Shown here: piece after piece, positions 1 through 64,000 of the stretch | Layout: every line of letters begins with the position of its first letter | Numbering within the stretch: the stretch's first letter is position 1 | Origin: a virus | Reading direction: 5' to 3' (one strand) | DNA length: 64,000 nt | IMG/VR virus record: IMGVR_UViG_3300025869_000007 | Coordinates: 1-64,000 of that record | The notes under the pieces: generated by a model | What the model saw: the letters and a program-made list of their open reading frames with translations, nothing else | The model's database searches: none | Told to the model about the DNA's origin: nothing | Position numbers and translations under genes: made by a program

Positions 1-37
1 AATGGAAAAAAAACTAAAACTTTTTTCTAAAAAGGTA

Positions 38-69
38 TTGACAAATATATAAGTTTGTGGTTTTATTAT
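38..69 (+). promoter_or_regulatory. TTGACA promoter, leaderless type
   Basis: TTGACA lies at 38-43 after an A-rich tract (AAAAAGG just upstream), and a TATTAT -10-like box lies at 64-69, a long spacer of about 20 nt. The string GGTTTTATTA at 59-68 sits at exactly the same offset from TTGACA as in the promoter at 61202. The ATG of the first gene starts 36 nt after the first T of the -35 box, so transcription would begin at or next to the start codon. It is the only visible promoter for the head-gene operon that follows. Confidence 0.7.
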
Positions 70-73
70 AACC

Positions 74-259
74 ATGAACAACACAACAATTACAACAATA
101 AACATAAACACTTTTACAGGCTCAATTCCAACAGGTCACGACCTAGTGGTTTTTGAAAAAAACAACCCTAGTTCTGCTCTAGTTCTTTATGGATTTGATG
201 AAGTAGGAATGTTTGATTTACAGTTTAAAAATCCTACTTATGGGTTTGCTAAAAATTAA
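74..259 (+). CDS. small hypothetical protein, 61 aa
   Basis: Unrecognised 61-residue protein. It begins MNNTT, the same ATGAACAAC start seen at other leaderless genes in this window (48938, 49613, 51745), and is rich in Thr, Asn and Ile at the N-terminus. There is no Shine-Dalgarno, because the TTGACA promoter places the start codon at about +1. Its stop codon overlaps the next ATG (TAATG). Confidence 0.7.
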   Translation: MNNTTITTININTFTGSIPTGHDLVVFEKNNPSSALVLYGFDEVGMFDLQFKNPTYGFAKN

Positions 260-399
260 TGAAATTTTTAAATCCAACAATATACAACTTTTATGTTCCG
301 CTTTGGAAAAGAATTTGTATTGCTATTAGTTTTAAAATCAGCCTTGATATAGGTGGCAGAGTTCTTTGGAAACTTGCGCCTTACTCAATGGTTGGATGA
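259..399 (+). CDS. small hypothetical protein, 46 aa
   Basis: This short frame is open between two gene overlaps. Its ATG (259) overlaps the previous stop and its TGA (397-399) overlaps the next ATG (396). The product is basic and aromatic, with a hydrophobic stretch around residues 18-30 that might touch a membrane. No family is recognised. The double stop-start coupling is the main reason to believe it. Confidence 0.5.
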   Translation: MKFLNPTIYNFYVPLWKRICIAISFKISLDIGGRVLWKLAPYSMVG

Positions 400-896
400 A
401 AAATACAGGTAAAAATTTAGAAAAGTGGATAGAAATAGAGGCTAAAAAATACGAGCAACAAGATAAGTTATTGCTTCGTAAGGTTGATCCACCAAGTTTT
501 TCAAGAGTGTTTAAGGGAAAGACAATTCACACTTTATTACCTAATCCTTTTCCTGACTTCATTGGAAGCACCAAACAAGGTACTACAATTTGCATAGAGG
601 CAAAAAGCACAAAAGAAAAAAGACTATCATTTGGCAAAAGCGGATTAAGGCAAAAGCAGTTAGATGACTTGAGGGCATTTGCAAGGTTTGGTGCTATTTG
701 TGGAATAATATGGGATTGCGGAAAGTTTTATTGGGTTACTTTGTCAGACATAGAAAGTGCAGAAAAATCAGGACGCAAGTCTGTAAAGCCTGAGCATTGT
801 AGGGAGATTAAATCAGAGAATGGTCATGTAATAGATTTTTATCCATGCTTAAAGCAAACTATGACATTTACGGAATGGCAAACATCTCGCTTTTAA
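396..896 (+). CDS. RecU-like PD-(D/E)XK Holliday junction resolvase
   Basis: A 166-residue protein with the RecU/VRR-like nuclease signature: PFPDFIG (Asp54) followed by ICIEAK (Glu68, Lys70), the D...ExK metal site. RecU-type enzymes cut four-way DNA junctions, and in phages they resolve branched replication intermediates before packaging. ATG 396 is chosen because it overlaps the preceding TGA as ATGA; an upstream in-frame TTG at 366 would overlap that gene more and has no support. A position directly before the portal fits a role in preparing DNA for packaging. The family call is good; junction resolution itself is inferred. Confidence 0.75.
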   Translation: MKNTGKNLEKWIEIEAKKYEQQDKLLLRKVDPPSFSRVFKGKTIHTLLPNPFPDFIGSTKQGTTICIEAKSTKEKRLSFGKSGLRQKQLDDLRAFARFGAICGIIWDCGKFYWVTLSDIESAEKSGRKSVKPEHCREIKSENGHVIDFYPCLKQTMTFTEWQTSRF

Positions 897-920
897 AAAA
901 AATTATACTATTATTAAAGA

Positions 921-3023
921 ATGAGTATTTTAGACAGCATCAAGCAAAGATTTTCTACACAAACAAAAAGCGCACCAAGGTTTAGCGGATTTGACGCTGA
1001 AGAAAATAGAAAAATATTTGAGCATCTTGAAAGATTAGCAGGAGTAAAAGTTGACAGGATAGCAGACTACGATAGTTATTTTGATGCAACCTTGGGTAAG
1101 GTATGGGCATCATACAGAGCGTGTGACATGGTTGCTAGTGTAGTATCTAATGTAAGCTATCAGTTGGTGGATCAAAATGGAAACCCTAAAGTAGACAAAG
1201 AAATACAAAGAAGCTTAACGCACCCAAATACACACGAAACATTTAGAGAATTAATATACATAACTGCAATGCAGTTAAAAATGACAGGAAATGCCTATTG
1301 GTATAAAGAAAGAAAAACATTAGGAGGTGAGTTTGAATTAATTCCTTTGTACCCTCAGTATGTAAAAATTATACCTGACCCAAAGAAAAAAATAGGCAAA
1401 TACGAATACACTAGAAATGGTGCTACAACTTACTACAAACCTGATCAGATTATTCATTTTAAAAAACCTAATCCTGCTGATCCTATTTTAGGGATAGGAG
1501 ATATAGAGGCGTCAGAAGTTTTGTTTCAGGACTTTTTAAATCAAGGTCAAATAAGAACAAAAGGACTAGAGAGGGGAAACATTCCTGCGGGTGTTTTGGT
1601 TAGAGAAGAGTATGACGGAGATGAAGCAGAATGGGAAAGAGCCAAGTCATCTTGGGAGAAAAAATACATAGGAAAAACAAGAGGATCAGGTGGCATTGCA
1701 TGGCTTACAGGAAAATGGAATTTTTTAAAAATTGGCGTTACTCCTCAAGAGCAAGAATCTATTGAGTTTGAAAAGAAAACAGAACGAGAAATATTTTTAG
1801 CACATGGAGTTCCTGCAAGTATCGCAGGGTTTGAAAATGCAACTAATTATGCTACAGCAAGGCAGGACTACATAAACTTTACAAGGTTTACTTGCTTACC
1901 TTTAGTTCAATTAATATTTGCAAGAATTAATGATCCTGACGAGTGGATTAAAACAAAAAATGAAAATTATGAAGTAGAATTTCAAATAGATGGATTGTTA
2001 GATGTAGAACAAATAGTAAAAGACTATAAACCTTTGGTTGATTGCGGTGCTATGTCACTAAATGAATTAAGACTAAGATGCGGTTTGAAAACCACAGAAA
2101 ACCCTGATCATGATAATTATTACACAGATTCTTCTACATTAACTCTTGAAAATGTTACAAATGCAGTACCTGATGTTGAGCAAGAAATAAACATACCGCA
2201 AGAGCAGATAACACAGCCTGAAGCTCAAGAGAATGAAGCAGAGGATGAGGAAGACGATGAAGAAGAAAAAGCCTTAGATGGAGTGTATGGTGAAAAGGTA
2301 GAATCAGTACCTTCTTATGTCAGTAAGAATGCAAGCAGGGGACTAGAGTTAAGAAGCAAATACGGAGGTGGTGGATTGACACCTAAAACCATAAGAGAAG
2401 CTAGGCTAATGTCTAGGGGCGAAGTTTCTGACAGTAAAGTAATAAGAATGAGCGCTTGGTTTCTTAGGCATGAAAGCGATTTAGAAAGCCCTAAGGCAAA
2501 CGCATATCTAAGAGGAGAGACAGATAGACCTACAGCAGGACAAGTAGCATGGCTATTATGGGGTGGCGACTTAGGTAAAAGCAATAGAATGCGCGCACAG
2601 AAGTGGGCAGAAAGACAAGCAAATAGGGTTAGGGATGAAGCAAGTTTAGAAAAAGTTGTAGATATAAAATCTATAAAGTCTAAATCATGGAAATACAACG
2701 AGTTTGGATACATTAAAGCTACCTCTCAAAATGCAAAAAGAGCATTAGCATATTTAGACACACATAAACCTAATTGGAGTGATTCTAAAATGTTTAATGG
2801 TATTTATTCAGTACCTGAGCTTAGGGGCATAGCAAGTGTTCTAGCTAGAAGAGTTAATGTCAGCTACAGAAGTATGTGTAAAATTGCCAATGCAAATCGA
2901 GCAGGAGAAAAAGAATTAGGAAGAGCAGAAGATGATACATATGAAAATGTGGATTCATTAATTTTAGATATGCTTGGAGGACTTACTTTTGTAAGGTGGG
3001 CAAGTGAAGAAGTTGGAGACTAA
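921..3023 (+). CDS. HK97-type portal protein with C-terminal extension
   Basis: Residues 1 to about 430 look like an HK97-family portal, the dodecameric ring through which DNA enters and leaves the head. Supporting stretches include LIYITAMQLKMTGNAYWYK, YKPDQIIHFKKPNP and the membrane-distal region with NATNYATARQDYI. An acidic linker (residues about 430-455) leads to a long extension not typical of portals. It has a segment with GGGGLTPKTIREARLM and QVAWLLWGGDLG (about 470-560), then a domain (about 598-690) that resembles residues 145-233 of the protease at 5142. Start ATG 921 has only a weak AAAGA upstream. The 3' end overlaps the next gene by 20 nt. Confidence 0.88.
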   Translation: MSILDSIKQRFSTQTKSAPRFSGFDAEENRKIFEHLERLAGVKVDRIADYDSYFDATLGKVWASYRACDMVASVVSNVSYQLVDQNGNPKVDKEIQRSLTHPNTHETFRELIYITAMQLKMTGNAYWYKERKTLGGEFELIPLYPQYVKIIPDPKKKIGKYEYTRNGATTYYKPDQIIHFKKPNPADPILGIGDIEASEVLFQDFLNQGQIRTKGLERGNIPAGVLVREEYDGDEAEWERAKSSWEKKYIGKTRGSGGIAWLTGKWNFLKIGVTPQEQESIEFEKKTEREIFLAHGVPASIAGFENATNYATARQDYINFTRFTCLPLVQLIFARINDPDEWIKTKNENYEVEFQIDGLLDVEQIVKDYKPLVDCGAMSLNELRLRCGLKTTENPDHDNYYTDSSTLTLENVTNAVPDVEQEINIPQEQITQPEAQENEAEDEEDDEEEKALDGVYGEKVESVPSYVSKNASRGLELRSKYGGGGLTPKTIREARLMSRGEVSDSKVIRMSAWFLRHESDLESPKANAYLRGETDRPTAGQVAWLLWGGDLGKSNRMRAQKWAERQANRVRDEASLEKVVDIKSIKSKSWKYNEFGYIKATSQNAKRALAYLDTHKPNWSDSKMFNGIYSVPELRGIASVLARRVNVSYRSMCKIANANRAGEKELGRAEDDTYENVDSLILDMLGGLTFVRWASEEVGD

Positions 3024-4902
3024 GAGCTATGCTCCTGACGGAGGTTGGGATGCAGAAACTTATGAAAAACATGGGACAACTCTAATTTCAAATTTTTTAA
3101 AAATTCAGAAAAACCACAGAGTTACAGGCAAAGTAAGGCTAAAAAGATTTTTAAATAAATTATTTGAAAATCAAATTGAAGAAGTTATTAGAATTGCTGA
3201 AAACCAAGCAACTTTCAAAGCATACAAAACAGTTGATCCTTGGAACACTTCATTAACAAGAGTGTTTTCTTTAGGCGACTTTGAAGTAGCAGGAAATCTT
3301 CAAGCGATACAGGCAGACTCAATTAATGGGTCATATAATGATGCAAAGAGATTGCTAGGCGAAAAACCAAATTCAAGCTCAAAGCCACAAAACAGGCAAA
3401 GATCATACAAGATAGCAAGCAAGGTAACCAAGATAAATAACACTACGAGAAAAATTTTAAGGAACGAAATATCAAGATCAATAAAAGAGGGTATGACAGT
3501 TCCTGAAACTTCTATAAGACTGAGGAAAATGCTACCAAGAATGAAGAGAAGGATTCCAACTATTGTTAGGACGGAAATGAGTAGGGCTACAGACGAGGGC
3601 GTAAAGCAAGCAATGAAAGAGTCTCGGGTTATTACGCATTGTTCAGTAATGGGGTGCGAAAAAGAAGAGCCTTTATTTACATATAATGGATCGAGTACTT
3701 GCAATGTAGAAAATGTGCCAATAGCAGAAGTAGATGGCGTGGAGTTTCATATTAATCATACAGGAGCATGGGTGCCGAGTAAATTTAAGACGCAAGCACA
3801 GATAGCAAAAGAAACTCAACTACGATTAGATCAAGCAAGGCAAGCTAACCCAACTGCATTCCCATCAAAGCCTAGACAGTATTCTAGAGACAGTTTAGAC
3901 GCACATTCAAGAGCAGGAATATTCAATGAAAAAAGATCAGAAGTTCACTCTTCAATAAAGAATCAAATAACAGGCAATCAAACAGAAACAGGATGGGCAG
4001 GGGAAAAAGCTATATTACTATTGGGTGGAGCAATCGCCACGCAAAGCCTAAGAGATAAAAGAGAATTTAAAAACAACAACCCTAGTGGAAGACTGTCAGA
4101 GTCTGTTTATTTAGACCCTGATTTAATACTGCAAGAGCTTCCTGAGTATAAGCCAATGCAAAAAGCAAGCAGGATGGGAAGCTTTGAGCAAACAGATGCT
4201 TATTTGACAAAAGAAACAAGCCACATAAAGCAGGAGTTACTAGATGAGATAACCGCTATTGGGCTAACTGCAATCATTGAGGGAATCCATTCAGGGAGCA
4301 GAGAAAACTATGATAGGTTTTATGATAATTTAAAATCAGAAGGGCATAAATTAGAAGGTCATCTTCAGGTAAGTTCTTTCGCGCAGTCTTACAACGTAAA
4401 TAAAAGAAGTGCTGAAAAGTATGGAATAGAAGTTCCTGAGTACTTTATTCAGCGATCAGTAGAGTGCGTGTCAGAAGTGTTGATAAAAGTTAGAAGAGGA
4501 GTATTTAATAAATTTTATTTATATGATGATGAAGAAATAATTTTTAAATACGAAGAAGATAAAGCAAGCGTGTTAAAAAACGAACAGTTTCAGGCTTTTG
4601 TATTTAACTCTAGATACTTTTCGCATTTAGCACTAGAAGGAAATGATTTACCCTTTTTAAAGCACAAAGACATAATACATGACATAGATATAGCTAAAGC
4701 AAAAGACTCCCTAGAAGAGCCTGATGCAAAAGACTGTCAAATAATGGCTGTAGAAATTATTACAGGAGTTGATAAAAATGATAGCGACTTACAGCCTATG
4801 AATGAAGAATATGAAAAAGCATGGAGCATTTTAGAAAAACAAATCTCAGCAATAGAGTCCATAGGGAACAGGTTGGCATTCCAAAGGTATATAGAGAGCT
4901 AG
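3004..4902 (+). CDS. SPP1 gp7-like minor head protein fused to zeta-toxin-like domain
   Basis: GTG start inside the portal end; no in-frame ATG is available near it. Residues about 140-225 match the SPP1 gp7/Mu F head-morphogenesis family (TTRKILRNEISRSIKEG, PTIVRTEMSRATDEGVKQA, then a Cys pair). Such proteins bind the portal and enter the prohead. Residues about 330-495 follow the zeta-toxin/UDP-sugar-kinase order: LLLGGAIATQS at the P-loop position, YLDPDLILQELPEY, KQELLDEITAIGLTAIIEG, and a late VPEYFIQRSV. The Walker A GK[S/T] is missing, so ATP-dependent activity may be lost. The last 130 residues are unassigned. Confidence 0.75.
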   Translation: MKKLETKSYAPDGGWDAETYEKHGTTLISNFLKIQKNHRVTGKVRLKRFLNKLFENQIEEVIRIAENQATFKAYKTVDPWNTSLTRVFSLGDFEVAGNLQAIQADSINGSYNDAKRLLGEKPNSSSKPQNRQRSYKIASKVTKINNTTRKILRNEISRSIKEGMTVPETSIRLRKMLPRMKRRIPTIVRTEMSRATDEGVKQAMKESRVITHCSVMGCEKEEPLFTYNGSSTCNVENVPIAEVDGVEFHINHTGAWVPSKFKTQAQIAKETQLRLDQARQANPTAFPSKPRQYSRDSLDAHSRAGIFNEKRSEVHSSIKNQITGNQTETGWAGEKAILLLGGAIATQSLRDKREFKNNNPSGRLSESVYLDPDLILQELPEYKPMQKASRMGSFEQTDAYLTKETSHIKQELLDEITAIGLTAIIEGIHSGSRENYDRFYDNLKSEGHKLEGHLQVSSFAQSYNVNKRSAEKYGIEVPEYFIQRSVECVSEVLIKVRRGVFNKFYLYDDEEIIFKYEEDKASVLKNEQFQAFVFNSRYFSHLALEGNDLPFLKHKDIIHDIDIAKAKDSLEEPDAKDCQIMAVEIITGVDKNDSDLQPMNEEYEKAWSILEKQISAIESIGNRLAFQRYIES

Positions 4903-4958
4903 AGTTTGATTGGGCATTGACATTGGCGTGGATGTGGGACACACAAGATGTTATTCTA

Positions 4959-4988
4959 TTGACGCACTTTCATTAGACTGAATACAAA
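4959..4988 (+). promoter_or_regulatory. TTGACGCA-type promoter
   Basis: TTGACGCAC at 4959-4967, an 18-nt spacer after TTGACG, and TACAAA at 4983-4988. The same nonamer or octamer with an 18-nt spacer occurs at 7062, 11229 and 27130 before structural genes and on the minus strand at 60478. Transcription would start near 4995, upstream of a terminator-like hairpin at 5024. Confidence 0.55.
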
Positions 4989-5023
4989 CAAACAAGCAAA
5001 CTGAGTGGTATCGGGTTGCAATG

Positions 5024-5061
5024 CCATCTAAGATTTGGGGTAGTCTTAGGTGGTTTTTTTT
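5024..5061 (+). terminator. intrinsic terminator or attenuator in leader
   Basis: Ten paired bases, CCATCTAAGA at 5024-5033 against TCTTAGGTGG at 5044-5053 (one G-T pair), a 10-nt loop, and a run of eight T at 5054-5061. It stands between the promoter at 4959 and the protease gene at 5142, so it would give either a short RNA of about 65 nt or attenuation. The left arm together with GGGTTGCA at 5013-5020 can also pair with 5109-5125 (CCTTAGATGCAAACCC). Confidence 0.7.
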
Positions 5062-5141
5062 GCTTGATGCAAATTGAAGGAGTGAAATAAATTTAAAAAA
5101 TATTACTAACCTTAGATGCAAACCCGCTCTTTTACTAAGCT

Positions 5142-7007
5142 ATGAAAAAATTACAAGTATCGTTTGATTACAAAAATCCTTCTTTAAGTCGTTCTAAATT
5201 TAGAATGCTTCCATTTACTTATGTGGAAAGTTTAAAGAAAACTTATTCCTTTTTATGGAATGCAGGAATATCTGAGTTAGCAGATGATGCATTTGAAGTG
5301 TGGAGTCAGCATGAAAAAGGCGAGAATGTAAACTTTGACAAGTGGGTAAGCCAAAGAGAAAAATACGGTGATCTTCACGCTATAGATGTTAATCACTTGC
5401 TTCGTGAAAAAATTACTCCACGAAATGCAGGAACATTTATATCTTTAATTAAGTGGGGAATAATACCGCACTTTGGTATTCAAAAAACAAAAAGTCTTAT
5501 TGCAGAATTAATTGATAGCGATTGGACAATGGGAAGAGTTAAATTTGAAAAAACTTTTAATGACTATCCTTCTACAGCAATAGAAAATGCTAAGCGCGCA
5601 TTAGCTCAGCTAGACACAAAGGCAGGGAAGAGGGTTGCTAATGTATTTGCATCTCATGTAGCAAGAAAGTTTGCACAAGGATATAAGTTTACTTTTGCAG
5701 AAATTCAAAAAATTGCATCTTTTATTACTCATAAATCTCTTGCAGGAAAAACTTATGAAGATAATGCAAGCTCTATAGTATGGGACTGCTTAGGTGGAAC
5801 AAATGGAGTTATGTGGGCAAAGCGTAGAGCAGACAGCTTTCATAAAATGCCTGTTTTAGTAGAAATAGAAGGTTATAAGAAAGCAGACTGCCTAAGTAAT
5901 GAAACTTGCAACACTTGTCTTTTTGCTAAAAAAGGTTGGTGCGAACAGAAAAATGCACCAATTGTTGGAGACTATGTCTGTAAAGATTGGCAGGACAATG
6001 AAGATAAAGAAAACAGTAGCCTTATAGGAATGGATAGCGATGCAAGGAAACGCAGAAAACAACTAGAAGAAAGAGCAATTAATTTTAACAGAATTGCTTC
6101 CGTAAAAGCTAACAATCTTATTGCTAATAAAAAAGTAGGCAAAGAAGATGGTTACGAAAAGTCAGAGTACATTCAAAATTACGGATGGGAAGAATATTCT
6201 AAATGGTTCTTAGGTCAAAACACAGAGTATTCAAAACGCTCTTATAACAGATATGTATATCCTGTTACTGAAAACTTTGTTACTTTAAGCTTGGATGCAA
6301 TTAAAGCATCAAAAACAAAAGCGGGTCTACGTGGACACAGGCAAGTATTGGAAGAGTTGATTAAGCTTGAAGCACAATCTAAGCATATTCTTAGAATTGA
6401 AGAAACAGAAGATTCTTTAATTCTAGAGTTTGGGAAAGATCAAATACTAGCAAGTGAAGACGAAGAAGAAAGAGCAGTTGTAGATAAAGAAGAAAAATCT
6501 TTTAAATTTGCGAACAAAAGAAAGCCTACCTTTAAAGTCATTAAAGACGAAAGTGGTGCAATCATAGATTACCAAGATGTAAAGATTGCAGGGTACGGAT
6601 CAACTAATGAAGATGTAACCAAGGCAGACAGGACAGGTGACTACTTGAGAAAAGGAGCATTCAAAAAAACTATAAAAAAGTTTATGAACAATCCTGTAAT
6701 GCTCGCAGATCATTCTAATTCAACAAAGACGATTGTAGGTAAATACACTCATGTGGAAGAAGATGATAAAGGACTATACATTGAAGGAGCAGTAAGTAAT
6801 TCTCCTGAGCAAAAAAACATAAGATTTCAAGTAGCAGAGGGTAATCTGCAAACTATGAGTATAGGTGGCATCTTTAAATATGAAGAAGATGGAAAAGCAA
6901 TAGAAGAAGTAGACTTAATGGAGATTTCTTTAGTTGCTATACCTATGAATCCTGATGCAAGATTTGTGGTAAAAGAAGCAGGAGAAGATAAAATTGAAAA
7001 AAATTAA
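5142..7007 (+). CDS. HK97 prohead protease with long N-terminal extension
   Basis: The last ~140 residues are an HK97-family prohead protease: IAGYGSTNEDVTKADR, a catalytic His in PVMLADHSN, Ser in LQTMSIGG, and the closing EISLVAIPMNPDA. Such proteases cleave scaffold and the capsid delta domain during head maturation. The family is usually about 200 residues; this one has 621. The extra N-terminal part contains a domain (145-233, NAKRALAQLDT to GGTNGVMWAKRRA) resembling the portal C-terminus, and a Cys cluster at about 250-280 (CLSNETCNTCLF, GWCEQ, YVC) that may bind metal. It is preceded by a terminator-bearing leader. The start has no clear Shine-Dalgarno. Confidence 0.85.
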   Translation: MKKLQVSFDYKNPSLSRSKFRMLPFTYVESLKKTYSFLWNAGISELADDAFEVWSQHEKGENVNFDKWVSQREKYGDLHAIDVNHLLREKITPRNAGTFISLIKWGIIPHFGIQKTKSLIAELIDSDWTMGRVKFEKTFNDYPSTAIENAKRALAQLDTKAGKRVANVFASHVARKFAQGYKFTFAEIQKIASFITHKSLAGKTYEDNASSIVWDCLGGTNGVMWAKRRADSFHKMPVLVEIEGYKKADCLSNETCNTCLFAKKGWCEQKNAPIVGDYVCKDWQDNEDKENSSLIGMDSDARKRRKQLEERAINFNRIASVKANNLIANKKVGKEDGYEKSEYIQNYGWEEYSKWFLGQNTEYSKRSYNRYVYPVTENFVTLSLDAIKASKTKAGLRGHRQVLEELIKLEAQSKHILRIEETEDSLILEFGKDQILASEDEEERAVVDKEEKSFKFANKRKPTFKVIKDESGAIIDYQDVKIAGYGSTNEDVTKADRTGDYLRKGAFKKTIKKFMNNPVMLADHSNSTKTIVGKYTHVEEDDKGLYIEGAVSNSPEQKNIRFQVAEGNLQTMSIGGIFKYEEDGKAIEEVDLMEISLVAIPMNPDARFVVKEAGEDKIEKN

Positions 7008-7061
7008 TTTTATTAGAATCTAAATAAATTAATATTTTTTTTAATTATTTTCTAAAAACTC

Positions 7062-7091
7062 TTGACGCACAAAAAACTCTACTGAGATATT
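7062..7091 (+). promoter_or_regulatory. TTGACGCA-type promoter for capsid gene
   Basis: TTGACGCAC at 7062-7070, 18-nt spacer, GATATT at 7086-7091. Transcription is expected near 7098, giving a leader of about 33 AT-rich nucleotides with no Shine-Dalgarno before the capsid ATG at 7131. Confidence 0.6.
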
Positions 7092-7130
7092 GACGATAGA
7101 TTACTTAATTTTAACACTAAATTATTAGAA

Positions 7131-8711
7131 ATGACAAAGGCACAAAAACAGCGGTTCTTAGAACTTAAATCACTAGGCGTTGACATGAATGAAGCTCAAC
7201 AAGACGAATTTGACAAGTTAGCAGAAGTTGCTGTCAAGGCGGGTCTTGATCTTGAAACTCTTCAGGAAGTCGATCAAAGCTCTCTTACTGAGGCAGAACT
7301 TTCTCAAGTTATCAAGGGATGCGTTCAAGACGAATTATTCGGAATGAGCGAGCAAATCCAAGATAGGCTTGAAAACTCTGCTACCAAGGAAGACCTTGAA
7401 AGAGCAGTTAAAAAATATGCTTCCGAGCAAGTTAATGAAGACGAGTTAGTTGAAAAGATTAAATCTGCTCTTCCTAAATCAGAAGGCATTAACAAGGAAG
7501 AATTAGCTGAAGCATTTAAATCCGCTATTGGTGCGTTGCCTGTTAGCTCTAATCACGAATATCCTGTACAAGAGGAAACAAACATGACTATTGAAGTACC
7601 ATTTGGTAACAGTAAGGGTAACTTGACTGTAGCATCTAAACAGCTTCACAACATTTTAGTTGGTAAGCATCAAGATGACGGAATTACTGAAACTCAGCTT
7701 AAAAATGCTCGCACTAATTCACTAGGAAGAAAAACTCTTGCCTCAGGTGGAAGCGTAGACAGATCAGGGGGCTTATCAAGCGTAGGTGCTTCTCTTACTA
7801 ATGTAGACCTTTCTACTGCTCTTGAAGAAGCTGTATACAATGAGTCTGCTCTTGCAAACTTGATGAGATCGCAAGAAATTCAAATGCCTACGAATGTATT
7901 TGAAATTCCATTAATTAGCGCTCGTCCTGCCTTTGGTAAAGTTGCAGAAACCAAAAGTATTGGTGTCGGTGATCCTACGCTTGACATGAAGGTATTAACT
8001 TCTGTTAAATTTGCAGGACGCTCTGATTACTCTTACGAGTTGGATGATGATTCAATCATCGCAGTTCTTCCAATGTTACAAGATCAACTTGCTAAGGGCG
8101 CAGCCGATGCCTTAGAAAAATCAATTCTTTCTGCTCAAGTAAGAGATGATGCAGGTGCAGGACTTGCAACCACACTTGATACTTTTGATGTGGGCTTTCA
8201 GAGGCAAGCAGAAGCAGTAGCTACACACGTGGATGTAGGTGGAGTGCTTTTTAGTGGAGTTACGGCTGATATTGCAAATGCACGTGGTAAAATGGGAACA
8301 GCAGGAATTAAAGCTGAAGACCTTGCTCTTATACTTACCTCGAAAGCATATGGTGAGTTTGTTGGAGATACTTCTTTAATTACTTACGATAAACTTGGCG
8401 ATCAAGCAACCTTACTTACAGGTTCAGTTGGTCAAGTATTCGGAATTAATGTTCTTATATCTGATAACTTCCATATTACATCCGACTTCAATGTTGCAAA
8501 TGGTGGGTTTAATTCAAATGGTGGTACTGCTGTTATTGTTCACGGAATGCTTGTTCGTCCTTCTTCTTTCAAGATGGGTGTTCGTGGTCAGTTCCAAGTT
8601 GAGCAAGATAGAAATATCACAACTCAGACCAATCAGGTTGTAGCTTCTTTCCGTAGAGCAATGAATGTTATGGATACAGGTAATGCTCCTGCTATTCAGC
8701 TTGTTGGATAA
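7131..8711 (+). CDS. major capsid protein, HK97 fold
   Basis: A 526-residue protein. The N-terminal ~150 residues are charged, helical and coiled-coil-like (KQRFLELKSLGVDMNEAQQD, EELAEAFKSAIG), as expected for a delta or scaffold domain removed by the protease encoded just upstream. The rest matches HK97-fold capsid proteins: FEIPLISARPAFGKVAETKS, VKFAGRSDYSYELDDDS, DLALILTSKAYGEFV, GINVLISDNF, VRPSSFKMGVRGQFQVEQ. It has its own TTGACGCA promoter and a strong terminator, so it forms a single-gene unit. Codon choice (CTT, GCT, TCT) differs from the A-ending codons of its neighbours, consistent with high expression. Confidence 0.92.
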   Translation: MTKAQKQRFLELKSLGVDMNEAQQDEFDKLAEVAVKAGLDLETLQEVDQSSLTEAELSQVIKGCVQDELFGMSEQIQDRLENSATKEDLERAVKKYASEQVNEDELVEKIKSALPKSEGINKEELAEAFKSAIGALPVSSNHEYPVQEETNMTIEVPFGNSKGNLTVASKQLHNILVGKHQDDGITETQLKNARTNSLGRKTLASGGSVDRSGGLSSVGASLTNVDLSTALEEAVYNESALANLMRSQEIQMPTNVFEIPLISARPAFGKVAETKSIGVGDPTLDMKVLTSVKFAGRSDYSYELDDDSIIAVLPMLQDQLAKGAADALEKSILSAQVRDDAGAGLATTLDTFDVGFQRQAEAVATHVDVGGVLFSGVTADIANARGKMGTAGIKAEDLALILTSKAYGEFVGDTSLITYDKLGDQATLLTGSVGQVFGINVLISDNFHITSDFNVANGGFNSNGGTAVIVHGMLVRPSSFKMGVRGQFQVEQDRNITTQTNQVVASFRRAMNVMDTGNAPAIQLVG

Positions 8712-8738
8712 GAGCTAGGATTTAATCCTTTACAAATT

Positions 8739-8772
8739 AGCCTCCCTTGGGTAAACCTTGGGAGGCTTTTTT
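8739..8772 (+). terminator. intrinsic terminator after capsid gene
   Basis: AGCCTCCC at 8739-8746 pairs with GGGAGGCT at 8760-8767, followed by six T (8767-8772). The ATG of the next gene begins only three bases after the T-run, so downstream genes would receive read-through transcripts only. That would set a capsid-to-connector ratio. Confidence 0.85.
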
Positions 8773-8775
8773 ATT

Positions 8776-9378
8776 ATGAGAATATGTACTATAGACAACG
8801 AAGAGGTAAAACTAACTACTAATGAGTGGTTATCAAAAGGGAGACCTGAAGTTATTGGTTGCTCAGATTTGCGCACGCAAGAACCTTTTAAGCGGATAAA
8901 TTGGTCGAAAGATGTACAGGATATAAAAAGACAGCTAAGCAAGGATGAGTACTTAGTAGGACAATTATCAGATTATGTATGCTTAATACAGAAACAAAGT
9001 AAGTACTACCACGGAAATTATTCTGCTACTTTTAAATTGATTGATTTACTACTAGACCATGCATTTAATTGCGGATGGGTAGAAGGGTTAGGCAAATTAC
9101 AGGAACAAGTAGATGAAGTTGTTGCAGAAGACTCTGAGGATGTCACAAGCGAAGAAGAGCTTGACGCAGTAGAAGGTAGCGAGTTAGATTTAAATAAACT
9201 TAAATTTAATACAAATGGACAAGCAAGCACTAAGGAAACAAATCAGGGAAGCGAAAATTTCGGACGAGAAGAAAGCAGAACTGTTCAAGAAGTTGGACAC
9301 AGCGAAAGCGGATCAAGTAGTGGAATTCTTCAACCCAAAGCCAAAGCCTCAAAAAAAAGAGGTAAAAAGCGAAGCTAA
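8776..9378 (+). CDS. hypothetical head protein, 200 aa
   Basis: Unrecognised. The start is ATG 8776, directly after the terminator T-run; an upstream TTG lies inside the hairpin and is rejected. Residues 1-115 look folded (EVKLTTNEWLSKGRPEVIGC, YHGNYSATFKLIDLLLDHAF). After that comes an acidic stretch and a low-complexity Ser/Gly/Lys-rich tail that is read in another frame by the gene at 9215. Position between capsid and connector suggests a head-decoration, head-completion or assembly role, but no homology is visible. Confidence 0.65.
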   Translation: MRICTIDNEEVKLTTNEWLSKGRPEVIGCSDLRTQEPFKRINWSKDVQDIKRQLSKDEYLVGQLSDYVCLIQKQSKYYHGNYSATFKLIDLLLDHAFNCGWVEGLGKLQEQVDEVVAEDSEDVTSEEELDAVEGSELDLNKLKFNTNGQASTKETNQGSENFGREESRTVQEVGHSESGSSSGILQPKAKASKKRGKKRS

Positions 9379-9430
9379 ACCTTGGAAGCCATCAGGCGAT
9401 AAAAAAGGAAGCATTTCCCAAGGGAAGTGA
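9215..9430 (+). CDS. small charged protein overlapping upstream gene
   Basis: A 71-residue frame, +1 relative to the gene at 8776, overlapping it by 164 nt. It has a convincing helical sequence (KQIREAKISDEKKAELFKKL) followed by a Lys/Pro-rich tail. Its predicted composition looks more protein-like than the tail of the upstream gene in the same DNA. It may be a separate gene, or the true C-terminal sequence if a frameshift occurs; the frame is closed by stops just upstream of its ATG, so a fusion would have to shift very close to 9215. Function unknown. Confidence 0.5.
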   Translation: MDKQALRKQIREAKISDEKKAELFKKLDTAKADQVVEFFNPKPKPQKKEVKSEAKPWKPSGDKKGSISQGK

Positions 9431-9437
9431 GGGCTAA

Positions 9438-10166
9438 GTGCCTGATCTCGCATATGGGGATTTAGTTCGTTCAGCGAGGAAAGATACAACCTCGCAAACA
9501 AATGCCCTTGCAATAATACCATTATCCTCTGATTACTCAGGGGTAAAATTGAATAAGCCTTACTGTACTATAGCAGATTTAAAAGCGTACATAGGCAATT
9601 CGGAGTTTGAAGACGGATTCTACGCACAGTCTATTAATCAAGCGAGTAGAATGGTTGAAACAATAGCAGGAAAGAATTTTTGGTACTCAGACTTTAGGTT
9701 TGTTGATTACAGACCCAAGAAAGAAGATATATTTGAAGATAAGATTTTTTTACCATTTCCAATTAGATCAATAGTCTCACTAAAGGTTGAAGGCGATATT
9801 ATAGCTAAAGATCAATATGAGTTTATTCCAATAACGGACTATGAAGACCCAAGGAATTTTTACATTGAAGCTATAGCAAATAGCGAAAATACAACTGAAT
9901 CAAAGTATGTAATTAACGAAAGAACTCTTTCAGTAAAAATACGTGGAGTATTTGGCTATAAAGTAAGTGACACTTTAAATATGCCTACAGATGCAAACTT
10001 TCCACCTGACGTAAGAAGGGCTACTACAATGATAGCAGGGACTCTCACAGGTAAGTTCATGAAGCAAAGCGTAGACCTAGAGGGCAACAGGCAAAACATT
10101 TTAGAAACTATGATTCCTATGGACGCAGTAAAACTGTTAAAGAAGTCTAAAAGGATTATAATGTGA
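9438..10166 (+). CDS. head-tail connector, gp6-like
   Basis: A 242-residue protein with a GTG start. The region YCTIADLKAYIG...FYAQSINQASRMVETIAGKNFW resembles the N-terminal helices of HK97 gp6-type connectors, which form a ring under the portal. It is followed by a beta-rich segment (FLPFPIRSIVSLKVEGDIIAK) and a helical end (PPDVRRATTMIAGTLTG) with RGVFGY before it, all common in this family. Gene order (capsid, connector, gp10-like, terminator, tail tube) supports the call. The end overlaps the next gene as ATGTGA. Confidence 0.75.
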   Translation: MPDLAYGDLVRSARKDTTSQTNALAIIPLSSDYSGVKLNKPYCTIADLKAYIGNSEFEDGFYAQSINQASRMVETIAGKNFWYSDFRFVDYRPKKEDIFEDKIFLPFPIRSIVSLKVEGDIIAKDQYEFIPITDYEDPRNFYIEAIANSENTTESKYVINERTLSVKIRGVFGYKVSDTLNMPTDANFPPDVRRATTMIAGTLTGKFMKQSVDLEGNRQNILETMIPMDAVKLLKKSKRIIM

Positions 10167-10630
10167 AGGCAAGTAATGGTGATCAGATAGTAAGAGAGCT
10201 TGAAAAAGTTGCCAAAAGCATTACTCCACGAATCAAGTTGGGTTTAAGAAAAGTATCAACCCATGCATATAAAAGACTAATTCAAGAAACTCCAAAAGGT
10301 TACACAGGGCAAACTCGTAAATCATGGAAACTATTTAATTACTCATCGCCCAAGAGCGTATCGTTTGAGATTTCAAATTCATCTAGAATAATGAAATACT
10401 TAGAAGATGGAACTAAGGCACATGGACCGAGGACGGCAAAGTATTTATTTGTTCCACTAAATAAGACAACAGCGTTAAAAGGAATTACTAAATCTAGCAA
10501 GTTTGGAAGGTCATATGTTTTAACAAAAAGAGTTAAGGGTATAAAGGGATTGCACATAGTAAAGAAGAGAGCTAGAATTGTGGAAAAGCAAGCTATGTTA
10601 ACCTTAAAAAGAATCGTCACACAGCTATGA
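10163..10630 (+). CDS. HK97 gp10-like neck/tail-joining protein
   Basis: 155 residues, basic, GTG start overlapping the previous stop. It shows the gp10-like pattern of an N-terminal helix (RELEKVAKSITPRIKLGL), the region ETPKGYTGQTRKSW, and YLEDGTKAHGPRTAKYLFVPL, where G-T-xx-H-G precedes a hydrophobic strand. Family members join the head to the tail. The 3' end overlaps the next ATG (CTATGACA). Confidence 0.72.
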   Translation: MKASNGDQIVRELEKVAKSITPRIKLGLRKVSTHAYKRLIQETPKGYTGQTRKSWKLFNYSSPKSVSFEISNSSRIMKYLEDGTKAHGPRTAKYLFVPLNKTTALKGITKSSKFGRSYVLTKRVKGIKGLHIVKKRARIVEKQAMLTLKRIVTQL

Positions 10631-11223
10631 CATATGCACACGAACTAATAAATCCACCATTAACTTATCCAAGCAGATTGGTTAAGCCTATAGATGTAAT
10701 GCATCACAGGTTAAAAAGAGAAGCAGATAAAGGTGGAATACTAGAAGGATTAAATGTACTACAAAGTCCTTTAATTAGAGTTGAAGGCTCAGATCAATTA
10801 CCGAATGTGTGTATGGTGGACTATTCGGATAATGAAAATCCTTTTGCAGGAGCAAAGACAAATAATAAGATGTCATCAAATAATGTAGAGACAGAATCTA
10901 CCGCATCTTTTTTACTTTCTTTTAATAGGGAAAATGGGAACTACTCTATTCCATTAAATTCACAACCTTGGGGTATGATAAATTGGATAGAAAGATTTAA
11001 GGATACTCTTGAGGTGGACGACAATGGACAGGCTGACGCAACCTTGGAAATGTCATGCATGAAGCCCTTATATTGTCATGTCAGGGAAACAGAAGTCATG
11101 GACTTATCATGGAGTATATTAATAGATGTTGAGTTCTTTCCATTCCCTATACAGAGGGCAACAAGGCGATTTGGTTGGAAAACTGAAGATTCAACTAAGA
11201 ACGGATTAAAAATACCTACTTAA
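10627..11223 (+). CDS. probable tail terminator/completion protein
   Basis: 198 residues, not firmly recognised. In siphophage gene order the position after the gp10-like protein and before the tail tube is usually the tail terminator that caps the tube. The sequence has an N-terminal helical part with HHRLKREADKGG and later strands (TASFLLSFNRENGNYSIPL, DLSWSILIDVEFFPFP), compatible with that role. It overlaps the previous gene by 4 nt and ends just before a TTGACGCA promoter. The function comes from position only. Confidence 0.5.
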   Translation: MTYAHELINPPLTYPSRLVKPIDVMHHRLKREADKGGILEGLNVLQSPLIRVEGSDQLPNVCMVDYSDNENPFAGAKTNNKMSSNNVETESTASFLLSFNRENGNYSIPLNSQPWGMINWIERFKDTLEVDDNGQADATLEMSCMKPLYCHVRETEVMDLSWSILIDVEFFPFPIQRATRRFGWKTEDSTKNGLKIPT

Positions 11224-11228
11224 ATACC

Positions 11229-11258
11229 TTGACGCATTCAAAAAACTCAAAGTAATTT
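11229..11258 (+). promoter_or_regulatory. TTGACGCA-type promoter
   Basis: TTGACGCAT at 11229-11237, 18-nt spacer, TAATTT at 11253-11258. Expected start near 11265, ahead of the ATG at 11289. It lets the tail-tube candidates be expressed separately from the connectors. Confidence 0.6.
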
Positions 11259-11288
11259 TAATTTATTTAATTCAACAAAAGTAAAATC

Positions 11289-11753
11289 ATGGCTAATCAA
11301 GCAATAGGACTTACACACGTTTTACCAAACGCGGAGTTTGCGACACCATCAACAGGAACGTTGTCGACTTCAAACACGACAGAATGTTTAATCATTCCAA
11401 TTAGTGACCTTGATGTTACCGCTTCAGGGGGTGGCTCTTCGTACTCAATTGTCTATACTGATGCATCAGGTGCAGATACTACTTATACAGGGAATGCAGA
11501 CCTTATACTGCAATCTTTAATATCAAAGTGGTATACTAGGTTTAAACAAATTTCAGATGACTTTACTGCTGACCAAGCAAAAGCTACAGCATCACAACAA
11601 GATACTGATCCACCTCCAAGTGCTTGCACCTCTTCAGGGTTTACAAGTTATACAACTAGTGGTGCTACAGGCAATAAACTTAGAAATCAAATTACTGTCA
11701 ATTTCCTTTACGAAGAGCCTACTGTTGCCTTGGTGGATGATGGAGACGTTTAA
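11289..11753 (+). CDS. hypothetical structural protein, 154 aa
   Basis: Unrecognised. Ser/Thr/Gly/Asp-rich protein with short beta-like segments (ECLIIPISDLDVTASGGGSSYSI, QITVNFLYEEPTVALV; the latter closes the protein). It is the first gene after a TTGACGCA promoter and is followed by a tail-tube candidate, so it may be a virion component made in many copies. There is no signal peptide or membrane segment. The ATG lacks a clear Shine-Dalgarno. Confidence 0.6.
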   Translation: MANQAIGLTHVLPNAEFATPSTGTLSTSNTTECLIIPISDLDVTASGGGSSYSIVYTDASGADTTYTGNADLILQSLISKWYTRFKQISDDFTADQAKATASQQDTDPPPSACTSSGFTSYTTSGATGNKLRNQITVNFLYEEPTVALVDDGDV

Positions 11754-11776
11754 TCTTAAATAGGAGTACTTAAAAA

Positions 11777-12205
11777 ATGGCTACAGATAACGGAACTAGT
11801 ATTAAGTTTGCAGGAGGCGCAGCCGCCGATTTCAACAAGCAAGCATGGGGTATTGATGCAAACCAAGCAGGATTTTCTGCTACGCAAAGCGTTTCTATTA
11901 CTCAGAGTATGAGTACAGTAGAAGCAAAGAACAATCAAGGTGAAGTTGTTGGTGTTCTTGTTTACGATAAGCGTGCAGAGTTGACGATTGAAGGAATTGC
12001 AAATGAGCTAAACGATTTAGAGGTTACTCAAATTGGTGAAAGCTTGAGCGGTCTAAACGGAACTGATGGTGGTGGTTTAGACTCAGACTTAAATAGTGCA
12101 ACTATCATGATTACTGAAATTGGCGTTGAGCTTTCTAATGAAGATTGGAAACGTTTTAGCCTCAAGGGTCAAATGTACGAGTTGGTTACAGAGCAGGCTT
12201 CCTAA
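11777..12205 (+). CDS. candidate major tail (tube) protein
   Basis: 142 residues. The segment EAKNNQGEVVGVLVYDKRAELTIEGI is beta-rich and follows the pattern of small tail-tube subunits, and the gene lies just upstream of the chaperone frameshift pair and tape measure, the usual place for the tube. A Shine-Dalgarno-like AGGAG lies 10-15 nt upstream, and a hairpin follows the stop. The protein is short for a tube, and the neighbouring 11289 product could share or replace this role. Confidence 0.5.
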   Translation: MATDNGTSIKFAGGAAADFNKQAWGIDANQAGFSATQSVSITQSMSTVEAKNNQGEVVGVLVYDKRAELTIEGIANELNDLEVTQIGESLSGLNGTDGGGLDSDLNSATIMITEIGVELSNEDWKRFSLKGQMYELVTEQAS

Positions 12206-12218
12206 TTACATTTAATCC

Positions 12219-12243
12219 CTTCAGGTTTTAGCCTGAAGTTATC
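12219..12243 (+). terminator. hairpin after tail-tube candidate
   Basis: CTTCAGG at 12219-12225 pairs with CCTGAAG at 12232-12238 around a 6-nt loop, followed by TTATCTTATT. Seven perfect base pairs with a broken T-tract suggest a weak terminator or an mRNA 3' stabiliser. It ends just before the ATG at 12249. Confidence 0.55.
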
Positions 12244-12248
12244 TTATT

Positions 12249-12668
12249 ATGAAAACTACCAAGGCGAATATACGCATATTCCAAACAAGCGACACTAAAC
12301 TAGCGTCGTTCCTTATAACGTCAGGTCATCTTCCGATGAATCCTCCTTTAATAAAAAGAGAGATAGAAGGAAAGACTAGAGGATTTTGGAGGTTCGACAA
12401 CTTTGAGGAGTTGAATCAATACGAAAGAACATTAGATCAAAGTCTTGGTGTTTGGAAAAAGGGGATTAAGCATATTGAGGAACATCCTGAGGATACAGAA
12501 TCAAAGATTATGCAAGCTCTGAAAACATTTGATTACTTAACATCTCAATTCAATAGAGATGACTTAGGTAATATTTTAACATTCTACACAATTGATGGTA
12601 ATACATTCTCTGCCATTAAGGGTAGCAAGAAAGAAGAAATGTTAAAAAAGAAAGCTAAACTAGCATGA
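12249..12668 (+). CDS. DUF5659-like small protein
   Basis: 139 residues. The opening IRIFQTSDTKLASFLITSGH, then a strand with GKTRGFWRFDN and a short helix, resembles the DUF5659 pattern (element for staying in register, G-R-x-x-W/F-x-F). The function of that family is unknown. A C-terminal Lys-rich helix ends the protein. Its stop overlaps the next start, so it is probably co-expressed with the tail chaperone. Confidence 0.55.
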   Translation: MKTTKANIRIFQTSDTKLASFLITSGHLPMNPPLIKREIEGKTRGFWRFDNFEELNQYERTLDQSLGVWKKGIKHIEEHPEDTESKIMQALKTFDYLTSQFNRDDLGNILTFYTIDGNTFSAIKGSKKEEMLKKKAKLA

Positions 12669-13165
12669 GTCCTAGAAAAGCAAAAACCAAAGTAGAGGAA
12701 GCTGAAGAAGAAGCTGAAACTACAGATGAGCAAAACGCAGACGAAAAGTTTATTGATAGCCTGTTAACACAGTCACAATCGCAGTCTGAAATTAGTGGCA
12801 TTAAGCTAAGAGCGCCAACTCTAGCAACCCTAGCTATTCTTACAAGGGCAGATAATGCACTAGTCACAGGTAAGCAATTAACTGAAGCAGAAGTAATGAT
12901 GCACGTATTGGTGTTTATGTATGTTCATTCTGCACCAATTGATGAAGTGCATGGTGCTTCTATAGTATCACCTATAGCAGGGGCAAATCTGTCCTTAGAA
13001 AGAAAAGCATTAGAGTTGGGCGAAAAGATGCCATACAAAAGTCCAAAAGATTTTATAACTCTATATGAGGATTTAGTTGCTTGGCTAGGGGAGCATATGG
13101 ATTTACAAGTCGAGGCAATACCTGATGAGACCGCTAAAGGGAAAGCCCCGAACCCAAACGAGTAA
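12665..13165 (+). CDS. tail assembly chaperone, gpG-like short form
   Basis: 167 residues, ending at TAA 13163-13165. It starts with an acidic/basic linker, followed by a helical domain (IKLRAPTLATLAILTRADN, EAEVMMHVLVFMYVHSAP). Position immediately before the tape measure and the frameshift site at 13153 identify it as the gpG-type chaperone, which coats the tape measure during tail assembly. This is the unshifted product. Confidence 0.8.
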   Translation: MSPRKAKTKVEEAEEEAETTDEQNADEKFIDSLLTQSQSQSEISGIKLRAPTLATLAILTRADNALVTGKQLTEAEVMMHVLVFMYVHSAPIDEVHGASIVSPIAGANLSLERKALELGEKMPYKSPKDFITLYEDLVAWLGEHMDLQVEAIPDETAKGKAPNPNE

Positions 13166-13377
13166 ACCCACCTTATACAGCCCGCATACTGACAATAGTA
13201 GCGGAAATAACAGGTATAGAGGTGGGAGAAATATTCTACCATATGCCAATCAGAAGCATACACGCTTATCAGCATTGCTACATGGTAGCAAATGGTGTAG
13301 ACTGCAAGCATCCCTCAGGGAGAGGAAAGAAGACAGTTTTGCAGGAATTAAACGATTGGACTAAACAAAATGGCTGA
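12665..13377 (+). CDS. tail assembly chaperone long form, gpGT-like (-1 frameshift)
   Basis: A -1 slip at C CCA AAC (13153-13159) joins codons 12665-13159 to 13159-13377, giving about 237 residues. The junction reads PNPN-RVNPPYTARIL. The added 72 residues include ILTIVAEITGIEVGEIFYHM and KKTVLQELNDWTKQNG, a well-formed alpha-helical sequence with no start codon of its own. The -1 frame is closed by TAA at 13135, so the shift must lie between 13138 and 13163. The long form should be the minor product that links the chaperone to the tail tube. Its stop overlaps the tape-measure ATG at 13370. Confidence 0.85.
13153..13159 (+). other. programmed -1 ribosomal frameshift site C CCA AAC
   Basis: Canonical X XXY YYZ heptamer in the correct phase (zero-frame codons CCA AAC), followed by GAG TAA, so ribosomes that do not slip stop at once. 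Both tRNAs can re-pair in the -1 frame (CCC, AAA). The nearby GGGAAAG at 13139, identical to the lambda slippery bases, is in the wrong phase here. Confidence 0.85.
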
Positions 13378-16300
13378 TAAAAATTTAAACATAAACGTTA
13401 GTGTAAGAACCCAAAACACTACACGTAAACTTCAACAAGTTAATAAAGAGCTACGCAATGTAAGCAGAAGTGCCAATGTAGCATCAGCATCAGCAAAAAG
13501 AATGGGCGGTGGGTTTAGATCGTCATTCTCACAGTTGTCAGCATTTACAGGTGGCATGATAGCCTTAGGTTCAGCGTTTAGGGTGTTCAGTTATGGCGTA
13601 AAGCAAATGGTAGAGTTTGAAAAGACTATGTCTACTGTCAAGGCTGTCTCAAAGGCAACAGAGCAACAGTTTGCATCCTTAACAGGAATAGCAAGAAAAC
13701 TTGGAGCAACTACTTCGTTCTCAGCTAGTGAAGCCGCCGATGGACTAAAGTTTCTGTCAATGGCAGGATTTAGCGTAAAAGAATCTATGCTGTCACTAGA
13801 ACCCACTTTGCAACTTGCAAAAGCAGGAGCAATGGATTTAGGGCGCGCCGCCGATATTGTATCGAATATAATGCGTGCAATGAATATGGAGGCGAAGCGC
13901 ACAGGAGAAGCAGGAGATATTATTGCTCAAGCGGCGCGGAACTCCAACACAAGTATCGAGCAACTTGGAGATGCATTTAAGTATGCAGGGGGAATTGCAG
14001 GAAACTTAGGATTAACTCTAGAGGAAACTACGGCGGCGCTTAGTACCCTGAGTAATGCGGGTATGCAAGCAAGCATGGCAGGAACAGGATTAAGGCAAGT
14101 GCTAACAAAGCTTGTAAATCCAAGTACTAGTATGCGTGAGGTTTTTGAAAGCGTTGGAATAAAAGTAGATGAACTAGATATATCCGCAGGCAACCTAGTC
14201 CCAACACTAAGAAAGCTTCAACAGGCAGGACTTACTACAGGGGAAATATTTAAAGCTTTTGAGGCGAGGGCAGGAACTGCTTTTAGTATTTTAATGGGTG
14301 GCATAGGAGACCTAGAAAAGCTAGAAGCAAAAAACAAAGAAGCAAACGGCACGCTTCAGGAAATGTCTGACATCATGGCAAACAACTTGGCGACATCAGG
14401 AAAGCTTTTACAGTCAGCCTTTTCAGAGTTGTTTATTTCACAAAACGAATTTCATAGTGGATTAAGAAATGTCGTTGATACTATGACAATGGCTTTAAAT
14501 ATATTTAATGGCACAGCAGAGTCAGTAGATAGATGGGGGAACAGTACAGCAGAAACCGCAGTTAATGCAAATAAGCTTATATTCGCCTTAAAAGCCATAG
14601 GGGTTGTACTTGGAGCTATAGCATTCAGGGGAACTGTTAGGGCTATTGTGGGGCTAGGAGCTTCAATGAAAGGGCTATTCTTCACTACAGTAACGACTAC
14701 AAAGGCAATAGGTGCGCAAGCTGTAGTTGTTAATACTACGCACAGGACTGCCTTGACCTCAATGATTGTAGGTTTTTATAAGAGCATAGCAGGAATGATA
14801 ACATTCAAGGGTGCTACAGTAGCCACATCAATGGCATTAAGAGGATTAGCGATAGCCATAGCATCCACAGGTATAGGTGCTATAGTTGTAGCTATAGGAT
14901 TTGTTATTGGAAAGTTAATTAGTTGGGCATCTCAGTCTGAAGCCACAAAGGATCAAGCAATAGGAGATACCAATGCAATGACTCAAGAAATTCAGGGGCT
15001 TAAAGATGCTTATTCTGAATTGGAAAAAAGTGCTTCAAAAACAGGCACAGAAATGGAGACCTCTTTATCTAGAACTCATTCTAGGATTGCGGAACTAGCA
15101 AACCGTACTGTACCAAACTTCACACAAGCATTGAAAGATGCTAAGCCTCCTGAAATAACAAATATAACTGACTTAGAAAGCGATGAGCAAGTATTAGAGT
15201 CAATCAGGGGAATACAGGAAGGAATAGTAAAACAACGAAAGGCTTTAAATCAGTTGACTTTTGGCGATGATGACGAAGACATAAAAAAGGGAAAACAGAA
15301 CTTAGAATTTTTAGAAAAACAATTAGATGTATACAAAAAGCAGGGAACTAATATAGTTTTTGTAGTACAGCAAGAAAGAGAAAGAGCAAAGATTTTGCAG
15401 GAAGCAGAAAAGCAAATGAAGGCTATAAGTCGAGAGGTAGAATCTTTTGCCAAAGAAATGAGGCAAGTAGAGAATGCAGAAATAAGCGCACAGATAGATG
15501 TGAGGCAAGCAGAAGCAAGGTTCAAGTCAGACCTAACAAAGATAACGACAAATGTGGGAGAATTAGCAGGACGAAAAGGAGGATCAGTATTAGCCAATGC
15601 AATTCAAAGAGAAGTAAGCAAGGGAGACATTACGAAAATTGCCAACATTACAGGTATGCTAAAAGTAGGTATAGAAGGTGGCGAACTAGAAGGGGCAGAG
15701 AAAATACTTCCTAAATTTGAAGAAAATGTACAAAAAACAAGAGCAGGACTTTTAAAATTAGCAGGAGGTGCTGAAGGGGCTAGTAGGCAAGTTAAAAAAG
15801 CAGTAACGCAACTTGCGATCCTTCAAGAGATGCAAGGTGTTAAATCAGGAGGATCAGGAATATTTGAATTTATTAAGGCTGATATTAAAGATGCAGGAGG
15901 AGATATAAAAGCTTTTGAAGCCTCAATAAAAAAATTAAGAGACATAGAAGACCTACAGGCGACTATAAAATTTAATGACGTAAGTAAAAATCCACTAGCC
16001 ACACTTGAAGCTAATATAGCAAAAGCAAAACTAGAAATTATGTCATTAAACGCAGAGCTTGAAGTATCATCGACAACTGCATTAAAAAGCGGTAATGCAT
16101 TAAAAGTAGTAGGCAATGTATTAAACCAATTAGGCTTAGAAAACGGAATGGACACTAGTACAGTTGATTCATTTACAATACGAGGTCTAGATGGATTTAA
16201 AGATCAAGTTGATGATGAAATAGGATTACATTCAGAACGCATAGCAGAAGCATCACGTGCAGTATCAACTATAGAGCGATTAGCAAAAACACGACAGGCG

Positions 16301-18643
16301 CTAACAAAAACATTTGGAGAAGGTGCGGATGACTTTGCTCAAGGAGGAAGTTTTAAGACAGCAGGAGAAGCATTAAGAGAAAGCATTAGGAATGGCTCAA
16401 ATGATGCAGAAGATATAATTGGACTAGCCTTATTAAACGGAGTGGCATCTTCTGAACACGCATTTAGGGAGTTGATTAAAACAGCAGATGCAGAAGAGTT
16501 GGATCAAATATTTAAAACTCTTGCGTTAAGTGCAGAAGCGATAAGACAGCAAACGACAAAACAAGGGATGGCTCAAGATGAGTTAGTAGAAGCATCAATA
16601 GAACTTGGGGACTTAGACAGGCAAAGAACACAGGAATTAGAAAAACAGCACACACAGCTAGAAAAGCAAAAGCAAACCATTGCAGATATACAAGCGGAAG
16701 GAAAAATAAAAGAAATGGAAGCTAACCTAGCTATGGGAGCAGGGGGAGTAACACAGGCAGATATAGATTTAGCAAAAGAGATTAAAGAGGGAGAGGCACA
16801 GATAGAAAGGTTCGCAAGAAAATTAAAAAATGCAATTGAGAAATCAACTGAGATAGAAGTAGCAATAAAGAGAACGGAGTTAAATAAAGATGACACAAAA
16901 GATGCAACTCAGAAAAAGAAAGAATTAGCAGACTATGAAGCCAACCTTAGGGCAATAAGCAATGCGGAGTACGAGGCATTAATAGAAAAACAAAAAAGAA
17001 TTTTTCAACAGGTTAAATTTGCAGAGCAAGTAGATAAAGCAATTAAATCATTTGCAGAAGAACTAGATAAATTTAAAAAAGAAAGAGAAGGTAGGCAGGA
17101 TCAAGCAAATGAGTTCATTCAGAACGCTTTAGGAAAAGCAGAAGAAAAAGAAGGAGGAGATAAAGGGGGCGATAGAGAAGCAGGGGTTTCATCTCTAGCA
17201 AAAATAGGAGGTGGCGGTGGAGTAGGGCGAGGAGCAGGAACAAAAAAAGATGTTCAGGTTGATATAAGAAATATCAATGAAGAAATGCTCAGAGTTCTAA
17301 ACGAAATAGCTAAAGATGAATTTGGTGTAGCTAACTTTAAGGAGTTAGACATAAAAGATCAAAAAGGCTTACTTGCGGGAGCAGGAAGAATTAAAGAGCT
17401 TGTTGATCAGAAAAAAGCAGGAGGCATAGGTTTAGATGCAGATGAAGGAAAAAAAGCGTTAAAGAATATTGGTGCATTATTAGCACAAGAAGACCAAGAC
17501 GCAGATTTAGCAGAAGTTGCAAACTTGCAAAACCTCGCAAACATAGGTCAGGCAGAAATGCGTGCAGAAGCGCCAAAGGCAATTAATAACGATCAAGTAG
17601 AAAAACTAGTAAACGACTTTAAAAAGTTCGATGCGAAAAACCAAATAATTGCAATTAAGAAACTTGAAGCAGAGGATGCAGATAAGGGCATTATTAACCT
17701 ACTTAAATCAGAGGCTTCTAAAGCACCACAATTTCAAGATGCAGGAGTGCAGGATCAGTTCAATGCACTAAAAGGAGGAATGGTTGGAGGACTACACGAC
17801 TTACCCGAGCAGAAACGTAGGGCAGATACTATATTTGAAACGATTCGTGACAAAAACGAAAACCCTATGGAGGGAATAGACCCTGACGAAATAAGAAGCG
17901 TATTTGAAGGCATGATTGGAAACATGGATCAAGGCGCGGAAATGTTGGCAGACAGACTAGCTAATGAATTAGACTTTCATGATGCAAATAAAATTTTAGC
18001 TGAAGAAAGAGTTAATAATGCATTAGATAAAGCAAAAGGATCAGACCTCGCATTAGGCTTAGATGAGCTTCCTGATCTAGGAGAAATGGGAGACCTAAAA
18101 GAGGAAGCAATAAAAGAAGGGGCAATTGAAGAACCTAATATAGATGATCCAATTAAGTTACCTCCTTTGCCTGACATACAAGACGAAAACTTCCAAGATG
18201 AACTAGGTAAAATACCTCCATTACCTGAAGGTTTAGATGATGTTCCTGCGGATTTATTTCCTCCACTTCCTCCATTAGCGGATATGCCTGAAGGAGTGGA
18301 GCAAGGAAATGGAGCAAGATTTCAACTTCCTGACCCATCTGAGTTAACTGAAGAAAATAGAGCCTCTAAAACAGAAGTTGGCACAAGTGAAACTGTTGAT
18401 ACATCTGAACCTAAATCTATCCCTACATTAATGCCACCTCCACCTTTGCCACCGCCTCCCGCAGGAATGTTTGAAGGTGAAGTAACGACACCTCCACCTA
18501 TTCCCACAGGTAGTGAATCTGTAGTTGGGGGAGATGATCGAATTAATGAAACTAACAGATTGTTAACAAAAATAAGCGGTCAACTAGCACAGCAACAAAA
18601 TGTTTCAAGCGGAACAAACCTGATAACAGGAACTGAGTTATGA
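13370..18643 (+). CDS. tail tape measure protein
   Basis: 1,757 residues. The N-terminal region is a TP901-type tape measure: EFEKTMSTVKAVSKAT, TTSFSASEAADGLKFLSMAGF and AGTGLRQVLTKLVNPS. Hydrophobic segments around residues 405-445 and 490-520 (GLAIAIASTGIGAIVVAIGF) could enter the host membrane during DNA injection. A long coiled-coil, alpha-helical middle follows. Gly-rich (about 1280) and proline-rich (about 1600-1720, MPPPPLPPPPAG) parts precede a short helical end. At about 1.5 angstroms per residue the tail would be roughly 250 nm long; that conversion is general knowledge. It sets tail length and exits at infection. Confidence 0.93.
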   Translation: MADKNLNINVSVRTQNTTRKLQQVNKELRNVSRSANVASASAKRMGGGFRSSFSQLSAFTGGMIALGSAFRVFSYGVKQMVEFEKTMSTVKAVSKATEQQFASLTGIARKLGATTSFSASEAADGLKFLSMAGFSVKESMLSLEPTLQLAKAGAMDLGRAADIVSNIMRAMNMEAKRTGEAGDIIAQAARNSNTSIEQLGDAFKYAGGIAGNLGLTLEETTAALSTLSNAGMQASMAGTGLRQVLTKLVNPSTSMREVFESVGIKVDELDISAGNLVPTLRKLQQAGLTTGEIFKAFEARAGTAFSILMGGIGDLEKLEAKNKEANGTLQEMSDIMANNLATSGKLLQSAFSELFISQNEFHSGLRNVVDTMTMALNIFNGTAESVDRWGNSTAETAVNANKLIFALKAIGVVLGAIAFRGTVRAIVGLGASMKGLFFTTVTTTKAIGAQAVVVNTTHRTALTSMIVGFYKSIAGMITFKGATVATSMALRGLAIAIASTGIGAIVVAIGFVIGKLISWASQSEATKDQAIGDTNAMTQEIQGLKDAYSELEKSASKTGTEMETSLSRTHSRIAELANRTVPNFTQALKDAKPPEITNITDLESDEQVLESIRGIQEGIVKQRKALNQLTFGDDDEDIKKGKQNLEFLEKQLDVYKKQGTNIVFVVQQERERAKILQEAEKQMKAISREVESFAKEMRQVENAEISAQIDVRQAEARFKSDLTKITTNVGELAGRKGGSVLANAIQREVSKGDITKIANITGMLKVGIEGGELEGAEKILPKFEENVQKTRAGLLKLAGGAEGASRQVKKAVTQLAILQEMQGVKSGGSGIFEFIKADIKDAGGDIKAFEASIKKLRDIEDLQATIKFNDVSKNPLATLEANIAKAKLEIMSLNAELEVSSTTALKSGNALKVVGNVLNQLGLENGMDTSTVDSFTIRGLDGFKDQVDDEIGLHSERIAEASRAVSTIERLAKTRQALTKTFGEGADDFAQGGSFKTAGEALRESIRNGSNDAEDIIGLALLNGVASSEHAFRELIKTADAEELDQIFKTLALSAEAIRQQTTKQGMAQDELVEASIELGDLDRQRTQELEKQHTQLEKQKQTIADIQAEGKIKEMEANLAMGAGGVTQADIDLAKEIKEGEAQIERFARKLKNAIEKSTEIEVAIKRTELNKDDTKDATQKKKELADYEANLRAISNAEYEALIEKQKRIFQQVKFAEQVDKAIKSFAEELDKFKKEREGRQDQANEFIQNALGKAEEKEGGDKGGDREAGVSSLAKIGGGGGVGRGAGTKKDVQVDIRNINEEMLRVLNEIAKDEFGVANFKELDIKDQKGLLAGAGRIKELVDQKKAGGIGLDADEGKKALKNIGALLAQEDQDADLAEVANLQNLANIGQAEMRAEAPKAINNDQVEKLVNDFKKFDAKNQIIAIKKLEAEDADKGIINLLKSEASKAPQFQDAGVQDQFNALKGGMVGGLHDLPEQKRRADTIFETIRDKNENPMEGIDPDEIRSVFEGMIGNMDQGAEMLADRLANELDFHDANKILAEERVNNALDKAKGSDLALGLDELPDLGEMGDLKEEAIKEGAIEEPNIDDPIKLPPLPDIQDENFQDELGKIPPLPEGLDDVPADLFPPLPPLADMPEGVEQGNGARFQLPDPSELTEENRASKTEVGTSETVDTSEPKSIPTLMPPPPLPPPPAGMFEGEVTTPPPIPTGSESVVGGDDRINETNRLLTKISGQLAQQQNVSSGTNLITGTEL

Positions 18644-20388
18644 GCGGACAAAAGTTTGCAGGAGGAGGTTATTCAGCGAATTTTGAAGATGAAGGAATAC
18701 TTCAAGCAGGGTGGATGATTCAAATGGGTGAGTTTGGGGCTACAGAAGCAACAAACACTTTTGCAGTAAGAAGAGCAGACGGGCAAGGATCAGGGAATAT
18801 AAATGAAAAAGCAGACGACCTAGCTTTAAAAGCAATAGGAGAAAAGCACTACTATGCAGATTGGTTAATTTGTGAAAAAGCAAGCGTTAGTCATCAAGTT
18901 GGAATTTCTTTTATTACCTGTTCCTATAAAGGAGTGTTTAAAAATGTAGAAGCCTCAAAATGCTCAATAGAGATGAGTTTAACAGAAGAGCCAATAGATA
19001 CTCATCCAAGATTTGCGGAGATAGCAGGGAAGCCTAGCGATATGGATGAAAATATAGGATATGTACCTAATACAGGAGCAGTATTTTCAGATACAAATGA
19101 TCTTTCTGCAAGTTTTCAAGGGTTTGTCACTACAGGAACTGACAACAATGGAAGACAAACAGACTCATTAGTTGGCTTAGAGCAATACCTGAGACCTGAA
19201 ATAGTTTTTGTTGAGCAGAGAACATTAGGTGATGGATTAACACAGTCAGCAACACAAAACTTAATAGATAATTTAGGGGAAAGATTTAACTCAGTTCCTG
19301 ATAGGATGATTTCCCCATCAGGTAAAACAAAAGACATTCCTGATTTTTTACCATCAGATTACGATGAGGCAGATTGGCTTTTAGTTTCGTCAGATTACAC
19401 TCCTAAGGGAGAAGGTGGGATACTCACGCGAAAATGGAGGCTTAGTGGAATATACGGATGGAATGAGCTTGTTTATCAAAAAGGAAAAGATGCAGTTGGT
19501 GCTACGCAAAGAAACCCGCAAGCATATGGTCAGGGTACATCAGCGGTAGCAGATTTAAATGATGAAAGAATAAAAATGGCAGGAGAGTTTCAATCCCTTT
19601 CAGACCCGCCAAAAGATTCCACATATGAGATTGATGAAGATAAGCACGTCAATGGAAGTTATACATATATAGTAGAGGCAGGGGAAGGAATGAGGCTAGG
19701 AAAAGATTGGATTACAGGAAATAATACTCATCCATATTCTTTTTTAAGTGCAAGGCAAGTAACCATAACAGGGCTAGAAGGAGGAATAGAGCAAGTAGAA
19801 ATAAGATTTGCGGGAGTTCAAGAAGAAGGAGAATGGAAGCCAAATATGGGAGTAAGCACACAAATAGAACCTATTGATGCACACCCTAATTTCCACGAAG
19901 GAGGCTCTTCGGGGGATGTAATTGGAGGCACATTAGAAGAGCCAAAAAACGGAGCAAACTTTAATGAGAAAGGAGCATTTCAAAATTTTTCTGCATTTGT
20001 CCCTGAAGATTCAGACTCTCAATCATGGTGGAAGACAAAACTAGATAGCGATCAAATCCTTGACGATCATATGCCCAATGCAATGGCAAAAACAGAAAGC
20101 TATGTAGAAGCAGGAGTAGAATGGACAGAAGAAAAATACTTCACAGATGTAAGTCAATCTATTGATATATTAAAAAAAATAGGCTATATAAAAGAACCTG
20201 AATCTGATGATCCATCTCCACCTAGAGTAAAAAGTGCAGTAAGGTCAGCAGGGGTAAGAAATTGGTTGCTTATAGATGTTAAGTGGGAGATGGTTTCAAC
20301 AGACTTTGAATCAGGGTATAAAGTTTCGGCAACATACAGACTGTCAGGCAATAGAGGATACAATGATAGCCTATACGAGGAAGATTAA
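18640..20388 (+). CDS. tail protein with two tandem ~290-residue repeats
   Basis: 582 residues, family not recognised. The two halves repeat. EPIDTHPRF (about residue 117) matches EPIDAHPNF (about 410), and WLLVSSDYTPKGEGG...RLSGIYGWNELVY (about 245-290) matches WLLIDVKWEMVS...RLSGNRGYNDSLY (about 542-580), a period of about 295 residues. A repeated domain directly after the tape measure suggests a distal-tail or baseplate-hub protein. It overlaps the tape measure by 4 nt. Rich in Gly, Asp and aromatic residues; no enzyme motif seen. Confidence 0.72.
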   Translation: MSGQKFAGGGYSANFEDEGILQAGWMIQMGEFGATEATNTFAVRRADGQGSGNINEKADDLALKAIGEKHYYADWLICEKASVSHQVGISFITCSYKGVFKNVEASKCSIEMSLTEEPIDTHPRFAEIAGKPSDMDENIGYVPNTGAVFSDTNDLSASFQGFVTTGTDNNGRQTDSLVGLEQYLRPEIVFVEQRTLGDGLTQSATQNLIDNLGERFNSVPDRMISPSGKTKDIPDFLPSDYDEADWLLVSSDYTPKGEGGILTRKWRLSGIYGWNELVYQKGKDAVGATQRNPQAYGQGTSAVADLNDERIKMAGEFQSLSDPPKDSTYEIDEDKHVNGSYTYIVEAGEGMRLGKDWITGNNTHPYSFLSARQVTITGLEGGIEQVEIRFAGVQEEGEWKPNMGVSTQIEPIDAHPNFHEGGSSGDVIGGTLEEPKNGANFNEKGAFQNFSAFVPEDSDSQSWWKTKLDSDQILDDHMPNAMAKTESYVEAGVEWTEEKYFTDVSQSIDILKKIGYIKEPESDDPSPPRVKSAVRSAGVRNWLLIDVKWEMVSTDFESGYKVSATYRLSGNRGYNDSLYEED

Positions 20389-20390
20389 AG

Positions 20391-20468
20391 ATGGACGCAT
20401 CAATAATATTTTGGTTTATATTTATGCTAATAGGAATAATAATATTAGATTGGATATTTAAAGAATGA
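20391..20468 (+). CDS. tiny membrane peptide, 25 aa
   Basis: An ATG-initiated frame two bases after the previous stop, with GGAAG about 8 nt upstream. The product is 25 residues: a short N-terminus, one hydrophobic helix (about 17 residues of Ile/Phe/Leu/Met) and a charged end DWIFKE. Its TGA overlaps the next ATG (ATGA). It reads like a single-span membrane peptide, but no family is known and translation needs proof. Confidence 0.45.
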   Translation: MDASIIFWFIFMLIGIIILDWIFKE

Positions 20469-21067
20469 AAGCACCAAGGTTTAGGTTTAACAACAACTCA
20501 TTACAAAAAGCTTTTGATAAGATTGCTGATCACTTAGATAAGATACCTAAGCATAAAAAAATAATTGCAGGAGAGAATTTAAGAAAGCAAGAATCGGTAG
20601 ATGAAGTAATTTTACATGGTACACCCGCAGGAGGTAAAGGAGGAGCAGGAGCGCCTGACTGTAACTGTCCGTGGGATGTAAAATTTGAGGCAGAAGAAGA
20701 TAGTGACCCTACAACATATAAGGCTGTAATGACTTATGGTAGGGTAAATAATTCAGTAACGGATGAAACTGAACTTAAAACAGGCATAGACCCAACAGCA
20801 AAAAATCCTAGTCCACAGTATGTATGCTTGGAGGTTACATTTGGAACTACGGGAGGAATTGAAACTTGGAGTATTTCAGAAGAAGGAAGCATTCCTGATG
20901 CCCCTGCTCCCGAGCAGTCATACCCAACTTCAGCAAAGATTGTTATAGGGGTAAGAAAGGGAATGACATTTCATAGAATAGTTGGATGCCATAACTTGGT
21001 AATTTATCCAATAAGAATAGGTGGAGACGATTCAGCATATTGGTCATACGAAGTAATGGCTAGTTAG
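20465..21067 (+). CDS. hypothetical tail protein, 200 aa
   Basis: Unrecognised. An N-terminal helix (SLQKAFDKIADHLDKIPKHK) is followed by a Gly-rich linker (PAGGKGGAGAP), a CNC motif and a beta-rich C-terminal half. The pattern of a coiled N-terminus and a beta domain suits a small structural or fibre-associated protein. It lies between two large tail genes in one operon. Confidence 0.65.
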   Translation: MKAPRFRFNNNSLQKAFDKIADHLDKIPKHKKIIAGENLRKQESVDEVILHGTPAGGKGGAGAPDCNCPWDVKFEAEEDSDPTTYKAVMTYGRVNNSVTDETELKTGIDPTAKNPSPQYVCLEVTFGTTGGIETWSISEEGSIPDAPAPEQSYPTSAKIVIGVRKGMTFHRIVGCHNLVIYPIRIGGDDSAYWSYEVMAS

Positions 21068-21069
21068 TC

Positions 21070-24000
21070 ATGCCATACATAACTTACTTAACTACAGGTA
21101 GCTATGATGACACATTAGCAAGCTACACATATTCAGGCACGCACACACAGCGTAACCATCATAGTGCTACAGAAAATGCTAATTACCCTAACTATTCAAA
21201 AAATGCATACAAGTTTAGTGAGACTAATGATGGGACAACAAAAGTAACAGTAGCACCATTTAGTAATTGCGGACAGGGTGTGCCTATAGGGTATACAAAA
21301 TCTGTAGAAGTACGCATACAAAATATGTCTATACAAAGAACCGTAAAGGGAGAGGACGTATCTTGCGGATTGCAATGTGGAGAGTATAAAAGTTCATTAG
21401 TAACAGAAATTGAGCGAGGCGAAGAAAAAATAAATGAAAAATACACATTTCAAGACCCTGCTCGATCAAGACCTGACACAGAGCATAATAATAACTTATT
21501 TGCAAACAAGCAAACAGTACAAATTGCACAAGTAACCAATATTGAATACACGACTGACGGATATACTACAACAGAAAGATTGCACAAAGGACAAGCATCC
21601 TACTACATAACAAGCCAAGCAATCCAAGTACAAGGAAATAGGGGACAGCAAGTAAATGGTGAAACTTATGTGACTTCGTCATCTTGGAATCCCACTTATC
21701 AAGGAACAATAGTAGTACACAAAGATGCTTCTGACGATACAACAACATATGAGGTAGGCACTCAAAGGGACAATTCTAAAGGCGAGAGGCAACAGGACTT
21801 TGAAACCATTACGCTTACCACAAGAAGAGGAAACACTATACTAAAGTATAACACTCTAAGTTTTGGAGTAGGAGATATGCGTTGTGTGGAACTAAAGGTA
21901 ATTCCATATAGGCGATCAAACCATGATGAAGATGCATACGAAGATACTGTATACGTTCATACAAAGCATTCATATGACAAAACAACCCTGTACCATTGGT
22001 TTTCGGATTCTGATCCTCCTGATGCATTTAGTGAAGTTAGTAGTACTTTTGTTTTTGATGGATCATATTTTCGATCTACAGGGGAAGCAACAAATACAAG
22101 AACGCAACCAAAACAAAATAATATAACACTTTCTTCTACAACAGAAACCGAGTTTACGGGTGCTAATGCAGGAACAAAAGCACCTGTAGGATCAACAGGG
22201 TCACACTCAGATGACCCAAAAACGGAAAACATAATGCGAACCTTCTATGGTAGAAAGGAAGACGGTAGAAGCGGAGGAGGAACTACACATAATGCCGTAA
22301 CATACGACTTTATGCATCAAGAGGTTAATAATGACGAGGCGAGATTTCATACAAGAAGAGGATTGGAATCAGACACCAATGGAAAATGGGTTAGGGAAAT
22401 AGCGAATAGCGAAAGCGAGGTTACAGTAATGTCTTCTACATTAATGCCAATGCACAGCCCTTGGGATAAATCTATGCATTATGCGGAAGAAGCAACAAGG
22501 GATATGGGTTCATGGAGAGATCAAGGTAATTATACAGGCGTTGATTTTTCCTCTTCAGCAATAACCATAACTGTGCGAACAGCAGAAACCTTAGAAATAA
22601 TAAGAGATCAAAACCCTACAGATATAGAGTCTATAGAAATTCCTGAAATAACAGCAGAAAAACACTTTCATGTTGGTTCTAACGTGGGAGTCAATTTACC
22701 AAAGTGGGTTCAGGTTTTACCTACGACAGGAGTAACAACTCAAGTAAATTTTGATCACGGATTAATAGACGACAAGAATCCGATGCAATTTGAGAAAACA
22801 TTAGCTGTATACGAACTTCCTAGTAAAGTGCCATACACAGATGCAAACGGCAACACAGCAGATGCGGATGGAAGAGAACTCTTTTATGTAAAATATACAG
22901 CAACAAAAAAAGTACAAGCATCTGATCACTATAATCTTAAAGATGTAACTACAGGAGGACAAGCAGTAAAATATAAGGACGGACAGCGAGATCGATTCTC
23001 TTTTAGCGAGGAGACTACTTCACCTGAGGTTTGGTATGCGAAACATTTCTCATCAAAAGGATCACAACAATTTGAACAATGGGGAGTAGGTGGAGAGTGG
23101 GGACAATATCAAATAAATACAGCATCGTGTGTAACTACTAGAGCGTCTAAAACAGCATATAAGAATATGAAAGCCTCTTATACTTCTCTTGAAGCACAAG
23201 GTGGAAATAGTAGAAAAACTCCCGCAGTAGTAAAAGGTTTTACAGATTTAGGGGATGAAAATGGATCACATGACGCACAAAAAACAGATTATACAGCTAC
23301 GGCAGGAAGTACGAGAACAAAGCAAGGGAAAACCTCATATGATTATAAAATAAAAATATGGGGTAGGGAAGGGAGCGCGGATAGACCTTATATAGTTTGC
23401 CACACGTACTCTTCAGGGTATCACGGAAATGTATTTATACACTCAGCTAGAACAACAGGAGAAACTTATGGTGGAACATCAGAACAAGTGTATTCAGTTT
23501 TAGCATATGGAGGACTTGAAGTCTCAGACTTTAAAGCATATAAAAACCCTTTAATTCTAACTACAGGAGGATGGGAGTTAGGGTATAGACAGCAAGGTGA
23601 CAGGGCACAACCTCCTGTGGTTAATGGGTCTATGTTTAGCGCCATAAACGGTGGAATAATAACACGAACATATTTAACAGATGCAGTAGTAACATATTGG
23701 GAGTCCTATCAGCATACAATATATCACGATATGGATGGATGGATGGAGTTTTGTTTATCAGACTATGATTCCGATACAGTAATAACAGAGCTTAATTGGA
23801 ACAACTTAACCGATCCTTTTAACATGAACGGATGTTACCAAGTTGTATACATGGATAACTGCGGTAATTCAAAAGAGTTTGGAGTTGGTATGGGTAGTTC
23901 AGGAATGGGAATGTCAAGTGGTGGAATGAATCAGCTACAGTCATATTCATATATAGATAACAATGGAGACAAGCAAGTTCTTGACCAATTTGGCAATCCT

Positions 24001-25923
24001 TGGAATCCACCTAATTCTAATAATCAACCTCAGAAAAGAGATCCATCTTGTGATCCTTATTCTTGGACATTTTGGAGTACATTTCATCACTCCACAATGA
24101 CAAAAGAAATTAAGTCCTCCACAGTCGTTAGTATTAAGCTTGAGGGAAGTGATATAGCACCTCCTTATTACGGCATGCAGTCATACTATGGGGCAATGCA
24201 TTATCCTGTACCAAGATACACAAGTGGAGATATTTGGCTTCCTCAGAATGGATGGTTTAGTCCTTGGAATGACACTAATGCAGAATTTCACGGAGATTGG
24301 GTACAGAAAATATTCGACAGGAATATCGGATCAGTTAATTATCATTTTCAATTCCCCCAATATGCAGTTGGTGAAACTCCTGCATTTGCTTTTGGTCGTG
24401 AGCCTCCTTTAAGACTCTTTGATACATCATTCAACAACACTCAGTATGTTTTTTTACAAGCACGAACAGAACCTTTAAATTTTGGTTTGTATGAGCATAT
24501 AAAGAATGAGGACTTGATTCAGCCTTATCTAAGGTCACAAAAAATATATACAAGAACAGAACATTGCGAAGGATACAATGGTCACCTTCAACCATTTTAT
24601 GCACAGGGAATGGGCGCTGAAGGAGACAACTACGAGATGTACCAAAATCATCCTGAGTATAGAACTAATTGGGTAGATGGAAGAAGGGTAATAAAAAAAC
24701 TTATCCTAGAAACGAAAATTTTCCAAAAAGGTGTATATGCAATAGCACATAGCAGGGAAGATAAGACAACTTCATATAATGATGTTTATGTAATGGAGAC
24801 AGAAAGTTTGGATGCACGATTTACAAGTGATTCAGGATTTTATAAAGATTATTTAGAAAACACGCATTTTACTTTAACTTCATCAGGGTCACATCCTAAC
24901 ATACGAGATAGATGGTTTTATAAAACAAGTAGTCAAAAAATTTCTACTCTAAAATCAGGAAATGATGGAGTTTGGAGGGCGATACGAGAATCGGGAACAT
25001 CAGGAACAATTCCGTTTAGTATAGAGTCACAAAGAGCCGAATCAAAGACTTACCTTAGTGGCAACTTCATACTAGGCTCAAGCGATCCAAGATATTACTT
25101 AGTCCATAGACAAACTTTTCCAATAGTTCAGCCTGACTGTTGTGGTTGTAAAACATACCATACGTTTAACGAGCAGAAGTGGACAAAGGGTGGTCAAGTT
25201 GATAACTTTAGTAGAGACATAGGGGGGCAGTATAGGGCTAAACATGAAAATGTAATTGGTGGACACTTGACTGTTGCTATGCTTCCTGTTTCTCCTCACG
25301 TAAACTTTGATAGTTTTGATCACATTCCACTTCCTATAAGGTTATACAGAAAGTCCATGAATGTTGCTACATGGTCGTATAATGATTTATTTGCAAACTT
25401 ACCACCTGCGGGAAGCGATATAATGAGCCTAGATAATGAAATAATTTCATACGAAGTGCCTGAGATGTACCTAATGCATCCACACAAACCTTTTGGCGTA
25501 GAGTTGAAAAATCACAGCACTTTCACCATAGATTATTTCTTACACATTAAAAGACCTTGCATTTATGATAAATATGAAAGAATTGGAGTAGATGTAAATA
25601 TATTAGAAGCATATCTAAATGCACATAACCAATATTCTTTTATGGGATCGTATATAGAAGAAGTAGCATATGGAGAGTGGAGTGAGTACCCTGAGTTGCT
25701 AATTAACAGAAGAATACAAAGAAATCAAAGCACAAGACAAAACACAGGCGATGATTATGTAGATTACCACATGGTACACGTAAATGATACTAATTATGCA
25801 AGACTACAAAACGCTCAGCCTGAAGCATTAAAACATCCTGCTATCGGTAGGCAACCATCGGGGCTTGACTATTACATAACAAGTGAGTTTAACAAATATG
25901 CAATGTTTCACACCACCGAATAA
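21070..25923 (+). CDS. very large tail/receptor-binding protein, 1617 aa
   Basis: No known domain recognised. The sequence is unusually rich in Tyr, Thr, Ser, His, Gly and Trp, has few Lys-rich helices and should be mostly beta. Near residue 996 it carries YSWTFWSTFHHSTMTKE, which resembles SWTFWSHTYETIYE at about residue 551 of the protein at 33250, so the two may share a domain. A Gly/Met patch (GMGSSGMGMSSGGMNQ) lies just before it. Many surface Ser/Thr/Tyr make it a plausible substrate for the glycan-modifying enzymes encoded nearby, but that is inference. Probably part of the tail tip or fibres. Confidence 0.72.
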   Translation: MPYITYLTTGSYDDTLASYTYSGTHTQRNHHSATENANYPNYSKNAYKFSETNDGTTKVTVAPFSNCGQGVPIGYTKSVEVRIQNMSIQRTVKGEDVSCGLQCGEYKSSLVTEIERGEEKINEKYTFQDPARSRPDTEHNNNLFANKQTVQIAQVTNIEYTTDGYTTTERLHKGQASYYITSQAIQVQGNRGQQVNGETYVTSSSWNPTYQGTIVVHKDASDDTTTYEVGTQRDNSKGERQQDFETITLTTRRGNTILKYNTLSFGVGDMRCVELKVIPYRRSNHDEDAYEDTVYVHTKHSYDKTTLYHWFSDSDPPDAFSEVSSTFVFDGSYFRSTGEATNTRTQPKQNNITLSSTTETEFTGANAGTKAPVGSTGSHSDDPKTENIMRTFYGRKEDGRSGGGTTHNAVTYDFMHQEVNNDEARFHTRRGLESDTNGKWVREIANSESEVTVMSSTLMPMHSPWDKSMHYAEEATRDMGSWRDQGNYTGVDFSSSAITITVRTAETLEIIRDQNPTDIESIEIPEITAEKHFHVGSNVGVNLPKWVQVLPTTGVTTQVNFDHGLIDDKNPMQFEKTLAVYELPSKVPYTDANGNTADADGRELFYVKYTATKKVQASDHYNLKDVTTGGQAVKYKDGQRDRFSFSEETTSPEVWYAKHFSSKGSQQFEQWGVGGEWGQYQINTASCVTTRASKTAYKNMKASYTSLEAQGGNSRKTPAVVKGFTDLGDENGSHDAQKTDYTATAGSTRTKQGKTSYDYKIKIWGREGSADRPYIVCHTYSSGYHGNVFIHSARTTGETYGGTSEQVYSVLAYGGLEVSDFKAYKNPLILTTGGWELGYRQQGDRAQPPVVNGSMFSAINGGIITRTYLTDAVVTYWESYQHTIYHDMDGWMEFCLSDYDSDTVITELNWNNLTDPFNMNGCYQVVYMDNCGNSKEFGVGMGSSGMGMSSGGMNQLQSYSYIDNNGDKQVLDQFGNPWNPPNSNNQPQKRDPSCDPYSWTFWSTFHHSTMTKEIKSSTVVSIKLEGSDIAPPYYGMQSYYGAMHYPVPRYTSGDIWLPQNGWFSPWNDTNAEFHGDWVQKIFDRNIGSVNYHFQFPQYAVGETPAFAFGREPPLRLFDTSFNNTQYVFLQARTEPLNFGLYEHIKNEDLIQPYLRSQKIYTRTEHCEGYNGHLQPFYAQGMGAEGDNYEMYQNHPEYRTNWVDGRRVIKKLILETKIFQKGVYAIAHSREDKTTSYNDVYVMETESLDARFTSDSGFYKDYLENTHFTLTSSGSHPNIRDRWFYKTSSQKISTLKSGNDGVWRAIRESGTSGTIPFSIESQRAESKTYLSGNFILGSSDPRYYLVHRQTFPIVQPDCCGCKTYHTFNEQKWTKGGQVDNFSRDIGGQYRAKHENVIGGHLTVAMLPVSPHVNFDSFDHIPLPIRLYRKSMNVATWSYNDLFANLPPAGSDIMSLDNEIISYEVPEMYLMHPHKPFGVELKNHSTFTIDYFLHIKRPCIYDKYERIGVDVNILEAYLNAHNQYSFMGSYIEEVAYGEWSEYPELLINRRIQRNQSTRQNTGDDYVDYHMVHVNDTNYARLQNAQPEALKHPAIGRQPSGLDYYITSEFNKYAMFHTTE

Positions 25924-25933
25924 TAAAGAAAAT

Positions 25934-27127
25934 ATGATAGCTATAGCCACCTTTGCCACCAAAAGATATTCTTACGCCATTCCGAATTTTAGCAGAAGGA
26001 TTGTTTCTGCAATTCAACACGCAAACGAGAAAAAAGGATACTTTATCTTCGTGACAGACAGAAGCGAAGTAATGGATAGTGTGATAAAAACATTTATTAT
26101 TGATGCATTACCAAAAGGGTGGATTCCTATTATTTTACCTTTAGACATAGATGACGAGGAAAAAAGGAATTACAAAAATGATGCTCAGTTAATGATTGCA
26201 CAAATGCAAAGCTATGCGTTTACGGAGGCAAGAAAATTAAACGTAAGCAAGCTTTGGAGCGTGGAGGCAGATGTGCTAGTACCTTACAATGCATTAAGCA
26301 CAAGCAAGGAACTATTAAAATTTGATGACGGATATTATGATGTAGTAATGTGTACCTATCCTTCGCAGGGAGGAGGATCATTCTTGGGTGGTAGAGGATC
26401 GTATCAGCATCCAATAGCAGAGGACTATTTACCTGAAGAAAGGGATTTACCTGAAGAGCTTCAAAAGAAAATAGAAAAAAGAGATGCTCAAATGGAAGAC
26501 AAGGATTTTAGACCTGATGAGGATTGGTATAAAGAAAGGGCTGAGCTACATGATGAAATAAAAAAGCATCCACCAAAAGATAATGTGTTTAAAATAATAG
26601 GCGAACATGGATGGAGAAAGCGAGGGTGGATGGAGTCGGCATATCCTGCTTTGGGTAAGGGTGCTATCTTGCCTACAGATTGGGTGGGAATGGGATGCAC
26701 AATGCTTAGTAAAAAAGCGTTAGCTATGGCGCACTTTGACGGATATCAAGGAGGTGGCACTCAAGATTTATTTTTATGTTGGAATTGGTGGAATCCTCAT
26801 GGATTGAATATGGCTGTTTGTACTCATGTGATATGCGATCATGTAGTTAGAGCTAGGGCAAAAGATTCAAATGACGAAGAACATGGTCAGGACTTTAATA
26901 AATTTATTCATGTTCAAGCATTTCATGAACCTGAGGGAGATTATGCAGGACACCTAAGGCAAAGACATAATCCACATTATTCTTTTGTGCAGGGCGAAAA
27001 ATATAATGAAGAAAATGACGGACGCATATATCCTGATCCTCCACCTGAAGAAGTAAATGTTGAAGATGTAGAAGCAGTCGAAGTTGAAGTACTAGAAGAG
27101 CCAAAAAAAGCTAAGCCAAAAAAATAG
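25934..27127 (+). CDS. glycosyltransferase-like protein in tail module
   Basis: 397 residues. ATG 25934 is chosen over an upstream TTG because it lies just after the previous stop and opens with IAIATFATKRYSYAIPNF, a typical first strand of GT-A enzymes. LWSVEADVLVPYNAL (about residue 110) occupies the place of the metal-binding DxD (here E-A-D). A later GMGCTMLSKKALAMAHFDGY and TQDLFLCWNWWNPHG fit the acceptor and catalytic half. The C-terminus is acidic then Lys/Pro-rich. Its location among tail genes suggests it modifies a virion protein. The family call is moderate; donor and acceptor are unknown. Confidence 0.65.
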   Translation: MIAIATFATKRYSYAIPNFSRRIVSAIQHANEKKGYFIFVTDRSEVMDSVIKTFIIDALPKGWIPIILPLDIDDEEKRNYKNDAQLMIAQMQSYAFTEARKLNVSKLWSVEADVLVPYNALSTSKELLKFDDGYYDVVMCTYPSQGGGSFLGGRGSYQHPIAEDYLPEERDLPEELQKKIEKRDAQMEDKDFRPDEDWYKERAELHDEIKKHPPKDNVFKIIGEHGWRKRGWMESAYPALGKGAILPTDWVGMGCTMLSKKALAMAHFDGYQGGGTQDLFLCWNWWNPHGLNMAVCTHVICDHVVRARAKDSNDEEHGQDFNKFIHVQAFHEPEGDYAGHLRQRHNPHYSFVQGEKYNEENDGRIYPDPPPEEVNVEDVEAVEVEVLEEPKKAKPKK

Positions 27128-27129
27128 CT

Positions 27130-27159
27130 TTGACGCACATTTAATTGAGTACCTACTTT
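27130..27159 (+). promoter_or_regulatory. TTGACGCA-type promoter for fibre genes
   Basis: TTGACGCAC at 27130-27138 directly after the previous stop, 18-nt spacer, TACTTT at 27154-27159. The start is expected near 27166, with the ATG at 27206 and no Shine-Dalgarno. Confidence 0.6.
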
Positions 27160-27205
27160 ATAAATGTAAAGTAAGATAAGGTATTAAAATTAAATCAAAT
27201 ATATT

Positions 27206-27520
27206 ATGAGAGGTGCGTACAATTTTACAGGTGCAGGAATGCATGAATTAATCCCTGAAGGTGGACGAGGTAATGAGAAGAAAATTCTTACTCATGGAAT
27301 AATTAAAAACACATCGGCTGCGCCCTTTGTAGTTTATGTAGGATGGACTGAAGAAAGAGATGGCGTTGGTGCTATTATAGATGTGGATGCAAGTAATGGA
27401 TTCCCTGTAGAGTCAGGCGAGACATTTGCATTTGATTTAAGAAGAGAAGGGACAAGAGTTAAAGCTCCTGTTCAAGTTTACGGAAATCAGGCAGGGTCAA
27501 TCAGGTACGTTTTTGAATAA
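27206..27520 (+). CDS. small structural protein, 104 aa
   Basis: Beta-rich 104-residue protein (TSAAPFVVYVGWTEE, AIIDVDASNGFPVESGETFAF, PVQVYGNQAGSIRYVFE), the composition of a compact jelly-roll or beta-sandwich. It resembles in style the small trimeric caps or decoration proteins found next to phage fibres, but no family is named. Its stop overlaps the ATG of the fibre gene. Confidence 0.6.
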   Translation: MRGAYNFTGAGMHELIPEGGRGNEKKILTHGIIKNTSAAPFVVYVGWTEERDGVGAIIDVDASNGFPVESGETFAFDLRREGTRVKAPVQVYGNQAGSIRYVFE

Positions 27521-30500
27521 TGAGTTGGTCACTATCAAATACTAGCGGAACTACAGCAGGAGGCACAGGTGCTTCAGGGGTAGATGGTTCAACAATAGAA
27601 ACATACTCAAGCGTTGGTGATAGTGATCCTTTCGTGGGTGGTGCTATAATCAATCAAGAGCAATTTGATCAATATGCTATAAATGTTAGTAACTTTAGGT
27701 TGTGGAAATTACCTAAGAATTTAGCCCCAACTACCTCAAGTAATTTTCAAGATCAAGGAATCTTTGCAGGAACTAATGGCGTAGACGGAGCAGGATACTC
27801 AGGAGCGGTTTATGACGCAACGTCAGGGCAAATTACATTTACAGGAGAAAATGGAAATGCAGATGTCGTAACACAAGACCTAAGAGGTGTAGACGGAACT
27901 TCCTCAACATATCTTACAGGAACAGGAGCGCCTCAGGATGGTGTAACAGGCACAGATGGCGATTTATATGTAGATACAGACTCAGGAGATTTTTATGGAC
28001 CGAGGGCAGGTGGTGCATGGGGAACATCTTCATTAAACATTAATGGACAAGATGGCGTAGATGTAACAAGCGCAACTGCAACGACAGGCGATCTTGTAAT
28101 TACGCTTAGTGATGGTAATGTGATCAATGCAGGACAGGTTTTAGGAGCAAGCGGAGGAACTCCAACAATTGTTATAGGAACAGTAACAACAGGAAGTGCG
28201 GGAACTTCAGCAAGTGTATCTCTTGATAGTTCTTCAACAGCACTAAATAAGGTTCTAAACTTTACTATCCCTAGAGGTGTAGATGGTGCATCAGGTGCAG
28301 ACGGAGTTGATGGAACTACATTTACGAGGACTGAGATAATTACAAGAGACTCAGGAGATATAGGGCAAATTCATGTAGATAGCGAAGAGGGAAAGCTTTA
28401 CCAAAAAAAGGAGACTTCTCATGTTAGTTCACTCACAATTTCTTTTGCTGATTTTTCAGGCGATGACAACACTTTAGACCCAAATGGACGATATGAATTT
28501 ACAGGCTTCATGGAGACTGTAGATGGAAGGCTAAGAGCAGAGTATGCACTAGATAGAGATAATGGAAATCCTGCTCCTGATTACAAAATAGTATTTGACG
28601 AAACGGAAAACGAATGGGAATTAATATCTAATACTGATCCTGTTCCACCGCCATTAGCTAGATGCCCTGATGCCAACATAGATGGAGAATGTGGTGTATA
28701 TTTAAATACAGCTAAATGGGATGTTGAGAATCAGAACTACCCTTCTTCAACTCTTCCTAGTGTTTCAGGTAATGAAACTACTGACGAGTATATTTTCTTA
28801 AAAGAAAAAGCAGTAACTCAAGTAGGGAGTTTTGTAAATGAAGGTGTAAAAACAGCCTTAACGATTCCGCAGAAAAAAGGCTATGTAAGAGGTGTTCCAT
28901 ATTTTGGAGTAACGCACACGACGGATGGCGTTAAGATGACAGGAGCAATACATACGGATGCATCAGAAAATGTAGAAGATTCCTCATCTTTATCTGTAGA
29001 TTGGAAGCTTAATAAAGTACATCTAGAAGTTACAGGGGCTTGCGAAATTTTAATTTATGCAAAAACATCTGACAATATTGTAGTTACAGATGATGACAGT
29101 ATAGGGATTGGTTCTGCCTATGAAGGCGTTTACACATTACAGTTGGCAGAAGTAAGCGGTAAAAATGCATATTTAAACAACAACTCTAAATGGATTACTT
29201 GGGATAATACAGCATGGGCTATCAGGGACTCAAGCGGAGGATTCGCTGTAAGAGAAATAACAACACAAGGAGTAGAAGACCCAAGCACTTTAACTCGTTC
29301 TGAAACAAACTTATTAAATTTTTACCCTGAGCGAAAGAGCTTAACAATAGGTGCGTTGTCGGATGCCGAAGGTAACACTCACACAAACACAGGAACGGCA
29401 GACACTATATCTTTTGGCTCAGCGTTTAGTGGCGAGATATTCCTTGAAGAGCTTAGTGATACCTCAGATTATCCTGAAGTTCACTTCCAACTGCTTACAA
29501 AAGATGAGGTAAATCTTTCTGTATCATATTTAAAATATTTAAATCTTACTACTTGTTGGAATAAAATAGTAGATGTTGCCAATCCTGAAGGGCTTACGCT
29601 AGGAGGACTCACAAATGTTAATCGTCTTGCGGATTCACCGCTAACTGATGGTCAACTAATAAGATGGAGTGAGTCGCTTCAGGAATGGGGTTTGGCTACC
29701 CTAGATGCTACAGCTTGGTATGGGGGTTACTCATTACCTTCTGATGATCTAGGAAGCGATGGAGATTATTATTTTAACTTCACAACTAAAGATATTTCTA
29801 GGAAAGAAAACGGAGTATGGGTAGTTAGGGTTAATACATCGAGCGGAGCAGACGGAGTAAGTGTATCTACTATTGAAGAAAATGATGGAACGGAAGAAGG
29901 TAAACCCGCATTTTCAATAACAATAACTCTAGATGATGGAACTGAATTTACTTCATCTTCATTAAAAGGAGATACAGGAGCAAACGGAAGCGCCGCAGGA
30001 TTACCTACAGGCGGTGGAGGAGAAACTACAGGAACAGGAACAGGAGATACAGACTTTACTCCTGCTGAAGTAAATAGTGAATTTTGGGTAGACTCGTCTA
30101 AAGCTTCTACTATTACATCTAATGTTAGCGGTATACTTACATGGGCTGACGCATATGCTCAGGGAGTTAATATGGTTAATCCATCTATTGTTAATTTCCC
30201 TGCATTAGCTTCATACACAGGAGTAACAGCAGGATTTAGCGCACTTAATGTTGTTACATTAGACGGAGTAACTGATACATTAAAAACTAATTCAAATCCT
30301 GCATCTGCTGATGGCGACTTTAATATATTTGGAGTATTTCAAATTGATAATACTGTGGATGGAATAATCATAGATTATGGTAATGGAAGCACCACAGGAT
30401 CATTTAAGGTGCATATAGATACAGGCAATTTAAAACTTACTACTACAAGTAACACTAACTCAATTAGCACGACAACTTTAGCATCCTCCGTAACTACAGG

Positions 30501-31263
30501 AAATGTTTTTGTTTTGGGAATTAAAGCAAGGTCTGTAGATTACGAAGTCAGGTTAAATGGTGGCTTAATAGGATCAGCCATATCTGCGGATATAACAGGA
30601 TCAATTAATGCAAAAGATTTTTCAATAGGAGATCCCGCAGAAACTGCTACAGCAATATCAAAACATTGCGAATGGGTTCTTGGATTATCTCACATTACAG
30701 ATGCTCAAGCTTTACAGAAAGAAGGCTACCTTGCTCATAAATGGGGGCTTACAGATAACCTCAGTTCAACGCATCCACATAAAACAACTAGACCTGTAAC
30801 TCAAGGAGGAACAAGGGGACAGGTACTAATTAAAGTAGGCGAAGGAGACTATGATGTAGCATGGGCAGATCAAACTCCATACAATAGATTTCTCACCACA
30901 GGAATAGACCCACAGTATGATGTAGATGTTAGCGCACATGGAGCAACAATATTGGCAGATGGTAAAGTGAATGCGATGGATTTAATTCTTCCGTATGATC
31001 CTGCTGATGGATGGCAATGCAATTTTATCAATCGAAACGATTTCCCTGTTAGGATTTTAGCAAAAGACGCAGGAGGAGCAATTGACAATGTTATTCCTGA
31101 TGGAGGATGGGCAGTATCAGGAGATTTATCAAGTGCTAGTTGGATGAAAAATAACGGAGACTCTTGTACTGCAACATGGCACGCTTCAGGCAACACATGG
31201 TTAGTTATTGGTAATGTAAGAACTTATGAAGAAGCATTTACAGTAACAAGTTCAATAAAGTAA
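27520..31263 (+). CDS. tail fibre with collagen-like and LamG/ConA domains
   Basis: 1,247 residues. Short Gly-x-y runs (GVDGASGADGVDG near residue 252, and others) alternate with beta segments, typical of trimeric fibres. LYVDTDSGDFYGPRAGGAWG is a common fibre-repeat motif. Residues about 850-1090 form a LamG/concanavalin-like domain, with ALNVVTLDGVTDTLKT, FNIFGVFQ and closing EGYLAHKWGLTDNLSSTHPH, the usual end of phage LamG domains. Such domains bind glycans, so this is the best receptor-binding candidate. The C-terminal 150 residues look like a fibre tip or chaperone-type fold. Confidence 0.82.
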   Translation: MSWSLSNTSGTTAGGTGASGVDGSTIETYSSVGDSDPFVGGAIINQEQFDQYAINVSNFRLWKLPKNLAPTTSSNFQDQGIFAGTNGVDGAGYSGAVYDATSGQITFTGENGNADVVTQDLRGVDGTSSTYLTGTGAPQDGVTGTDGDLYVDTDSGDFYGPRAGGAWGTSSLNINGQDGVDVTSATATTGDLVITLSDGNVINAGQVLGASGGTPTIVIGTVTTGSAGTSASVSLDSSSTALNKVLNFTIPRGVDGASGADGVDGTTFTRTEIITRDSGDIGQIHVDSEEGKLYQKKETSHVSSLTISFADFSGDDNTLDPNGRYEFTGFMETVDGRLRAEYALDRDNGNPAPDYKIVFDETENEWELISNTDPVPPPLARCPDANIDGECGVYLNTAKWDVENQNYPSSTLPSVSGNETTDEYIFLKEKAVTQVGSFVNEGVKTALTIPQKKGYVRGVPYFGVTHTTDGVKMTGAIHTDASENVEDSSSLSVDWKLNKVHLEVTGACEILIYAKTSDNIVVTDDDSIGIGSAYEGVYTLQLAEVSGKNAYLNNNSKWITWDNTAWAIRDSSGGFAVREITTQGVEDPSTLTRSETNLLNFYPERKSLTIGALSDAEGNTHTNTGTADTISFGSAFSGEIFLEELSDTSDYPEVHFQLLTKDEVNLSVSYLKYLNLTTCWNKIVDVANPEGLTLGGLTNVNRLADSPLTDGQLIRWSESLQEWGLATLDATAWYGGYSLPSDDLGSDGDYYFNFTTKDISRKENGVWVVRVNTSSGADGVSVSTIEENDGTEEGKPAFSITITLDDGTEFTSSSLKGDTGANGSAAGLPTGGGGETTGTGTGDTDFTPAEVNSEFWVDSSKASTITSNVSGILTWADAYAQGVNMVNPSIVNFPALASYTGVTAGFSALNVVTLDGVTDTLKTNSNPASADGDFNIFGVFQIDNTVDGIIIDYGNGSTTGSFKVHIDTGNLKLTTTSNTNSISTTTLASSVTTGNVFVLGIKARSVDYEVRLNGGLIGSAISADITGSINAKDFSIGDPAETATAISKHCEWVLGLSHITDAQALQKEGYLAHKWGLTDNLSSTHPHKTTRPVTQGGTRGQVLIKVGEGDYDVAWADQTPYNRFLTTGIDPQYDVDVSAHGATILADGKVNAMDLILPYDPADGWQCNFINRNDFPVRILAKDAGGAIDNVIPDGGWAVSGDLSSASWMKNNGDSCTATWHASGNTWLVIGNVRTYEEAFTVTSSIK

Positions 31264-31267
31264 CAAG

Positions 31268-33253
31268 ATGCCTACTCCACTTAATAAAGGCATTAGAGAT
31301 TTCTCGCGTGCAATTCAGCATACTGTTGTTACATATACAAAAACTGAAGACACAACTACGCATGAAACTAAGTGCCCTGTTACCTTTTCAGATAAGTTTA
31401 GTAGTGAGTATACATCTTACTCAGATTGTACAAAGACAAAGACTGTTACAATACCGCCTGTAACAAGAACTACTATAGCTACAACTACAGGAAAATCTGA
31501 AACTTGCGAGACTTGTAAGTCAACAATTAATACATATCCACCAATCACAACTAAAGGAACATTTACAGAAACTATTCCGAAGTGGAGACCTATAGAAAAC
31601 AAGCAGTCATACCTAGTGGAGAATGCAATGCCTTGGCATCCTTTAGGGGTTTGCGGTTTAGCAAAATGGTACATGGCAGACAAAGGGCATCCTGCGTGGG
31701 GCGTAAAAAAGAAAATTCATGCATACAATGATGATGCAACAGAAGAGTATCAAGGAGCTTTAGAGCAAACAGGTATACTAGAAGCAGGAATACAAACAGA
31801 AACATATAAAAATTATTTTAGCGAAGGGAAGCTTGCATCAAGCATTTCAGCTATATCGAACAAGCAAAAAATCTATCAAGGCTTAGAGGGTTTTGTAAGT
31901 GGTGCTTTTTTATGGAGATACAACCATCACAATCCTCACGACAAAGGCTACACTCCTTTGTTTACGGAAATTCAAGACAAGTGGACTCAAACACTAGACG
32001 GAGTAATTTACCCTACAGATTGGGTAAGAGTACGAGTGCAGGGAGTTAAGCTAAATGAAGATGGAGAGATTACTCATGTAGCAGTAATTACAAAATATGG
32101 AACAGGTTCAAATCCTGTATATGCAATTAGAGAAAATTCATATGACGATCCTTTTTGGACAAACAGCCCAAGTGTGTTAACAGAGGCTTCATGCACATTA
32201 GGTTATGAAGGTCATATAGCACTTATTCCATTGGCTAGACTTTTTGAATTTAGTGCGGAAAAAATATTTTACTTTATAGATGATGATACTAAGAACGATA
32301 TAAACTATGATAGCGTAGCAATAGACATAGGTTCAAGAGTAGCAAATTCTCGAAACTATCCACTCACATTATCGGAAAATGAGTTAAGTGAAGATGACTT
32401 AGATGCAGAACCCTACGTGTCAGAGGAAAAGCAAGATGGTGTGAACAACCTAATAGAAGAGCTTGATAGATCACCATTGCAACCTAAAGAGTCCAACTAC
32501 GAACTTGAGGTAGAAAAAGAAAAAGTTAAAGATGAAATCCAAAAGGAAAAAGAGAAAGAGTTGATAAGACCCGCTCCTGCTCTAGAAGACCCTGTAGGAA
32601 ACTCAAATACACCAACGGATTCTTCTTTGAGGTTTAAGTTTTGGGAATACTATCCTAATATATGGAAATTAAATACAAATACTCCTGACTTCTCAGAAAC
32701 AAATTATCCCTACTTTAAGACGTGGAATATAGGAAATGCAGAAGTACTTCCAACTTTTAGAATAACATGGTTTAAAAGATATCCACAAAATCAAGATGAT
32801 CTAGTTGGGGGAGCAGACTATATAAGAAGAGCAATTGATTTTAATCGAAAAATTACTTACACGTGGACAGCGTGGAAAGAATACACATGGCAGTTTACTG
32901 AGTTTGGGACACAAGATTTAAAATGGGTATTAGGGCATCCTGAGATAGAATTTTTACATGACTTTCAAACAGCAAACATACAAACCATTAAAACTAATAG
33001 ATGGTGGGACGATGGTTGGACTACGCAAAGCTCATTTAGTGGAGAGGAGACTTTAAATAACAGATTAGATTTTTATTTCAAGGCTCACAATGAAGAGTTA
33101 AGAATTAGAAACCTAAGTGTAATATTTAGTCACGGATCTAAAATGAACCTAACAAAAAATCTAAGAGATGGTGCAATGATGCCAATATGGTTTAACAACG
33201 CAGGAGGTGATGCTATATTTGTTTTTGAGTTTCCACCTTTCAATAGATCATGA
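31268..33253 (+). CDS. large tail protein, 661 aa
   Basis: Unrecognised. It opens with a Thr/Cys-rich region (residues about 15-100, CETCKSTINTYPPITTKG) and continues with aromatic-rich segments. A charged, low-complexity linker (about 410-435, KEKVKDEIQKEKEKE) separates a C-terminal beta-like part with many Trp (TYTWTAWKEYTWQF). Thr-rich repeats resemble those of the proteins at 21070 and 33250, suggesting related tail-fibre components. It overlaps the next gene by 4 nt. Confidence 0.68.
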   Translation: MPTPLNKGIRDFSRAIQHTVVTYTKTEDTTTHETKCPVTFSDKFSSEYTSYSDCTKTKTVTIPPVTRTTIATTTGKSETCETCKSTINTYPPITTKGTFTETIPKWRPIENKQSYLVENAMPWHPLGVCGLAKWYMADKGHPAWGVKKKIHAYNDDATEEYQGALEQTGILEAGIQTETYKNYFSEGKLASSISAISNKQKIYQGLEGFVSGAFLWRYNHHNPHDKGYTPLFTEIQDKWTQTLDGVIYPTDWVRVRVQGVKLNEDGEITHVAVITKYGTGSNPVYAIRENSYDDPFWTNSPSVLTEASCTLGYEGHIALIPLARLFEFSAEKIFYFIDDDTKNDINYDSVAIDIGSRVANSRNYPLTLSENELSEDDLDAEPYVSEEKQDGVNNLIEELDRSPLQPKESNYELEVEKEKVKDEIQKEKEKELIRPAPALEDPVGNSNTPTDSSLRFKFWEYYPNIWKLNTNTPDFSETNYPYFKTWNIGNAEVLPTFRITWFKRYPQNQDDLVGGADYIRRAIDFNRKITYTWTAWKEYTWQFTEFGTQDLKWVLGHPEIEFLHDFQTANIQTIKTNRWWDDGWTTQSSFSGEETLNNRLDFYFKAHNEELRIRNLSVIFSHGSKMNLTKNLRDGAMMPIWFNNAGGDAIFVFEFPPFNRS

Positions 33254-36200
33254 GTAATTTAACAGAACTTATAGACATTCACAGCTTAGATCATTGCGGA
33301 GACACTAGGCAAAATCCAAAAACAAATAATCTAGTTTTTACAGGACAATACCCGCGCGTTGAAAAATTTGAGGAAATACAAACAAAAGACAGGGCAGGAC
33401 GAGACTCTAGTATACTTAATGTTAAGGGAGTAAACAATTGGGAGTTATGGACTCACGAAGATGCGTGTAAAGATATTGATGGAGGGCATAGCAGAACAGT
33501 AAAGGCATTAAGTTTCCTAGATGGAGTACAAGGATCAACAGATGCGATACAAGGAGTTAAGGACTCTTGGATGGCAGTAGGGCTTACTGAGCTAATTCAT
33601 GGCACAGGAGATAGTAAGATAAGCCTTAAAGACGGAGGTGATCAAACTCTGTTGTTTATGGGCGACACAACAAAGACCTCAAGCTATATAGAGGTAAGAT
33701 ACAAAAGAAACCTACCTGAAGTAGGAGATAAAATAAAATTCAGGGAAGACTTTTTTGCGGAATACATTAAGTCAAACTACTTAGAGGAAATTACTTACTC
33801 TGCATCTGAGTATGAATATACACACAGCACTACAGAGCTAAAGCAGGGCAACCATTATACAATTAAGGTAACAGGCAAGGCTACAAGAGAAGATGGAACT
33901 ATTGTAGATGGCAATTTTCAAATCCCACAAGGAAACGTCGGGAAGGCTAATGTTATAAGTTTTGGAATATCAAACTCTCAAGGGATTCCAATAAGTGACT
34001 ACAATGCAACCTACATAAACGGAGGCGAATATACCAAATCTTTTACGGCAACTAAAAATGCAACAATTGGATTTAGATTAGAAGACTTTGATAGAACAAA
34101 CACAGTAGGATCGTTTACTATCAAGCTTTACGAAAGCATAAAACAGCCAATAAAAAGTGGAGTTGTAAAAAGCGTAGGTAATGTACACATTCTTAATCCT
34201 TTTAATAAAGAAGGACAGGCATCAGAAGAATATGTAGTAAAGAGCATAAATGAAGGCACAAATGAATTTACATTAAAAAGAAGTGACAGGGATAGCATGG
34301 GTTTTCCTGCTGTAACAACACATATCATATCGCCAACACATGGGAAGTGGTGGTCATCAACACAAACTGATTGCTCGTTAGATATATCAGGTAAGTCAGA
34401 TGACGAAACAGCTTTTAATAAAGAATACTCTATTGAAGTTGGTCTAGATGCTCAAAAGCTAGACTTATTTGCAATAGTAGCAAATGCCAATGGCTTAAAT
34501 TGCACATACAATGGGCAAGCTTGGTATACAGTAACATCTAAATTATGCTATTCGCTTTCAGCAGAAAATATAACTATAGGAAATGCATCATCTGTTACCG
34601 AAGTTGATTCAGCAAGCATAAGTAAAGAAAGAAGAATTAGGCATTTTGAATGGATGTTCTTTGATCAAGAACTACTTTCAGAGAATGGTGGAAATCGTAT
34701 GTTTACATACTCACCTACTAAGCTAGATGAAGTAAATGACGATATGCTTTACATCTTTTCTTATCTTAGATGTAAGTATGGATACCCGTGGCTGAATGGA
34801 TTAGAAGAAATAGGCAAATGGAAACAATGTAAGTTTCAACAACCACCTAAAGATGTTCCTGAAATTGAGCCACCTATTGCTACTTGTTGCTTCACTCAGG
34901 TTTCTTGGACATTTTGGAGTCACACCTATGAAACAATATATGAAACTACAGCAACAACTCCACAGACAGAACAGTTTTTTCGCACGGAGTTGGTAGCAGG
35001 AACTGCATCACAGGAAACAGTAACAACAGATCAATCAGGAAACACAGGTACAGACTGTACAGATTTATCTGACACCCTTTCAGTATGGGGTCAATCAGGG
35101 GAAACGAAATCTGATTGGACGTGGAATATATACGGTCCTTTTGGCATTCCTACTTCTTCAGCAGAGATATTTCCAATTCCTTGCGTGCCACCTGTGGACA
35201 GAGGAAGAAATAAATTAAAAAACAGATTAAATGCATTTTTAAAAGGAGTAAAAAGCCTTACATACGAAACTACTGTAGGGGCGCAAGGAGAACATAAATT
35301 AACTTCTTCAGTTTGGTCAAAGCCTAAAGCTTACACTTCACCTCGTTCTACCAAAGATATTGGCAAGTATGTAACATACTTAAATAGTATGACAGGTAGA
35401 ATCGTAGATATAAGTCATGGCGCTCATGTTTTGTCTGACATTACATACACAGTAACTAATTTGTACGCAAAGAATGATGTTATTGCAGAAGGAAGTCAGT
35501 CAACAACAGGATCAACTACTTTAACCTATAATGAAATTCGTGGATTTGCATATGTAAGTTGTAAGCCTAAATACTTTGGAGGCTCATGGACATACGTAAC
35601 ACCAATAAGAGATGTGTTTCCTTATACCGCAATGGTAGACGAAACATTTACTACGAAGACAATACTACAATCAAGTAGCACAATAAAAAGTGAGTACCCA
35701 AGTGTTGAAGCATATGGAAAGTTTTCAGAAGTTTCAAGTTTAGCTTTAGGTGCTTATGATAATAAAAACTTCAAGCCTGATGAAATTATATCGTATGTAG
35801 TTTTTGATATAACTGCACCTCCTTATACATTTCGTGTGTTTGAGGACGACTCCGTAGCAAATGAGTTTACAACGACAGACATTACTCAAGTAGAAGGGAC
35901 ATCACAGTACTACGGAGATTATTACACTACATCTACAGCAAGCACAAGTGAGGTGGCATTTAAGGGAGGCGAGACAGAGTTTAAGACAATGAAGTATGAG
36001 CTTGTGAAGACTTCTGATTATACCTTAATTAGGACATTTGAAACTACAGCATTGGGGTCGTTTACTACTACGATGAATGCTCTTAGTTACGAAAATATGG
36101 ACAAGGACTCTACAGACATAAAGCATTATGGTCTGTGCGGTGAGAAAAGTGAGACAGAAGGAATTAGCTTTTTGCATCAATATAAAGGAACAGATACAGG

Positions 36201-37047
36201 GCAATTGTGGGTAAGCAATCCTAGTGCATACACTAATACAAATTACAAAGATGACTTTTATGAAGCATACTCTGATAGATTTAATGTAAATATAGCAAAA
36301 AGATACGATCAAATAAATGAAGATCGAAATCATGCAAGATATAGACGACTAAACACATATGGCGATGACCCAATTAATAATTTTGTAGAATTTGAATATT
36401 TAAATGATCAACTTAAAAACGGAAAGATCATGGAAGCAGTTGTTGCAGGGGCAGATTACGAACAAAGGCAACGAATAGCAAAGCAACGAAGACAGTATCA
36501 TAGAGGACACAGAGAGTTTACTAGAAATCAAGCAAAGTCAGGACACTCCTTTTATGCTACAGGTGCAGGAGATGCATTTTGGGGAGAGGTAAGACGAGGA
36601 ACAAATACATCAAGCTCAAGACCTGTTAACATAAGAGTGACAACACAGTCAGCCGATGATAGTACATTTACTAAATGGTCAACAAGCGCACAAAGCTCAT
36701 CATGGAAAAACATAGCGGGTAACACAAAGCTACTAGTGCAGGACAAGCGTTTATCAGCAGAGCTTGCACCTTACAATCAAGCAAGGAATGGTGCATGGCC
36801 GAGACCTGATCATGGAAGTACAACACAGGGAGGATTTCGAGACTTTGATGATTATAGGCAAAACTTTCCACACAGTCTCAGTTCTACTATGCCTGATAGG
36901 AGAGATAGATGGAGAAAACCTGAACCTCCATACAATCCGATAAACGATTATTATAATCGATCACCTTCTCCTACATCATGGTATGAAATAAATACATTCA
37001 GTCACACAAGGCTTCTCACAGCAGAAAACGAATGTTTTACAGAGTAA
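33250..37047 (+). CDS. large tail protein, 1265 aa
   Basis: Unrecognised. Beta-rich, Thr/Ser/Tyr-rich protein. Residues about 545-570 carry CCFTQVSWTFWSHTYETIYE, matching the motif at about residue 996 of the 21070 protein. The last ~200 residues are basic and Gln/Arg/Ser-rich (EQRQRIAKQRRQYHRGHRE). Probably a fibre or side-tail structural protein, and with its neighbours part of an elaborate tail tip. It ends one base before the GTG of the glycosyltransferase. Confidence 0.68.
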   Translation: MSNLTELIDIHSLDHCGDTRQNPKTNNLVFTGQYPRVEKFEEIQTKDRAGRDSSILNVKGVNNWELWTHEDACKDIDGGHSRTVKALSFLDGVQGSTDAIQGVKDSWMAVGLTELIHGTGDSKISLKDGGDQTLLFMGDTTKTSSYIEVRYKRNLPEVGDKIKFREDFFAEYIKSNYLEEITYSASEYEYTHSTTELKQGNHYTIKVTGKATREDGTIVDGNFQIPQGNVGKANVISFGISNSQGIPISDYNATYINGGEYTKSFTATKNATIGFRLEDFDRTNTVGSFTIKLYESIKQPIKSGVVKSVGNVHILNPFNKEGQASEEYVVKSINEGTNEFTLKRSDRDSMGFPAVTTHIISPTHGKWWSSTQTDCSLDISGKSDDETAFNKEYSIEVGLDAQKLDLFAIVANANGLNCTYNGQAWYTVTSKLCYSLSAENITIGNASSVTEVDSASISKERRIRHFEWMFFDQELLSENGGNRMFTYSPTKLDEVNDDMLYIFSYLRCKYGYPWLNGLEEIGKWKQCKFQQPPKDVPEIEPPIATCCFTQVSWTFWSHTYETIYETTATTPQTEQFFRTELVAGTASQETVTTDQSGNTGTDCTDLSDTLSVWGQSGETKSDWTWNIYGPFGIPTSSAEIFPIPCVPPVDRGRNKLKNRLNAFLKGVKSLTYETTVGAQGEHKLTSSVWSKPKAYTSPRSTKDIGKYVTYLNSMTGRIVDISHGAHVLSDITYTVTNLYAKNDVIAEGSQSTTGSTTLTYNEIRGFAYVSCKPKYFGGSWTYVTPIRDVFPYTAMVDETFTTKTILQSSSTIKSEYPSVEAYGKFSEVSSLALGAYDNKNFKPDEIISYVVFDITAPPYTFRVFEDDSVANEFTTTDITQVEGTSQYYGDYYTTSTASTSEVAFKGGETEFKTMKYELVKTSDYTLIRTFETTALGSFTTTMNALSYENMDKDSTDIKHYGLCGEKSETEGISFLHQYKGTDTGQLWVSNPSAYTNTNYKDDFYEAYSDRFNVNIAKRYDQINEDRNHARYRRLNTYGDDPINNFVEFEYLNDQLKNGKIMEAVVAGADYEQRQRIAKQRRQYHRGHREFTRNQAKSGHSFYATGAGDAFWGEVRRGTNTSSSRPVNIRVTTQSADDSTFTKWSTSAQSSSWKNIAGNTKLLVQDKRLSAELAPYNQARNGAWPRPDHGSTTQGGFRDFDDYRQNFPHSLSSTMPDRRDRWRKPEPPYNPINDYYNRSPSPTSWYEINTFSHTRLLTAENECFTE

Positions 37048-37048
37048 T

Positions 37049-39151
37049 GTGAATGATAGAACGATATTTGTATTTTCAGAGTCAAACAAACAAGTTTTAC
37101 AATACTGTATAAAATTTGGATATTCTTATCTCGTAACAAGTGAGGTAAAAAATCTGATTAATTTGTTAGAGAAGTTTATTTATTCTCATGACAAAATTAT
37201 AATAATACAAGATCATGTTAAATGGATATCTGAGCAAGAAGTAAATATACACTTAGATGACAAAGCTTTTGCTATATGTAAGTGGGACTTGGGTGTAATA
37301 TGTTTAGACCTAAGGCATAAAGATACAAAAACATTTATAAAATTATTTAGGTTACACAAAGAATTTTGGAAAACATGGAGTTTAATAAAATCAAAAAGAT
37401 ATAAGGAAGAAAAAAGAGCAAAAAAGATATATAGTAAACCTTTAACTAAATATGATTTTAAAAACTACAATGCACTAGACAATTGGAATTTATTTAATTT
37501 TAATGGAAGTAATACTAAAGTAGAAACCTTTCGTAAAACTACTTTTATTTATAATCATACTTTTGCACCACAAGAAATTAATATAGGTATAGCAACTATT
37601 GTATTACCTAGAATAGAATTACCTTGGTTAAATGAATGGATTAATCACCATAAAAGATTAGGAGTAACAAAATTTTTAATATATAATAATGGGTTCATAA
37701 GTAATGATACTCAATATGAAAACGAATTTGATCAATTTGAAAAACAGTACAAGTGGAGCAAAAAACCAAACATATATTATATTACCGACAAGGATAACGA
37801 AGAAACAACTAGAGAGCTTTATAATATAGCAAATGCACATCCTGAAGTAGAAATAGTAGAGTGGGTGCAGGGAGTAAACCACGACTACCCTTACCCTGAA
37901 AGTCAAATGCAGATGGTGTACGACTCCTGCAAAGACATAAAGTATAAGTGGCTATACATAGACCCTGATGAGTTTCTACACTTACATAAACACAATAACA
38001 TACAAGGCTACTTAACTGAAAGTGGTCTCATTAATAGTTCAAGTATCAGGATTCCATCAAAGTTGTTTAGCGAAAGAAAAATAGGCAAGTCTGTATCTTC
38101 TATCACCAATTGGAGCATGGATGAGAAAATGAGAAAATGCTTAATAGATGGAGAAGTATCTAGGAACTCTACAATACATAATTTAAAAGTTGGAGATAGT
38201 CACAATTACGCAGATAGGGATGATATAGAAATATATCATTATTGCGGTTCTCCGCTTGATCACAAAGATCAATCAAGAAAAAAAATATATATGGATGAAG
38301 GCAGTCCACCTTTTGATAAAATTATATATTCAAAAAGAATAAATCGTTATGAAAATACAGGACTATCAGCAATTATTCTTAGGCGAATTGAAGTGCCTTG
38401 GCTAAAGGAATGGATAGATCATCACATGGATTTAGGATTTGAGAAAATCAGAATCTATGACAATGGCACTTTGTCATTCGATGATAGTGAGTGGGCAGAG
38501 GGAGGAAGAGAATTAACCGAAGAGGAAAAAGCAAAAAAACGATGGAAGAAAAAACCCGACATTGAATACTTTGACGATCTTTCAGATGATAAAATATTAG
38601 AAATGCTAAAACAGATTGAAGCAGACTATCCTAATGTCGAAGTTATTCCTTGGGAAAAAGGAAAAGATCACGAATATAATTATCCTCTTAGTCAATGGGA
38701 ATCATTGAAGGATTCTACGATCAAAGAACCTTCGACCTTTTGGTTCTTTGCTGACCCTGATGAATATTTAGTTCTAAAAAAACACAATGACATTAGAGAA
38801 TTAATTGATGAATATCCAAATGCTAAAGTAATAAAATTTAAGCAACGAATATTTGATCAACGAATAAGAGGAAAAGCAGTAAAGGATATAATAAATTGGG
38901 GATACGAATCTCATATGCCTAAAAATTTAGTTTTGGGCAAGATGCAAGACGGACTAAATGTACATGAAGCAAATCCGATAGATAGTTCAGATATAATTTG
39001 GATCGATAAGGAGGTAGCAAGATATAATCATTATCGTGGAGTTCCGCAATATATGGGTGAGGATCAAAATAAAAAAGATTGGGAGCTTGCAGGATCACCA
39101 AAAAAATTCATACTTCGTGACAACTCGATAAATGATCTCGGAAAAAAATAA
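37049..39151 (+). CDS. tandem two-domain glycosyltransferase (GT92/GT2_4 type)
   Basis: 700 residues with two homologous catalytic domains. Domain 1 has VLPRIELPWLNEWINHHK (about 185) and WLYIDPDEFLHL (about 304). Domain 2 has ILRRIEVPWLKEWIDHHMD (about 443) and FFADPDEYLVL (about 569). The DPD(E) motif is the metal-binding site of GT-A enzymes of the GT92/Glyco_tranf_2_4 type. An unassigned N-terminal ~175 residues precede them. Two active sites could add two sugars in turn. GTG start two bases after the previous stop, and it heads the glycan cassette. The nucleotide-sugar donor is unknown. Confidence 0.82.
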   Translation: MNDRTIFVFSESNKQVLQYCIKFGYSYLVTSEVKNLINLLEKFIYSHDKIIIIQDHVKWISEQEVNIHLDDKAFAICKWDLGVICLDLRHKDTKTFIKLFRLHKEFWKTWSLIKSKRYKEEKRAKKIYSKPLTKYDFKNYNALDNWNLFNFNGSNTKVETFRKTTFIYNHTFAPQEINIGIATIVLPRIELPWLNEWINHHKRLGVTKFLIYNNGFISNDTQYENEFDQFEKQYKWSKKPNIYYITDKDNEETTRELYNIANAHPEVEIVEWVQGVNHDYPYPESQMQMVYDSCKDIKYKWLYIDPDEFLHLHKHNNIQGYLTESGLINSSSIRIPSKLFSERKIGKSVSSITNWSMDEKMRKCLIDGEVSRNSTIHNLKVGDSHNYADRDDIEIYHYCGSPLDHKDQSRKKIYMDEGSPPFDKIIYSKRINRYENTGLSAIILRRIEVPWLKEWIDHHMDLGFEKIRIYDNGTLSFDDSEWAEGGRELTEEEKAKKRWKKKPDIEYFDDLSDDKILEMLKQIEADYPNVEVIPWEKGKDHEYNYPLSQWESLKDSTIKEPSTFWFFADPDEYLVLKKHNDIRELIDEYPNAKVIKFKQRIFDQRIRGKAVKDIINWGYESHMPKNLVLGKMQDGLNVHEANPIDSSDIIWIDKEVARYNHYRGVPQYMGEDQNKKDWELAGSPKKFILRDNSINDLGKK

Positions 39152-39791
39152 ATTTATCTACATTAAAGTCCCGAAGACTGCAACCTCATCAATTGAATAT
39201 ACACTTACTCAAGCATTCAAAGATGATGAACTAACTTGGGATGAGCAATTTGAGAAATATCCGTGGATAAGAAAGCATTCTAAATTAGATTGGTTCTATG
39301 AGCATTTGATAGATTTGTCGGAATATTTTTGCTTTTCATTTATTAGAAACCCGTGGGATTTAGTTCTATCTTTTTGGACATATTATCAGAATGAAAAGAT
39401 TATTCCTTGGAAGCCCGTCAATTGGGCAGTCTTAGAAGATATGGGTTACGAAAGGTGGAAGGAAGGAGATGATCACTATATAGAAAAAGAAAAGTCTACA
39501 AAAGGTGTAGATTTTAATGAGTGGATAAAAACAAATTACGATTGGATGCAGGGCGATCAAGTTTCCTTCTTCGATAATGCCGACAGGGAAATGGATTTTA
39601 TTGGAAGATATGAAAATCTAAATGCAGATTACGATACACTCTGTAAAAAATTAAAGATAGAAAATAAATTAGGTCATGTTAATAAATCCTCGACCAAATC
39701 AAATAGGCAAGATACATATAACGAAGAAAGTAAAAAAATTGTAGAAGATTATTTTATGCGTGATATAGAAAAGTGGGGATTTGAGTTTTGA
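39132..39791 (+). CDS. sulfotransferase-like protein 1
   Basis: 219 residues. Near the N-terminus IYIKVPKTATSSIEYTL gives the 5'-phosphosulfate loop (K-x-x-K-T-x-x-S-S) of PAPS-dependent sulfotransferases. CFSFIRNPWDLVLSFW gives the 3'-phosphate-binding R-N-P...S. Enzymes of this group move sulfate from PAPS to a carbohydrate or tyrosine hydroxyl. ATG overlaps the end of the glycosyltransferase by 20 nt, so translation is coupled. The PAPS donor must come from the host, because no PAPS-synthesis gene is seen here. Confidence 0.8.
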   Translation: MISEKNKFIYIKVPKTATSSIEYTLTQAFKDDELTWDEQFEKYPWIRKHSKLDWFYEHLIDLSEYFCFSFIRNPWDLVLSFWTYYQNEKIIPWKPVNWAVLEDMGYERWKEGDDHYIEKEKSTKGVDFNEWIKTNYDWMQGDQVSFFDNADREMDFIGRYENLNADYDTLCKKLKIENKLGHVNKSSTKSNRQDTYNEESKKIVEDYFMRDIEKWGFEF

Positions 39792-40657
39792 AGGGAGTAC
39801 AATTTGATATGCATGGTGGACGAAGTGGGGATCAAGCTAGGACTCTCTATTCATTATGGGCTTTTGCGGAAGAAGCAGGTGTGCATCCTGTGTGGAATGA
39901 GTTTTATTGGGATAAAATACATAGCAGATTCTTCAATGAAGAAGGATGCAAGAAACACATGAAGGCACCGAGTGAATTTGATAAACAAATTATTGTTGCA
40001 GACACAATTAAATGGAACGGATTACCTTATGCAGACTTTAAAGAAATTTGCAATGCTATAGAAGACTCCGATGATGGCACTCTTTGCATAGTAAAAGGAA
40101 CACCAAGGGTAGAGCCTTGGAAGTTAAATATGTGGCATCACGATAAACTCATTAAATGGAAAGTTGAGAATAGACCAAAAGTAGAATACCAAAAATTATT
40201 TTACTATGGATTTGAGATAGAGAAAATTGATGAGGTCATTATTCAAGTAAGGCGAGGAGATAGATCAGATTATATGAGAGAGTGCGGATATACATATGAT
40301 TACTATGTAAGTCTAATTGATTGGATAAAAAATAATATCTCTATGTCTTCGGGTGCAGAAATGAAGATAACAATAATATCCTCGGATGCAGGAAGGGCAG
40401 GAACAAGTAATGATCTCTTAAAACTAGGAGAGATAGATCGAGTTCGTGTAGATATTGGGGACTATCACGACTTTGATAGGCAAGTCCTACAGATGCTTGG
40501 ATGCTCTCATTTGTTTATAAATCATAGTGGATTTACGAAAGCGATTTACTATGCAAAACAATTTGGTAATACATATATTAACGAATCAGTATTTGGCGGA
40601 CAATACGACAAGATGAAATATTACGGACAGCCCGAAAATTTAAAATTCTATAGATGA
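39788..40657 (+). CDS. fucosyltransferase-like glycosyltransferase (GT11/GT23 type)
   Basis: 289 residues. IIQVRRGDRSDYM holds the R-R-G-D signature of GDP-fucose-dependent fucosyltransferases. A second motif (LQMLGCSHLFINHSGFTKAIYYA) occupies the position of the conserved C-terminal motif (S-x-F, A-x). It begins GKSG-like: MHGGRSGDQARTLYSLWAFAEEAG, the N-terminal G-R-x-G-N/D-Q element. A TTG start overlapping the preceding TGA is preferred over ATG 39809. It would add a deoxyhexose or related sugar to a growing glycan. Donor not certain. Confidence 0.7.
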   Translation: MKGVQFDMHGGRSGDQARTLYSLWAFAEEAGVHPVWNEFYWDKIHSRFFNEEGCKKHMKAPSEFDKQIIVADTIKWNGLPYADFKEICNAIEDSDDGTLCIVKGTPRVEPWKLNMWHHDKLIKWKVENRPKVEYQKLFYYGFEIEKIDEVIIQVRRGDRSDYMRECGYTYDYYVSLIDWIKNNISMSSGAEMKITIISSDAGRAGTSNDLLKLGEIDRVRVDIGDYHDFDRQVLQMLGCSHLFINHSGFTKAIYYAKQFGNTYINESVFGGQYDKMKYYGQPENLKFYR

Positions 40658-41313
40658 AAGACACATATAAAATAAATAAATTAGAAGCACCGATTATTAA
40701 TGAAGAATGGGATGGTTTTGTACGAGCATCACCTTATCCAAAGTATCAAACTTTGCGAACGCATCAGCCTGTCAATGCAGAAGGATTGCCATCTGAAGTA
40801 GTATTTTACTCCCAACTTGGGCAGGACAAGTTTGTGGTTGAGCATCTAAACGGAAAAAGAGATGGGGTATGGGTAGACATTGGTTGCAATCAATCGATTT
40901 CTCTATCAAACACATATTTCCTTGAGCGTAATTTAGGTTGGCGAGGGATATCCATAGATATGCTCGATTGGATTCCAAGGGATTGGCAAGGAGTAAGAAA
41001 CAAAGATATGCTATACGCTCCCTGTGATGCATTAGAATTGAATTACGAAGAAGAGTTCAATAAGCAAGGTTTCCCCGAAGTAATCGACTACCTAACAATT
41101 GACATTGAGGAAGCAACTACTCCTGCTATGAAATTGATCCCTTGGGATAAGTACAAGTTTCGAGTTATCACCATAGAGCATAACGCCTATACTGATAATG
41201 GTGAGCAGATGAACATACAAAGAGAATTCCTATCAGATAAAGGATACACTTTAGAGATTGCAGGAAACCTAGCAGGATGCGCACAGGATGACTTTTGGGT
41301 TTTAAATGATTAG
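40654..41313 (+). CDS. FkbM-like SAM-dependent methyltransferase
   Basis: 219 residues. FYSQLGQDKFVVEHL followed by GVWVDIGCNQSISLSNTYFLE is the usual N-terminal half of FkbM methyltransferases, with the SAM-binding G-x-G-like motif I. IDYLTIDIEEATTPAMKLI and FRVITIEHNAYTDNG fit the later motifs. The family commonly O-methylates sugars. It is coupled by 4 nt to the genes on either side. Confidence 0.75.
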   Translation: MKDTYKINKLEAPIINEEWDGFVRASPYPKYQTLRTHQPVNAEGLPSEVVFYSQLGQDKFVVEHLNGKRDGVWVDIGCNQSISLSNTYFLERNLGWRGISIDMLDWIPRDWQGVRNKDMLYAPCDALELNYEEEFNKQGFPEVIDYLTIDIEEATTPAMKLIPWDKYKFRVITIEHNAYTDNGEQMNIQREFLSDKGYTLEIAGNLAGCAQDDFWVLND

Positions 41314-41890
41314 CTTTGAGAAAAAGTTTATACTCATTACTCCCGAAAAAACAGGTTCGGTTTCCTTGGTTACTGCTCTTAGGAAATACATAGACTTTTC
41401 TAAAGTAACAGAGCAACGGAAAGATTGCTTTGATTTTGGTGATAGTTTTGGAACTAAATATGCAAAGCATTTACCCCTGTCTCGTTATGAAAAATTATGG
41501 GATGATCAAGTATATGGATCACTAGATGAATACCATCTATGCGTGTCTATACGAAACCCTTTTGACAGGGAGGTTTCTTGGTGGAAATGGACAAGGAGAA
41601 AGGCGAGTCAAGACCCTAAAGACTTTAAGCAGTTTGTATTAAATTTTAAAACAACTCCTCTGCTAGATAAGATTGAATCTAAAAAATACAAAATAAAAAA
41701 CTTTATAAGATTTGAAAACATAGAAAAAGACTTCAAGGCTTTCTGCGTAAAGGTAGGTATTGATGAAGAGCTTCCCCATAGAAACAAATCGTCACATATG
41801 CATTACACTAAATACTACGATGATGAAACTCGTCAAATCGTTGCGGAAAAATACGCAAAGGATATAGAATATTTTAATTATGAATACTAA
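41306..41890 (+). CDS. sulfotransferase-like protein 2
   Basis: 194 residues. FILITPEKTGSVSLVTAL replaces the usual K-T-G-S/T-x-S loop, and CVSIRNPFDREVSWWKW gives the R-N-P-x-x-R-x-x-S second site. A late motif (PHRNKSSHMHYTKYYDDETRQIV) is typical of this family's C-terminus. It differs clearly from the other four sulfotransferase-like proteins in the window, so they are not recent duplicates. Start ATG 41306 lies in the 3' end of the methyltransferase gene. Confidence 0.78.
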   Translation: MISFEKKFILITPEKTGSVSLVTALRKYIDFSKVTEQRKDCFDFGDSFGTKYAKHLPLSRYEKLWDDQVYGSLDEYHLCVSIRNPFDREVSWWKWTRRKASQDPKDFKQFVLNFKTTPLLDKIESKKYKIKNFIRFENIEKDFKAFCVKVGIDEELPHRNKSSHMHYTKYYDDETRQIVAEKYAKDIEYFNYEY

Positions 41891-42488
41891 AGAAAGACTG
41901 CTAAATGAAAGAAGAATGAACCCGAACGGGAATGACATACCTAGTCATACCCAAGGGCTTTTTGATTTAATTGATTATATCGGTGGGATTAATGACAAAA
42001 AAATCTGTGAGGTAGGTTCTTTTAGGGGAGTTTCTTCTGAGGTATTTCTATCACATCAGCCAAAAGAAGCTACCTTTGTGGATATTTGGGGAAAGGATGA
42101 AAGTTATCGTCAGTCAAATTGGGCGTTTGATAAAAAGAAAATTTATTGGGATGAAATAAAAAAAGAATTTATTGAAAGAGTTGGAAGGTATAAGGACAAG
42201 ACGATAATCAAAGTGTTTCACGACTACTCCGACAGAGCTTCTTTATCAGCAGATGAAAGCTCATTAGATTTTGTTTACTTAGATGGAGATCACTCAAAGG
42301 ATGCGGTGATAAAAGATATTGAGAATTGGCTTCCTAAGATCAAGCAGGGTGGGTTTCTTTGTGGGCATGATTATCATCCTCCCGTAGAAGATAGGGTAAA
42401 GGATGCATTAGATGAGTTCTTTGGAAGTGAATTTATAAAAGAAAACATCGCAACATTCTCGGATCGTAGTTTTGCTATAAAAAAATGA
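41880..42488 (+). CDS. class I SAM methyltransferase (Methyltransf_24-like)
   Basis: 202 residues. KKICEVGSFRGVSSEVFLS is motif I, ATFVDIWG the second strand, and LDFVYLDGDHSKDAVIKDIENWLPKIKQGGFLCGHDYH the post-motif region with the D-G-D-H metal site of cephalosporin-hydroxylase/Methyltransf_24 relatives. Such enzymes often O-methylate sugars. It overlaps the sulfotransferase before it and the glycosyltransferase after it. Confidence 0.78.
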   Translation: MNTKERLLNERRMNPNGNDIPSHTQGLFDLIDYIGGINDKKICEVGSFRGVSSEVFLSHQPKEATFVDIWGKDESYRQSNWAFDKKKIYWDEIKKEFIERVGRYKDKTIIKVFHDYSDRASLSADESSLDFVYLDGDHSKDAVIKDIENWLPKIKQGGFLCGHDYHPPVEDRVKDALDEFFGSEFIKENIATFSDRSFAIKK

Positions 42489-43177
42489 TTTATGTCCTAA
42501 CAATACATTACAAGTCTAGCCAATGGATTCCTATTCAAACTAGCTATCTCAAGCAAAACTTAAAGCATTACCAAGTTTATAGCTACATTGATGGGATTGA
42601 GATTGATTTGGATGATATCAATTTTACATTTACAGGACAAAGCTCTATTGAAATTGACGGAAGCAAAGGTCACGCAAAAAAACTTGATCAGCTTGTGTCA
42701 GAAATAAAAGATGCATCAGATGATGACATAATTTTATTTCTTGATGGTGATTCTTTTCCTATAGCACCCTTAAATAAATTCATAGAAAATTGGATTAGTA
42801 AATATGACTTTGTGTCGATTGTGAGAAAAGAAATGAATCACACTTTTCCGCATCCATCTTTTGCATTTTGCAAATTTGGAACATGGAGAAACCAAGGCTT
42901 AACATGGAAAGTGAAATTTGACACAGGAGGAGTATTAAAGGATCAAGTTGAAGAAAAAAATCTTAAATGGAAAAAGCTCTACAGAACTAAATCTATGGGC
43001 ATTCATCCTGTGATGTTTGGAGTATATGCAGACCTCGTATATCATCACACCGCAGGATTTCGATCCGCAGTCACTCGATGGGATAAGGATAATCAAAAAT
43101 TCAATTCGCAGGAAAGAGAAAGAGAAGCTCTTACTATTCTAGAAAAAATAAAAAGTAAGAAAATTAAATTCGTGTGA
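42485..43177 (+). CDS. glycosyltransferase, GT-A-like
   Basis: 230 residues. IYVLTIHYKSSQWIPIQTSYLK opens like a GT2-type strand, and IILFLDGDSFPIAPLNKFI has the DGD metal-binding site after a hydrophobic strand. HPSFAFCKFGTW and GVYADLVYHHTAGFR resemble acceptor-loop regions. Donor and acceptor unknown. ATG overlaps the previous stop by 4 nt. Confidence 0.7.
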   Translation: MIYVLTIHYKSSQWIPIQTSYLKQNLKHYQVYSYIDGIEIDLDDINFTFTGQSSIEIDGSKGHAKKLDQLVSEIKDASDDDIILFLDGDSFPIAPLNKFIENWISKYDFVSIVRKEMNHTFPHPSFAFCKFGTWRNQGLTWKVKFDTGGVLKDQVEEKNLKWKKLYRTKSMGIHPVMFGVYADLVYHHTAGFRSAVTRWDKDNQKFNSQEREREALTILEKIKSKKIKFV

Positions 43178-43914
43178 AAACATTTACAATTGGCAGGAGT
43201 GGGCTATGTGCAGAATTGCAAAACTTGATTGGATTTTATTACAAATATATTCATGGCACAGAAAACAAAATTCATGTAGAGTCTGCCTCTCCATATTTTA
43301 GAAAGTTCTGCATTTCATCTCTATTTCAATTTCCAAATAATTTTACATTCGGAAGAAGGGATTTGGTTAAACACAAACGAGAGAAGCTTTATCATAAATA
43401 TTTTCCTTTCGGATTTACTTTTGACTACACAGAGAATTTTAAATCTGAAATTGACAATATAATAAATGAGCTAATCCTTCCTGATTCCTATGTATGCGCT
43501 CATATAAGGAGAGGGGATAAAGTAGGAGAAAAGGAGTGCAGACAGGCAAGCACTACAGGAGTAATTGAGGGAAAGCGATTCGAGTCCTCGGATTATATTC
43601 ATTACTGCCCCACCAATATAGATACAATCTTCCTTATGACAGATGACTACAAAAGCATAAAGGAAGCTAAAGAGTTTATTGATAGGCAAAAATTATCTTT
43701 AAAAGTTTTGCACTTAACAAAGGAATCGCAGGATGGACACTCAGAAAAAGAGAACAATAAAAAAATATACCTAAAACAAGAACTTTTACAGTTCTTTGCG
43801 GAAATAGAAATTGCAAAAAAATCTTCCACATTTATAGGCACTAGATCAAGTAATGTTTACAGGTATATTAAGAAATCCTACAAACCAAATTGCAACTTTG
43901 TTCAATTAGATTGA
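43174..43914 (+). CDS. fucosyltransferase-like glycosyltransferase 2
   Basis: 246 residues with SYVCAHIRRGDKVGEKE, the H-x-R-R-G-D motif of the GT11/GT23/O-FucT superfamily, and IDTIFLMTDDYKSIKEAKEF, the nucleotide-binding region. A C-terminal segment (IEIAKKSSTFIGTRSSNVYRYI) matches the conserved S-x-F/S-N-x element. GTG start coupled to the preceding stop. Distinct from the 39788 enzyme, so it may form another linkage. Confidence 0.72.
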   Translation: MKTFTIGRSGLCAELQNLIGFYYKYIHGTENKIHVESASPYFRKFCISSLFQFPNNFTFGRRDLVKHKREKLYHKYFPFGFTFDYTENFKSEIDNIINELILPDSYVCAHIRRGDKVGEKECRQASTTGVIEGKRFESSDYIHYCPTNIDTIFLMTDDYKSIKEAKEFIDRQKLSLKVLHLTKESQDGHSEKENNKKIYLKQELLQFFAEIEIAKKSSTFIGTRSSNVYRYIKKSYKPNCNFVQLD

Positions 43915-43918
43915 GGCT

Positions 43919-44572
43919 ATGATAATATCAGATAAATATAAATTTCTAGTGTTCCATAATCCTAAATGTGGGGGTTCAACGATGGCAACTTGGTCAAGGT
44001 CTCACTACGACAAAGAGCCACCATATCGTCAGAATATACATCCCCAAGAATGCACTATGGAATCTTTTAGGAAGCAAGGTGACGGCATCGATACGAGAGA
44101 TTACGGGCATGGAGGCACAGGTGCATTCGTCAGATTATATGGGAGAGAAAAATTCGATGAGTATAAAAAATACATAGTCGTTAGAAACCCAATAGATCAA
44201 TGTAAATCTTTGCTCAATCAGTTTGTTAAACACAATGAAAGATTCGGAGAAAAACCTAACCAATGGGGATCATTAGAGTGTAACGAGCAAGGTGTGCGAA
44301 AGGCATTGTTATGGGTTGAGGCAAGACTAAAGGACTTCTTTATTTTAGAGAAGCAAAAGGGAGTCATGTTTGATGAAGTTGTAAGGTTGGGTGACCTTAC
44401 TAAGTGGTTCAAAAATTTGTATGAGTCTAATGGCGAAAAAATTAAATGGACTTTGTCGCATAAAGGAAACACAAGAGTTGATGTAGAAACACCCAATTTG
44501 ACAGACGAGGATTTAGATTACATTCAGAACGCAGAATATATGAAGTATGTAAGGGAGACTTATTGTGGATAA
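43919..44572 (+). CDS. sulfotransferase-like protein 3
   Basis: 217 residues. YKFLVFHNPKCGGSTMATW gives the PAPS loop (N-P-K-C-G-G-S-T), and YIVVRNPIDQCKSLLNQF the second site. The C-terminal half is diverged. ATG 43919 follows a Shine-Dalgarno-like GAGG. Position within the cassette supports sulfation of the same glycan. Confidence 0.75.
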   Translation: MIISDKYKFLVFHNPKCGGSTMATWSRSHYDKEPPYRQNIHPQECTMESFRKQGDGIDTRDYGHGGTGAFVRLYGREKFDEYKKYIVVRNPIDQCKSLLNQFVKHNERFGEKPNQWGSLECNEQGVRKALLWVEARLKDFFILEKQKGVMFDEVVRLGDLTKWFKNLYESNGEKIKWTLSHKGNTRVDVETPNLTDEDLDYIQNAEYMKYVRETYCG

Positions 44573-45194
44573 AAGAATACCTAGTGGGGATGGAGTTGAT
44601 CTATTGTTTATTGGGTCAAGTCGATTTGCATTCGTCAGTCAGTATATAAAATATCGTCACGGAATTATTATAGAAGCTATTCCCGAAGAGTTTGAATACA
44701 TGGAAGCCAATGTAAAAAATTGCAATGCAATGCATAAAACTAATTTCATTCCTTTGAATGAGTTGATTACAGACAAGGCAGGACAAAGTTATCAGTTTAA
44801 TATAATTTTAAATAAAAAAGACTCACACGCAGGATCATCTTCTATCTATGAGCTTCAAGCGTGGAAATATATGCTTGAAAAGACTAACTCTATAGATTTG
44901 ACGTCTACTACAATTGAAAAAATATTAGATACTTCCAAATGGCAGGACAGGTTACTTGATGTAGTATTGGATGTCCAAGGTGCGGAACTACTTGCCTTGA
45001 AAGGCTTTGGCGAATACATAAATAATGTTAAAAGGCTAGTAGTAGAAGCTTCGGTAAAAGAATTTTATAAAGGTGGGTGCTTGGCAAATGAATTAAATGC
45101 TTTCTTGTTAAACAACAACTTTTCTAAAGTACACGAAGATAAATATTTTAAGAAGAATGGACACGGAGATATTTGCTATATAAACAATGAATGA
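44565..45194 (+). CDS. FkbM-like methyltransferase 2
   Basis: 209 residues. HGIIIEAIPEEFEYMEANV is the strand-2/acidic-loop element, KTNFIPLNELITDKAG the next strand, and LDVVLDVQGAELLALKGFG the D-x-Q-G-x-E-L motif typical of FkbM-type methyltransferases. Likely an O-methyltransferase on a sugar. GTG start; the end overlaps the sigma-like gene. Confidence 0.72.
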   Translation: MDKRIPSGDGVDLLFIGSSRFAFVSQYIKYRHGIIIEAIPEEFEYMEANVKNCNAMHKTNFIPLNELITDKAGQSYQFNIILNKKDSHAGSSSIYELQAWKYMLEKTNSIDLTSTTIEKILDTSKWQDRLLDVVLDVQGAELLALKGFGEYINNVKRLVVEASVKEFYKGGCLANELNAFLLNNNFSKVHEDKYFKKNGHGDICYINNE

Positions 45195-45447
45195 ACGAGG
45201 AAAAGAAAATCGAAGTTACGCAGGAAACGTCAAGAAGACGGGTGTTAGGACGAAGAAGATCAATGAAAAGCTATCAGAGATGGTAGATAATATGACTCAC
45301 CCACATACTTGTGCAGAGATTGCTGAATATTGCGTAATGTCAAAACAGGCAGTATATCAAATAGAGAAAAAAGCAATGAGGAAGATAGCTAATAAATATC
45401 CCGAACTAAAAAAGGAATTAGAAACACTCGCAATTCTTTCAGTTTGA
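45187..45447 (+). CDS. sigma-70 region-4-like helix-turn-helix protein
   Basis: 86 residues. TCAEIAEYCVMSKQAVYQIEKKAMRKIANKYPEL fits the helix-turn-helix of sigma region 4 (E-I-A-x(5)-S-x-Q-x-V-x-x-I-x-x-x-A-x-x-K-I). Sigma region 2 and 3 are absent, so it is not a full sigma factor. It may act as an anti-sigma, a co-activator, or part of a split sigma, and may relate to the unusual promoter boxes in this phage. Overlaps the methyltransferase gene by 8 nt. Confidence 0.7.
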   Translation: MNERGKENRSYAGNVKKTGVRTKKINEKLSEMVDNMTHPHTCAEIAEYCVMSKQAVYQIEKKAMRKIANKYPELKKELETLAILSV

Positions 45448-45480
45448 TGCTTATTGACATCATGCATTAGTAAAGAGGTA

Positions 45481-46074
45481 ATGCCATTAAAAGATAATAT
45501 ATTATTTCTTCATATACCAAGGACAGGAGGCACGTCCATAACGAAAGCTATGGGCATAAAAAAACTAAGGAAGAGCCAAGAGGAATACCTGTACTGTCCA
45601 CACAAAGGGTATCAACACTACACAGGGTTGCAGATTGAAGGACTAGGGCAAGAGTGGGATAAATCATTTTCTGTAGTAAGAGATCCCGTCATGAGGCTAC
45701 AGTCAGAGTGGTTCTTGGGTTATGACAATTGGAGGAGCATAGCGTTACAAAGAAATACTACAATGCATGAAATTTTTTGGCAGATATGTAAAAGAAATAA
45801 AAACACAAAGGGACACTACTGTCATTTTGCTTCATATTCTTTTATGTATAAGGGCATAGATGATTTAAGGCTACTAGATTTTCACAACCTACAAAACGAT
45901 TGGGAAGCGATGGTGGATGAGTGGAGCTTGCCGTTTGATAGACAGCTTGAGAGAAAAAGCATATCTAGATCAAGAGGCAGAGAAAAAATGCCATACTCGC
46001 TAAAGCAAGACCTTGCACAGTTATACAAAGAAGATTATAAGCTACTTCGTGAGAAGGGTATGGCATGGGCATAG
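45481..46074 (+). CDS. sulfotransferase-like protein 4
   Basis: 197 residues. ILFLHIPRTGGTSITKAMG holds the P-R-T-G-G-T-S loop of Sulfotransfer_2-type enzymes, and SFSVVRDPVMRLQSEWFLGY the R-D-P-x-x-R-x-x-S motif. ATG 45481 with AGAGGT upstream is preferred over a TTG start at 45454. Last member of the continuous cassette. Confidence 0.8.
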   Translation: MPLKDNILFLHIPRTGGTSITKAMGIKKLRKSQEEYLYCPHKGYQHYTGLQIEGLGQEWDKSFSVVRDPVMRLQSEWFLGYDNWRSIALQRNTTMHEIFWQICKRNKNTKGHYCHFASYSFMYKGIDDLRLLDFHNLQNDWEAMVDEWSLPFDRQLERKSISRSRGREKMPYSLKQDLAQLYKEDYKLLREKGMAWA

Positions 46075-46081
46075 TCAGCCG

Positions 46082-46109
46082 TTGACCTAGCAAGGTATTG
46101 TGATATAAT
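46082..46109 (+). promoter_or_regulatory. TTGACC promoter, leaderless type
   Basis: TTGACC at 46082-46087 and TATAAT at 46104-46109 (16-nt spacer). The lipoprotein ATG at 46117 is 35 nt after the first T of the -35 box, giving a leaderless or near-leaderless start. Confidence 0.65.
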
Positions 46110-46116
46110 ATATTAT

Positions 46117-46593
46117 ATGAAGTGGTGGTGGTTAAGTGTGTTAATCTTACTAACAAGCTGTAAGATGTCATCTTTTTATGCTCCTGCGGGGGCTACAGGT
46201 GGAGCAGTTGTGGGAAGCTTAGGCGGTCCTGCAATGGCAGGAGGAGGTGCAATTATTGGTTATGGCGTAGGCAAAGGCGCACAGTTGTTAGATGAAAATA
46301 AAGAACTTCAAGAGACTGTTGAACTACTTTCTACAGGAGATGTAGAGACTATAGCAAAGAATGCTTTAGAAAAAGGTATGGAGTCGCAAGAGGGTAAGTT
46401 TCAAGAGTTTATAGGAAAAGTTGAGAAATGGCTAATAGTCGCCGCAATTGCATTAGTGTTATATTTATTCATTCCTATACTTGTAGCGCGTAAGACTGCT
46501 ACGTCATGCTCAAAGAGTAACAGGGAACACTTAGAGAAGTTAACCTCTGAGACACGCCCACCCTTCCCAATTAAACCTTCAGAGCGAAAATGA
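46117..46593 (+). CDS. lipoprotein with glycine-rich region and C-terminal membrane helix
   Basis: 158 residues. The N-terminus is a short signal with LTSC lipobox (cleavage before Cys15), so it is a lipid-anchored protein of a Gram-negative host. A Gly/Ala-rich region (APAGATGGAVVGSLGG) resembles glycine-zipper proteins. A predicted membrane helix (IVAAIALVLYLFIPILV) lies near residues 108-124. It may be a spanin-like, exclusion or envelope-modifying factor. Leaderless promoter suggests early expression. Function unknown. Confidence 0.72.
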   Translation: MKWWWLSVLILLTSCKMSSFYAPAGATGGAVVGSLGGPAMAGGGAIIGYGVGKGAQLLDENKELQETVELLSTGDVETIAKNALEKGMESQEGKFQEFIGKVEKWLIVAAIALVLYLFIPILVARKTATSCSKSNREHLEKLTSETRPPFPIKPSERK

Positions 46594-46706
46594 AAAACTT
46601 ATTATTATTAAAATCTTATTACTCAAAGCTTTCTAATAAAGGAAAGATTATATTTATTATAGCAGGGCTAGTTGTAGCCATAGGCGTTATAGAGCTTCTA
46701 AAATAA
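46590..46706 (+). CDS. small membrane protein, 38 aa
   Basis: ATG overlaps the lipoprotein stop as ATGA, and TAA overlaps the next ATG. A charged N-terminal half (SYYSKLSNKGK) precedes a hydrophobic helix (IIFIIAGLVVAIGVIELL). Double coupling and clear membrane character support it as a real gene. Possibly works with the lipoprotein. Confidence 0.6.
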   Translation: MKNLLLLKSYYSKLSNKGKIIFIIAGLVVAIGVIELLK

Positions 46707-46888
46707 TGGAAAAAGCGAGAGCAGTTAAAAAAGCTAATGATGCTAAAAGGCTAAAGGAATCGCTAAAACAAATAAAAAAAGTAAACAGTATTCTTGAAAA
46801 GAAAAACTTTTCAATTACTGATGCTTGCAGGAAAGTTGGCATATCTGTAGATAAATACTACAGAATTAAAAAAACTTTAAAGTCTTGA
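46706..46888 (+). CDS. small helix-turn-helix protein, 60 aa
   Basis: Lys-rich N-terminal helix and a C-terminal helix-turn-helix (SITDACRKVGISVDKYYRIKK) similar to resolvase/terminase-small type HTH units. Likely DNA-binding regulator or packaging accessory; function unknown. Confidence 0.65.
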   Translation: MEKARAVKKANDAKRLKESLKQIKKVNSILEKKNFSITDACRKVGISVDKYYRIKKTLKS

Positions 46889-46915
46889 CAAATAAGTTAG
46901 TCATGTTGATATATT
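46885..46915 (+). promoter_or_regulatory. TTGACA promoter, leaderless type
   Basis: TTGACA at 46885-46890, 19-nt spacer, TATATT at 46910-46915. ATG 46922 lies 12 nt after the first base of the -10 box, that is at +1. Gives a leaderless message for the cyclotransferase-like gene. Confidence 0.7.
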
Positions 46916-46921
46916 TACAGC

Positions 46922-47389
46922 ATGACAATAATACCAACAACAAACGAAATCTTAAACAAGCTTGGAGGAGGAATACCTTTGTTTGTTTATGGGACACTTA
47001 AACGCACCTTTCACAATCATAGGTTTTTAGAAAACGAAACCTTTATTTCGGAAGGAAAAACAGAAACGCCATTTTTATTATATAAGCATTGGGGCTTACC
47101 ATATGTTTCTAATCGTGATGGATGGGAAACTCATGGACATCAAATAAAAGGCGAAGTGTACTCAGTGCGAGACATCAATGCCATAGATAGATTAGAGGGA
47201 GCGCCACACCACTACCATGCCCATCAAGAGATAATAGACATGGGAGGAATGCAATTGCCATGCAGAATTTATTTAGACTCAAGTAAGAGACATGAAATGC
47301 AATTAGACGATTGTATATTTACAGATGAGTGGACTCACGAATTTTCAGAATCTATAGAAAACGATATAAACTACATAAATATAGGATAA
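46922..47389 (+). CDS. gamma-glutamylcyclotransferase-like (GGCT/AIG2) protein
   Basis: 155 residues. PLFVYGTLKRTFHNHRFL is the substrate-binding Y-G-T-L motif and NAIDRLEGAPHHYHAH holds the catalytic Glu (about residue 92) of the GGCT/AIG2 fold, with GEVYSV before it. Enzymes of this fold release 5-oxoproline from gamma-glutamyl amines. In phage and bacterial operons AIG2-like proteins often accompany amidoligases, one of which is encoded at 61566 here. Leaderless start. Confidence 0.82.
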   Translation: MTIIPTTNEILNKLGGGIPLFVYGTLKRTFHNHRFLENETFISEGKTETPFLLYKHWGLPYVSNRDGWETHGHQIKGEVYSVRDINAIDRLEGAPHHYHAHQEIIDMGGMQLPCRIYLDSSKRHEMQLDDCIFTDEWTHEFSESIENDINYINIG

Positions 47390-47392
47390 ACA

Positions 47393-47566
47393 ATGGGCAG
47401 ACATAAACTACCAAATGACTTAAAAAAGAAGCGCCATACATTTCGATTATCGAAAGAGTGCAAAGAAAAGCTTAAAGAGGAAGCAGATAAGCTAGGGATA
47501 CCTATGTCTAGGTTACTAGAGAATAAAATTATGCAAGGCAGTCAAATACTAGAAAAAATTAAATGA
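47393..47566 (+). CDS. small Arc-like ribbon-helix-helix candidate, 57 aa
   Basis: 57 residues, basic. RHTFRLSKECKEKLKEEAD followed by LGIPMSRLLENKI has the strand-helix-turn-helix order of Arc/MetJ-type DNA binders. TGA overlaps the ATG of the nuclease gene. Probably a DNA-binding regulator. Confidence 0.6.
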   Translation: MGRHKLPNDLKKKRHTFRLSKECKEKLKEEADKLGIPMSRLLENKIMQGSQILEKIK

Positions 47567-48525
47567 TTGATATTGAAAAGATTATTGGCGATCAGTTAAT
47601 CAAGGAGAACGAAAGCCACAACAGGGAAAGGCAAGTAGGCGAGTATTACTGCACAGACCTTGGTAATTGCATTCGTAAAACTTGGTACAAGTATCAAGGC
47701 ATAGAACTAGAGGAAGCAGACAGGGAAGAAGAGGTCAGGATGCTTAAAGTGTTTGAGCGTGGAAATCTATTGCACGAATGGATTACTGACAGGCTCAGAA
47801 TGCACGTAGATCAAATAGGTGGAACTCTTAGGGATGAGGTTTCAATAGTAATGCCTGACCTTAGGGAAGACTTTGTTATTAGGGGAAGGATAGACAACCT
47901 AATAACAACAGACGATGGTTATGAGATTATTGAGGTAAAGACAACAGCAAGGATACCTAGCCCAAGGGGAAGAAAGACAATGCCTATGCCACACCATGTA
48001 GCACAAGTAATGCCTTACTTAATGTTTTCACCAAGTGCTAAGGCAGGAATATTATACCTAGAACCAAACACATTGAAGACAGCATTCTTTGAAGTTAAAA
48101 GAGATAAATTTGCACTACAGGACTTGTGGAGGAAAGCTAATGATCTTCATCAAGCGCTATTAAATAATATACTTCCTGATGCAGAGGCTAAGCTAAAAAA
48201 GGACGAGGAATGGCAATGCAAGTACTGTGAGTTCTCAGGACTATGCGACAAGCAAGAAATAAAAAGCACGCCACAAGATTGGGTAAGTGTTGCTCCTGTA
48301 AACCCTACAGAAGAAGAAATGTCGATTATTAATGGATGTGAGGTAAATGAGGATAATGTAGAAGACAAAGCATTGGAGTACTTTGCACAAGAGGTAGAGC
48401 AAATAGATAAAGATTTAGCCACAGCAATTAATGCGGATGAGGTGAAGGAAGAAACAGCAGAAGAGAAATGGCAAAAACTTAAACAAAGAATGCAAGAAGC
48501 AGAGGAGGATCAAGAACATGAGTGA
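47563..48525 (+). CDS. Cas4/RecB-like PD-(D/E)XK nuclease with Cys cluster
   Basis: 320 residues. GRIDNLITTDDGYEIIEVKTT holds the D...ExK nuclease core, HVAQVMPYLM the Q motif of RecB-family enzymes, and CKYCEFSGLCDKQ with CIRKTWYKY gives a four-Cys set like the [4Fe-4S] cluster of Cas4. Such nucleases process DNA ends in recombination. C-terminal ~80 residues are acidic, low complexity. No CRISPR array is present. Possible phage recombination exonuclease. Confidence 0.8.
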   Translation: MIDIEKIIGDQLIKENESHNRERQVGEYYCTDLGNCIRKTWYKYQGIELEEADREEEVRMLKVFERGNLLHEWITDRLRMHVDQIGGTLRDEVSIVMPDLREDFVIRGRIDNLITTDDGYEIIEVKTTARIPSPRGRKTMPMPHHVAQVMPYLMFSPSAKAGILYLEPNTLKTAFFEVKRDKFALQDLWRKANDLHQALLNNILPDAEAKLKKDEEWQCKYCEFSGLCDKQEIKSTPQDWVSVAPVNPTEEEMSIINGCEVNEDNVEDKALEYFAQEVEQIDKDLATAINADEVKEETAEEKWQKLKQRMQEAEEDQEHE

Positions 48526-48829
48526 AGTACGATATATGCCTGTAAAGGTAACGAAGATTTACAGAGGATTAGCAGATGCTAGGTGCTACATAGTAGAGGC
48601 TTGTCAGAGAAGCGGTATGGGCATTCAGTTCACGCACGAAGGAGAGAGTAGGTTTGTGCATCCTGAGGAAGTAGACAAGGGCGAAGTAACAGCACAAGGG
48701 ATAACGCCCAAATACCCACTACCTGATGGCAGAAAAACTTTTAGCTTGGTAAGTTGGAAATGGTCTAAATTAGCCAAAAGCAAAGAAGAGAGAATGCATG
48801 AAGTAAAACAAATGGATTTATTTTCTTAA
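48518..48829 (+). CDS. hypothetical protein, 103 aa
   Basis: Unrecognised. Small, basic, beta-rich protein (MPVKVTKIYRGLADARCYIVEAC, IQFTHEGESRFVHPEEV). Overlaps the nuclease end by 8 nt and so may act with it. No membrane or signal segment. Followed by an AT-rich stretch leading to the next promoter. Confidence 0.6.
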   Translation: MSEVRYMPVKVTKIYRGLADARCYIVEACQRSGMGIQFTHEGESRFVHPEEVDKGEVTAQGITPKYPLPDGRKTFSLVSWKWSKLAKSKEERMHEVKQMDLFS

Positions 48830-48900
48830 TTTTTTTTAAATTTTATATAGCTTATAAACAGCTACTTATGAAATAGATTTAAATTTATTTTAAAAAGGTG

Positions 48901-48932
48901 TTGACATCTATTCATGTTTCCATGTATATATA
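48901..48932 (+). promoter_or_regulatory. TTGACA promoter, leaderless type
   Basis: TTGACA at 48901-48906 after TAAAAAGGTG. TATATA (about 48927-48932) stands in for the -10. ATG 48938 is 37 nt after the first T of the -35 box. Confidence 0.68.
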
Positions 48933-48937
48933 TGGGC

Positions 48938-49156
48938 ATGAACAACAACACAGATACATTAGATCGCACAGCCCACACCTTCGGAATCACAGACGTAGAG
49001 TTTGAAGATCGTGAGTTGATCCTTAAAACGCTTGCATCACTTCCTGAGCCACAAGTATTAGTACAAGACTTTGGAGACGAATGCTTTGAAGAAGAGCTTT
49101 CACAAATTAACGAAGGTGCTTTTATTACAGCACAAATGAACAACATGGTAATATAA
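48938..49156 (+). CDS. small acidic hypothetical protein, 72 aa
   Basis: Starts MNNNTDTLDR; an upstream in-frame ATG at 48914 lies inside the promoter and is rejected. The protein is acidic and helical (FEDRELILKTLASLPEP, DECFEEELSQINEG). No family recognised. ATGAACAAC start shared with other leaderless genes. Confidence 0.65.
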   Translation: MNNNTDTLDRTAHTFGITDVEFEDRELILKTLASLPEPQVLVQDFGDECFEEELSQINEGAFITAQMNNMVI

Positions 49157-49167
49157 GGAGAACAACA

Positions 49168-49341
49168 ATGAATAAATACGGATTATACTCATTCACTAAA
49201 AACGGAAACGCGCGCCTCATAGCTACCACAGAAGCAAAAGATTCTGTACAGGCAGGACTAGACCTTGAGACTTTTGCAAATGCAATGGTAGGTAAAGGCA
49301 ATTGGTACACAACCAAAATAGAAGGGAAGGTGTTCGGATGA
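49168..49341 (+). CDS. small hypothetical protein, 57 aa
   Basis: Preceded by a strong Shine-Dalgarno (ATAAGGAGAACAACAATG, spacing of 7-8). It opens with MNKYGLYSFTKNGNARLIATT. TGA overlaps the next ATG. No family recognised. Confidence 0.65.
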   Translation: MNKYGLYSFTKNGNARLIATTEAKDSVQAGLDLETFANAMVGKGNWYTTKIEGKVFG

Positions 49342-49544
49342 GAAATCTATCAGACATCTACGGATACGGAACGCCTAGCAATCGTTTCGTTCGCCCACAG
49401 TCGCAACGCACAGAAACCTACGATGATCCTATAGAGCAAGAAGAAGCCCTTGATCAGTTAGACCCTTTTCGTCATGAGAGAGAAGCAGAAGAGCAAGCGA
49501 TGGCAGAAGCAATGGGAGACGAAAGTAAATACGAAAAAAAATAA
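49338..49544 (+). CDS. small hypothetical protein, 68 aa
   Basis: ATG overlaps the previous TGA as ATGA; a frame extension to 49302 is not needed. The N-terminal half is basic and Ser/Thr-rich, the C-terminal half acidic and helical (DPIEQEEALDQLDPFRHERE). No family recognised. Confidence 0.55.
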   Translation: MRNLSDIYGYGTPSNRFVRPQSQRTETYDDPIEQEEALDQLDPFRHEREAEEQAMAEAMGDESKYEKK

Positions 49545-49577
49545 TTTAAAGAAAAGCAAAGTTTTTTAATAAAAGTA

Positions 49578-49608
49578 TTGACATCTATTTTTAGATATGC
49601 ATTATTAA
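49578..49608 (+). promoter_or_regulatory. TTGACA promoter, leaderless type
   Basis: TTGACA at 49578-49583, TATTAA at 49603-49608 (19-nt spacer). ATG 49613 is 35 nt from the first T of the -35 box. Preceded by an A-rich tract ending AAAAGTA. Confidence 0.68.
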
Positions 49609-49612
49609 AGTC

Positions 49613-49846
49613 ATGAACAACACAACACCAAATCAATTCCAAGTAGGAAAAACTTACACAACTAGATCAGCCTGTGATTATGACTGCATCTTTTCATTTA
49701 ATATCGTAAAGACATCTAAGTCTTCAGTATGGTTTACAGGATCATGCACAAAGGGAGTGCAACGCAGAGCAGTAAAAAGCTACAACGGACAGCAATACTT
49801 TTCACCTTTAGGAACTTACTCAATGTCCCCAATCATCAACGCATAA
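49613..49846 (+). CDS. small hypothetical protein, 77 aa
   Basis: Opens MNNTT, like 74 and 48938. Beta-rich (VGKTYTTRSACDYDCIFSF, VWFTGSCTKGVQRRAV) with three Cys. No family recognised. Confidence 0.6.
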   Translation: MNNTTPNQFQVGKTYTTRSACDYDCIFSFNIVKTSKSSVWFTGSCTKGVQRRAVKSYNGQQYFSPLGTYSMSPIINA

Positions 49847-49851
49847 TAATT

Positions 49852-50175
49852 ATGACAACACCAAATTACGACTCAAGACACAGAGCATTCATTGATTTAA
49901 AAGTTGATATGCTAGAAGACTTAAAGAGAGCAAGGGCAAAGCTCCTAGAAGCTAGAGAACTAAGTGCTAAGCTGTATGAGGTTCTTAATAAGGACTACAA
50001 CGAGCAAAACACTACCAATTATGAAAATGCTTACAATCAAGTTAGGGTAGAGCAAGCAAAAGTAGATACTCTTAATTTCCAAGTATGCTCCTTGCAGGGT
50101 AGAATAAATTATTACGAAGAAGGCGAAGAAGGATACGCACTACTAAATCACAGCAATGAATCTGTACGAAGCTAA
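49852..50175 (+). CDS. coiled-coil hypothetical protein, 107 aa
   Basis: ATG 49852 is chosen because a longer reading frame from 49729 runs through the previous gene. Residues 15-85 look like a coiled coil (KVDMLEDLKRARAKLLEARE). No family recognised. Overlaps the next gene by 20 nt. Confidence 0.55.
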   Translation: MTTPNYDSRHRAFIDLKVDMLEDLKRARAKLLEARELSAKLYEVLNKDYNEQNTTNYENAYNQVRVEQAKVDTLNFQVCSLQGRINYYEEGEEGYALLNHSNESVRS

Positions 50176-50587
50176 CGGAAGGATTAACATCTCTCAAAAG
50201 TGGTGCTACTGCGCCATGAAGCTTTTGCAAAAACATTGTGTAAGCACAAAGAAATATGGTGGTAAGTATCAATGGATTCTTGATGAAATACACACCAACC
50301 TGTCAGAGCTTTTTTATTATGGCAGGATAGATATGTTTAGTGAGTTAAGTGAAACAGAATACTTTTTTATGCCAACCAATCACAAAGGAATGTTAGGCAT
50401 ATACAGAAACTTACGAAGAGCAATTAAAACTGCACACCCATTAATGTTTGCTAAGTCGATAGATGACATGGCTCACAAGCTTACGAATGGTCACTACCAA
50501 AGGGCTGAGTATTTTGCGGATTGCAAAAATTTTCCTAGATGGTCTGACGAGGTTTACGGAACACAAGCACTCAATTATGAAAGTTAA
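50156..50587 (+). CDS. hypothetical protein, 143 aa
   Basis: Unrecognised. Basic, aromatic-rich (KWCYCAMKLLQKHCVSTKKYG) with clustered Cys at 16-27. Could be a small regulatory or nucleic-acid binding protein. Confidence 0.55.
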   Translation: MNLYEANGRINISQKWCYCAMKLLQKHCVSTKKYGGKYQWILDEIHTNLSELFYYGRIDMFSELSETEYFFMPTNHKGMLGIYRNLRRAIKTAHPLMFAKSIDDMAHKLTNGHYQRAEYFADCKNFPRWSDEVYGTQALNYES

Positions 50588-50801
50588 AAATTTTGATAGT
50601 CACATACATTCTATTCGTGGAATGGTAAGCGAAGGCGAAGGCAGACCACAATGGGAAGAGTTTACTGAAGAAATGGAAGAGGTAATACAAGTATTACAAA
50701 TCCATAATAAGCTTATTCAAACAGTAGACCACGTTTATCCGATGGATGACTTAATTGATTTCCTGAGAATGAGGAGTAATAAAACAAACAATGCACTATA
50801 A
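50577..50801 (+). CDS. hypothetical protein, 74 aa
   Basis: ATG 50577 lies at the end of the previous gene; a longer frame from 50463 is a shadow of it. The sequence has an N-terminal basic part and a helical acidic part (QWEEFTEEMEEVIQVLQI). Unrecognised. Confidence 0.5.
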   Translation: MKVKNFDSHIHSIRGMVSEGEGRPQWEEFTEEMEEVIQVLQIHNKLIQTVDHVYPMDDLIDFLRMRSNKTNNAL

Positions 50802-51033
50802 AAAAATAGCAGACGAACACTTTTTATATACAGATTGGAGAGACAGGGATTGGAGCATATGGAGACAATCCAAACATGGAAGTAATCAATGGGCAATGAG
50901 TTGCAGGGAAGAAAATATGGAAATGTTTGATGATGCTTTTTGGACAAGAACAAGCTGTGTCAGGCAAATAAAATATTTAGAAAATCCTGAGAATGAAAAA
51001 CGCGAAATAGATAAAAGAAAAAATGAAAACTAA
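50791..51033 (+). CDS. hypothetical protein, 80 aa
   Basis: Unrecognised. Very aromatic and charged (DWRDRDWSIWRQ). Overlaps its neighbours on both sides and directly precedes the isolated sulfotransferase gene. Confidence 0.5.
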   Translation: MHYKKIADEHFLYTDWRDRDWSIWRQSKHGSNQWAMSCREENMEMFDDAFWTRTSCVRQIKYLENPENEKREIDKRKNEN

Positions 51034-51622
51034 TTTACAATTTATTCATGTGGGAAAATGCGGAGGCATGACTATAAGAAATATGCTTAAAAGTCAGTCT
51101 ATACTTTTTTTTGCAATTCATGTGCAAGCGCCCATGTTAGATTCGCAATTTAAAAGCATAATACCAATACGCAATCCTGTAGAAAGATTTTGCTCAGCAT
51201 TTTATTGGAGAAAGAAAAAGACAAGCCATAATCAAAAATTAAGATTTAATGGAGAGAAGAATTTTTTAGATAAGCATAAAGACATAAATAGTTTGATCGA
51301 CAACCTAGAAGAGTTGCAGACAAATTATGTACACCACATAGGCGAAGGATACCATTGGTACTTAGCAAATTATTTAAAAGTATTAACTCCACAATTATTA
51401 AAAGGACTAGTGTTTACAAATTCAATAAAAGAAGATTTAGGCAAAATGTATGGCAAAGAATTTGATGACCTATGGGACAACAAGGGTACTAGTGAGTATG
51501 AGTTAACAAGCAAAGAAAGAGAGAAACTAAAAGAACACTTAGCCTTAGATTATAAAACCCTAGAACAGCTATTTAACAAAGTTAGTATTAATAACAATAA
51601 AACCAAAGATATTTTAAAATAA
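51023..51622 (+). CDS. sulfotransferase-like protein 5, separate from the cassette
   Basis: 199 residues. LQFIHVGKCGGMTIRNML gives the K-C-G-G-x-T loop (H-V-G in place of H-x-P), and IIPIRNPVERFCSAFYWRK gives R-N-P-x-x-R-x-x-S. ATG overlaps the preceding gene. About 5 kb from the other four, in the early-gene block and in line with small genes, so it may act at a different time. Confidence 0.76.
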   Translation: MKTNLQFIHVGKCGGMTIRNMLKSQSILFFAIHVQAPMLDSQFKSIIPIRNPVERFCSAFYWRKKKTSHNQKLRFNGEKNFLDKHKDINSLIDNLEELQTNYVHHIGEGYHWYLANYLKVLTPQLLKGLVFTNSIKEDLGKMYGKEFDDLWDNKGTSEYELTSKEREKLKEHLALDYKTLEQLFNKVSINNNKTKDILK

Positions 51623-51709
51623 AGCAAAAAAAGTTTCTCCTGTAAAATGCTTAAAAACAGCAACTTACGAAAGTAATAAAAAAAATATTAAAAAAAGTTT
51701 TAAAAACGC

Positions 51710-51740
51710 TTGACAAGTATTATTTATTCTCTTAGGTTAA
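51710..51740 (+). promoter_or_regulatory. TTGACA promoter, leaderless type
   Basis: TTGACA at 51710-51715. The -10 region holds GGTTAA at 51735-51740, poor by sigma-70 standards but at the same offset as in the promoter at 63596. ATG 51745 lies 35 nt from the first T of the -35 box. Confidence 0.55.
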
Positions 51741-51744
51741 GAGC

Positions 51745-51915
51745 ATGAACAACACATATAACGGAAGAGTTTATTTCACCACAGCAAAGCCAACTTTCTT
51801 GAGAGTTATTTCAGTAGAAGCTCCTAGCAAGAACGAAGCAAGATTACTTATCTATAAGATTGCTAAGGAAAGCGGAAACTACGATTACATCGATTCAATA
51901 AGAGAAGTTAACTAA
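51745..51915 (+). CDS. small hypothetical protein, 56 aa
   Basis: Opens MNNTY (ATGAACAAC start). 56 residues, mixed alpha/beta (NGRVYFTTAKPTFLRVISVE, NEARLLIYKIAKES). Codons look more C/T-ending than neighbours. Unrecognised. Confidence 0.62.
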   Translation: MNNTYNGRVYFTTAKPTFLRVISVEAPSKNEARLLIYKIAKESGNYDYIDSIREVN

Positions 51916-51925
51916 GGGGGAAACA

Positions 51926-52240
51926 ATGAGCTTACAAAAAGAAATACTAGAAGACGCACTAAAGGAGGAAAGCCCAAGGGACTACCTCTATGGTTACTTT
52001 TCAGATATGTATAAGGATGCATGGAATGTTCGCCCTCGTTGGATTGGTAGAGAAGATTATTCTTTATCAACTTTAGCATCTGAGATTGCAAAAATGCATG
52101 ATGCTGTAGCAGATCAAATACGCAAAGAGTGCGATTGGGTAGCGAAGGAAGAAAAGGAAGAAGAGGAGCATCAAGCAAAGCTTGCGGAAGTTCTTGTTCC
52201 ATTTGAAGGTTACACTTTAGGCGAGTTAGGACTTATTTAA
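51926..52240 (+). CDS. hypothetical protein, 104 aa
   Basis: Strong Shine-Dalgarno (AAGGGGGAAACAATG). Acidic, helical (KEILEDALKEESPRDYLYGY, LASEIAKMHDAVADQIRKEC, a long Glu/Lys helix). No family recognised. Lies just before the large terminase. Confidence 0.6.
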   Translation: MSLQKEILEDALKEESPRDYLYGYFSDMYKDAWNVRPRWIGREDYSLSTLASEIAKMHDAVADQIRKECDWVAKEEKEEEEHQAKLAEVLVPFEGYTLGELGLI

Positions 52241-52267
52241 AAGTAGACAGGCGCAGTTTAAAAAGTC

Positions 52268-53692
52268 ATGCTTGTTTGCGTGGAGGACGTAGACAAAGCA
52301 AGATTAGCATTAACTAGATTAGCACATGATGATTTATTGGCTTATGTATTGGCACACGATCCTAAATATCAAGTAGCAAAAGTTCATGCTTTTTTACTCA
52401 AAAAACTACAAGAGCTTGTTGGCAAAGAAGGCGAAAAAAGAATAATAATTAATATGCCTCCACAGCATGGAAAAAGTCGTGCTGTGTGTGAAGAGTTTGC
52501 AAGTTTTCTTTTAGGTAAAGACCCAACTGAAAATATAGCTTTAGCAGGATACGGCTTAGACTTGCCAACGAAAAACTGCAAAAAATTAAGGGAGCGCATT
52601 AAATCTACGATATATAAAAAGATATTTCCTAATACCCATTTAGGAGAAGATACAAGGACTCAATCAAATTGGACTACTTCAGTAGGTGGTGGAGTTAAGG
52701 CTGTTGGTGTGGGTACAGGACTTACAGGAAACAGGGTAAGCACATTAATAATAGATGACCCTCACAAAGACAGAGCAGAGGCAGAGTCAGCCACATATAG
52801 AAATAGAATATGGGATTGGTTTACATCAACAGCAATGACTCGATTAACTCCAAACTCTACAATTATTTTAATTATGACTAGATGGCATGAGGACGATTTA
52901 TGCGGAAGGCTTACGGCAAAGCATTATGTAGAAGACTTAAAAGAAAGAGGCTTTGAGGATCAGGTATTTGAGCAATGGAACTTTCCTGCAATCTGTGAAG
53001 AAGAAGATGATATTATTGGCAGAGTTGAAGGAGAAGCTTTGTGGAGCGAGAATAAGCCTGTACACTTCTTGGAGGGAAGAAGACAGGTATTAGGTCAATA
53101 TGAGTATAATGCCTTATACAGGGGTAATCCTATTTCTAAAGGTGGTAACATTGTAGATATAGAAAAAATAGAATACTGTGAAAGAAGCGAAATACCTACA
53201 GAAGTAGAATTAGTGAGAGCTTGGGATTTAGCGGCGACCTCTAAGAAGACAAGCGATTATAGTGCTTCAGCATTATGCGGATATGATAAAGAAACAGAAA
53301 TTTTCTACATTAGTCACGTAATGAGAGATAAGCTTAATTGGCACGCTACTAAACAAGCCATAGGAAGATACGGAGACTTAGAGCAGAACAGAATAGGCAT
53401 AGAAAGCGTGGGCGGGTTTCACACATCTTACGAACAGATTAAAGAGGATAGAGTAGGTAAAAATGTAGTGCAGAATATAAATGTATCTAAGGATAAGTTA
53501 AGCAGGGCAAACCCTTGGTTAAGTATGGTGGATGCAGGAAGAGTGAAAATGGTTAGAGGCTCATGGAACTATGATTTTTTAGATGAGCTAAGAGCCTTTC
53601 CTGATTCAAAAAATGATGACCAAGTAGATGCGGTCAGCTTAGCATTTGGTATGGTATTTAAACAGCAAACAACGAAATTACTAATGGCATGA
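52268..53692 (+). CDS. terL: terminase large subunit
   Basis: 474 residues. Walker A is INMPPQHGKS (64-70), followed by LALAGYGLDLP-like ATPase elements, Walker B STLIIDDPHKD (about 161), a coupling motif near SAMT and, in the C-terminal half, RAWDLAATSKKTSDYSA opening the RNase-H-type nuclease and DDQVDAVSLAFGM ending it. TerL pumps and cuts DNA at the portal. Its partner, TerS, is encoded 5.6 kb downstream, unusually far, with a DNA-modification gene set between them. Confidence 0.93.
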   Translation: MLVCVEDVDKARLALTRLAHDDLLAYVLAHDPKYQVAKVHAFLLKKLQELVGKEGEKRIIINMPPQHGKSRAVCEEFASFLLGKDPTENIALAGYGLDLPTKNCKKLRERIKSTIYKKIFPNTHLGEDTRTQSNWTTSVGGGVKAVGVGTGLTGNRVSTLIIDDPHKDRAEAESATYRNRIWDWFTSTAMTRLTPNSTIILIMTRWHEDDLCGRLTAKHYVEDLKERGFEDQVFEQWNFPAICEEEDDIIGRVEGEALWSENKPVHFLEGRRQVLGQYEYNALYRGNPISKGGNIVDIEKIEYCERSEIPTEVELVRAWDLAATSKKTSDYSASALCGYDKETEIFYISHVMRDKLNWHATKQAIGRYGDLEQNRIGIESVGGFHTSYEQIKEDRVGKNVVQNINVSKDKLSRANPWLSMVDAGRVKMVRGSWNYDFLDELRAFPDSKNDDQVDAVSLAFGMVFKQQTTKLLMA

Positions 53693-54570
53693 GAATTTTA
53701 ATTATAGGTTCAACAGGATGGGTTGGTGAGCAAGTGTGGTGGAACGCAAACAGGTCAGGGCATGAGTGCCACACAATAAGCAGGACAGAATTTTGGATGG
53801 ACGAAGAATTTAATAATTATTTAAAAAATGTAGATGCAGTAGTGAACTGTGCAGGATATGCAGGAACGCCAAATGTAGACGCTTGCGAATTACCTGAAAA
53901 TAGAGAAGCCGTCCATACAGCAAATGTAAAAATTCCAAAAAGATTAGCGGAGTTTTGTAAAGACATTCCATTTGTCCATGTGTCTAGCGGATGCCTATAT
54001 CAAGGACAGGGCAGAACAGGAAGACTTAGAGAAAGAACAGATTACATAGGAAAGCATTTTACTATAGACGATTGGCAACATGATAGTTGGTCAGAGAGGA
54101 ATGCACCAAACTTTAGAGGCAGTTATTATGCTCAAACTAAAATAGAGGGAGAGCAACAACTAGAAAATGTAGATTGTTGGATTTTGAGACCTAGAATGTT
54201 TTTTGGATTGGGAAAACATAATAAAAATTTTATCTCAAAAATTATAGAGTATGACACTATAGTAAACGCAATTAACAGCGTTACACACATAGGAGAGTTT
54301 TGTGTATCCATTATAAAATGCATAAATTTAAATCCTCCTTTTGGAACTTATAATATAACGCATCCTGTGCCTGTGATGACTAGTCAAATACTAGACACTT
54401 TAGGGTATGAAAAAAAATATGTTACTTGTCAGAAGTTTAATGAAGACATGAGGGCAAAAGGATTAGCGGAAAGAAGTTTTACGACTTTGGACTCTCGCAA
54501 AGCTTGCCAACATAAAATAGGGCTATCACTAGACCCAATGCGAATAATCCAAAACTACAAGCACCAATGA
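53689..54570 (+). CDS. extended SDR, RmlD-like sugar-nucleotide reductase/epimerase
   Basis: 293 residues. MRILIIGSTGWVGEQVWW is the Rossmann G-x-x-G-x-x-G, DAVVNCAGY the post-strand motif, HVSSGCLYQG the catalytic Ser, and SYYAQTKIEGE the Y-x-x-x-K pair. This order matches dTDP-4-dehydrorhamnose reductase/NDP-rhamnose-synthase relatives. It could supply a nucleotide sugar for the glycosyltransferases of the cassette or for the TAGT enzyme next to it. Overlaps TerL and the next ParB gene by 4 nt each. Confidence 0.78.
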   Translation: MRILIIGSTGWVGEQVWWNANRSGHECHTISRTEFWMDEEFNNYLKNVDAVVNCAGYAGTPNVDACELPENREAVHTANVKIPKRLAEFCKDIPFVHVSSGCLYQGQGRTGRLRERTDYIGKHFTIDDWQHDSWSERNAPNFRGSYYAQTKIEGEQQLENVDCWILRPRMFFGLGKHNKNFISKIIEYDTIVNAINSVTHIGEFCVSIIKCINLNPPFGTYNITHPVPVMTSQILDTLGYEKKYVTCQKFNEDMRAKGLAERSFTTLDSRKACQHKIGLSLDPMRIIQNYKHQ

Positions 54571-55169
54571 ACATAAGTACACTTATACCTAGCGAGCAGA
54601 ATCCTAGAATCATTTCCCAAGAAAATTTAAATAAATTAAAAAGCAGTATAAAAGGCTTTGAAAAAATGATGGAAGCTAGACCTTTAGTTGTAACTGAAGA
54701 CATGAGGGTAGTTGGAGGTAATCAAAGATTAAAAGCATTAATCCAATTAGGATACGAATCAATTCCTGATTCTTGGGTAAAGATAATGTCATTTACTCCT
54801 GAAGAAGAAAGGGAGTTCATAGTGAAGGATAATGCTTCATATGGTGGATGGGATTGGGATTTATTATTAGAAGAGTTTGGGCAAAAGGAACTATTTGATT
54901 GGGCTATAGAAGTGCCAAACTTGGGAGACTTAGAGAAAGTTGAAAAAGTTAACGACCTTGAAAATGAAGAGTGGGTTGGTATGCCTGATTTTGAGACAAA
55001 GGAAGATCCTTTACAAATTGTAGTCAAGTTTGAAAACGATGGACTAAGGAAAGAGTTTGCCGAAAAAATGAACATTGAATTTACATACGCAAAAGAAGGA
55101 AATAAAACTTGGACTACATGGTATCCATATAAGGGAAAAGGTGATTGGAAAAGTAAAAAATACGAGTGA
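54567..55169 (+). CDS. ParB-like protein 1
   Basis: 200 residues. LIPSEQNPRIISQENLNKL has the N-P-R motif, VVGGNQRLKALIQLGYESI the G-G-x-x-R nuclease/CTPase-like loop, and VKDNASYGGWDWDLLLEEF the ParB-terminal helix seen in phage members. Phage ParB-like proteins occur with DNA-modification genes and may guide or use CTP/ATP-dependent chemistry. It overlaps the SDR and TAGT genes. Confidence 0.78.
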   Translation: MNISTLIPSEQNPRIISQENLNKLKSSIKGFEKMMEARPLVVTEDMRVVGGNQRLKALIQLGYESIPDSWVKIMSFTPEEEREFIVKDNASYGGWDWDLLLEEFGQKELFDWAIEVPNLGDLEKVEKVNDLENEEWVGMPDFETKEDPLQIVVKFENDGLRKEFAEKMNIEFTYAKEGNKTWTTWYPYKGKGDWKSKKYE

Positions 55170-55981
55170 ATCCTAAATACCCAATTTATGTGCCAACAAA
55201 AAACAGGCATAAGTTAGCACACACGATAAGGTGCTTTCTTGAGGATGGTGTAGATTTCAAGATAGTAGTAGAGCCATCTCAGGTAGAAAACTACAAAGAG
55301 TTTAAAGATATTATGCTAGTGCTACCTGAAAATAATCTGAGATTATTAGGGTCAAGGCTTTGGATCAGAGAGCATTCATTAAAGAACGGCTTTGCTAGGC
55401 ATTGGCAGTTTGATGACAACATTAGATATGTAGGTAGGCTACACAAAGGAGAACGGATTAGGTGCAATGCAAACAAAGCAATTTCTATAGTAGAAGAATT
55501 TACAGACAGGTACTCTAATATAGGAGTGAGCGGATTAAACTATAGAATGTTTGTAGCGAGGCAGAAAAAGCCCTACATACTTAACACAAGGGTATACTCA
55601 GCAAGTTTAATAAACAACGAGATGCCATACAAGCACAGGCTGTATTATAACGATGACACAGACTTATGCCTACAATGCGTGACCAATAATTTATGCACTA
55701 TTAACTTCTGTACATTTTTTATAGAGAAGATAACCACAATGAAAGTAAGTGGAGGCAACACTACAGACCTTTACGAAAAGGATGGAAGATTATTGATGGC
55801 GAGGTCATTGGAAGAAGTGTGGGGCAAAGAGCTAGTGGAAACTAAATGGAGATTTGGCAGACCACAGCACGTTGTTAAAAATTCTTGGAATCAATTCACG
55901 CATCCATTAATAAGGAGAAAGGATATTGATTGGGATGAGATTAAAAATAAAAAGTATGAATTTAAATTAAAAGAAAAATGA
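55166..55981 (+). CDS. TET-associated-glycosyltransferase-type protein (TAGT)
   Basis: 271 residues. YPIYVPTKNRHKLAHTIRCF, FKIVVEPSQVENY, GFARHWQFDDNIRYV and the late cluster YYNDDTDLCLQCV and TMKVSGGNTTDLYEKDGRLLMARSLEEVWG fit the TAGT family, which glycosylates hydroxylated bases in phage DNA. The DDN motif would bind metal, and NDDTDLCL is a strong family signature. No TET/JBP oxygenase or hydroxymethyl-pyrimidine synthase is in this window, so the base acceptor is unknown. It lies between ParB-like genes. Confidence 0.82.
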   Translation: MNPKYPIYVPTKNRHKLAHTIRCFLEDGVDFKIVVEPSQVENYKEFKDIMLVLPENNLRLLGSRLWIREHSLKNGFARHWQFDDNIRYVGRLHKGERIRCNANKAISIVEEFTDRYSNIGVSGLNYRMFVARQKKPYILNTRVYSASLINNEMPYKHRLYYNDDTDLCLQCVTNNLCTINFCTFFIEKITTMKVSGGNTTDLYEKDGRLLMARSLEEVWGKELVETKWRFGRPQHVVKNSWNQFTHPLIRRKDIDWDEIKNKKYEFKLKEK

Positions 55982-57468
55982 AAACAGAACTAATAAAAAA
56001 CATTAAGCCAAACCCTGATAATCCTAGAATTATAAAAGATGAAAAATTTAAGCAGTTGGTGAAAAGCATTAAGGACTTCCCCGAAATGCTGAAACTGAGA
56101 CCGATTGTAGTGAACAGCGAAAGTATAGTTCTTGGTGGAAATATGAGGCTTAAAGCTTGCGTGGAGGCAGGACTCAAGGAAGTACCTATAATACGCGCAA
56201 GCGAGTTGACTGAGGATCAGCAGAAAGAGTTTATAATTAAGGACAACTCTAGTTTTGGCGAATGGGATATGGAGCAACTTTTAAACGAATGGAAAGCGGA
56301 AGATTTAAATGAATGGGGTCTTGATGTTCCGATTGACTATGCCGTCGACGAAGTTTTGGAAATCAAAGAGGATAATTTTGATGTAGCTTCTGAAGAAGTA
56401 GAAAAAATTGAAACAGACATTAAATTGGGTGATTTAATACAAATAGGAGATCATCGAATTTTATGCGGGGACTCCACGAAGCCCGAAGACGTCGAGAGAC
56501 TTATGGGAGAAGAGAGGGCAGACCTTGCACACAACGACCCACCTTACGGAATGAAGAAAGAAAAAGATGGGGTTATGAATGACAATCTAAACTTTGATGC
56601 ACTACTAGAGTTTAATAAGGCGTGGATTCCTTTGCAGTTTTCGTACATTAAGGAAAACGGATCGTGGTATTGTTGGGGAATAGACGAGCCACTTATGGAT
56701 GTGTATCATGTTATTCTAAAGCCATATCAAATTGAAAAAAAATTAAAATTTAGAAATCTCATAACTTGGGACAAGGGACATGGGCAGGGGCAGAAAAGTG
56801 AAAATACTCGTATGTTTGCCACAGCAGACGAGAAGTGCCTACACGCAGAGCATTTATTATTTGCCATGATGGGAGAGCAGGAGGCAGGACAAAATAAGGA
56901 TTTCTTTATGAAGGAGTGGATGCCTTTGTTGACATATCTTGTAGGAGAAAAAGATAAGATGGAATGGACTACAAACGACTGCATAAAGATAACAGGAAAG
57001 TCGTCCGCATCTCACTACTTCACAAAGTCTCAGTTTTTCATTCCGACAAAAGAACATTATTACAAACTTAGAAATGCCTCAAAGGGTAAGGCATTCTTGA
57101 GGTCATACGAAGAGTTGGAGGAAGAATCCAATGAAATACTTCAAGAATTTTATAACAAACGGACATATTTTGATAATATGCACGACAACATGAATAATGT
57201 GTGGCACATCGACAGGACATCAAACAAAGAGAGGGAGGCTGTAGGTAATCACGCAACCCCTAAGCCTTTATCACTTTGTGGTAGGGCTATTAAAAGCAGT
57301 TGCCCTGTTGGCGGATTGGTTATTGATATGTTTTTGGGTTCGGGGTCTACTATGGCATCAGCACATCAACTAAAGAGAAAATGCTATGGCATGGAGTTAG
57401 ACCCAAAGTATTGCCAAGTAATTATTAACAGAATGCTAAAACTTGACCCAACACTAAAAGTAGAATGA
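55978..57468 (+). CDS. ParB-like domain fused to DNA methyltransferase
   Basis: 496 residues. The first ~130 residues are ParB-like (KPNPDNPRII, VLGGNMRLKACVEAG, KDNSSFGEWD). The rest is a beta-class amino-methyltransferase: ILCGDSTKPEDV then ADLAHNDPPYGMKKE (DPPY motif IV), and GLVIDMFLGSGSTMASAHQLKRKCYGMELD (motif I, F-x-G-x-G). DPPY suggests N6-adenine or N4-cytosine methylation; sequence alone cannot choose. The insertion between them (about 210-430) is unassigned. Fits the TAGT/ParB modification set. Confidence 0.84.
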   Translation: MKTELIKNIKPNPDNPRIIKDEKFKQLVKSIKDFPEMLKLRPIVVNSESIVLGGNMRLKACVEAGLKEVPIIRASELTEDQQKEFIIKDNSSFGEWDMEQLLNEWKAEDLNEWGLDVPIDYAVDEVLEIKEDNFDVASEEVEKIETDIKLGDLIQIGDHRILCGDSTKPEDVERLMGEERADLAHNDPPYGMKKEKDGVMNDNLNFDALLEFNKAWIPLQFSYIKENGSWYCWGIDEPLMDVYHVILKPYQIEKKLKFRNLITWDKGHGQGQKSENTRMFATADEKCLHAEHLLFAMMGEQEAGQNKDFFMKEWMPLLTYLVGEKDKMEWTTNDCIKITGKSSASHYFTKSQFFIPTKEHYYKLRNASKGKAFLRSYEELEEESNEILQEFYNKRTYFDNMHDNMNNVWHIDRTSNKEREAVGNHATPKPLSLCGRAIKSSCPVGGLVIDMFLGSGSTMASAHQLKRKCYGMELDPKYCQVIINRMLKLDPTLKVE

Positions 57469-58061
57469 GTCAACCAATGGAGAATCAGGAAGATAAATAT
57501 CCATGCCTAGCCGTAATGAAGGCAGGAGATATAAGGAGAGCAGAATGGAATCCAAGAACACTTCCTGAGAGAAATGAAGGAAAGGCAGGAGAGTCATTAG
57601 AGCATTTTGGTTGGCTACAGCCTTTGACATGGAATGCGAGAACAAAGACCCTGCTAGATGGGCATATGAGGCTAGAGGATGTATCGGATGAAGATGAAGT
57701 ACCTGTATACTGCGTATGGCTAGATAGTGAGAAAGAGCAAGTAGCAAGCGTGGCGCTAAACAACAGCTATGGGGAATGGATAGAAGAAGGAGTTAGTGAG
57801 AGCTTAAAAGATTTAAGTGAGGAGATGGCAGAAGTGGGGTTAGCAGGATTTGGGAGCGATACAGGCAAATTTTTATTTTTGGAAGAATGGGAAAAAGATG
57901 AGCGGGAAGAAAGAGAAGAGTTGGATGAATATGAGAAGAAGCATAAGTTGGTATTGGAGTGGGATAGCCTAGATCAGAAGATAGCATGGGAGCAGTTTCA
58001 GCAGAGGGCAGGAACAATTGACGCAATATTAGAAGCAATGAGAGGATGGAATAATGAGTGA
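57465..58061 (+). CDS. ParB-like protein 2
   Basis: 198 residues. AGDIRRAEWNPRTLPERNEGK (N-P-R), KTLLDGHMRLEDVSDEDEVPV (G-H-x-R) and VALNNSYGEWIEEGV match ParB-type proteins, diverged from the 54567 copy. The last ~60 residues are charged helices (EKDEREEREELDEYEKKHKL). Start ATG 57465 overlaps the methyltransferase end. Confidence 0.72.
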   Translation: MSQPMENQEDKYPCLAVMKAGDIRRAEWNPRTLPERNEGKAGESLEHFGWLQPLTWNARTKTLLDGHMRLEDVSDEDEVPVYCVWLDSEKEQVASVALNNSYGEWIEEGVSESLKDLSEEMAEVGLAGFGSDTGKFLFLEEWEKDEREEREELDEYEKKHKLVLEWDSLDQKIAWEQFQQRAGTIDAILEAMRGWNNE

Positions 58062-58296
58062 TGACATATTAGAAGGAAAGATTAGGCAAAGTACAGAAAA
58101 CCCTTTACCTATACTTAGGATATTGGAAACAAGAGATATACCATATGTGGAGATGGATATAGAGGGAGAAGTAGATGCTATAAAGGTCATAGTTGATATG
58201 GGGAAGGAAGTAGCAACAGATGAAGATTACTTTAACATAGGACTTACGCACGGATTAAAGGAAGCAATAAAGGAGCATGAGAAGAACAATGACTAA
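58054..58296 (+). CDS. hypothetical protein, 80 aa
   Basis: Unrecognised. Small, acidic, with an alpha/beta pattern (NPLPILRILETRDIPYVEMD, AIKVIVDMGKEVATDED). Overlaps the genes on either side. Confidence 0.6.
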   Translation: MSDDILEGKIRQSTENPLPILRILETRDIPYVEMDIEGEVDAIKVIVDMGKEVATDEDYFNIGLTHGLKEAIKEHEKNND

Positions 58297-58750
58297 AGAA
58301 GAAGCTGTAGAATATTACACCAAAGAAATGGGTAAGGACTTTGCTCCAAAGTATGGAGACATACGAACAACTGAATCTATAGAGAAATGCTATGATCAGG
58401 TAATGCAGAAGGTAGAAGAAGGATTACAGGATTGGGATGGTTGTGTGGGTAAGGGATTATGCTGTAAGGCTTTTACTCATAAGATAAATGTAAAGAAAGC
58501 CATGAGTGAGGGTGGAGAAGATATGGAAGCATTTGCTAATGCACACTTCGATGGCGAGGAAGATAGCGATACAAGTATATCAGTAGTTATCAATCATACC
58601 TGTAATTTATTGGGGGAAGATAACAGATGTACGATATATGAAGATAGACCTAAGATATGCAGGGAGTATTTATGTCAGGCATCTAAGTTAAGAAGAGATA
58701 TGTTTTGGAGAATCAAACATCCACACATAGTATCAATGGCAGAAGAGTGA
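58289..58750 (+). CDS. YkgJ-like cysteine-cluster protein
   Basis: 153 residues. CVGKGLCCKAF, HTCNLLGEDNRCTIYEDRPKICREYLC give a YkgJ-type Cys set (C-x(5)-C-C ... C-x-x-x(5)-C-x-x-Y-x-x-R-P-x-x-C), thought to bind Zn or an Fe-S cluster. Often found near modification enzymes. ATG 58289 (MTKEEAVEYY) is preferred; ATG 58277 four codons earlier is possible. Confidence 0.74.
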   Translation: MTKEEAVEYYTKEMGKDFAPKYGDIRTTESIEKCYDQVMQKVEEGLQDWDGCVGKGLCCKAFTHKINVKKAMSEGGEDMEAFANAHFDGEEDSDTSISVVINHTCNLLGEDNRCTIYEDRPKICREYLCQASKLRRDMFWRIKHPHIVSMAEE

Positions 58751-59301
58751 AGCTAATAAAGAAAAAGGTAAGTGAGCTAAAGGAGCATTCCTTAAACGAG
58801 AAGACCCGTAGGATTACCTCTGAGGCATTAGGTAAGCTAGAGGTATCAATAGACACCTTAGGGACGATACAGCCCATTGTATGGAATGAGAGATTGGATT
58901 GCATATGTTCAGGGCATCAACGTGTGAAGGCATATAAGTCGAAAGGAATAGAAGAAATCGACGTATGGGTGGTAGACCTAAGTGAACAAGATCATTGCTT
59001 GGCTATGTATATGTTGAATAATCATTTTGGTGAGTTTGATGAGGATATGCTAAGGAATGTTATACAAAGCGTAAATGAGGCAGACGACATGGAAGTTGAC
59101 CTACTAGGATTTGATGAAAATAAAATTGAAAATTTTTTAAAGGAGTTGGATACAGATAGTTTGCAAGAAGAGAAGTACTGCTCTAGTATTATATTTGATA
59201 ACGCGGAACAAAAGAAAGAATTTATACAGCTAAGAAAGAAGTTCAGAGATAGTGGACAACTTGCGGAATTAGCTACAAACAAATTACAGCTATGGACATA
59301 A
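58747..59301 (+). CDS. ParB-like protein 3
   Basis: 184 residues from a GTG start that overlaps the previous TGA (GTGA). IKKKVSELKEHSLNEKTRRI, QPIVWNERLDCICSGHQRVKAYKSKG (G-H-x-R) and LNNHFGEFDEDMLRNVIQS are ParB-like. The canonical N-P-R is N-E-K here. Overlaps TerS by 10 nt. Confidence 0.72.
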   Translation: MKLIKKKVSELKEHSLNEKTRRITSEALGKLEVSIDTLGTIQPIVWNERLDCICSGHQRVKAYKSKGIEEIDVWVVDLSEQDHCLAMYMLNNHFGEFDEDMLRNVIQSVNEADDMEVDLLGFDENKIENFLKELDTDSLQEEKYCSSIIFDNAEQKKEFIQLRKKFRDSGQLAELATNKLQLWT

Positions 59302-59768
59302 TAGAGAACACAAACAGAGTGACTAACATAAGAGTAGGTGCAAGGGATAAGAGAGCAGACCCTGATGTAATATCAGCTATAACAAAAGCATTAAAGGCAG
59401 GATGCACCAAAAAGGATGCCTGTTCTCTCGCAAGTATCTCTGAGCAAACATTTTACAGGTGGTTGAGAGAAGGAGAGAATGCTTCAGAAGGTAGCGAAGC
59501 GTGGCAATTTTGTGAGTCCATAAAAAAGGCAATAGCAGAAGCAAGGGCTAGGAACGTCACCATAATACAAAAGCACGCCGTAAAGAATTGGACTGCGGCT
59601 GCTTGGTGGTTGGAAAGATCCGATCCTGATCATTGGGGAAAAAGAGAGAAGGTTGAGATGACAGGAGCAGATGGTGGTGCTATGGAAATGAAAGTGATTA
59701 GTGAGAAGGAAATTACTGACGATGAAATCTCTGACATCATGAGTAAGCTACATAAGGCTAGGGATTAG
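59292..59768 (+). CDS. terS: terminase small subunit
   Basis: 158 residues. An N-terminal helix-turn-helix (TKKDACSLASISEQTFYRWLREG), then a central helical region with the motif NWTAAAWWLERSDPDHWGKRE typical of phage TerS. TerS recognises the packaging site and hands DNA to TerL. It is 5.6 kb from TerL, with the modification cassette between. Confidence 0.85.
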   Translation: MDIIENTNRVTNIRVGARDKRADPDVISAITKALKAGCTKKDACSLASISEQTFYRWLREGENASEGSEAWQFCESIKKAIAEARARNVTIIQKHAVKNWTAAAWWLERSDPDHWGKREKVEMTGADGGAMEMKVISEKEITDDEISDIMSKLHKARD

Positions 59769-59771
59769 CAG

Positions 59772-59993
59772 ATGGAACTACCGCCTCTATATATCTTTTG
59801 TGGTATAGGGGTAGCCCTATCCATATTAGGCTTCTTCTTAAAGAAGATAAAGACAGAGGTGGATGACTTAAAGGAACAGGTAAGAAGAGATCAGATACTA
59901 AATGCTAGACAGCAGGAGCAGATGCGCCACATAGAGAAGGTACTAGAGGATAGAAGGCGTGACGTGAAGGAATTGCACGCTCGATTTAAGTAA
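59772..59993 (+). CDS. single-span membrane coiled-coil protein, 73 aa
   Basis: N-terminal hydrophobic helix (PLYIFCGIGVALSILGFFL) followed by a long charged coiled coil (TEVDDLKEQVRRDQILNARQ). Resembles holin-like or i-spanin/XhlA-type lysis proteins in design. No endolysin is visible in this window, so the role is uncertain. Confidence 0.6.
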   Translation: MELPPLYIFCGIGVALSILGFFLKKIKTEVDDLKEQVRRDQILNARQQEQMRHIEKVLEDRRRDVKELHARFK

Positions 59994-60088
59994 AAATTCC
60001 CCGACTTGGATTCTTATTTCTTAAATAAACAGCTTCTACCAATTTGGGAAAATATAATATATGTCTTGACATTTATATATACTTTCTC

Positions 60089-60442
60089 CTAATCGCTATT
60101 TACTAATCTTATGTATTCTAGGATTACAGTTAGATTGAATTGATGGACAGCCTTAATTCTTAATCCATTATTAAAAAAACCAATCTCAGCCCAAGGCAGA
60201 GTGCCGTCTTCTGAAAGCCTAATGGCTTTAAAATTTTCCAACTCCTGCGGAGTTATTATATCTGATATGTAATCCCTGATTCCATTTTTCTTCATCCACT
60301 TCCAATAATATGACCTTGTCCCTTTTTCTGCTGTGAGAAGAATATCCTCATACTCGCAAATTTTTGCATAGAGAGAAATATCCCTAAAGGATGACAACTC
60401 AGAAGGAGGACAGCATAAAGGAGCATCTAATACTAAGTACAC
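60089..60442 (-). CDS. minus-strand protein with HAD-like features
   Basis: One of the few minus-strand genes. A GTG start at 60442 (MYLVLDAPLC) is chosen; the frame stays open to a TTG at 60520, but that would run through both -10 boxes. YLVLDAP occupies the place of HAD motif I, with the first Asp changed to Val, and DILLTAEKGTRSYYWKWMKKNGI resembles motif II (L-T-A). This would make it an inactive or altered HAD protein. Low homology; call tentative. The 3' end lies near a TTGACA on the + strand. Confidence 0.45.
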   Translation of the reverse strand: MYLVLDAPLCCPPSELSSFRDISLYAKICEYEDILLTAEKGTRSYYWKWMKKNGIRDYISDIITPQELENFKAIRLSEDGTLPWAEIGFFNNGLRIKAVHQFNLTVILEYIRLVNSD

Positions 60443-60448
60443 ACATAC

Positions 60449-60478
60449 ATTTTGAAATTCAAATCCTGTGTGCGTCAA
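60449..60478 (-). promoter_or_regulatory. TTGACGCAC box on minus strand
   Basis: TTGACGCAC reads from 60478 to 60470, and after an 18-nt spacer CAAAAT lies at 60454-60449. The GTG at 60442 would sit at about +1. It is the fifth site of this type with the same spacing. Confidence 0.5.
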
Positions 60479-60503
60479 TAGATCAGCCCCTCCCCACCCT
60501 CGG

Positions 60504-60533
60504 ATTTTAGCATGGATCAAATATACTTGTCAA
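60504..60533 (-). promoter_or_regulatory. TTGACA-18-TAAAAT promoter on minus strand
   Basis: TTGACA from 60533 to 60528, an 18-nt spacer, TAAAAT at 60509-60504. Strong by sigma-70 standards. Preceded (upstream on minus) by AAAAGTA, as at 49578. Drives the minus-strand gene with a leader of about 55 nt. Confidence 0.65.
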
Positions 60534-60666
60534 TACTTTTATTCAAATATTTTAAAATAAATTTAAAAGAAAGAAAAGATAGGGAGGGATATTGCATTAC
60601 CTCCAAGGTTTCAGGGAAACTACAATGAGTTCTAACTGCACCTACCGACTTACTTGGCTCATCCAT
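60517..60666 (-). CDS. possible small minus-strand protein, 49 aa
   Basis: ATG at 60666 to TGA at 60517. The product begins MDEPSKSVGAVRTHCSFPET and looks like ordinary protein sequence, and the frame is open without a start for about 70 bases further upstream. It covers the minus-strand promoter at 60533. No promoter or Shine-Dalgarno is evident. Low support. Confidence 0.3.
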   Translation of the reverse strand: MDEPSKSVGAVRTHCSFPETLEVMQYPSLSFLSFKFILKYLNKSIDKYI

Positions 60667-60815
60667 TTGGACATCACTACAAGCAAGCTGTACCTTACGA
60701 CGTTTCCATTCGTTATTCGAGTCACTATCTTAAACTGTGTTATATGGGACACATATATATAAGAGTAGGGATAGATTATTTTTTTCGGAATTTTTAAAAA
60801 AAACTTTTCTAGAGG

Positions 60816-60990
60816 TTGCGCTTTTACTATTTGCCTGACCTATTATATATGGGAGACCATTTCTTTCTTATTTATTATTATGGTCGCAAGCGATAAGGCG
60901 AGTTGAGGCAGAAAATCTCAATGATGATCCAAAAGCTCCTTTGCATGACAGGGGGGCAGGGAAGTTTTTATTGGTATTCTTCCTTGCCCC
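60816..60990 (+). ncRNA. possible structured non-coding RNA with own promoter and terminator
   Basis: TTGCGC at 60816-60821, 19-nt spacer and TATTAT at 60841-60846 suggest a start near 60853. The predicted RNA has several short helices: GACCAT (about 60855) with ATGGTC (about 60890), TTGAG with CTCAA near 60905-60920, then a 12-bp stem (60953-60964 with 60979-60990, one G-T pair) followed by TTCTATC. No convincing ORF is inside. The surrounding stretch, 60667-61201, otherwise shows nothing I can identify. Confidence 0.35.
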
Positions 60991-61201
60991 TTCTATCATA
61001 ACTTACCTCGAAAATCAGTAATGTAATACTAGATTTACAAGGTGAATTTTGCTTTAAATCAATTTCAGCAAAACTATTTTAAAATTTTTTTACCTTTTTT
61101 TTAAAATAAATTAACAGCTCGCAATGTCAGTAAACAAGAGGGTTCTAGCCGTAATGAAGCATAATGCTACAAGAAATATTTAACTTTTTTTTGAAGATGT
61201 C

Positions 61202-61233
61202 TTGACATAAATCATAATCTATGGTTTTATTAA
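61202..61233 (+). promoter_or_regulatory. TTGACA promoter for amidoligase operon
   Basis: TTGACA at 61202-61207, and TATTAA at about 61228-61233. The string GGTTTTATTA is at the same offset as in promoter 38. The start is predicted near 61237-61240 (ATAACAAC), leaving a CA-rich leader of about 48 nt before ATG 61287; an upstream ATG at 61221 would lie inside the promoter. Confidence 0.68.
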
Positions 61234-61286
61234 ATCATAACAACGAGGGAGACCTCACAACAACAAACACCAAAATATTACACACC

Positions 61287-61538
61287 ATGAAATCAATCAA
61301 CATCACAACTCGCAAGTTCAACAAGTCAAACGGACAACTCAACGCTAACCAAGAGTGGTTAGTAACAATCGTAAAAGCAAACGGAGACGTTCAGTCACGC
61401 CACATCGCAAGCCCTGCTTGGAAGGTAGACCAAGAAACCAAGTCAAGCGGATATGCTTCATTCTACGATTGCGAAAAAAAGAGAATGTCACGATTCGACC
61501 TTTCAACATCAATTACTGCTCCTGTAGCAGTTAACTAA
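61287..61538 (+). CDS. small basic protein upstream of amidoligase, 83 aa
   Basis: 83 residues, basic, beta-rich (SINITTRKFNKSNGQL, NQEWLVTIVKANGDVQSRHI). No family recognised. Codons end in C more often than elsewhere, like the capsid gene, suggesting high expression. Because it precedes the amidoligase it could be a partner or substrate, which is inference. Confidence 0.6.
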   Translation: MKSINITTRKFNKSNGQLNANQEWLVTIVKANGDVQSRHIASPAWKVDQETKSSGYASFYDCEKKRMSRFDLSTSITAPVAVN

Positions 61539-61565
61539 TTAACCACAACCAAGGAGAACAACACA

Positions 61566-62627
61566 ATGAATCCTAAAGTTAACGAAATCACATTTGGCGT
61601 AGAAGTCGAATGCATCTTACCATCAAGCCATCCTTTCAGAGTAGGTGGATACCATAACGGAATAGAGATGGACGCATCTTACACTATCAATGGAGAGACT
61701 GTTCAAGCTCCTTCATTTAATGGCAAGCGTGCCAAGTGTGAAACTGATTCAAGCCTTCGCACTAGAGGTTACAACAGAGTAGGCGTAGAAATCGTAACTC
61801 CAATACTTAAAGGTGAGGAAGGGCGTCAGTTCATGATAGACCTTTTTGACTTCATCAAGCTTGTAGGTGGCAAAGTAAATCGCTCATGTGGTCAGCATAT
61901 CCATTTAGGATTAGAGTCAATTACAGGACGCACAGCAACTCCTTCACAGGTAACAATGTTTCTTGCAGAGATCATGAAGAAAAGTTCAAACCTTCAGTAT
62001 AGTGCATATGCACAAACAGGAACTGACAGGAATCGTAATGGCTACTCTAGAGAGATTGCAGTAAACAGCAATATCATCAATACCATGACTCAAAAGATTG
62101 CACGTCGCACTAAGAAGCATGGCGTAGGAAATAGCTTTAATAGAAGTGATGTTCAAGATTTTGCTAATACTTGTGCAAGAGGTTCATTCTTAAACCTTAC
62201 TACCATCAACAGAAAAGCTACGATAGAGTTTCGTTGGGGTGCAGGGACTCTTAACATTCAAAAGTTTCTCAGTCACTTGTTCACTTGCGAATATATCGCA
62301 CGTCGTGCATGGCGCTCAAAAGGTTATCCAACCAACTGCACTAAGCACAGACAAAACCACATCCATCGTGGAGATAATGCTACACGTGGACAGCGTGCAT
62401 TAAACTACTTGGTAAACGATTTTCGTAAAAACCAAGATGGACGTGCAATGTTTAATTTCTCAGAAATCTACAAGGCTAACTTCACAAGAATGTGGGCAAC
62501 ATCAATGCGCATGGCACGCAAATGGGATAGGCTTATGAGTGGTGCAGAGACTCGCTACAATTACACAAAAGACCCTAAGCGTGCAATGCTTGACAAGATT
62601 GCCAATTCTACATTCACTTGGTTCTAA
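61566..62627 (+). CDS. amidoligase (COOH-NH2 ligase family)
   Basis: 353 residues with a strong Shine-Dalgarno (AAGGAGAACAACACAATG). The family marks are present: FGVEVEC (Glu residues near 12-15), VGVEIVTPIL, SCGQHIHLGLE (about 107-117) and KATIEFRWGAGTLN (about 217-230). They fit the glutamine-synthetase-like amidoligase family, which joins a carboxyl to an amine with ATP. The substrate is unknown. The next gene encodes a class-II amidotransferase-like protein. Confidence 0.84.
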   Translation: MNPKVNEITFGVEVECILPSSHPFRVGGYHNGIEMDASYTINGETVQAPSFNGKRAKCETDSSLRTRGYNRVGVEIVTPILKGEEGRQFMIDLFDFIKLVGGKVNRSCGQHIHLGLESITGRTATPSQVTMFLAEIMKKSSNLQYSAYAQTGTDRNRNGYSREIAVNSNIINTMTQKIARRTKKHGVGNSFNRSDVQDFANTCARGSFLNLTTINRKATIEFRWGAGTLNIQKFLSHLFTCEYIARRAWRSKGYPTNCTKHRQNHIHRGDNATRGQRALNYLVNDFRKNQDGRAMFNFSEIYKANFTRMWATSMRMARKWDRLMSGAETRYNYTKDPKRAMLDKIANSTFTWF

Positions 62628-62661
62628 TAACTATAACATAATAAAATAAGGAGACATCACA

Positions 62662-63480
62662 ATGTGTATCATAATTTATAAACCCAAAGGAAAATCCGTT
62701 CCTTTGGAAAGACTATTCAACGCTAAGGATCGCAACCCTCATGGATTCGGAATTTCATGGGCATTCAAGAAAAAGTTGCATATCTTCAAAACAATGGACT
62801 TTGATTTATTTCTAGAGAAATACAGCAAGGTAAGTAAGTTTGATTGCTTAATACATTTTCGATTTGCCACAAAGGGTAAAAAGGAAAAAATTAATTGTCA
62901 TCCATTTCGTATAAATAAAAATCTAGTCATGACTCATAATGGGACTATACAGGATTTAGATGGTACTAGTCATGAGCGTTCAGACTCTAGGACATTTGCT
63001 CATTCATACGTTAAGCCAATGGTTAATATTAAAAGCGATTTTGTAAACTCTTCAAATGGCAAGCGTTGGATGAAGGGAATGATTTCAATGCAGACCAATA
63101 AACTAGTTTTCATGAATCATCATGGAACACCTACTTTTATAAATGGAGACTTGGGGCATTGGTCTATGGGATGTTGGTACTCAAACGAGACCTACAAGGC
63201 GAGGCATCTCCCATCCCACTCGTTTACTAGCAGAAAATCTATAAAGGGATATAAGCACCTTTCTCGCAAGCCTAAGGCTATACCTAATGAAATTGTACAG
63301 GGATTGCCAATAAACTACGGAAAGCTTCGATCAGGTAGAAGTTTAATAGATGAAGTGGAAGACGAACTGCAAGGGCAAGTTGACTTATGGGGAGATGTGC
63401 AAGATCAGATGGAGCAAAATCAATTAGACTGTAACACGTCAGAAGGTTTTGATTGTGCAGAAGATGATACTCTAGAATAA
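62662..63480 (+). CDS. class II glutamine-amidotransferase-like protein
   Basis: 272 residues starting MCIII, so Cys2 would be the N-terminal nucleophile after Met removal. LIHFRFATKGKK (about 63-74) and THNGTIQDLDG (about 91-101) match the Arg-x-A-T-x-G and Asn-Gly motifs of Ntn-type GATase II. It likely supplies ammonia or acts as a peptide amidase for the amidoligase upstream. Shine-Dalgarno AAGGAGACATCACAATG. C-terminal half unassigned and acidic. Confidence 0.82.
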   Translation: MCIIIYKPKGKSVPLERLFNAKDRNPHGFGISWAFKKKLHIFKTMDFDLFLEKYSKVSKFDCLIHFRFATKGKKEKINCHPFRINKNLVMTHNGTIQDLDGTSHERSDSRTFAHSYVKPMVNIKSDFVNSSNGKRWMKGMISMQTNKLVFMNHHGTPTFINGDLGHWSMGCWYSNETYKARHLPSHSFTSRKSIKGYKHLSRKPKAIPNEIVQGLPINYGKLRSGRSLIDEVEDELQGQVDLWGDVQDQMEQNQLDCNTSEGFDCAEDDTLE

Positions 63481-63497
63481 TTTTACATTGTGTTGTT

Positions 63498-63562
63498 AGT
63501 CCCCTTGGGTATCCCAAATTCCGCTCTACAAATGGATGCCCTTGGGGACTACTTATTTTATT
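63498..63562 (+). terminator. intrinsic terminator after amidoligase operon
   Basis: AGTCCCC at 63498-63504 pairs with GGGGACT at 63544-63550 and GGG at 63507-63509 with CCC at 63539-63541, followed by ACTTATTTTATTTT. The TTGGG/CCTTGGG design is close to that of the capsid terminator at 8739. Confidence 0.68.
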
Positions 63563-63595
63563 TTAAAGTTTTTTTGAAAAAATATTAAAAAGGTA

Positions 63596-63626
63596 TTGAC
63601 ACATTGAAATAAATATAAGAGGTTAA
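63596..63626 (+). promoter_or_regulatory. TTGACA promoter
   Basis: TTGACA at 63596-63601 after TTAAAAAGGTA, the same context as promoters 38 and 48901. The -10 is weak, GGTTAA at 63621-63626, as at 51735. Start near 63631 gives a leader of about 30 nt, rich in CA and AAC, with no Shine-Dalgarno before ATG 63660. Confidence 0.6.
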
Positions 63627-63659
63627 GGACAGACAACAAAACCAACAACATAAAATAAA

Positions 63660-64000
63660 ATGAACTTAATAGAAATTATTCGCCCATTCGCAGAAACCTT
63701 AAATGCATCAAATGTAAATGACTCAAGGTTCGATAGATTAGAACTAGATGACATTGAGATAACAGAAGATGGCTTTGATGCATCAGTATCAGACCTTAAT
63801 GGAGGATGGCTTCAGATTGAAGGTGGAGTAAGGGAAGAAGAAACAGAATCACTTTGGGGAGATCAAGTTTCAGAAGTTCATCAAATGGCATACGCACAAG
63901 AAAATGAAATTTCAGAAGTTCGTCAGTTTGATCCTAATGGAGTTGAGTTGCCTTACGTTGAATTAAGATTTTTACATCTTGCTAGACCAATAGTAGACGA
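63660..64000 (+). CDS. acidic protein, partial at window end
   Basis: ATG 63660, then 113 complete codons without a stop to the end of the window. It opens MNLIEIIRPFAETLNASNVN and is acidic (LDDIEITEDGF, REEETESLWGD). Unrecognised; the 3' end lies outside. Confidence 0.72.
   Translation, partial: MNLIEIIRPFAETLNASNVNDSRFDRLELDDIEITEDGFDASVSDLNGGWLQIEGGVREEETESLWGDQVSEVHQMAYAQENEISEVRQFDPNGVELPYVELRFLHLARPIVD

Follow-up and report, generated by a model that had tools for sequence, protein, structure and literature searches.

A tail-linked phage cassette of glycosyltransferase, methyltransferase and sulfotransferase genes that may direct a sulfated, O-methylated glycan

Pelagimyophages and cyanomyophages have a tail-fibre hypervariable region in which sugar genes, for the most part encoding glycosyltransferases, form a variable block beside the tail-fibre genes, and in pelagimyophages the function of this block has been assigned to modification of the host O-chain; sulfotransferases and methyltransferases, which the present locus carries, are unmentioned in the text of that paper (PMC7029224). 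Sulfotransferases of phage genomes have been termed functionally unclear (PMC10580990). In mycobacteriophages, glycans are found on the capsid and tail tube subunits of the virion (Freeman et al. 2023, as cited in PMC12619734). As an analogy only, since it is cellular and not viral, the O-glycosylation of flagellin by FlmG is outlined in PMC7591256 as the work of a soluble cytoplasmic enzyme on an appendage protein before assembly. Synechococcus phage ACG-2014f (NC_047712) carries, like the phage studied here, glycosyltransferases, a methyltransferase and two sulfotransferases together with NDP-sugar enzymes. The tail fibre gene gp236 of that phage lies 1.75 kb downstream of the sugar cluster. 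To our knowledge, no experiment has addressed this cluster, known from annotation only, and we know of no sulfation or O-methylation of mycobacteriophage virion glycans.

We analyzed a window of 64,000 nucleotides from a phage (IMG/VR record IMGVR_UViG_3300025869_000007, positions 1 to 64,000). Twelve tightly packed + strand ORFs occupy positions 37,049 to 46,074, and the first begins 1 base after the last tail gene (33,250-37,047), which bears out the placement directly after the tail-fibre genes made in a preliminary description of this DNA. The successive spacings from the tail gene onward are +1, -20, -4, -4, -8, -11, -4, -4, +4, -8, -8 and +6 bases, and the block has the highest AT content of any 9 kb in the window. 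Profile searches confirmed its reading as a glycosyltransferase, methyltransferase and sulfotransferase cassette with a sigma-like gene, save for the calls based on motifs. No match to its nucleotide sequence was found in cultured phages. Unlike pelagimyophages, this phage has the terminase and head genes of a different, poorly known phage; ACG-2014f is an unrelated Kyanoviridae phage and, unlike the present one, has its own nucleotide-sugar and aminotransferase genes within the cluster. Terminase matches in bacterial genomes were rejected as a clue to the host, being of 29-35% only and spread over many phyla. The Shine-Dalgarno signal hardly exceeded chance (13 of 57 genes, against 17% expected) and was not used for naming a host.

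The first ORF (37,049-39,151) encodes a tandem GT2_4/GT92-type glycosyltransferase with two modules, matching Glyco_tranf_2_4 (PF13704, 69 bits, E 4e-19, repeated) and Glyco_transf_92 (PF01697, 33 bits) over the Pfam cut-offs. Its DxDE motif is invariant (D569, D571 and E572), and its profile A8 matches the galactan synthase 8d3t (E 3e-5). Whereas this two-domain call stood, two further glycosyltransferase calls came down to motifs and one fell below cut-off. The protein at 39,788-40,657 carries a VRRGD motif and had no match in Pfam, NCBIfam or the PDB, nor a significant one among PHROGs; the putative GT-A glycosyltransferase at 42,485-43,177 has a DGD motif, no significant profile match and one relative, in another virus, near a sulfotransferase (L302). 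The FUT8/NodZ-like protein at 43,174-43,914 matches FUT8_N_cat below cut-off (E 0.023); the best PDB matches of its profile A7 were all FUT8, at E 0.15, and HIRRGDKV is invariant across this protein and two viral relatives. The HxRRxD motif of FUT8/NodZ-type enzymes occurs in both 39,788 and 43,174, with profiles absent or under cut-off; hhalign aligned the two over the motif alone, and PDB sequence searches with either protein alone gave no match. We name them fucosyltransferase-like only, a weak assignment from their sequences. By tblastn, 37,049, 39,788 and 42,485 had no match in cultured phages.

Three cassette proteins passed the curated cut-off of Sulfotransfer_2 (PF03567): 39,132-39,791 (1e-12; phrog_3347 3e-19), 41,306-41,890 (9e-6; 34% to a cassette sulfotransferase of the relative L003) and 45,454-46,074 (2e-6; 54% ortholog in L003). 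Two others did not, namely 43,919-44,572 (E 0.044) and, outside the cassette on the same strand, 51,023-51,622, which has a weak PF00685 match, a sulfotransferase HMM match, a P-loop, an RNPVER motif and no ortholog in L003. We retain 43,919 as a weaker fourth sulfotransferase, backed by relatives in the sulfotransferase HMM family, motifs and a weak fold match: the best PDB match of its low-confidence AF2 model (pLDDT 73) was the sulfotransferase 3rnl (E 5e-3, prob 0.95), with low TM-scores and with nucleotide kinases among the matches too. PAPS-type P-loops (PKTATSS, PEKTGSVS, PKCGGST, PRTGGTS and GKCGGMT) and the 3'-phosphate motif (RNP/RDP...S) are present across the cassette four and 51,023, and in alignments A3 and A9 R89 is invariant and S21 and S97 are conserved to at least 90%. 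As regards the PAPS pocket, on which the preliminary description had hinged, the motifs are thus intact in all, and a fold was predicted, with modest confidence, for the weakest member 43,919 alone. Heparan sulfate 6-O- and 2-O-sulfotransferases have the same PAPS motifs, and the viral profile matches 5t03 (E 2e-5); unlike them, the viral proteins are soluble, of about 200 aa and free of a Golgi anchor. The TTG start of 45,454 is probably too early and the in-frame ATG at 45,481 likelier, because the L003 ortholog begins at its counterpart. The sulfotransferase of phage DLP_6 (25-31%) was uninformative on the cassette, as it sits alone among replication genes.

Two of the methyltransferases exceed the PF05050 cut-off of 22.7 bits for the FkbM family, 40,654-41,313 barely (Methyltransf_21 1e-4, 22.9 bits) and 44,565-45,194 more clearly (7e-7, 29.9 bits; TIGR01444 under its own cut-off). 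A relative of the former was found in the contig L274. The third, a Methyltransf_24 protein (41,880-42,488; 2.5e-14), has relatives in 10 sulfotransferase loci. The sigma-70 region-4-like HTH protein (45,187-45,447; Sigma70_r4 2e-4, below cut-off) is conserved at the 3' boundary of the cassette, where L003 also has an ortholog, of 54% identity. Beyond the terminase, also on the + strand, an RmlD-like NDP-sugar reductase (53,689-54,570; RmlD_sub_bind 1e-17) is a possible supplier of a sugar donor; it is 60% identical in L003 and 51% in L004, as compared with 90% and 82% for the terminase.

Comparison with relatives revealed a feature absent from the preliminary description. In L003, the same site holds a different sugar cassette, with two RgpF-like glycosyltransferases, a cytidylyltransferase, a sulfotransferase and a methyltransferase, followed by the shared HTH gene, last sulfotransferase and flank; only the HTH and last sulfotransferase genes are kept. 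Yet another gene set (GT25, CAP59-like, NodZ-like, DUF1796, sulfotransferase and GT2) lies between tail and terminase in L006, a 59% relative, and in a 60% relative (L007) there is neither a cassette at the site nor room for one. Judged from these gene orders, the block is an exchangeable module, swapped between fixed flanks.

Single-protein IMG/VR scans with the large glycosyltransferase 37,049, sulfotransferase 1 and a PDDEXK gene gave no match, so alignments were used for the IMG/VR searches. At least two sulfotransferases were present in 60 of the 83 loci compared, with a maximum of eight in 16 kb; one locus has nearly the same gene set, and several adjoin tail-fibre genes. GT2_4, several sulfotransferases, two FkbM and Methyltransf_24 occur together again in the otherwise different L274. 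PHROG tail fibre proteins precede sulfotransferase pairs by about 1.1 kb in L255, L259, L262, L264, L268 and L272, and sulfotransferases by 1.7 kb in L296. Sulfotransferase neighbours with a Pfam match were mostly glycosyltransferases, methyltransferases and sugar-nucleotide enzymes. The cassette is therefore not the exception among phages that it had seemed: uncultured phages commonly carry cassettes rich in sulfotransferases, and the sequenced cyanophage ACG-2014f has a similar cluster. Taken together, the enzyme families, the intact PAPS-type motifs and the recurrence of the combination support well the proposed pathway for a sulfated, O-methylated glycan.

Upstream, the conserved tail module contains a protein (25,883-27,127, + strand) with a predicted GT-A glycosyltransferase fold. 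Its AF2 model (pLDDT 79) gave 177 Foldseek matches at E<=1e-3, the best being COLGALT1 (9evj, E 7e-9), and it is predicted to be most similar to collagen galactosyltransferase. Relatives were found in 80 IMG/VR loci, with E128/D130 and D295 conserved, and no match in cultured phages. This protein is a candidate priming enzyme; it may also act independently of the cassette, because its family is also present in phages in which no sulfotransferase cassette was detected. Three large Ser/Thr-rich (16-21%) + strand proteins that follow the tail module (27,520-31,263, 31,268-33,253 and 33,250-37,047) are candidate glycan acceptors. None belongs to a Pfam family, the last also has no PHROG, and 'tail fibre' is here a positional name because these proteins match no family. 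The large proteins upstream of 25,883-27,127 had no PHROG match.

Our leading reading, which we consider about an even call, is that a branched glycan is synthesized in the cytoplasm, with tail or fibre proteins of the phage itself as acceptors, and varied by cassette exchange. The cassette would be read on from the tail genes. The enzyme at 25,883-27,127 may add the first sugar to the Ser/Thr-rich tail proteins, and the tandem GT2_4/GT92-type, the putative GT-A and the two fucosyltransferase-like enzymes would extend it, using host sugar nucleotides and perhaps one donor from the RmlD-like enzyme. The three methyltransferases would cap hydroxyls, and host PAPS would be the sulfate donor for four or five sulfotransferases. 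Through whole-cassette swaps, related phages would come to bear different glycans, much like serotypes, and the glycan may shield particles from defences or grazers or alter adsorption. The families of the enzymes, the PAPS-type motifs, the order of the genes, their exchange among relatives and the recurrence beside tail-fibre genes are all read from sequence, as is the predicted GT-A fold of the tail-module enzyme; we infer the acceptor, products, sugar identities, step order, co-expression with the tail genes and purpose.

The virion, already suggested as a target in the preliminary description, is favoured by the tail-linked locus in several phage groups, the lack of a membrane protein and the GT-A enzyme in the tail module. 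A serious rival, though a rather unlikely one, is remodelling of the host surface, in which precursors of lipopolysaccharide, capsule or exopolysaccharide would be modified on the cytoplasmic side during infection so that rival phages fail to adsorb or released progeny do not stick to debris. This is the published reading of the glycosyltransferases in the pelagimyophage tail-fibre hypervariable region (PMC7029224); related cassettes include families characteristic of surface polysaccharides, such as RgpF, GT25 and Caps_synth, and closeness to a tail fibre fits receptor-related genes. However, the cassette encodes no flippase, polymerase, undecaprenyl-linked transferase or membrane protein, and it lacks the membrane flippase, membrane-anchored GtrB and polytopic Gtr that make up a GtrABC-type O-antigen conversion module, no hydrophobic segment having been found in any of its proteins (maximum 19-residue KD 1.22). 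A late, tail-linked position would also leave little time for remodelling. The tail-fibre neighbourhood, for its part, is compatible with host-surface functions as well.

Two further accounts appear far less probable. Base modification by sulfotransferases and glycosyltransferases has been reported for phages (PMC10829341, referring to Iyer et al. 2013), and two TAGT-family glycosyltransferases occur elsewhere in the genome, one of them between ParB-like genes, which would suit a hypermodified DNA base, glycosylated and sulfated against restriction. We regard this as quite unlikely, since the cassette sits with tail genes and not with DNA metabolism, and neither Tet_JBP nor a thymidylate-synthase-type hydroxymethylase (PF00303) was found in the possibly incomplete record or in G004 and G005; with TAGT present twice and no oxygenase or hydroxymethylase found, the record does not show a TET/JBP-TAGT system. 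Among 15 sulfotransferase-rich contigs, no Tet_JBP or TAGT was detected, the Tet_JBP search having no positive control. We give equally little credence to a genomic parking spot, where sugar genes of host origin, unrelated to one another, come and go at a site prone to recombination and form no single pathway. The AT-rich composition, the almost wholly different gene sets of close relatives and some weak catalytic assignments fit such a site, but every frame is intact and the genes overlap, the same gene combination returns in the otherwise different L274, and sulfotransferase neighbours are mostly sugar enzymes.

Overall, sulfotransferases here are members of multi-enzyme cassettes that can be exchanged and that, in several groups of phages, are linked to tail genes. 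A class of genes usually filed as generic metabolism in surveys of viral metabolic genes thereby gains a function that can be tested. If virions are decorated, strain-specific sulfated coats would alter adsorption and recognition by defences as well as the charge and sulfur content of the particles, and the cassettes would supply new enzymes for the sulfation of glycans. More tentatively, many uncultured phages might bear multiply sulfated, O-methylated tail glycoproteins, made by a conserved COLGALT-like priming enzyme and exchangeable cassettes with up to eight or more sulfotransferases, which would amount to viral serotype switching with a heparan-like sulfation code.

The source record, from an uncultured virus, runs to 83,952 bases, and the window covers its first 64 kb; the record encodes a portal protein, a head protease, a major head protein and a large terminase. 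Three large Ser/Thr-rich proteins (27520-37047) occupy the tail-fibre position directly before the cassette (37049-46074), which consists of 12 genes on one strand, mostly overlapping by 4-20 bases. The tandem glycosyltransferase and three methyltransferases of the preliminary description were confirmed by profile search (GT2_4/GT92, two FkbM and one Methyltransf_24). Four sulfotransferase-like proteins had also been proposed; three matched Sulfotransfer_2, and the one at 43919 matched more weakly, with a predicted structure of modest confidence. By direct reading, P-loop and RNP...S motifs were seen in 5/5 sulfotransferases, the fifth lying outside the cassette at 51023. The remaining assignments stood less firmly: of two fucosyltransferase-like enzymes, 43174 is FUT8/NodZ-like with a profile score below the cut-off and 39788 shows an RRGD motif only, and the proposed GT-A glycosyltransferase at 42485 shows a DGD motif only. 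A small, stand-alone sigma-region-4-like HTH protein (45187-45447) is a possible regulator.

Elsewhere in the genome, we observed genes for gamma-glutamyl cyclotransferase-like (46922-47389), Amidoligase_2 (61566-62627) and class II glutamine amidotransferase (62662-63480) proteins, a set found in proposed peptide or metabolite amidation systems. Shine-Dalgarno-like motifs preceded 13/57 window genes, barely above the 17% expected by chance, and upstream regions were A-rich, hinting at a host that may not rely on such sites.

Using the terminase as query, we found five close relatives. At the matching position, L003 (terminase identity 90%) carries a different sugar cassette, encoding two RgpF-like glycosyltransferases, an HldE/TagD-like nucleotidyltransferase, another sulfotransferase, a methyltransferase that differs from the window cassette's and one protein whose match to tail fibres is very weak, followed by an orthologous HTH (54%), an orthologous last sulfotransferase (54%) and a common flank at 52-86%. 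The HTH is thus retained at the cassette boundary although the sugar genes are replaced. Between tail and terminase, L006 (59%) carries a third set: a GT8-like protein (by reading), CAP59-like, sulfotransferase, NodZ-like, GT25, DUF1796 and GT2; these genes are matched by length and order in the overlapping part of L005 (59%). In L007 (60%), a large gene and a 123-aa gene precede the terminase, leaving no room for a cassette there. In addition, the cassette is the most AT-rich 9 kb in the window (rank 1 of 220). Judged from these sequence comparisons, the cassette is therefore an exchanged module, the site between tail and lysis/terminase genes carrying differing sugar cassettes within one lineage.

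The window cassette is one among many such blocks. An IMG/VR search with a sulfotransferase alignment gave 228 confirmed stretches, of which 78 loci were retained. We compared 83 loci (77 from IMG/VR, DLP_6, the Synechococcus phage ACG-2014f, two published uncultured phages, L003 and L006) with an iterated HMM, and 60 had at least two sulfotransferases, with a maximum of eight in 16 kb and up to 11 per whole contig. Among 15 contigs searched, a T4-type capsid gene was present in 2 and a Terminase_6N match in 6, IMG/VR records being possibly fragments. The top Pfam families among 120 non-redundant sulfotransferase neighbours were glycosyltransferases, methyltransferases and sugar-nucleotide enzymes, few members matching each family. 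One run (L274) comprises a sulfotransferase, GT2_4, an RVGD-motif protein, a sulfotransferase, two FkbM, two sulfotransferases, more glycosyltransferases and Methyltransf_24, a set close to the window cassette's though the contig is otherwise different. In this 167 kb uncultured virus contig, a single run (L274:1-16606) brings at least four sulfotransferase genes together with UDP-galactopyranose mutase-like, pyruvyltransferase-like and caspase-like ones. In L255, L259, L262, L264, L268 and L272, probably a single lineage, and in L296, the sulfotransferases are preceded at 1.1-1.7 kb by a PHROG tail fibre protein, and some of these loci have a terminase or tail sheath downstream. In ACG-2014f, the tail fibre follows the sulfotransferase, 1.75 kb downstream of it.

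Both virion glycosylation and hypervariable, tail-linked regions of glycosyltransferase genes have been described before. Phage sulfotransferases have been noted, their function being unclear (PMC10580990). In the literature searched, no description of multi-sulfotransferase cassettes or of their exchange was found; the cassette is therefore a variant on a known theme, itself new.

Unlike Gtr modules, the cassette encodes no membrane protein and so cannot alone flip or polymerise a surface polysaccharide. Cytoplasmic modification of a virion protein is its best fit, at about even confidence; sugar identities, acceptor and reaction order are putative. Similar glycosyltransferase regions have been interpreted as modifying the host O-chain (PMC7029224), and a role at the host surface is a strong, though less likely, rival. 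DNA modification, proposed for phage sulfotransferases (PMC10829341), would accord with two TAGT (TET-associated glycosyltransferase) genes, at 55166-55981 and, beyond the window, at genome 82256-83194 (L002:18256-19194). However, no base hydroxylase (TET/JBP or hydroxymethylase) was detected in this genome, and TAGT was absent from 15/15 sulfotransferase-rich contigs; we consider this role unlikely. Absences from the genome search are soft, since its first-look filter missed an L006 sulfotransferase that hmmscan finds. One TAGT gene lies between two ParB-like genes and the other immediately behind another; five ParB-like proteins (by reading) are encoded at 54567-59301 and L002:17463-18314, and one of them seems to be fused to a DNA methyltransferase-like domain.

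A separate glycosyltransferase gene (25883-27127), possibly relevant to virion-protein modification, lies directly 3' of the gene for a 1617-aa tail-module protein. It is conserved at 53-55% in L006 and in L007, which has no cassette at the cassette site. At least 80 relatives were found in IMG/VR, usually immediately behind a large gene, and none in cultured phages. A GT-A fold is predicted for the product, with human collagen hydroxylysine galactosyltransferase giving the best PDB matches (E 7e-9) and TM-scores of ~0.4 indicating similarity at fold level rather than orthology; nearly all other matches listed were glycosyltransferases. Collagen hydroxylysine galactosyltransferase is a protein glycosyltransferase. 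Overall, this model suggests that, in phages with this gene, a tail protein may be glycosylated and the resulting glycan would be elaborated by the cassette. The family, spread over at least 80 uncultured phages and matching no Pfam family, merits its own description.
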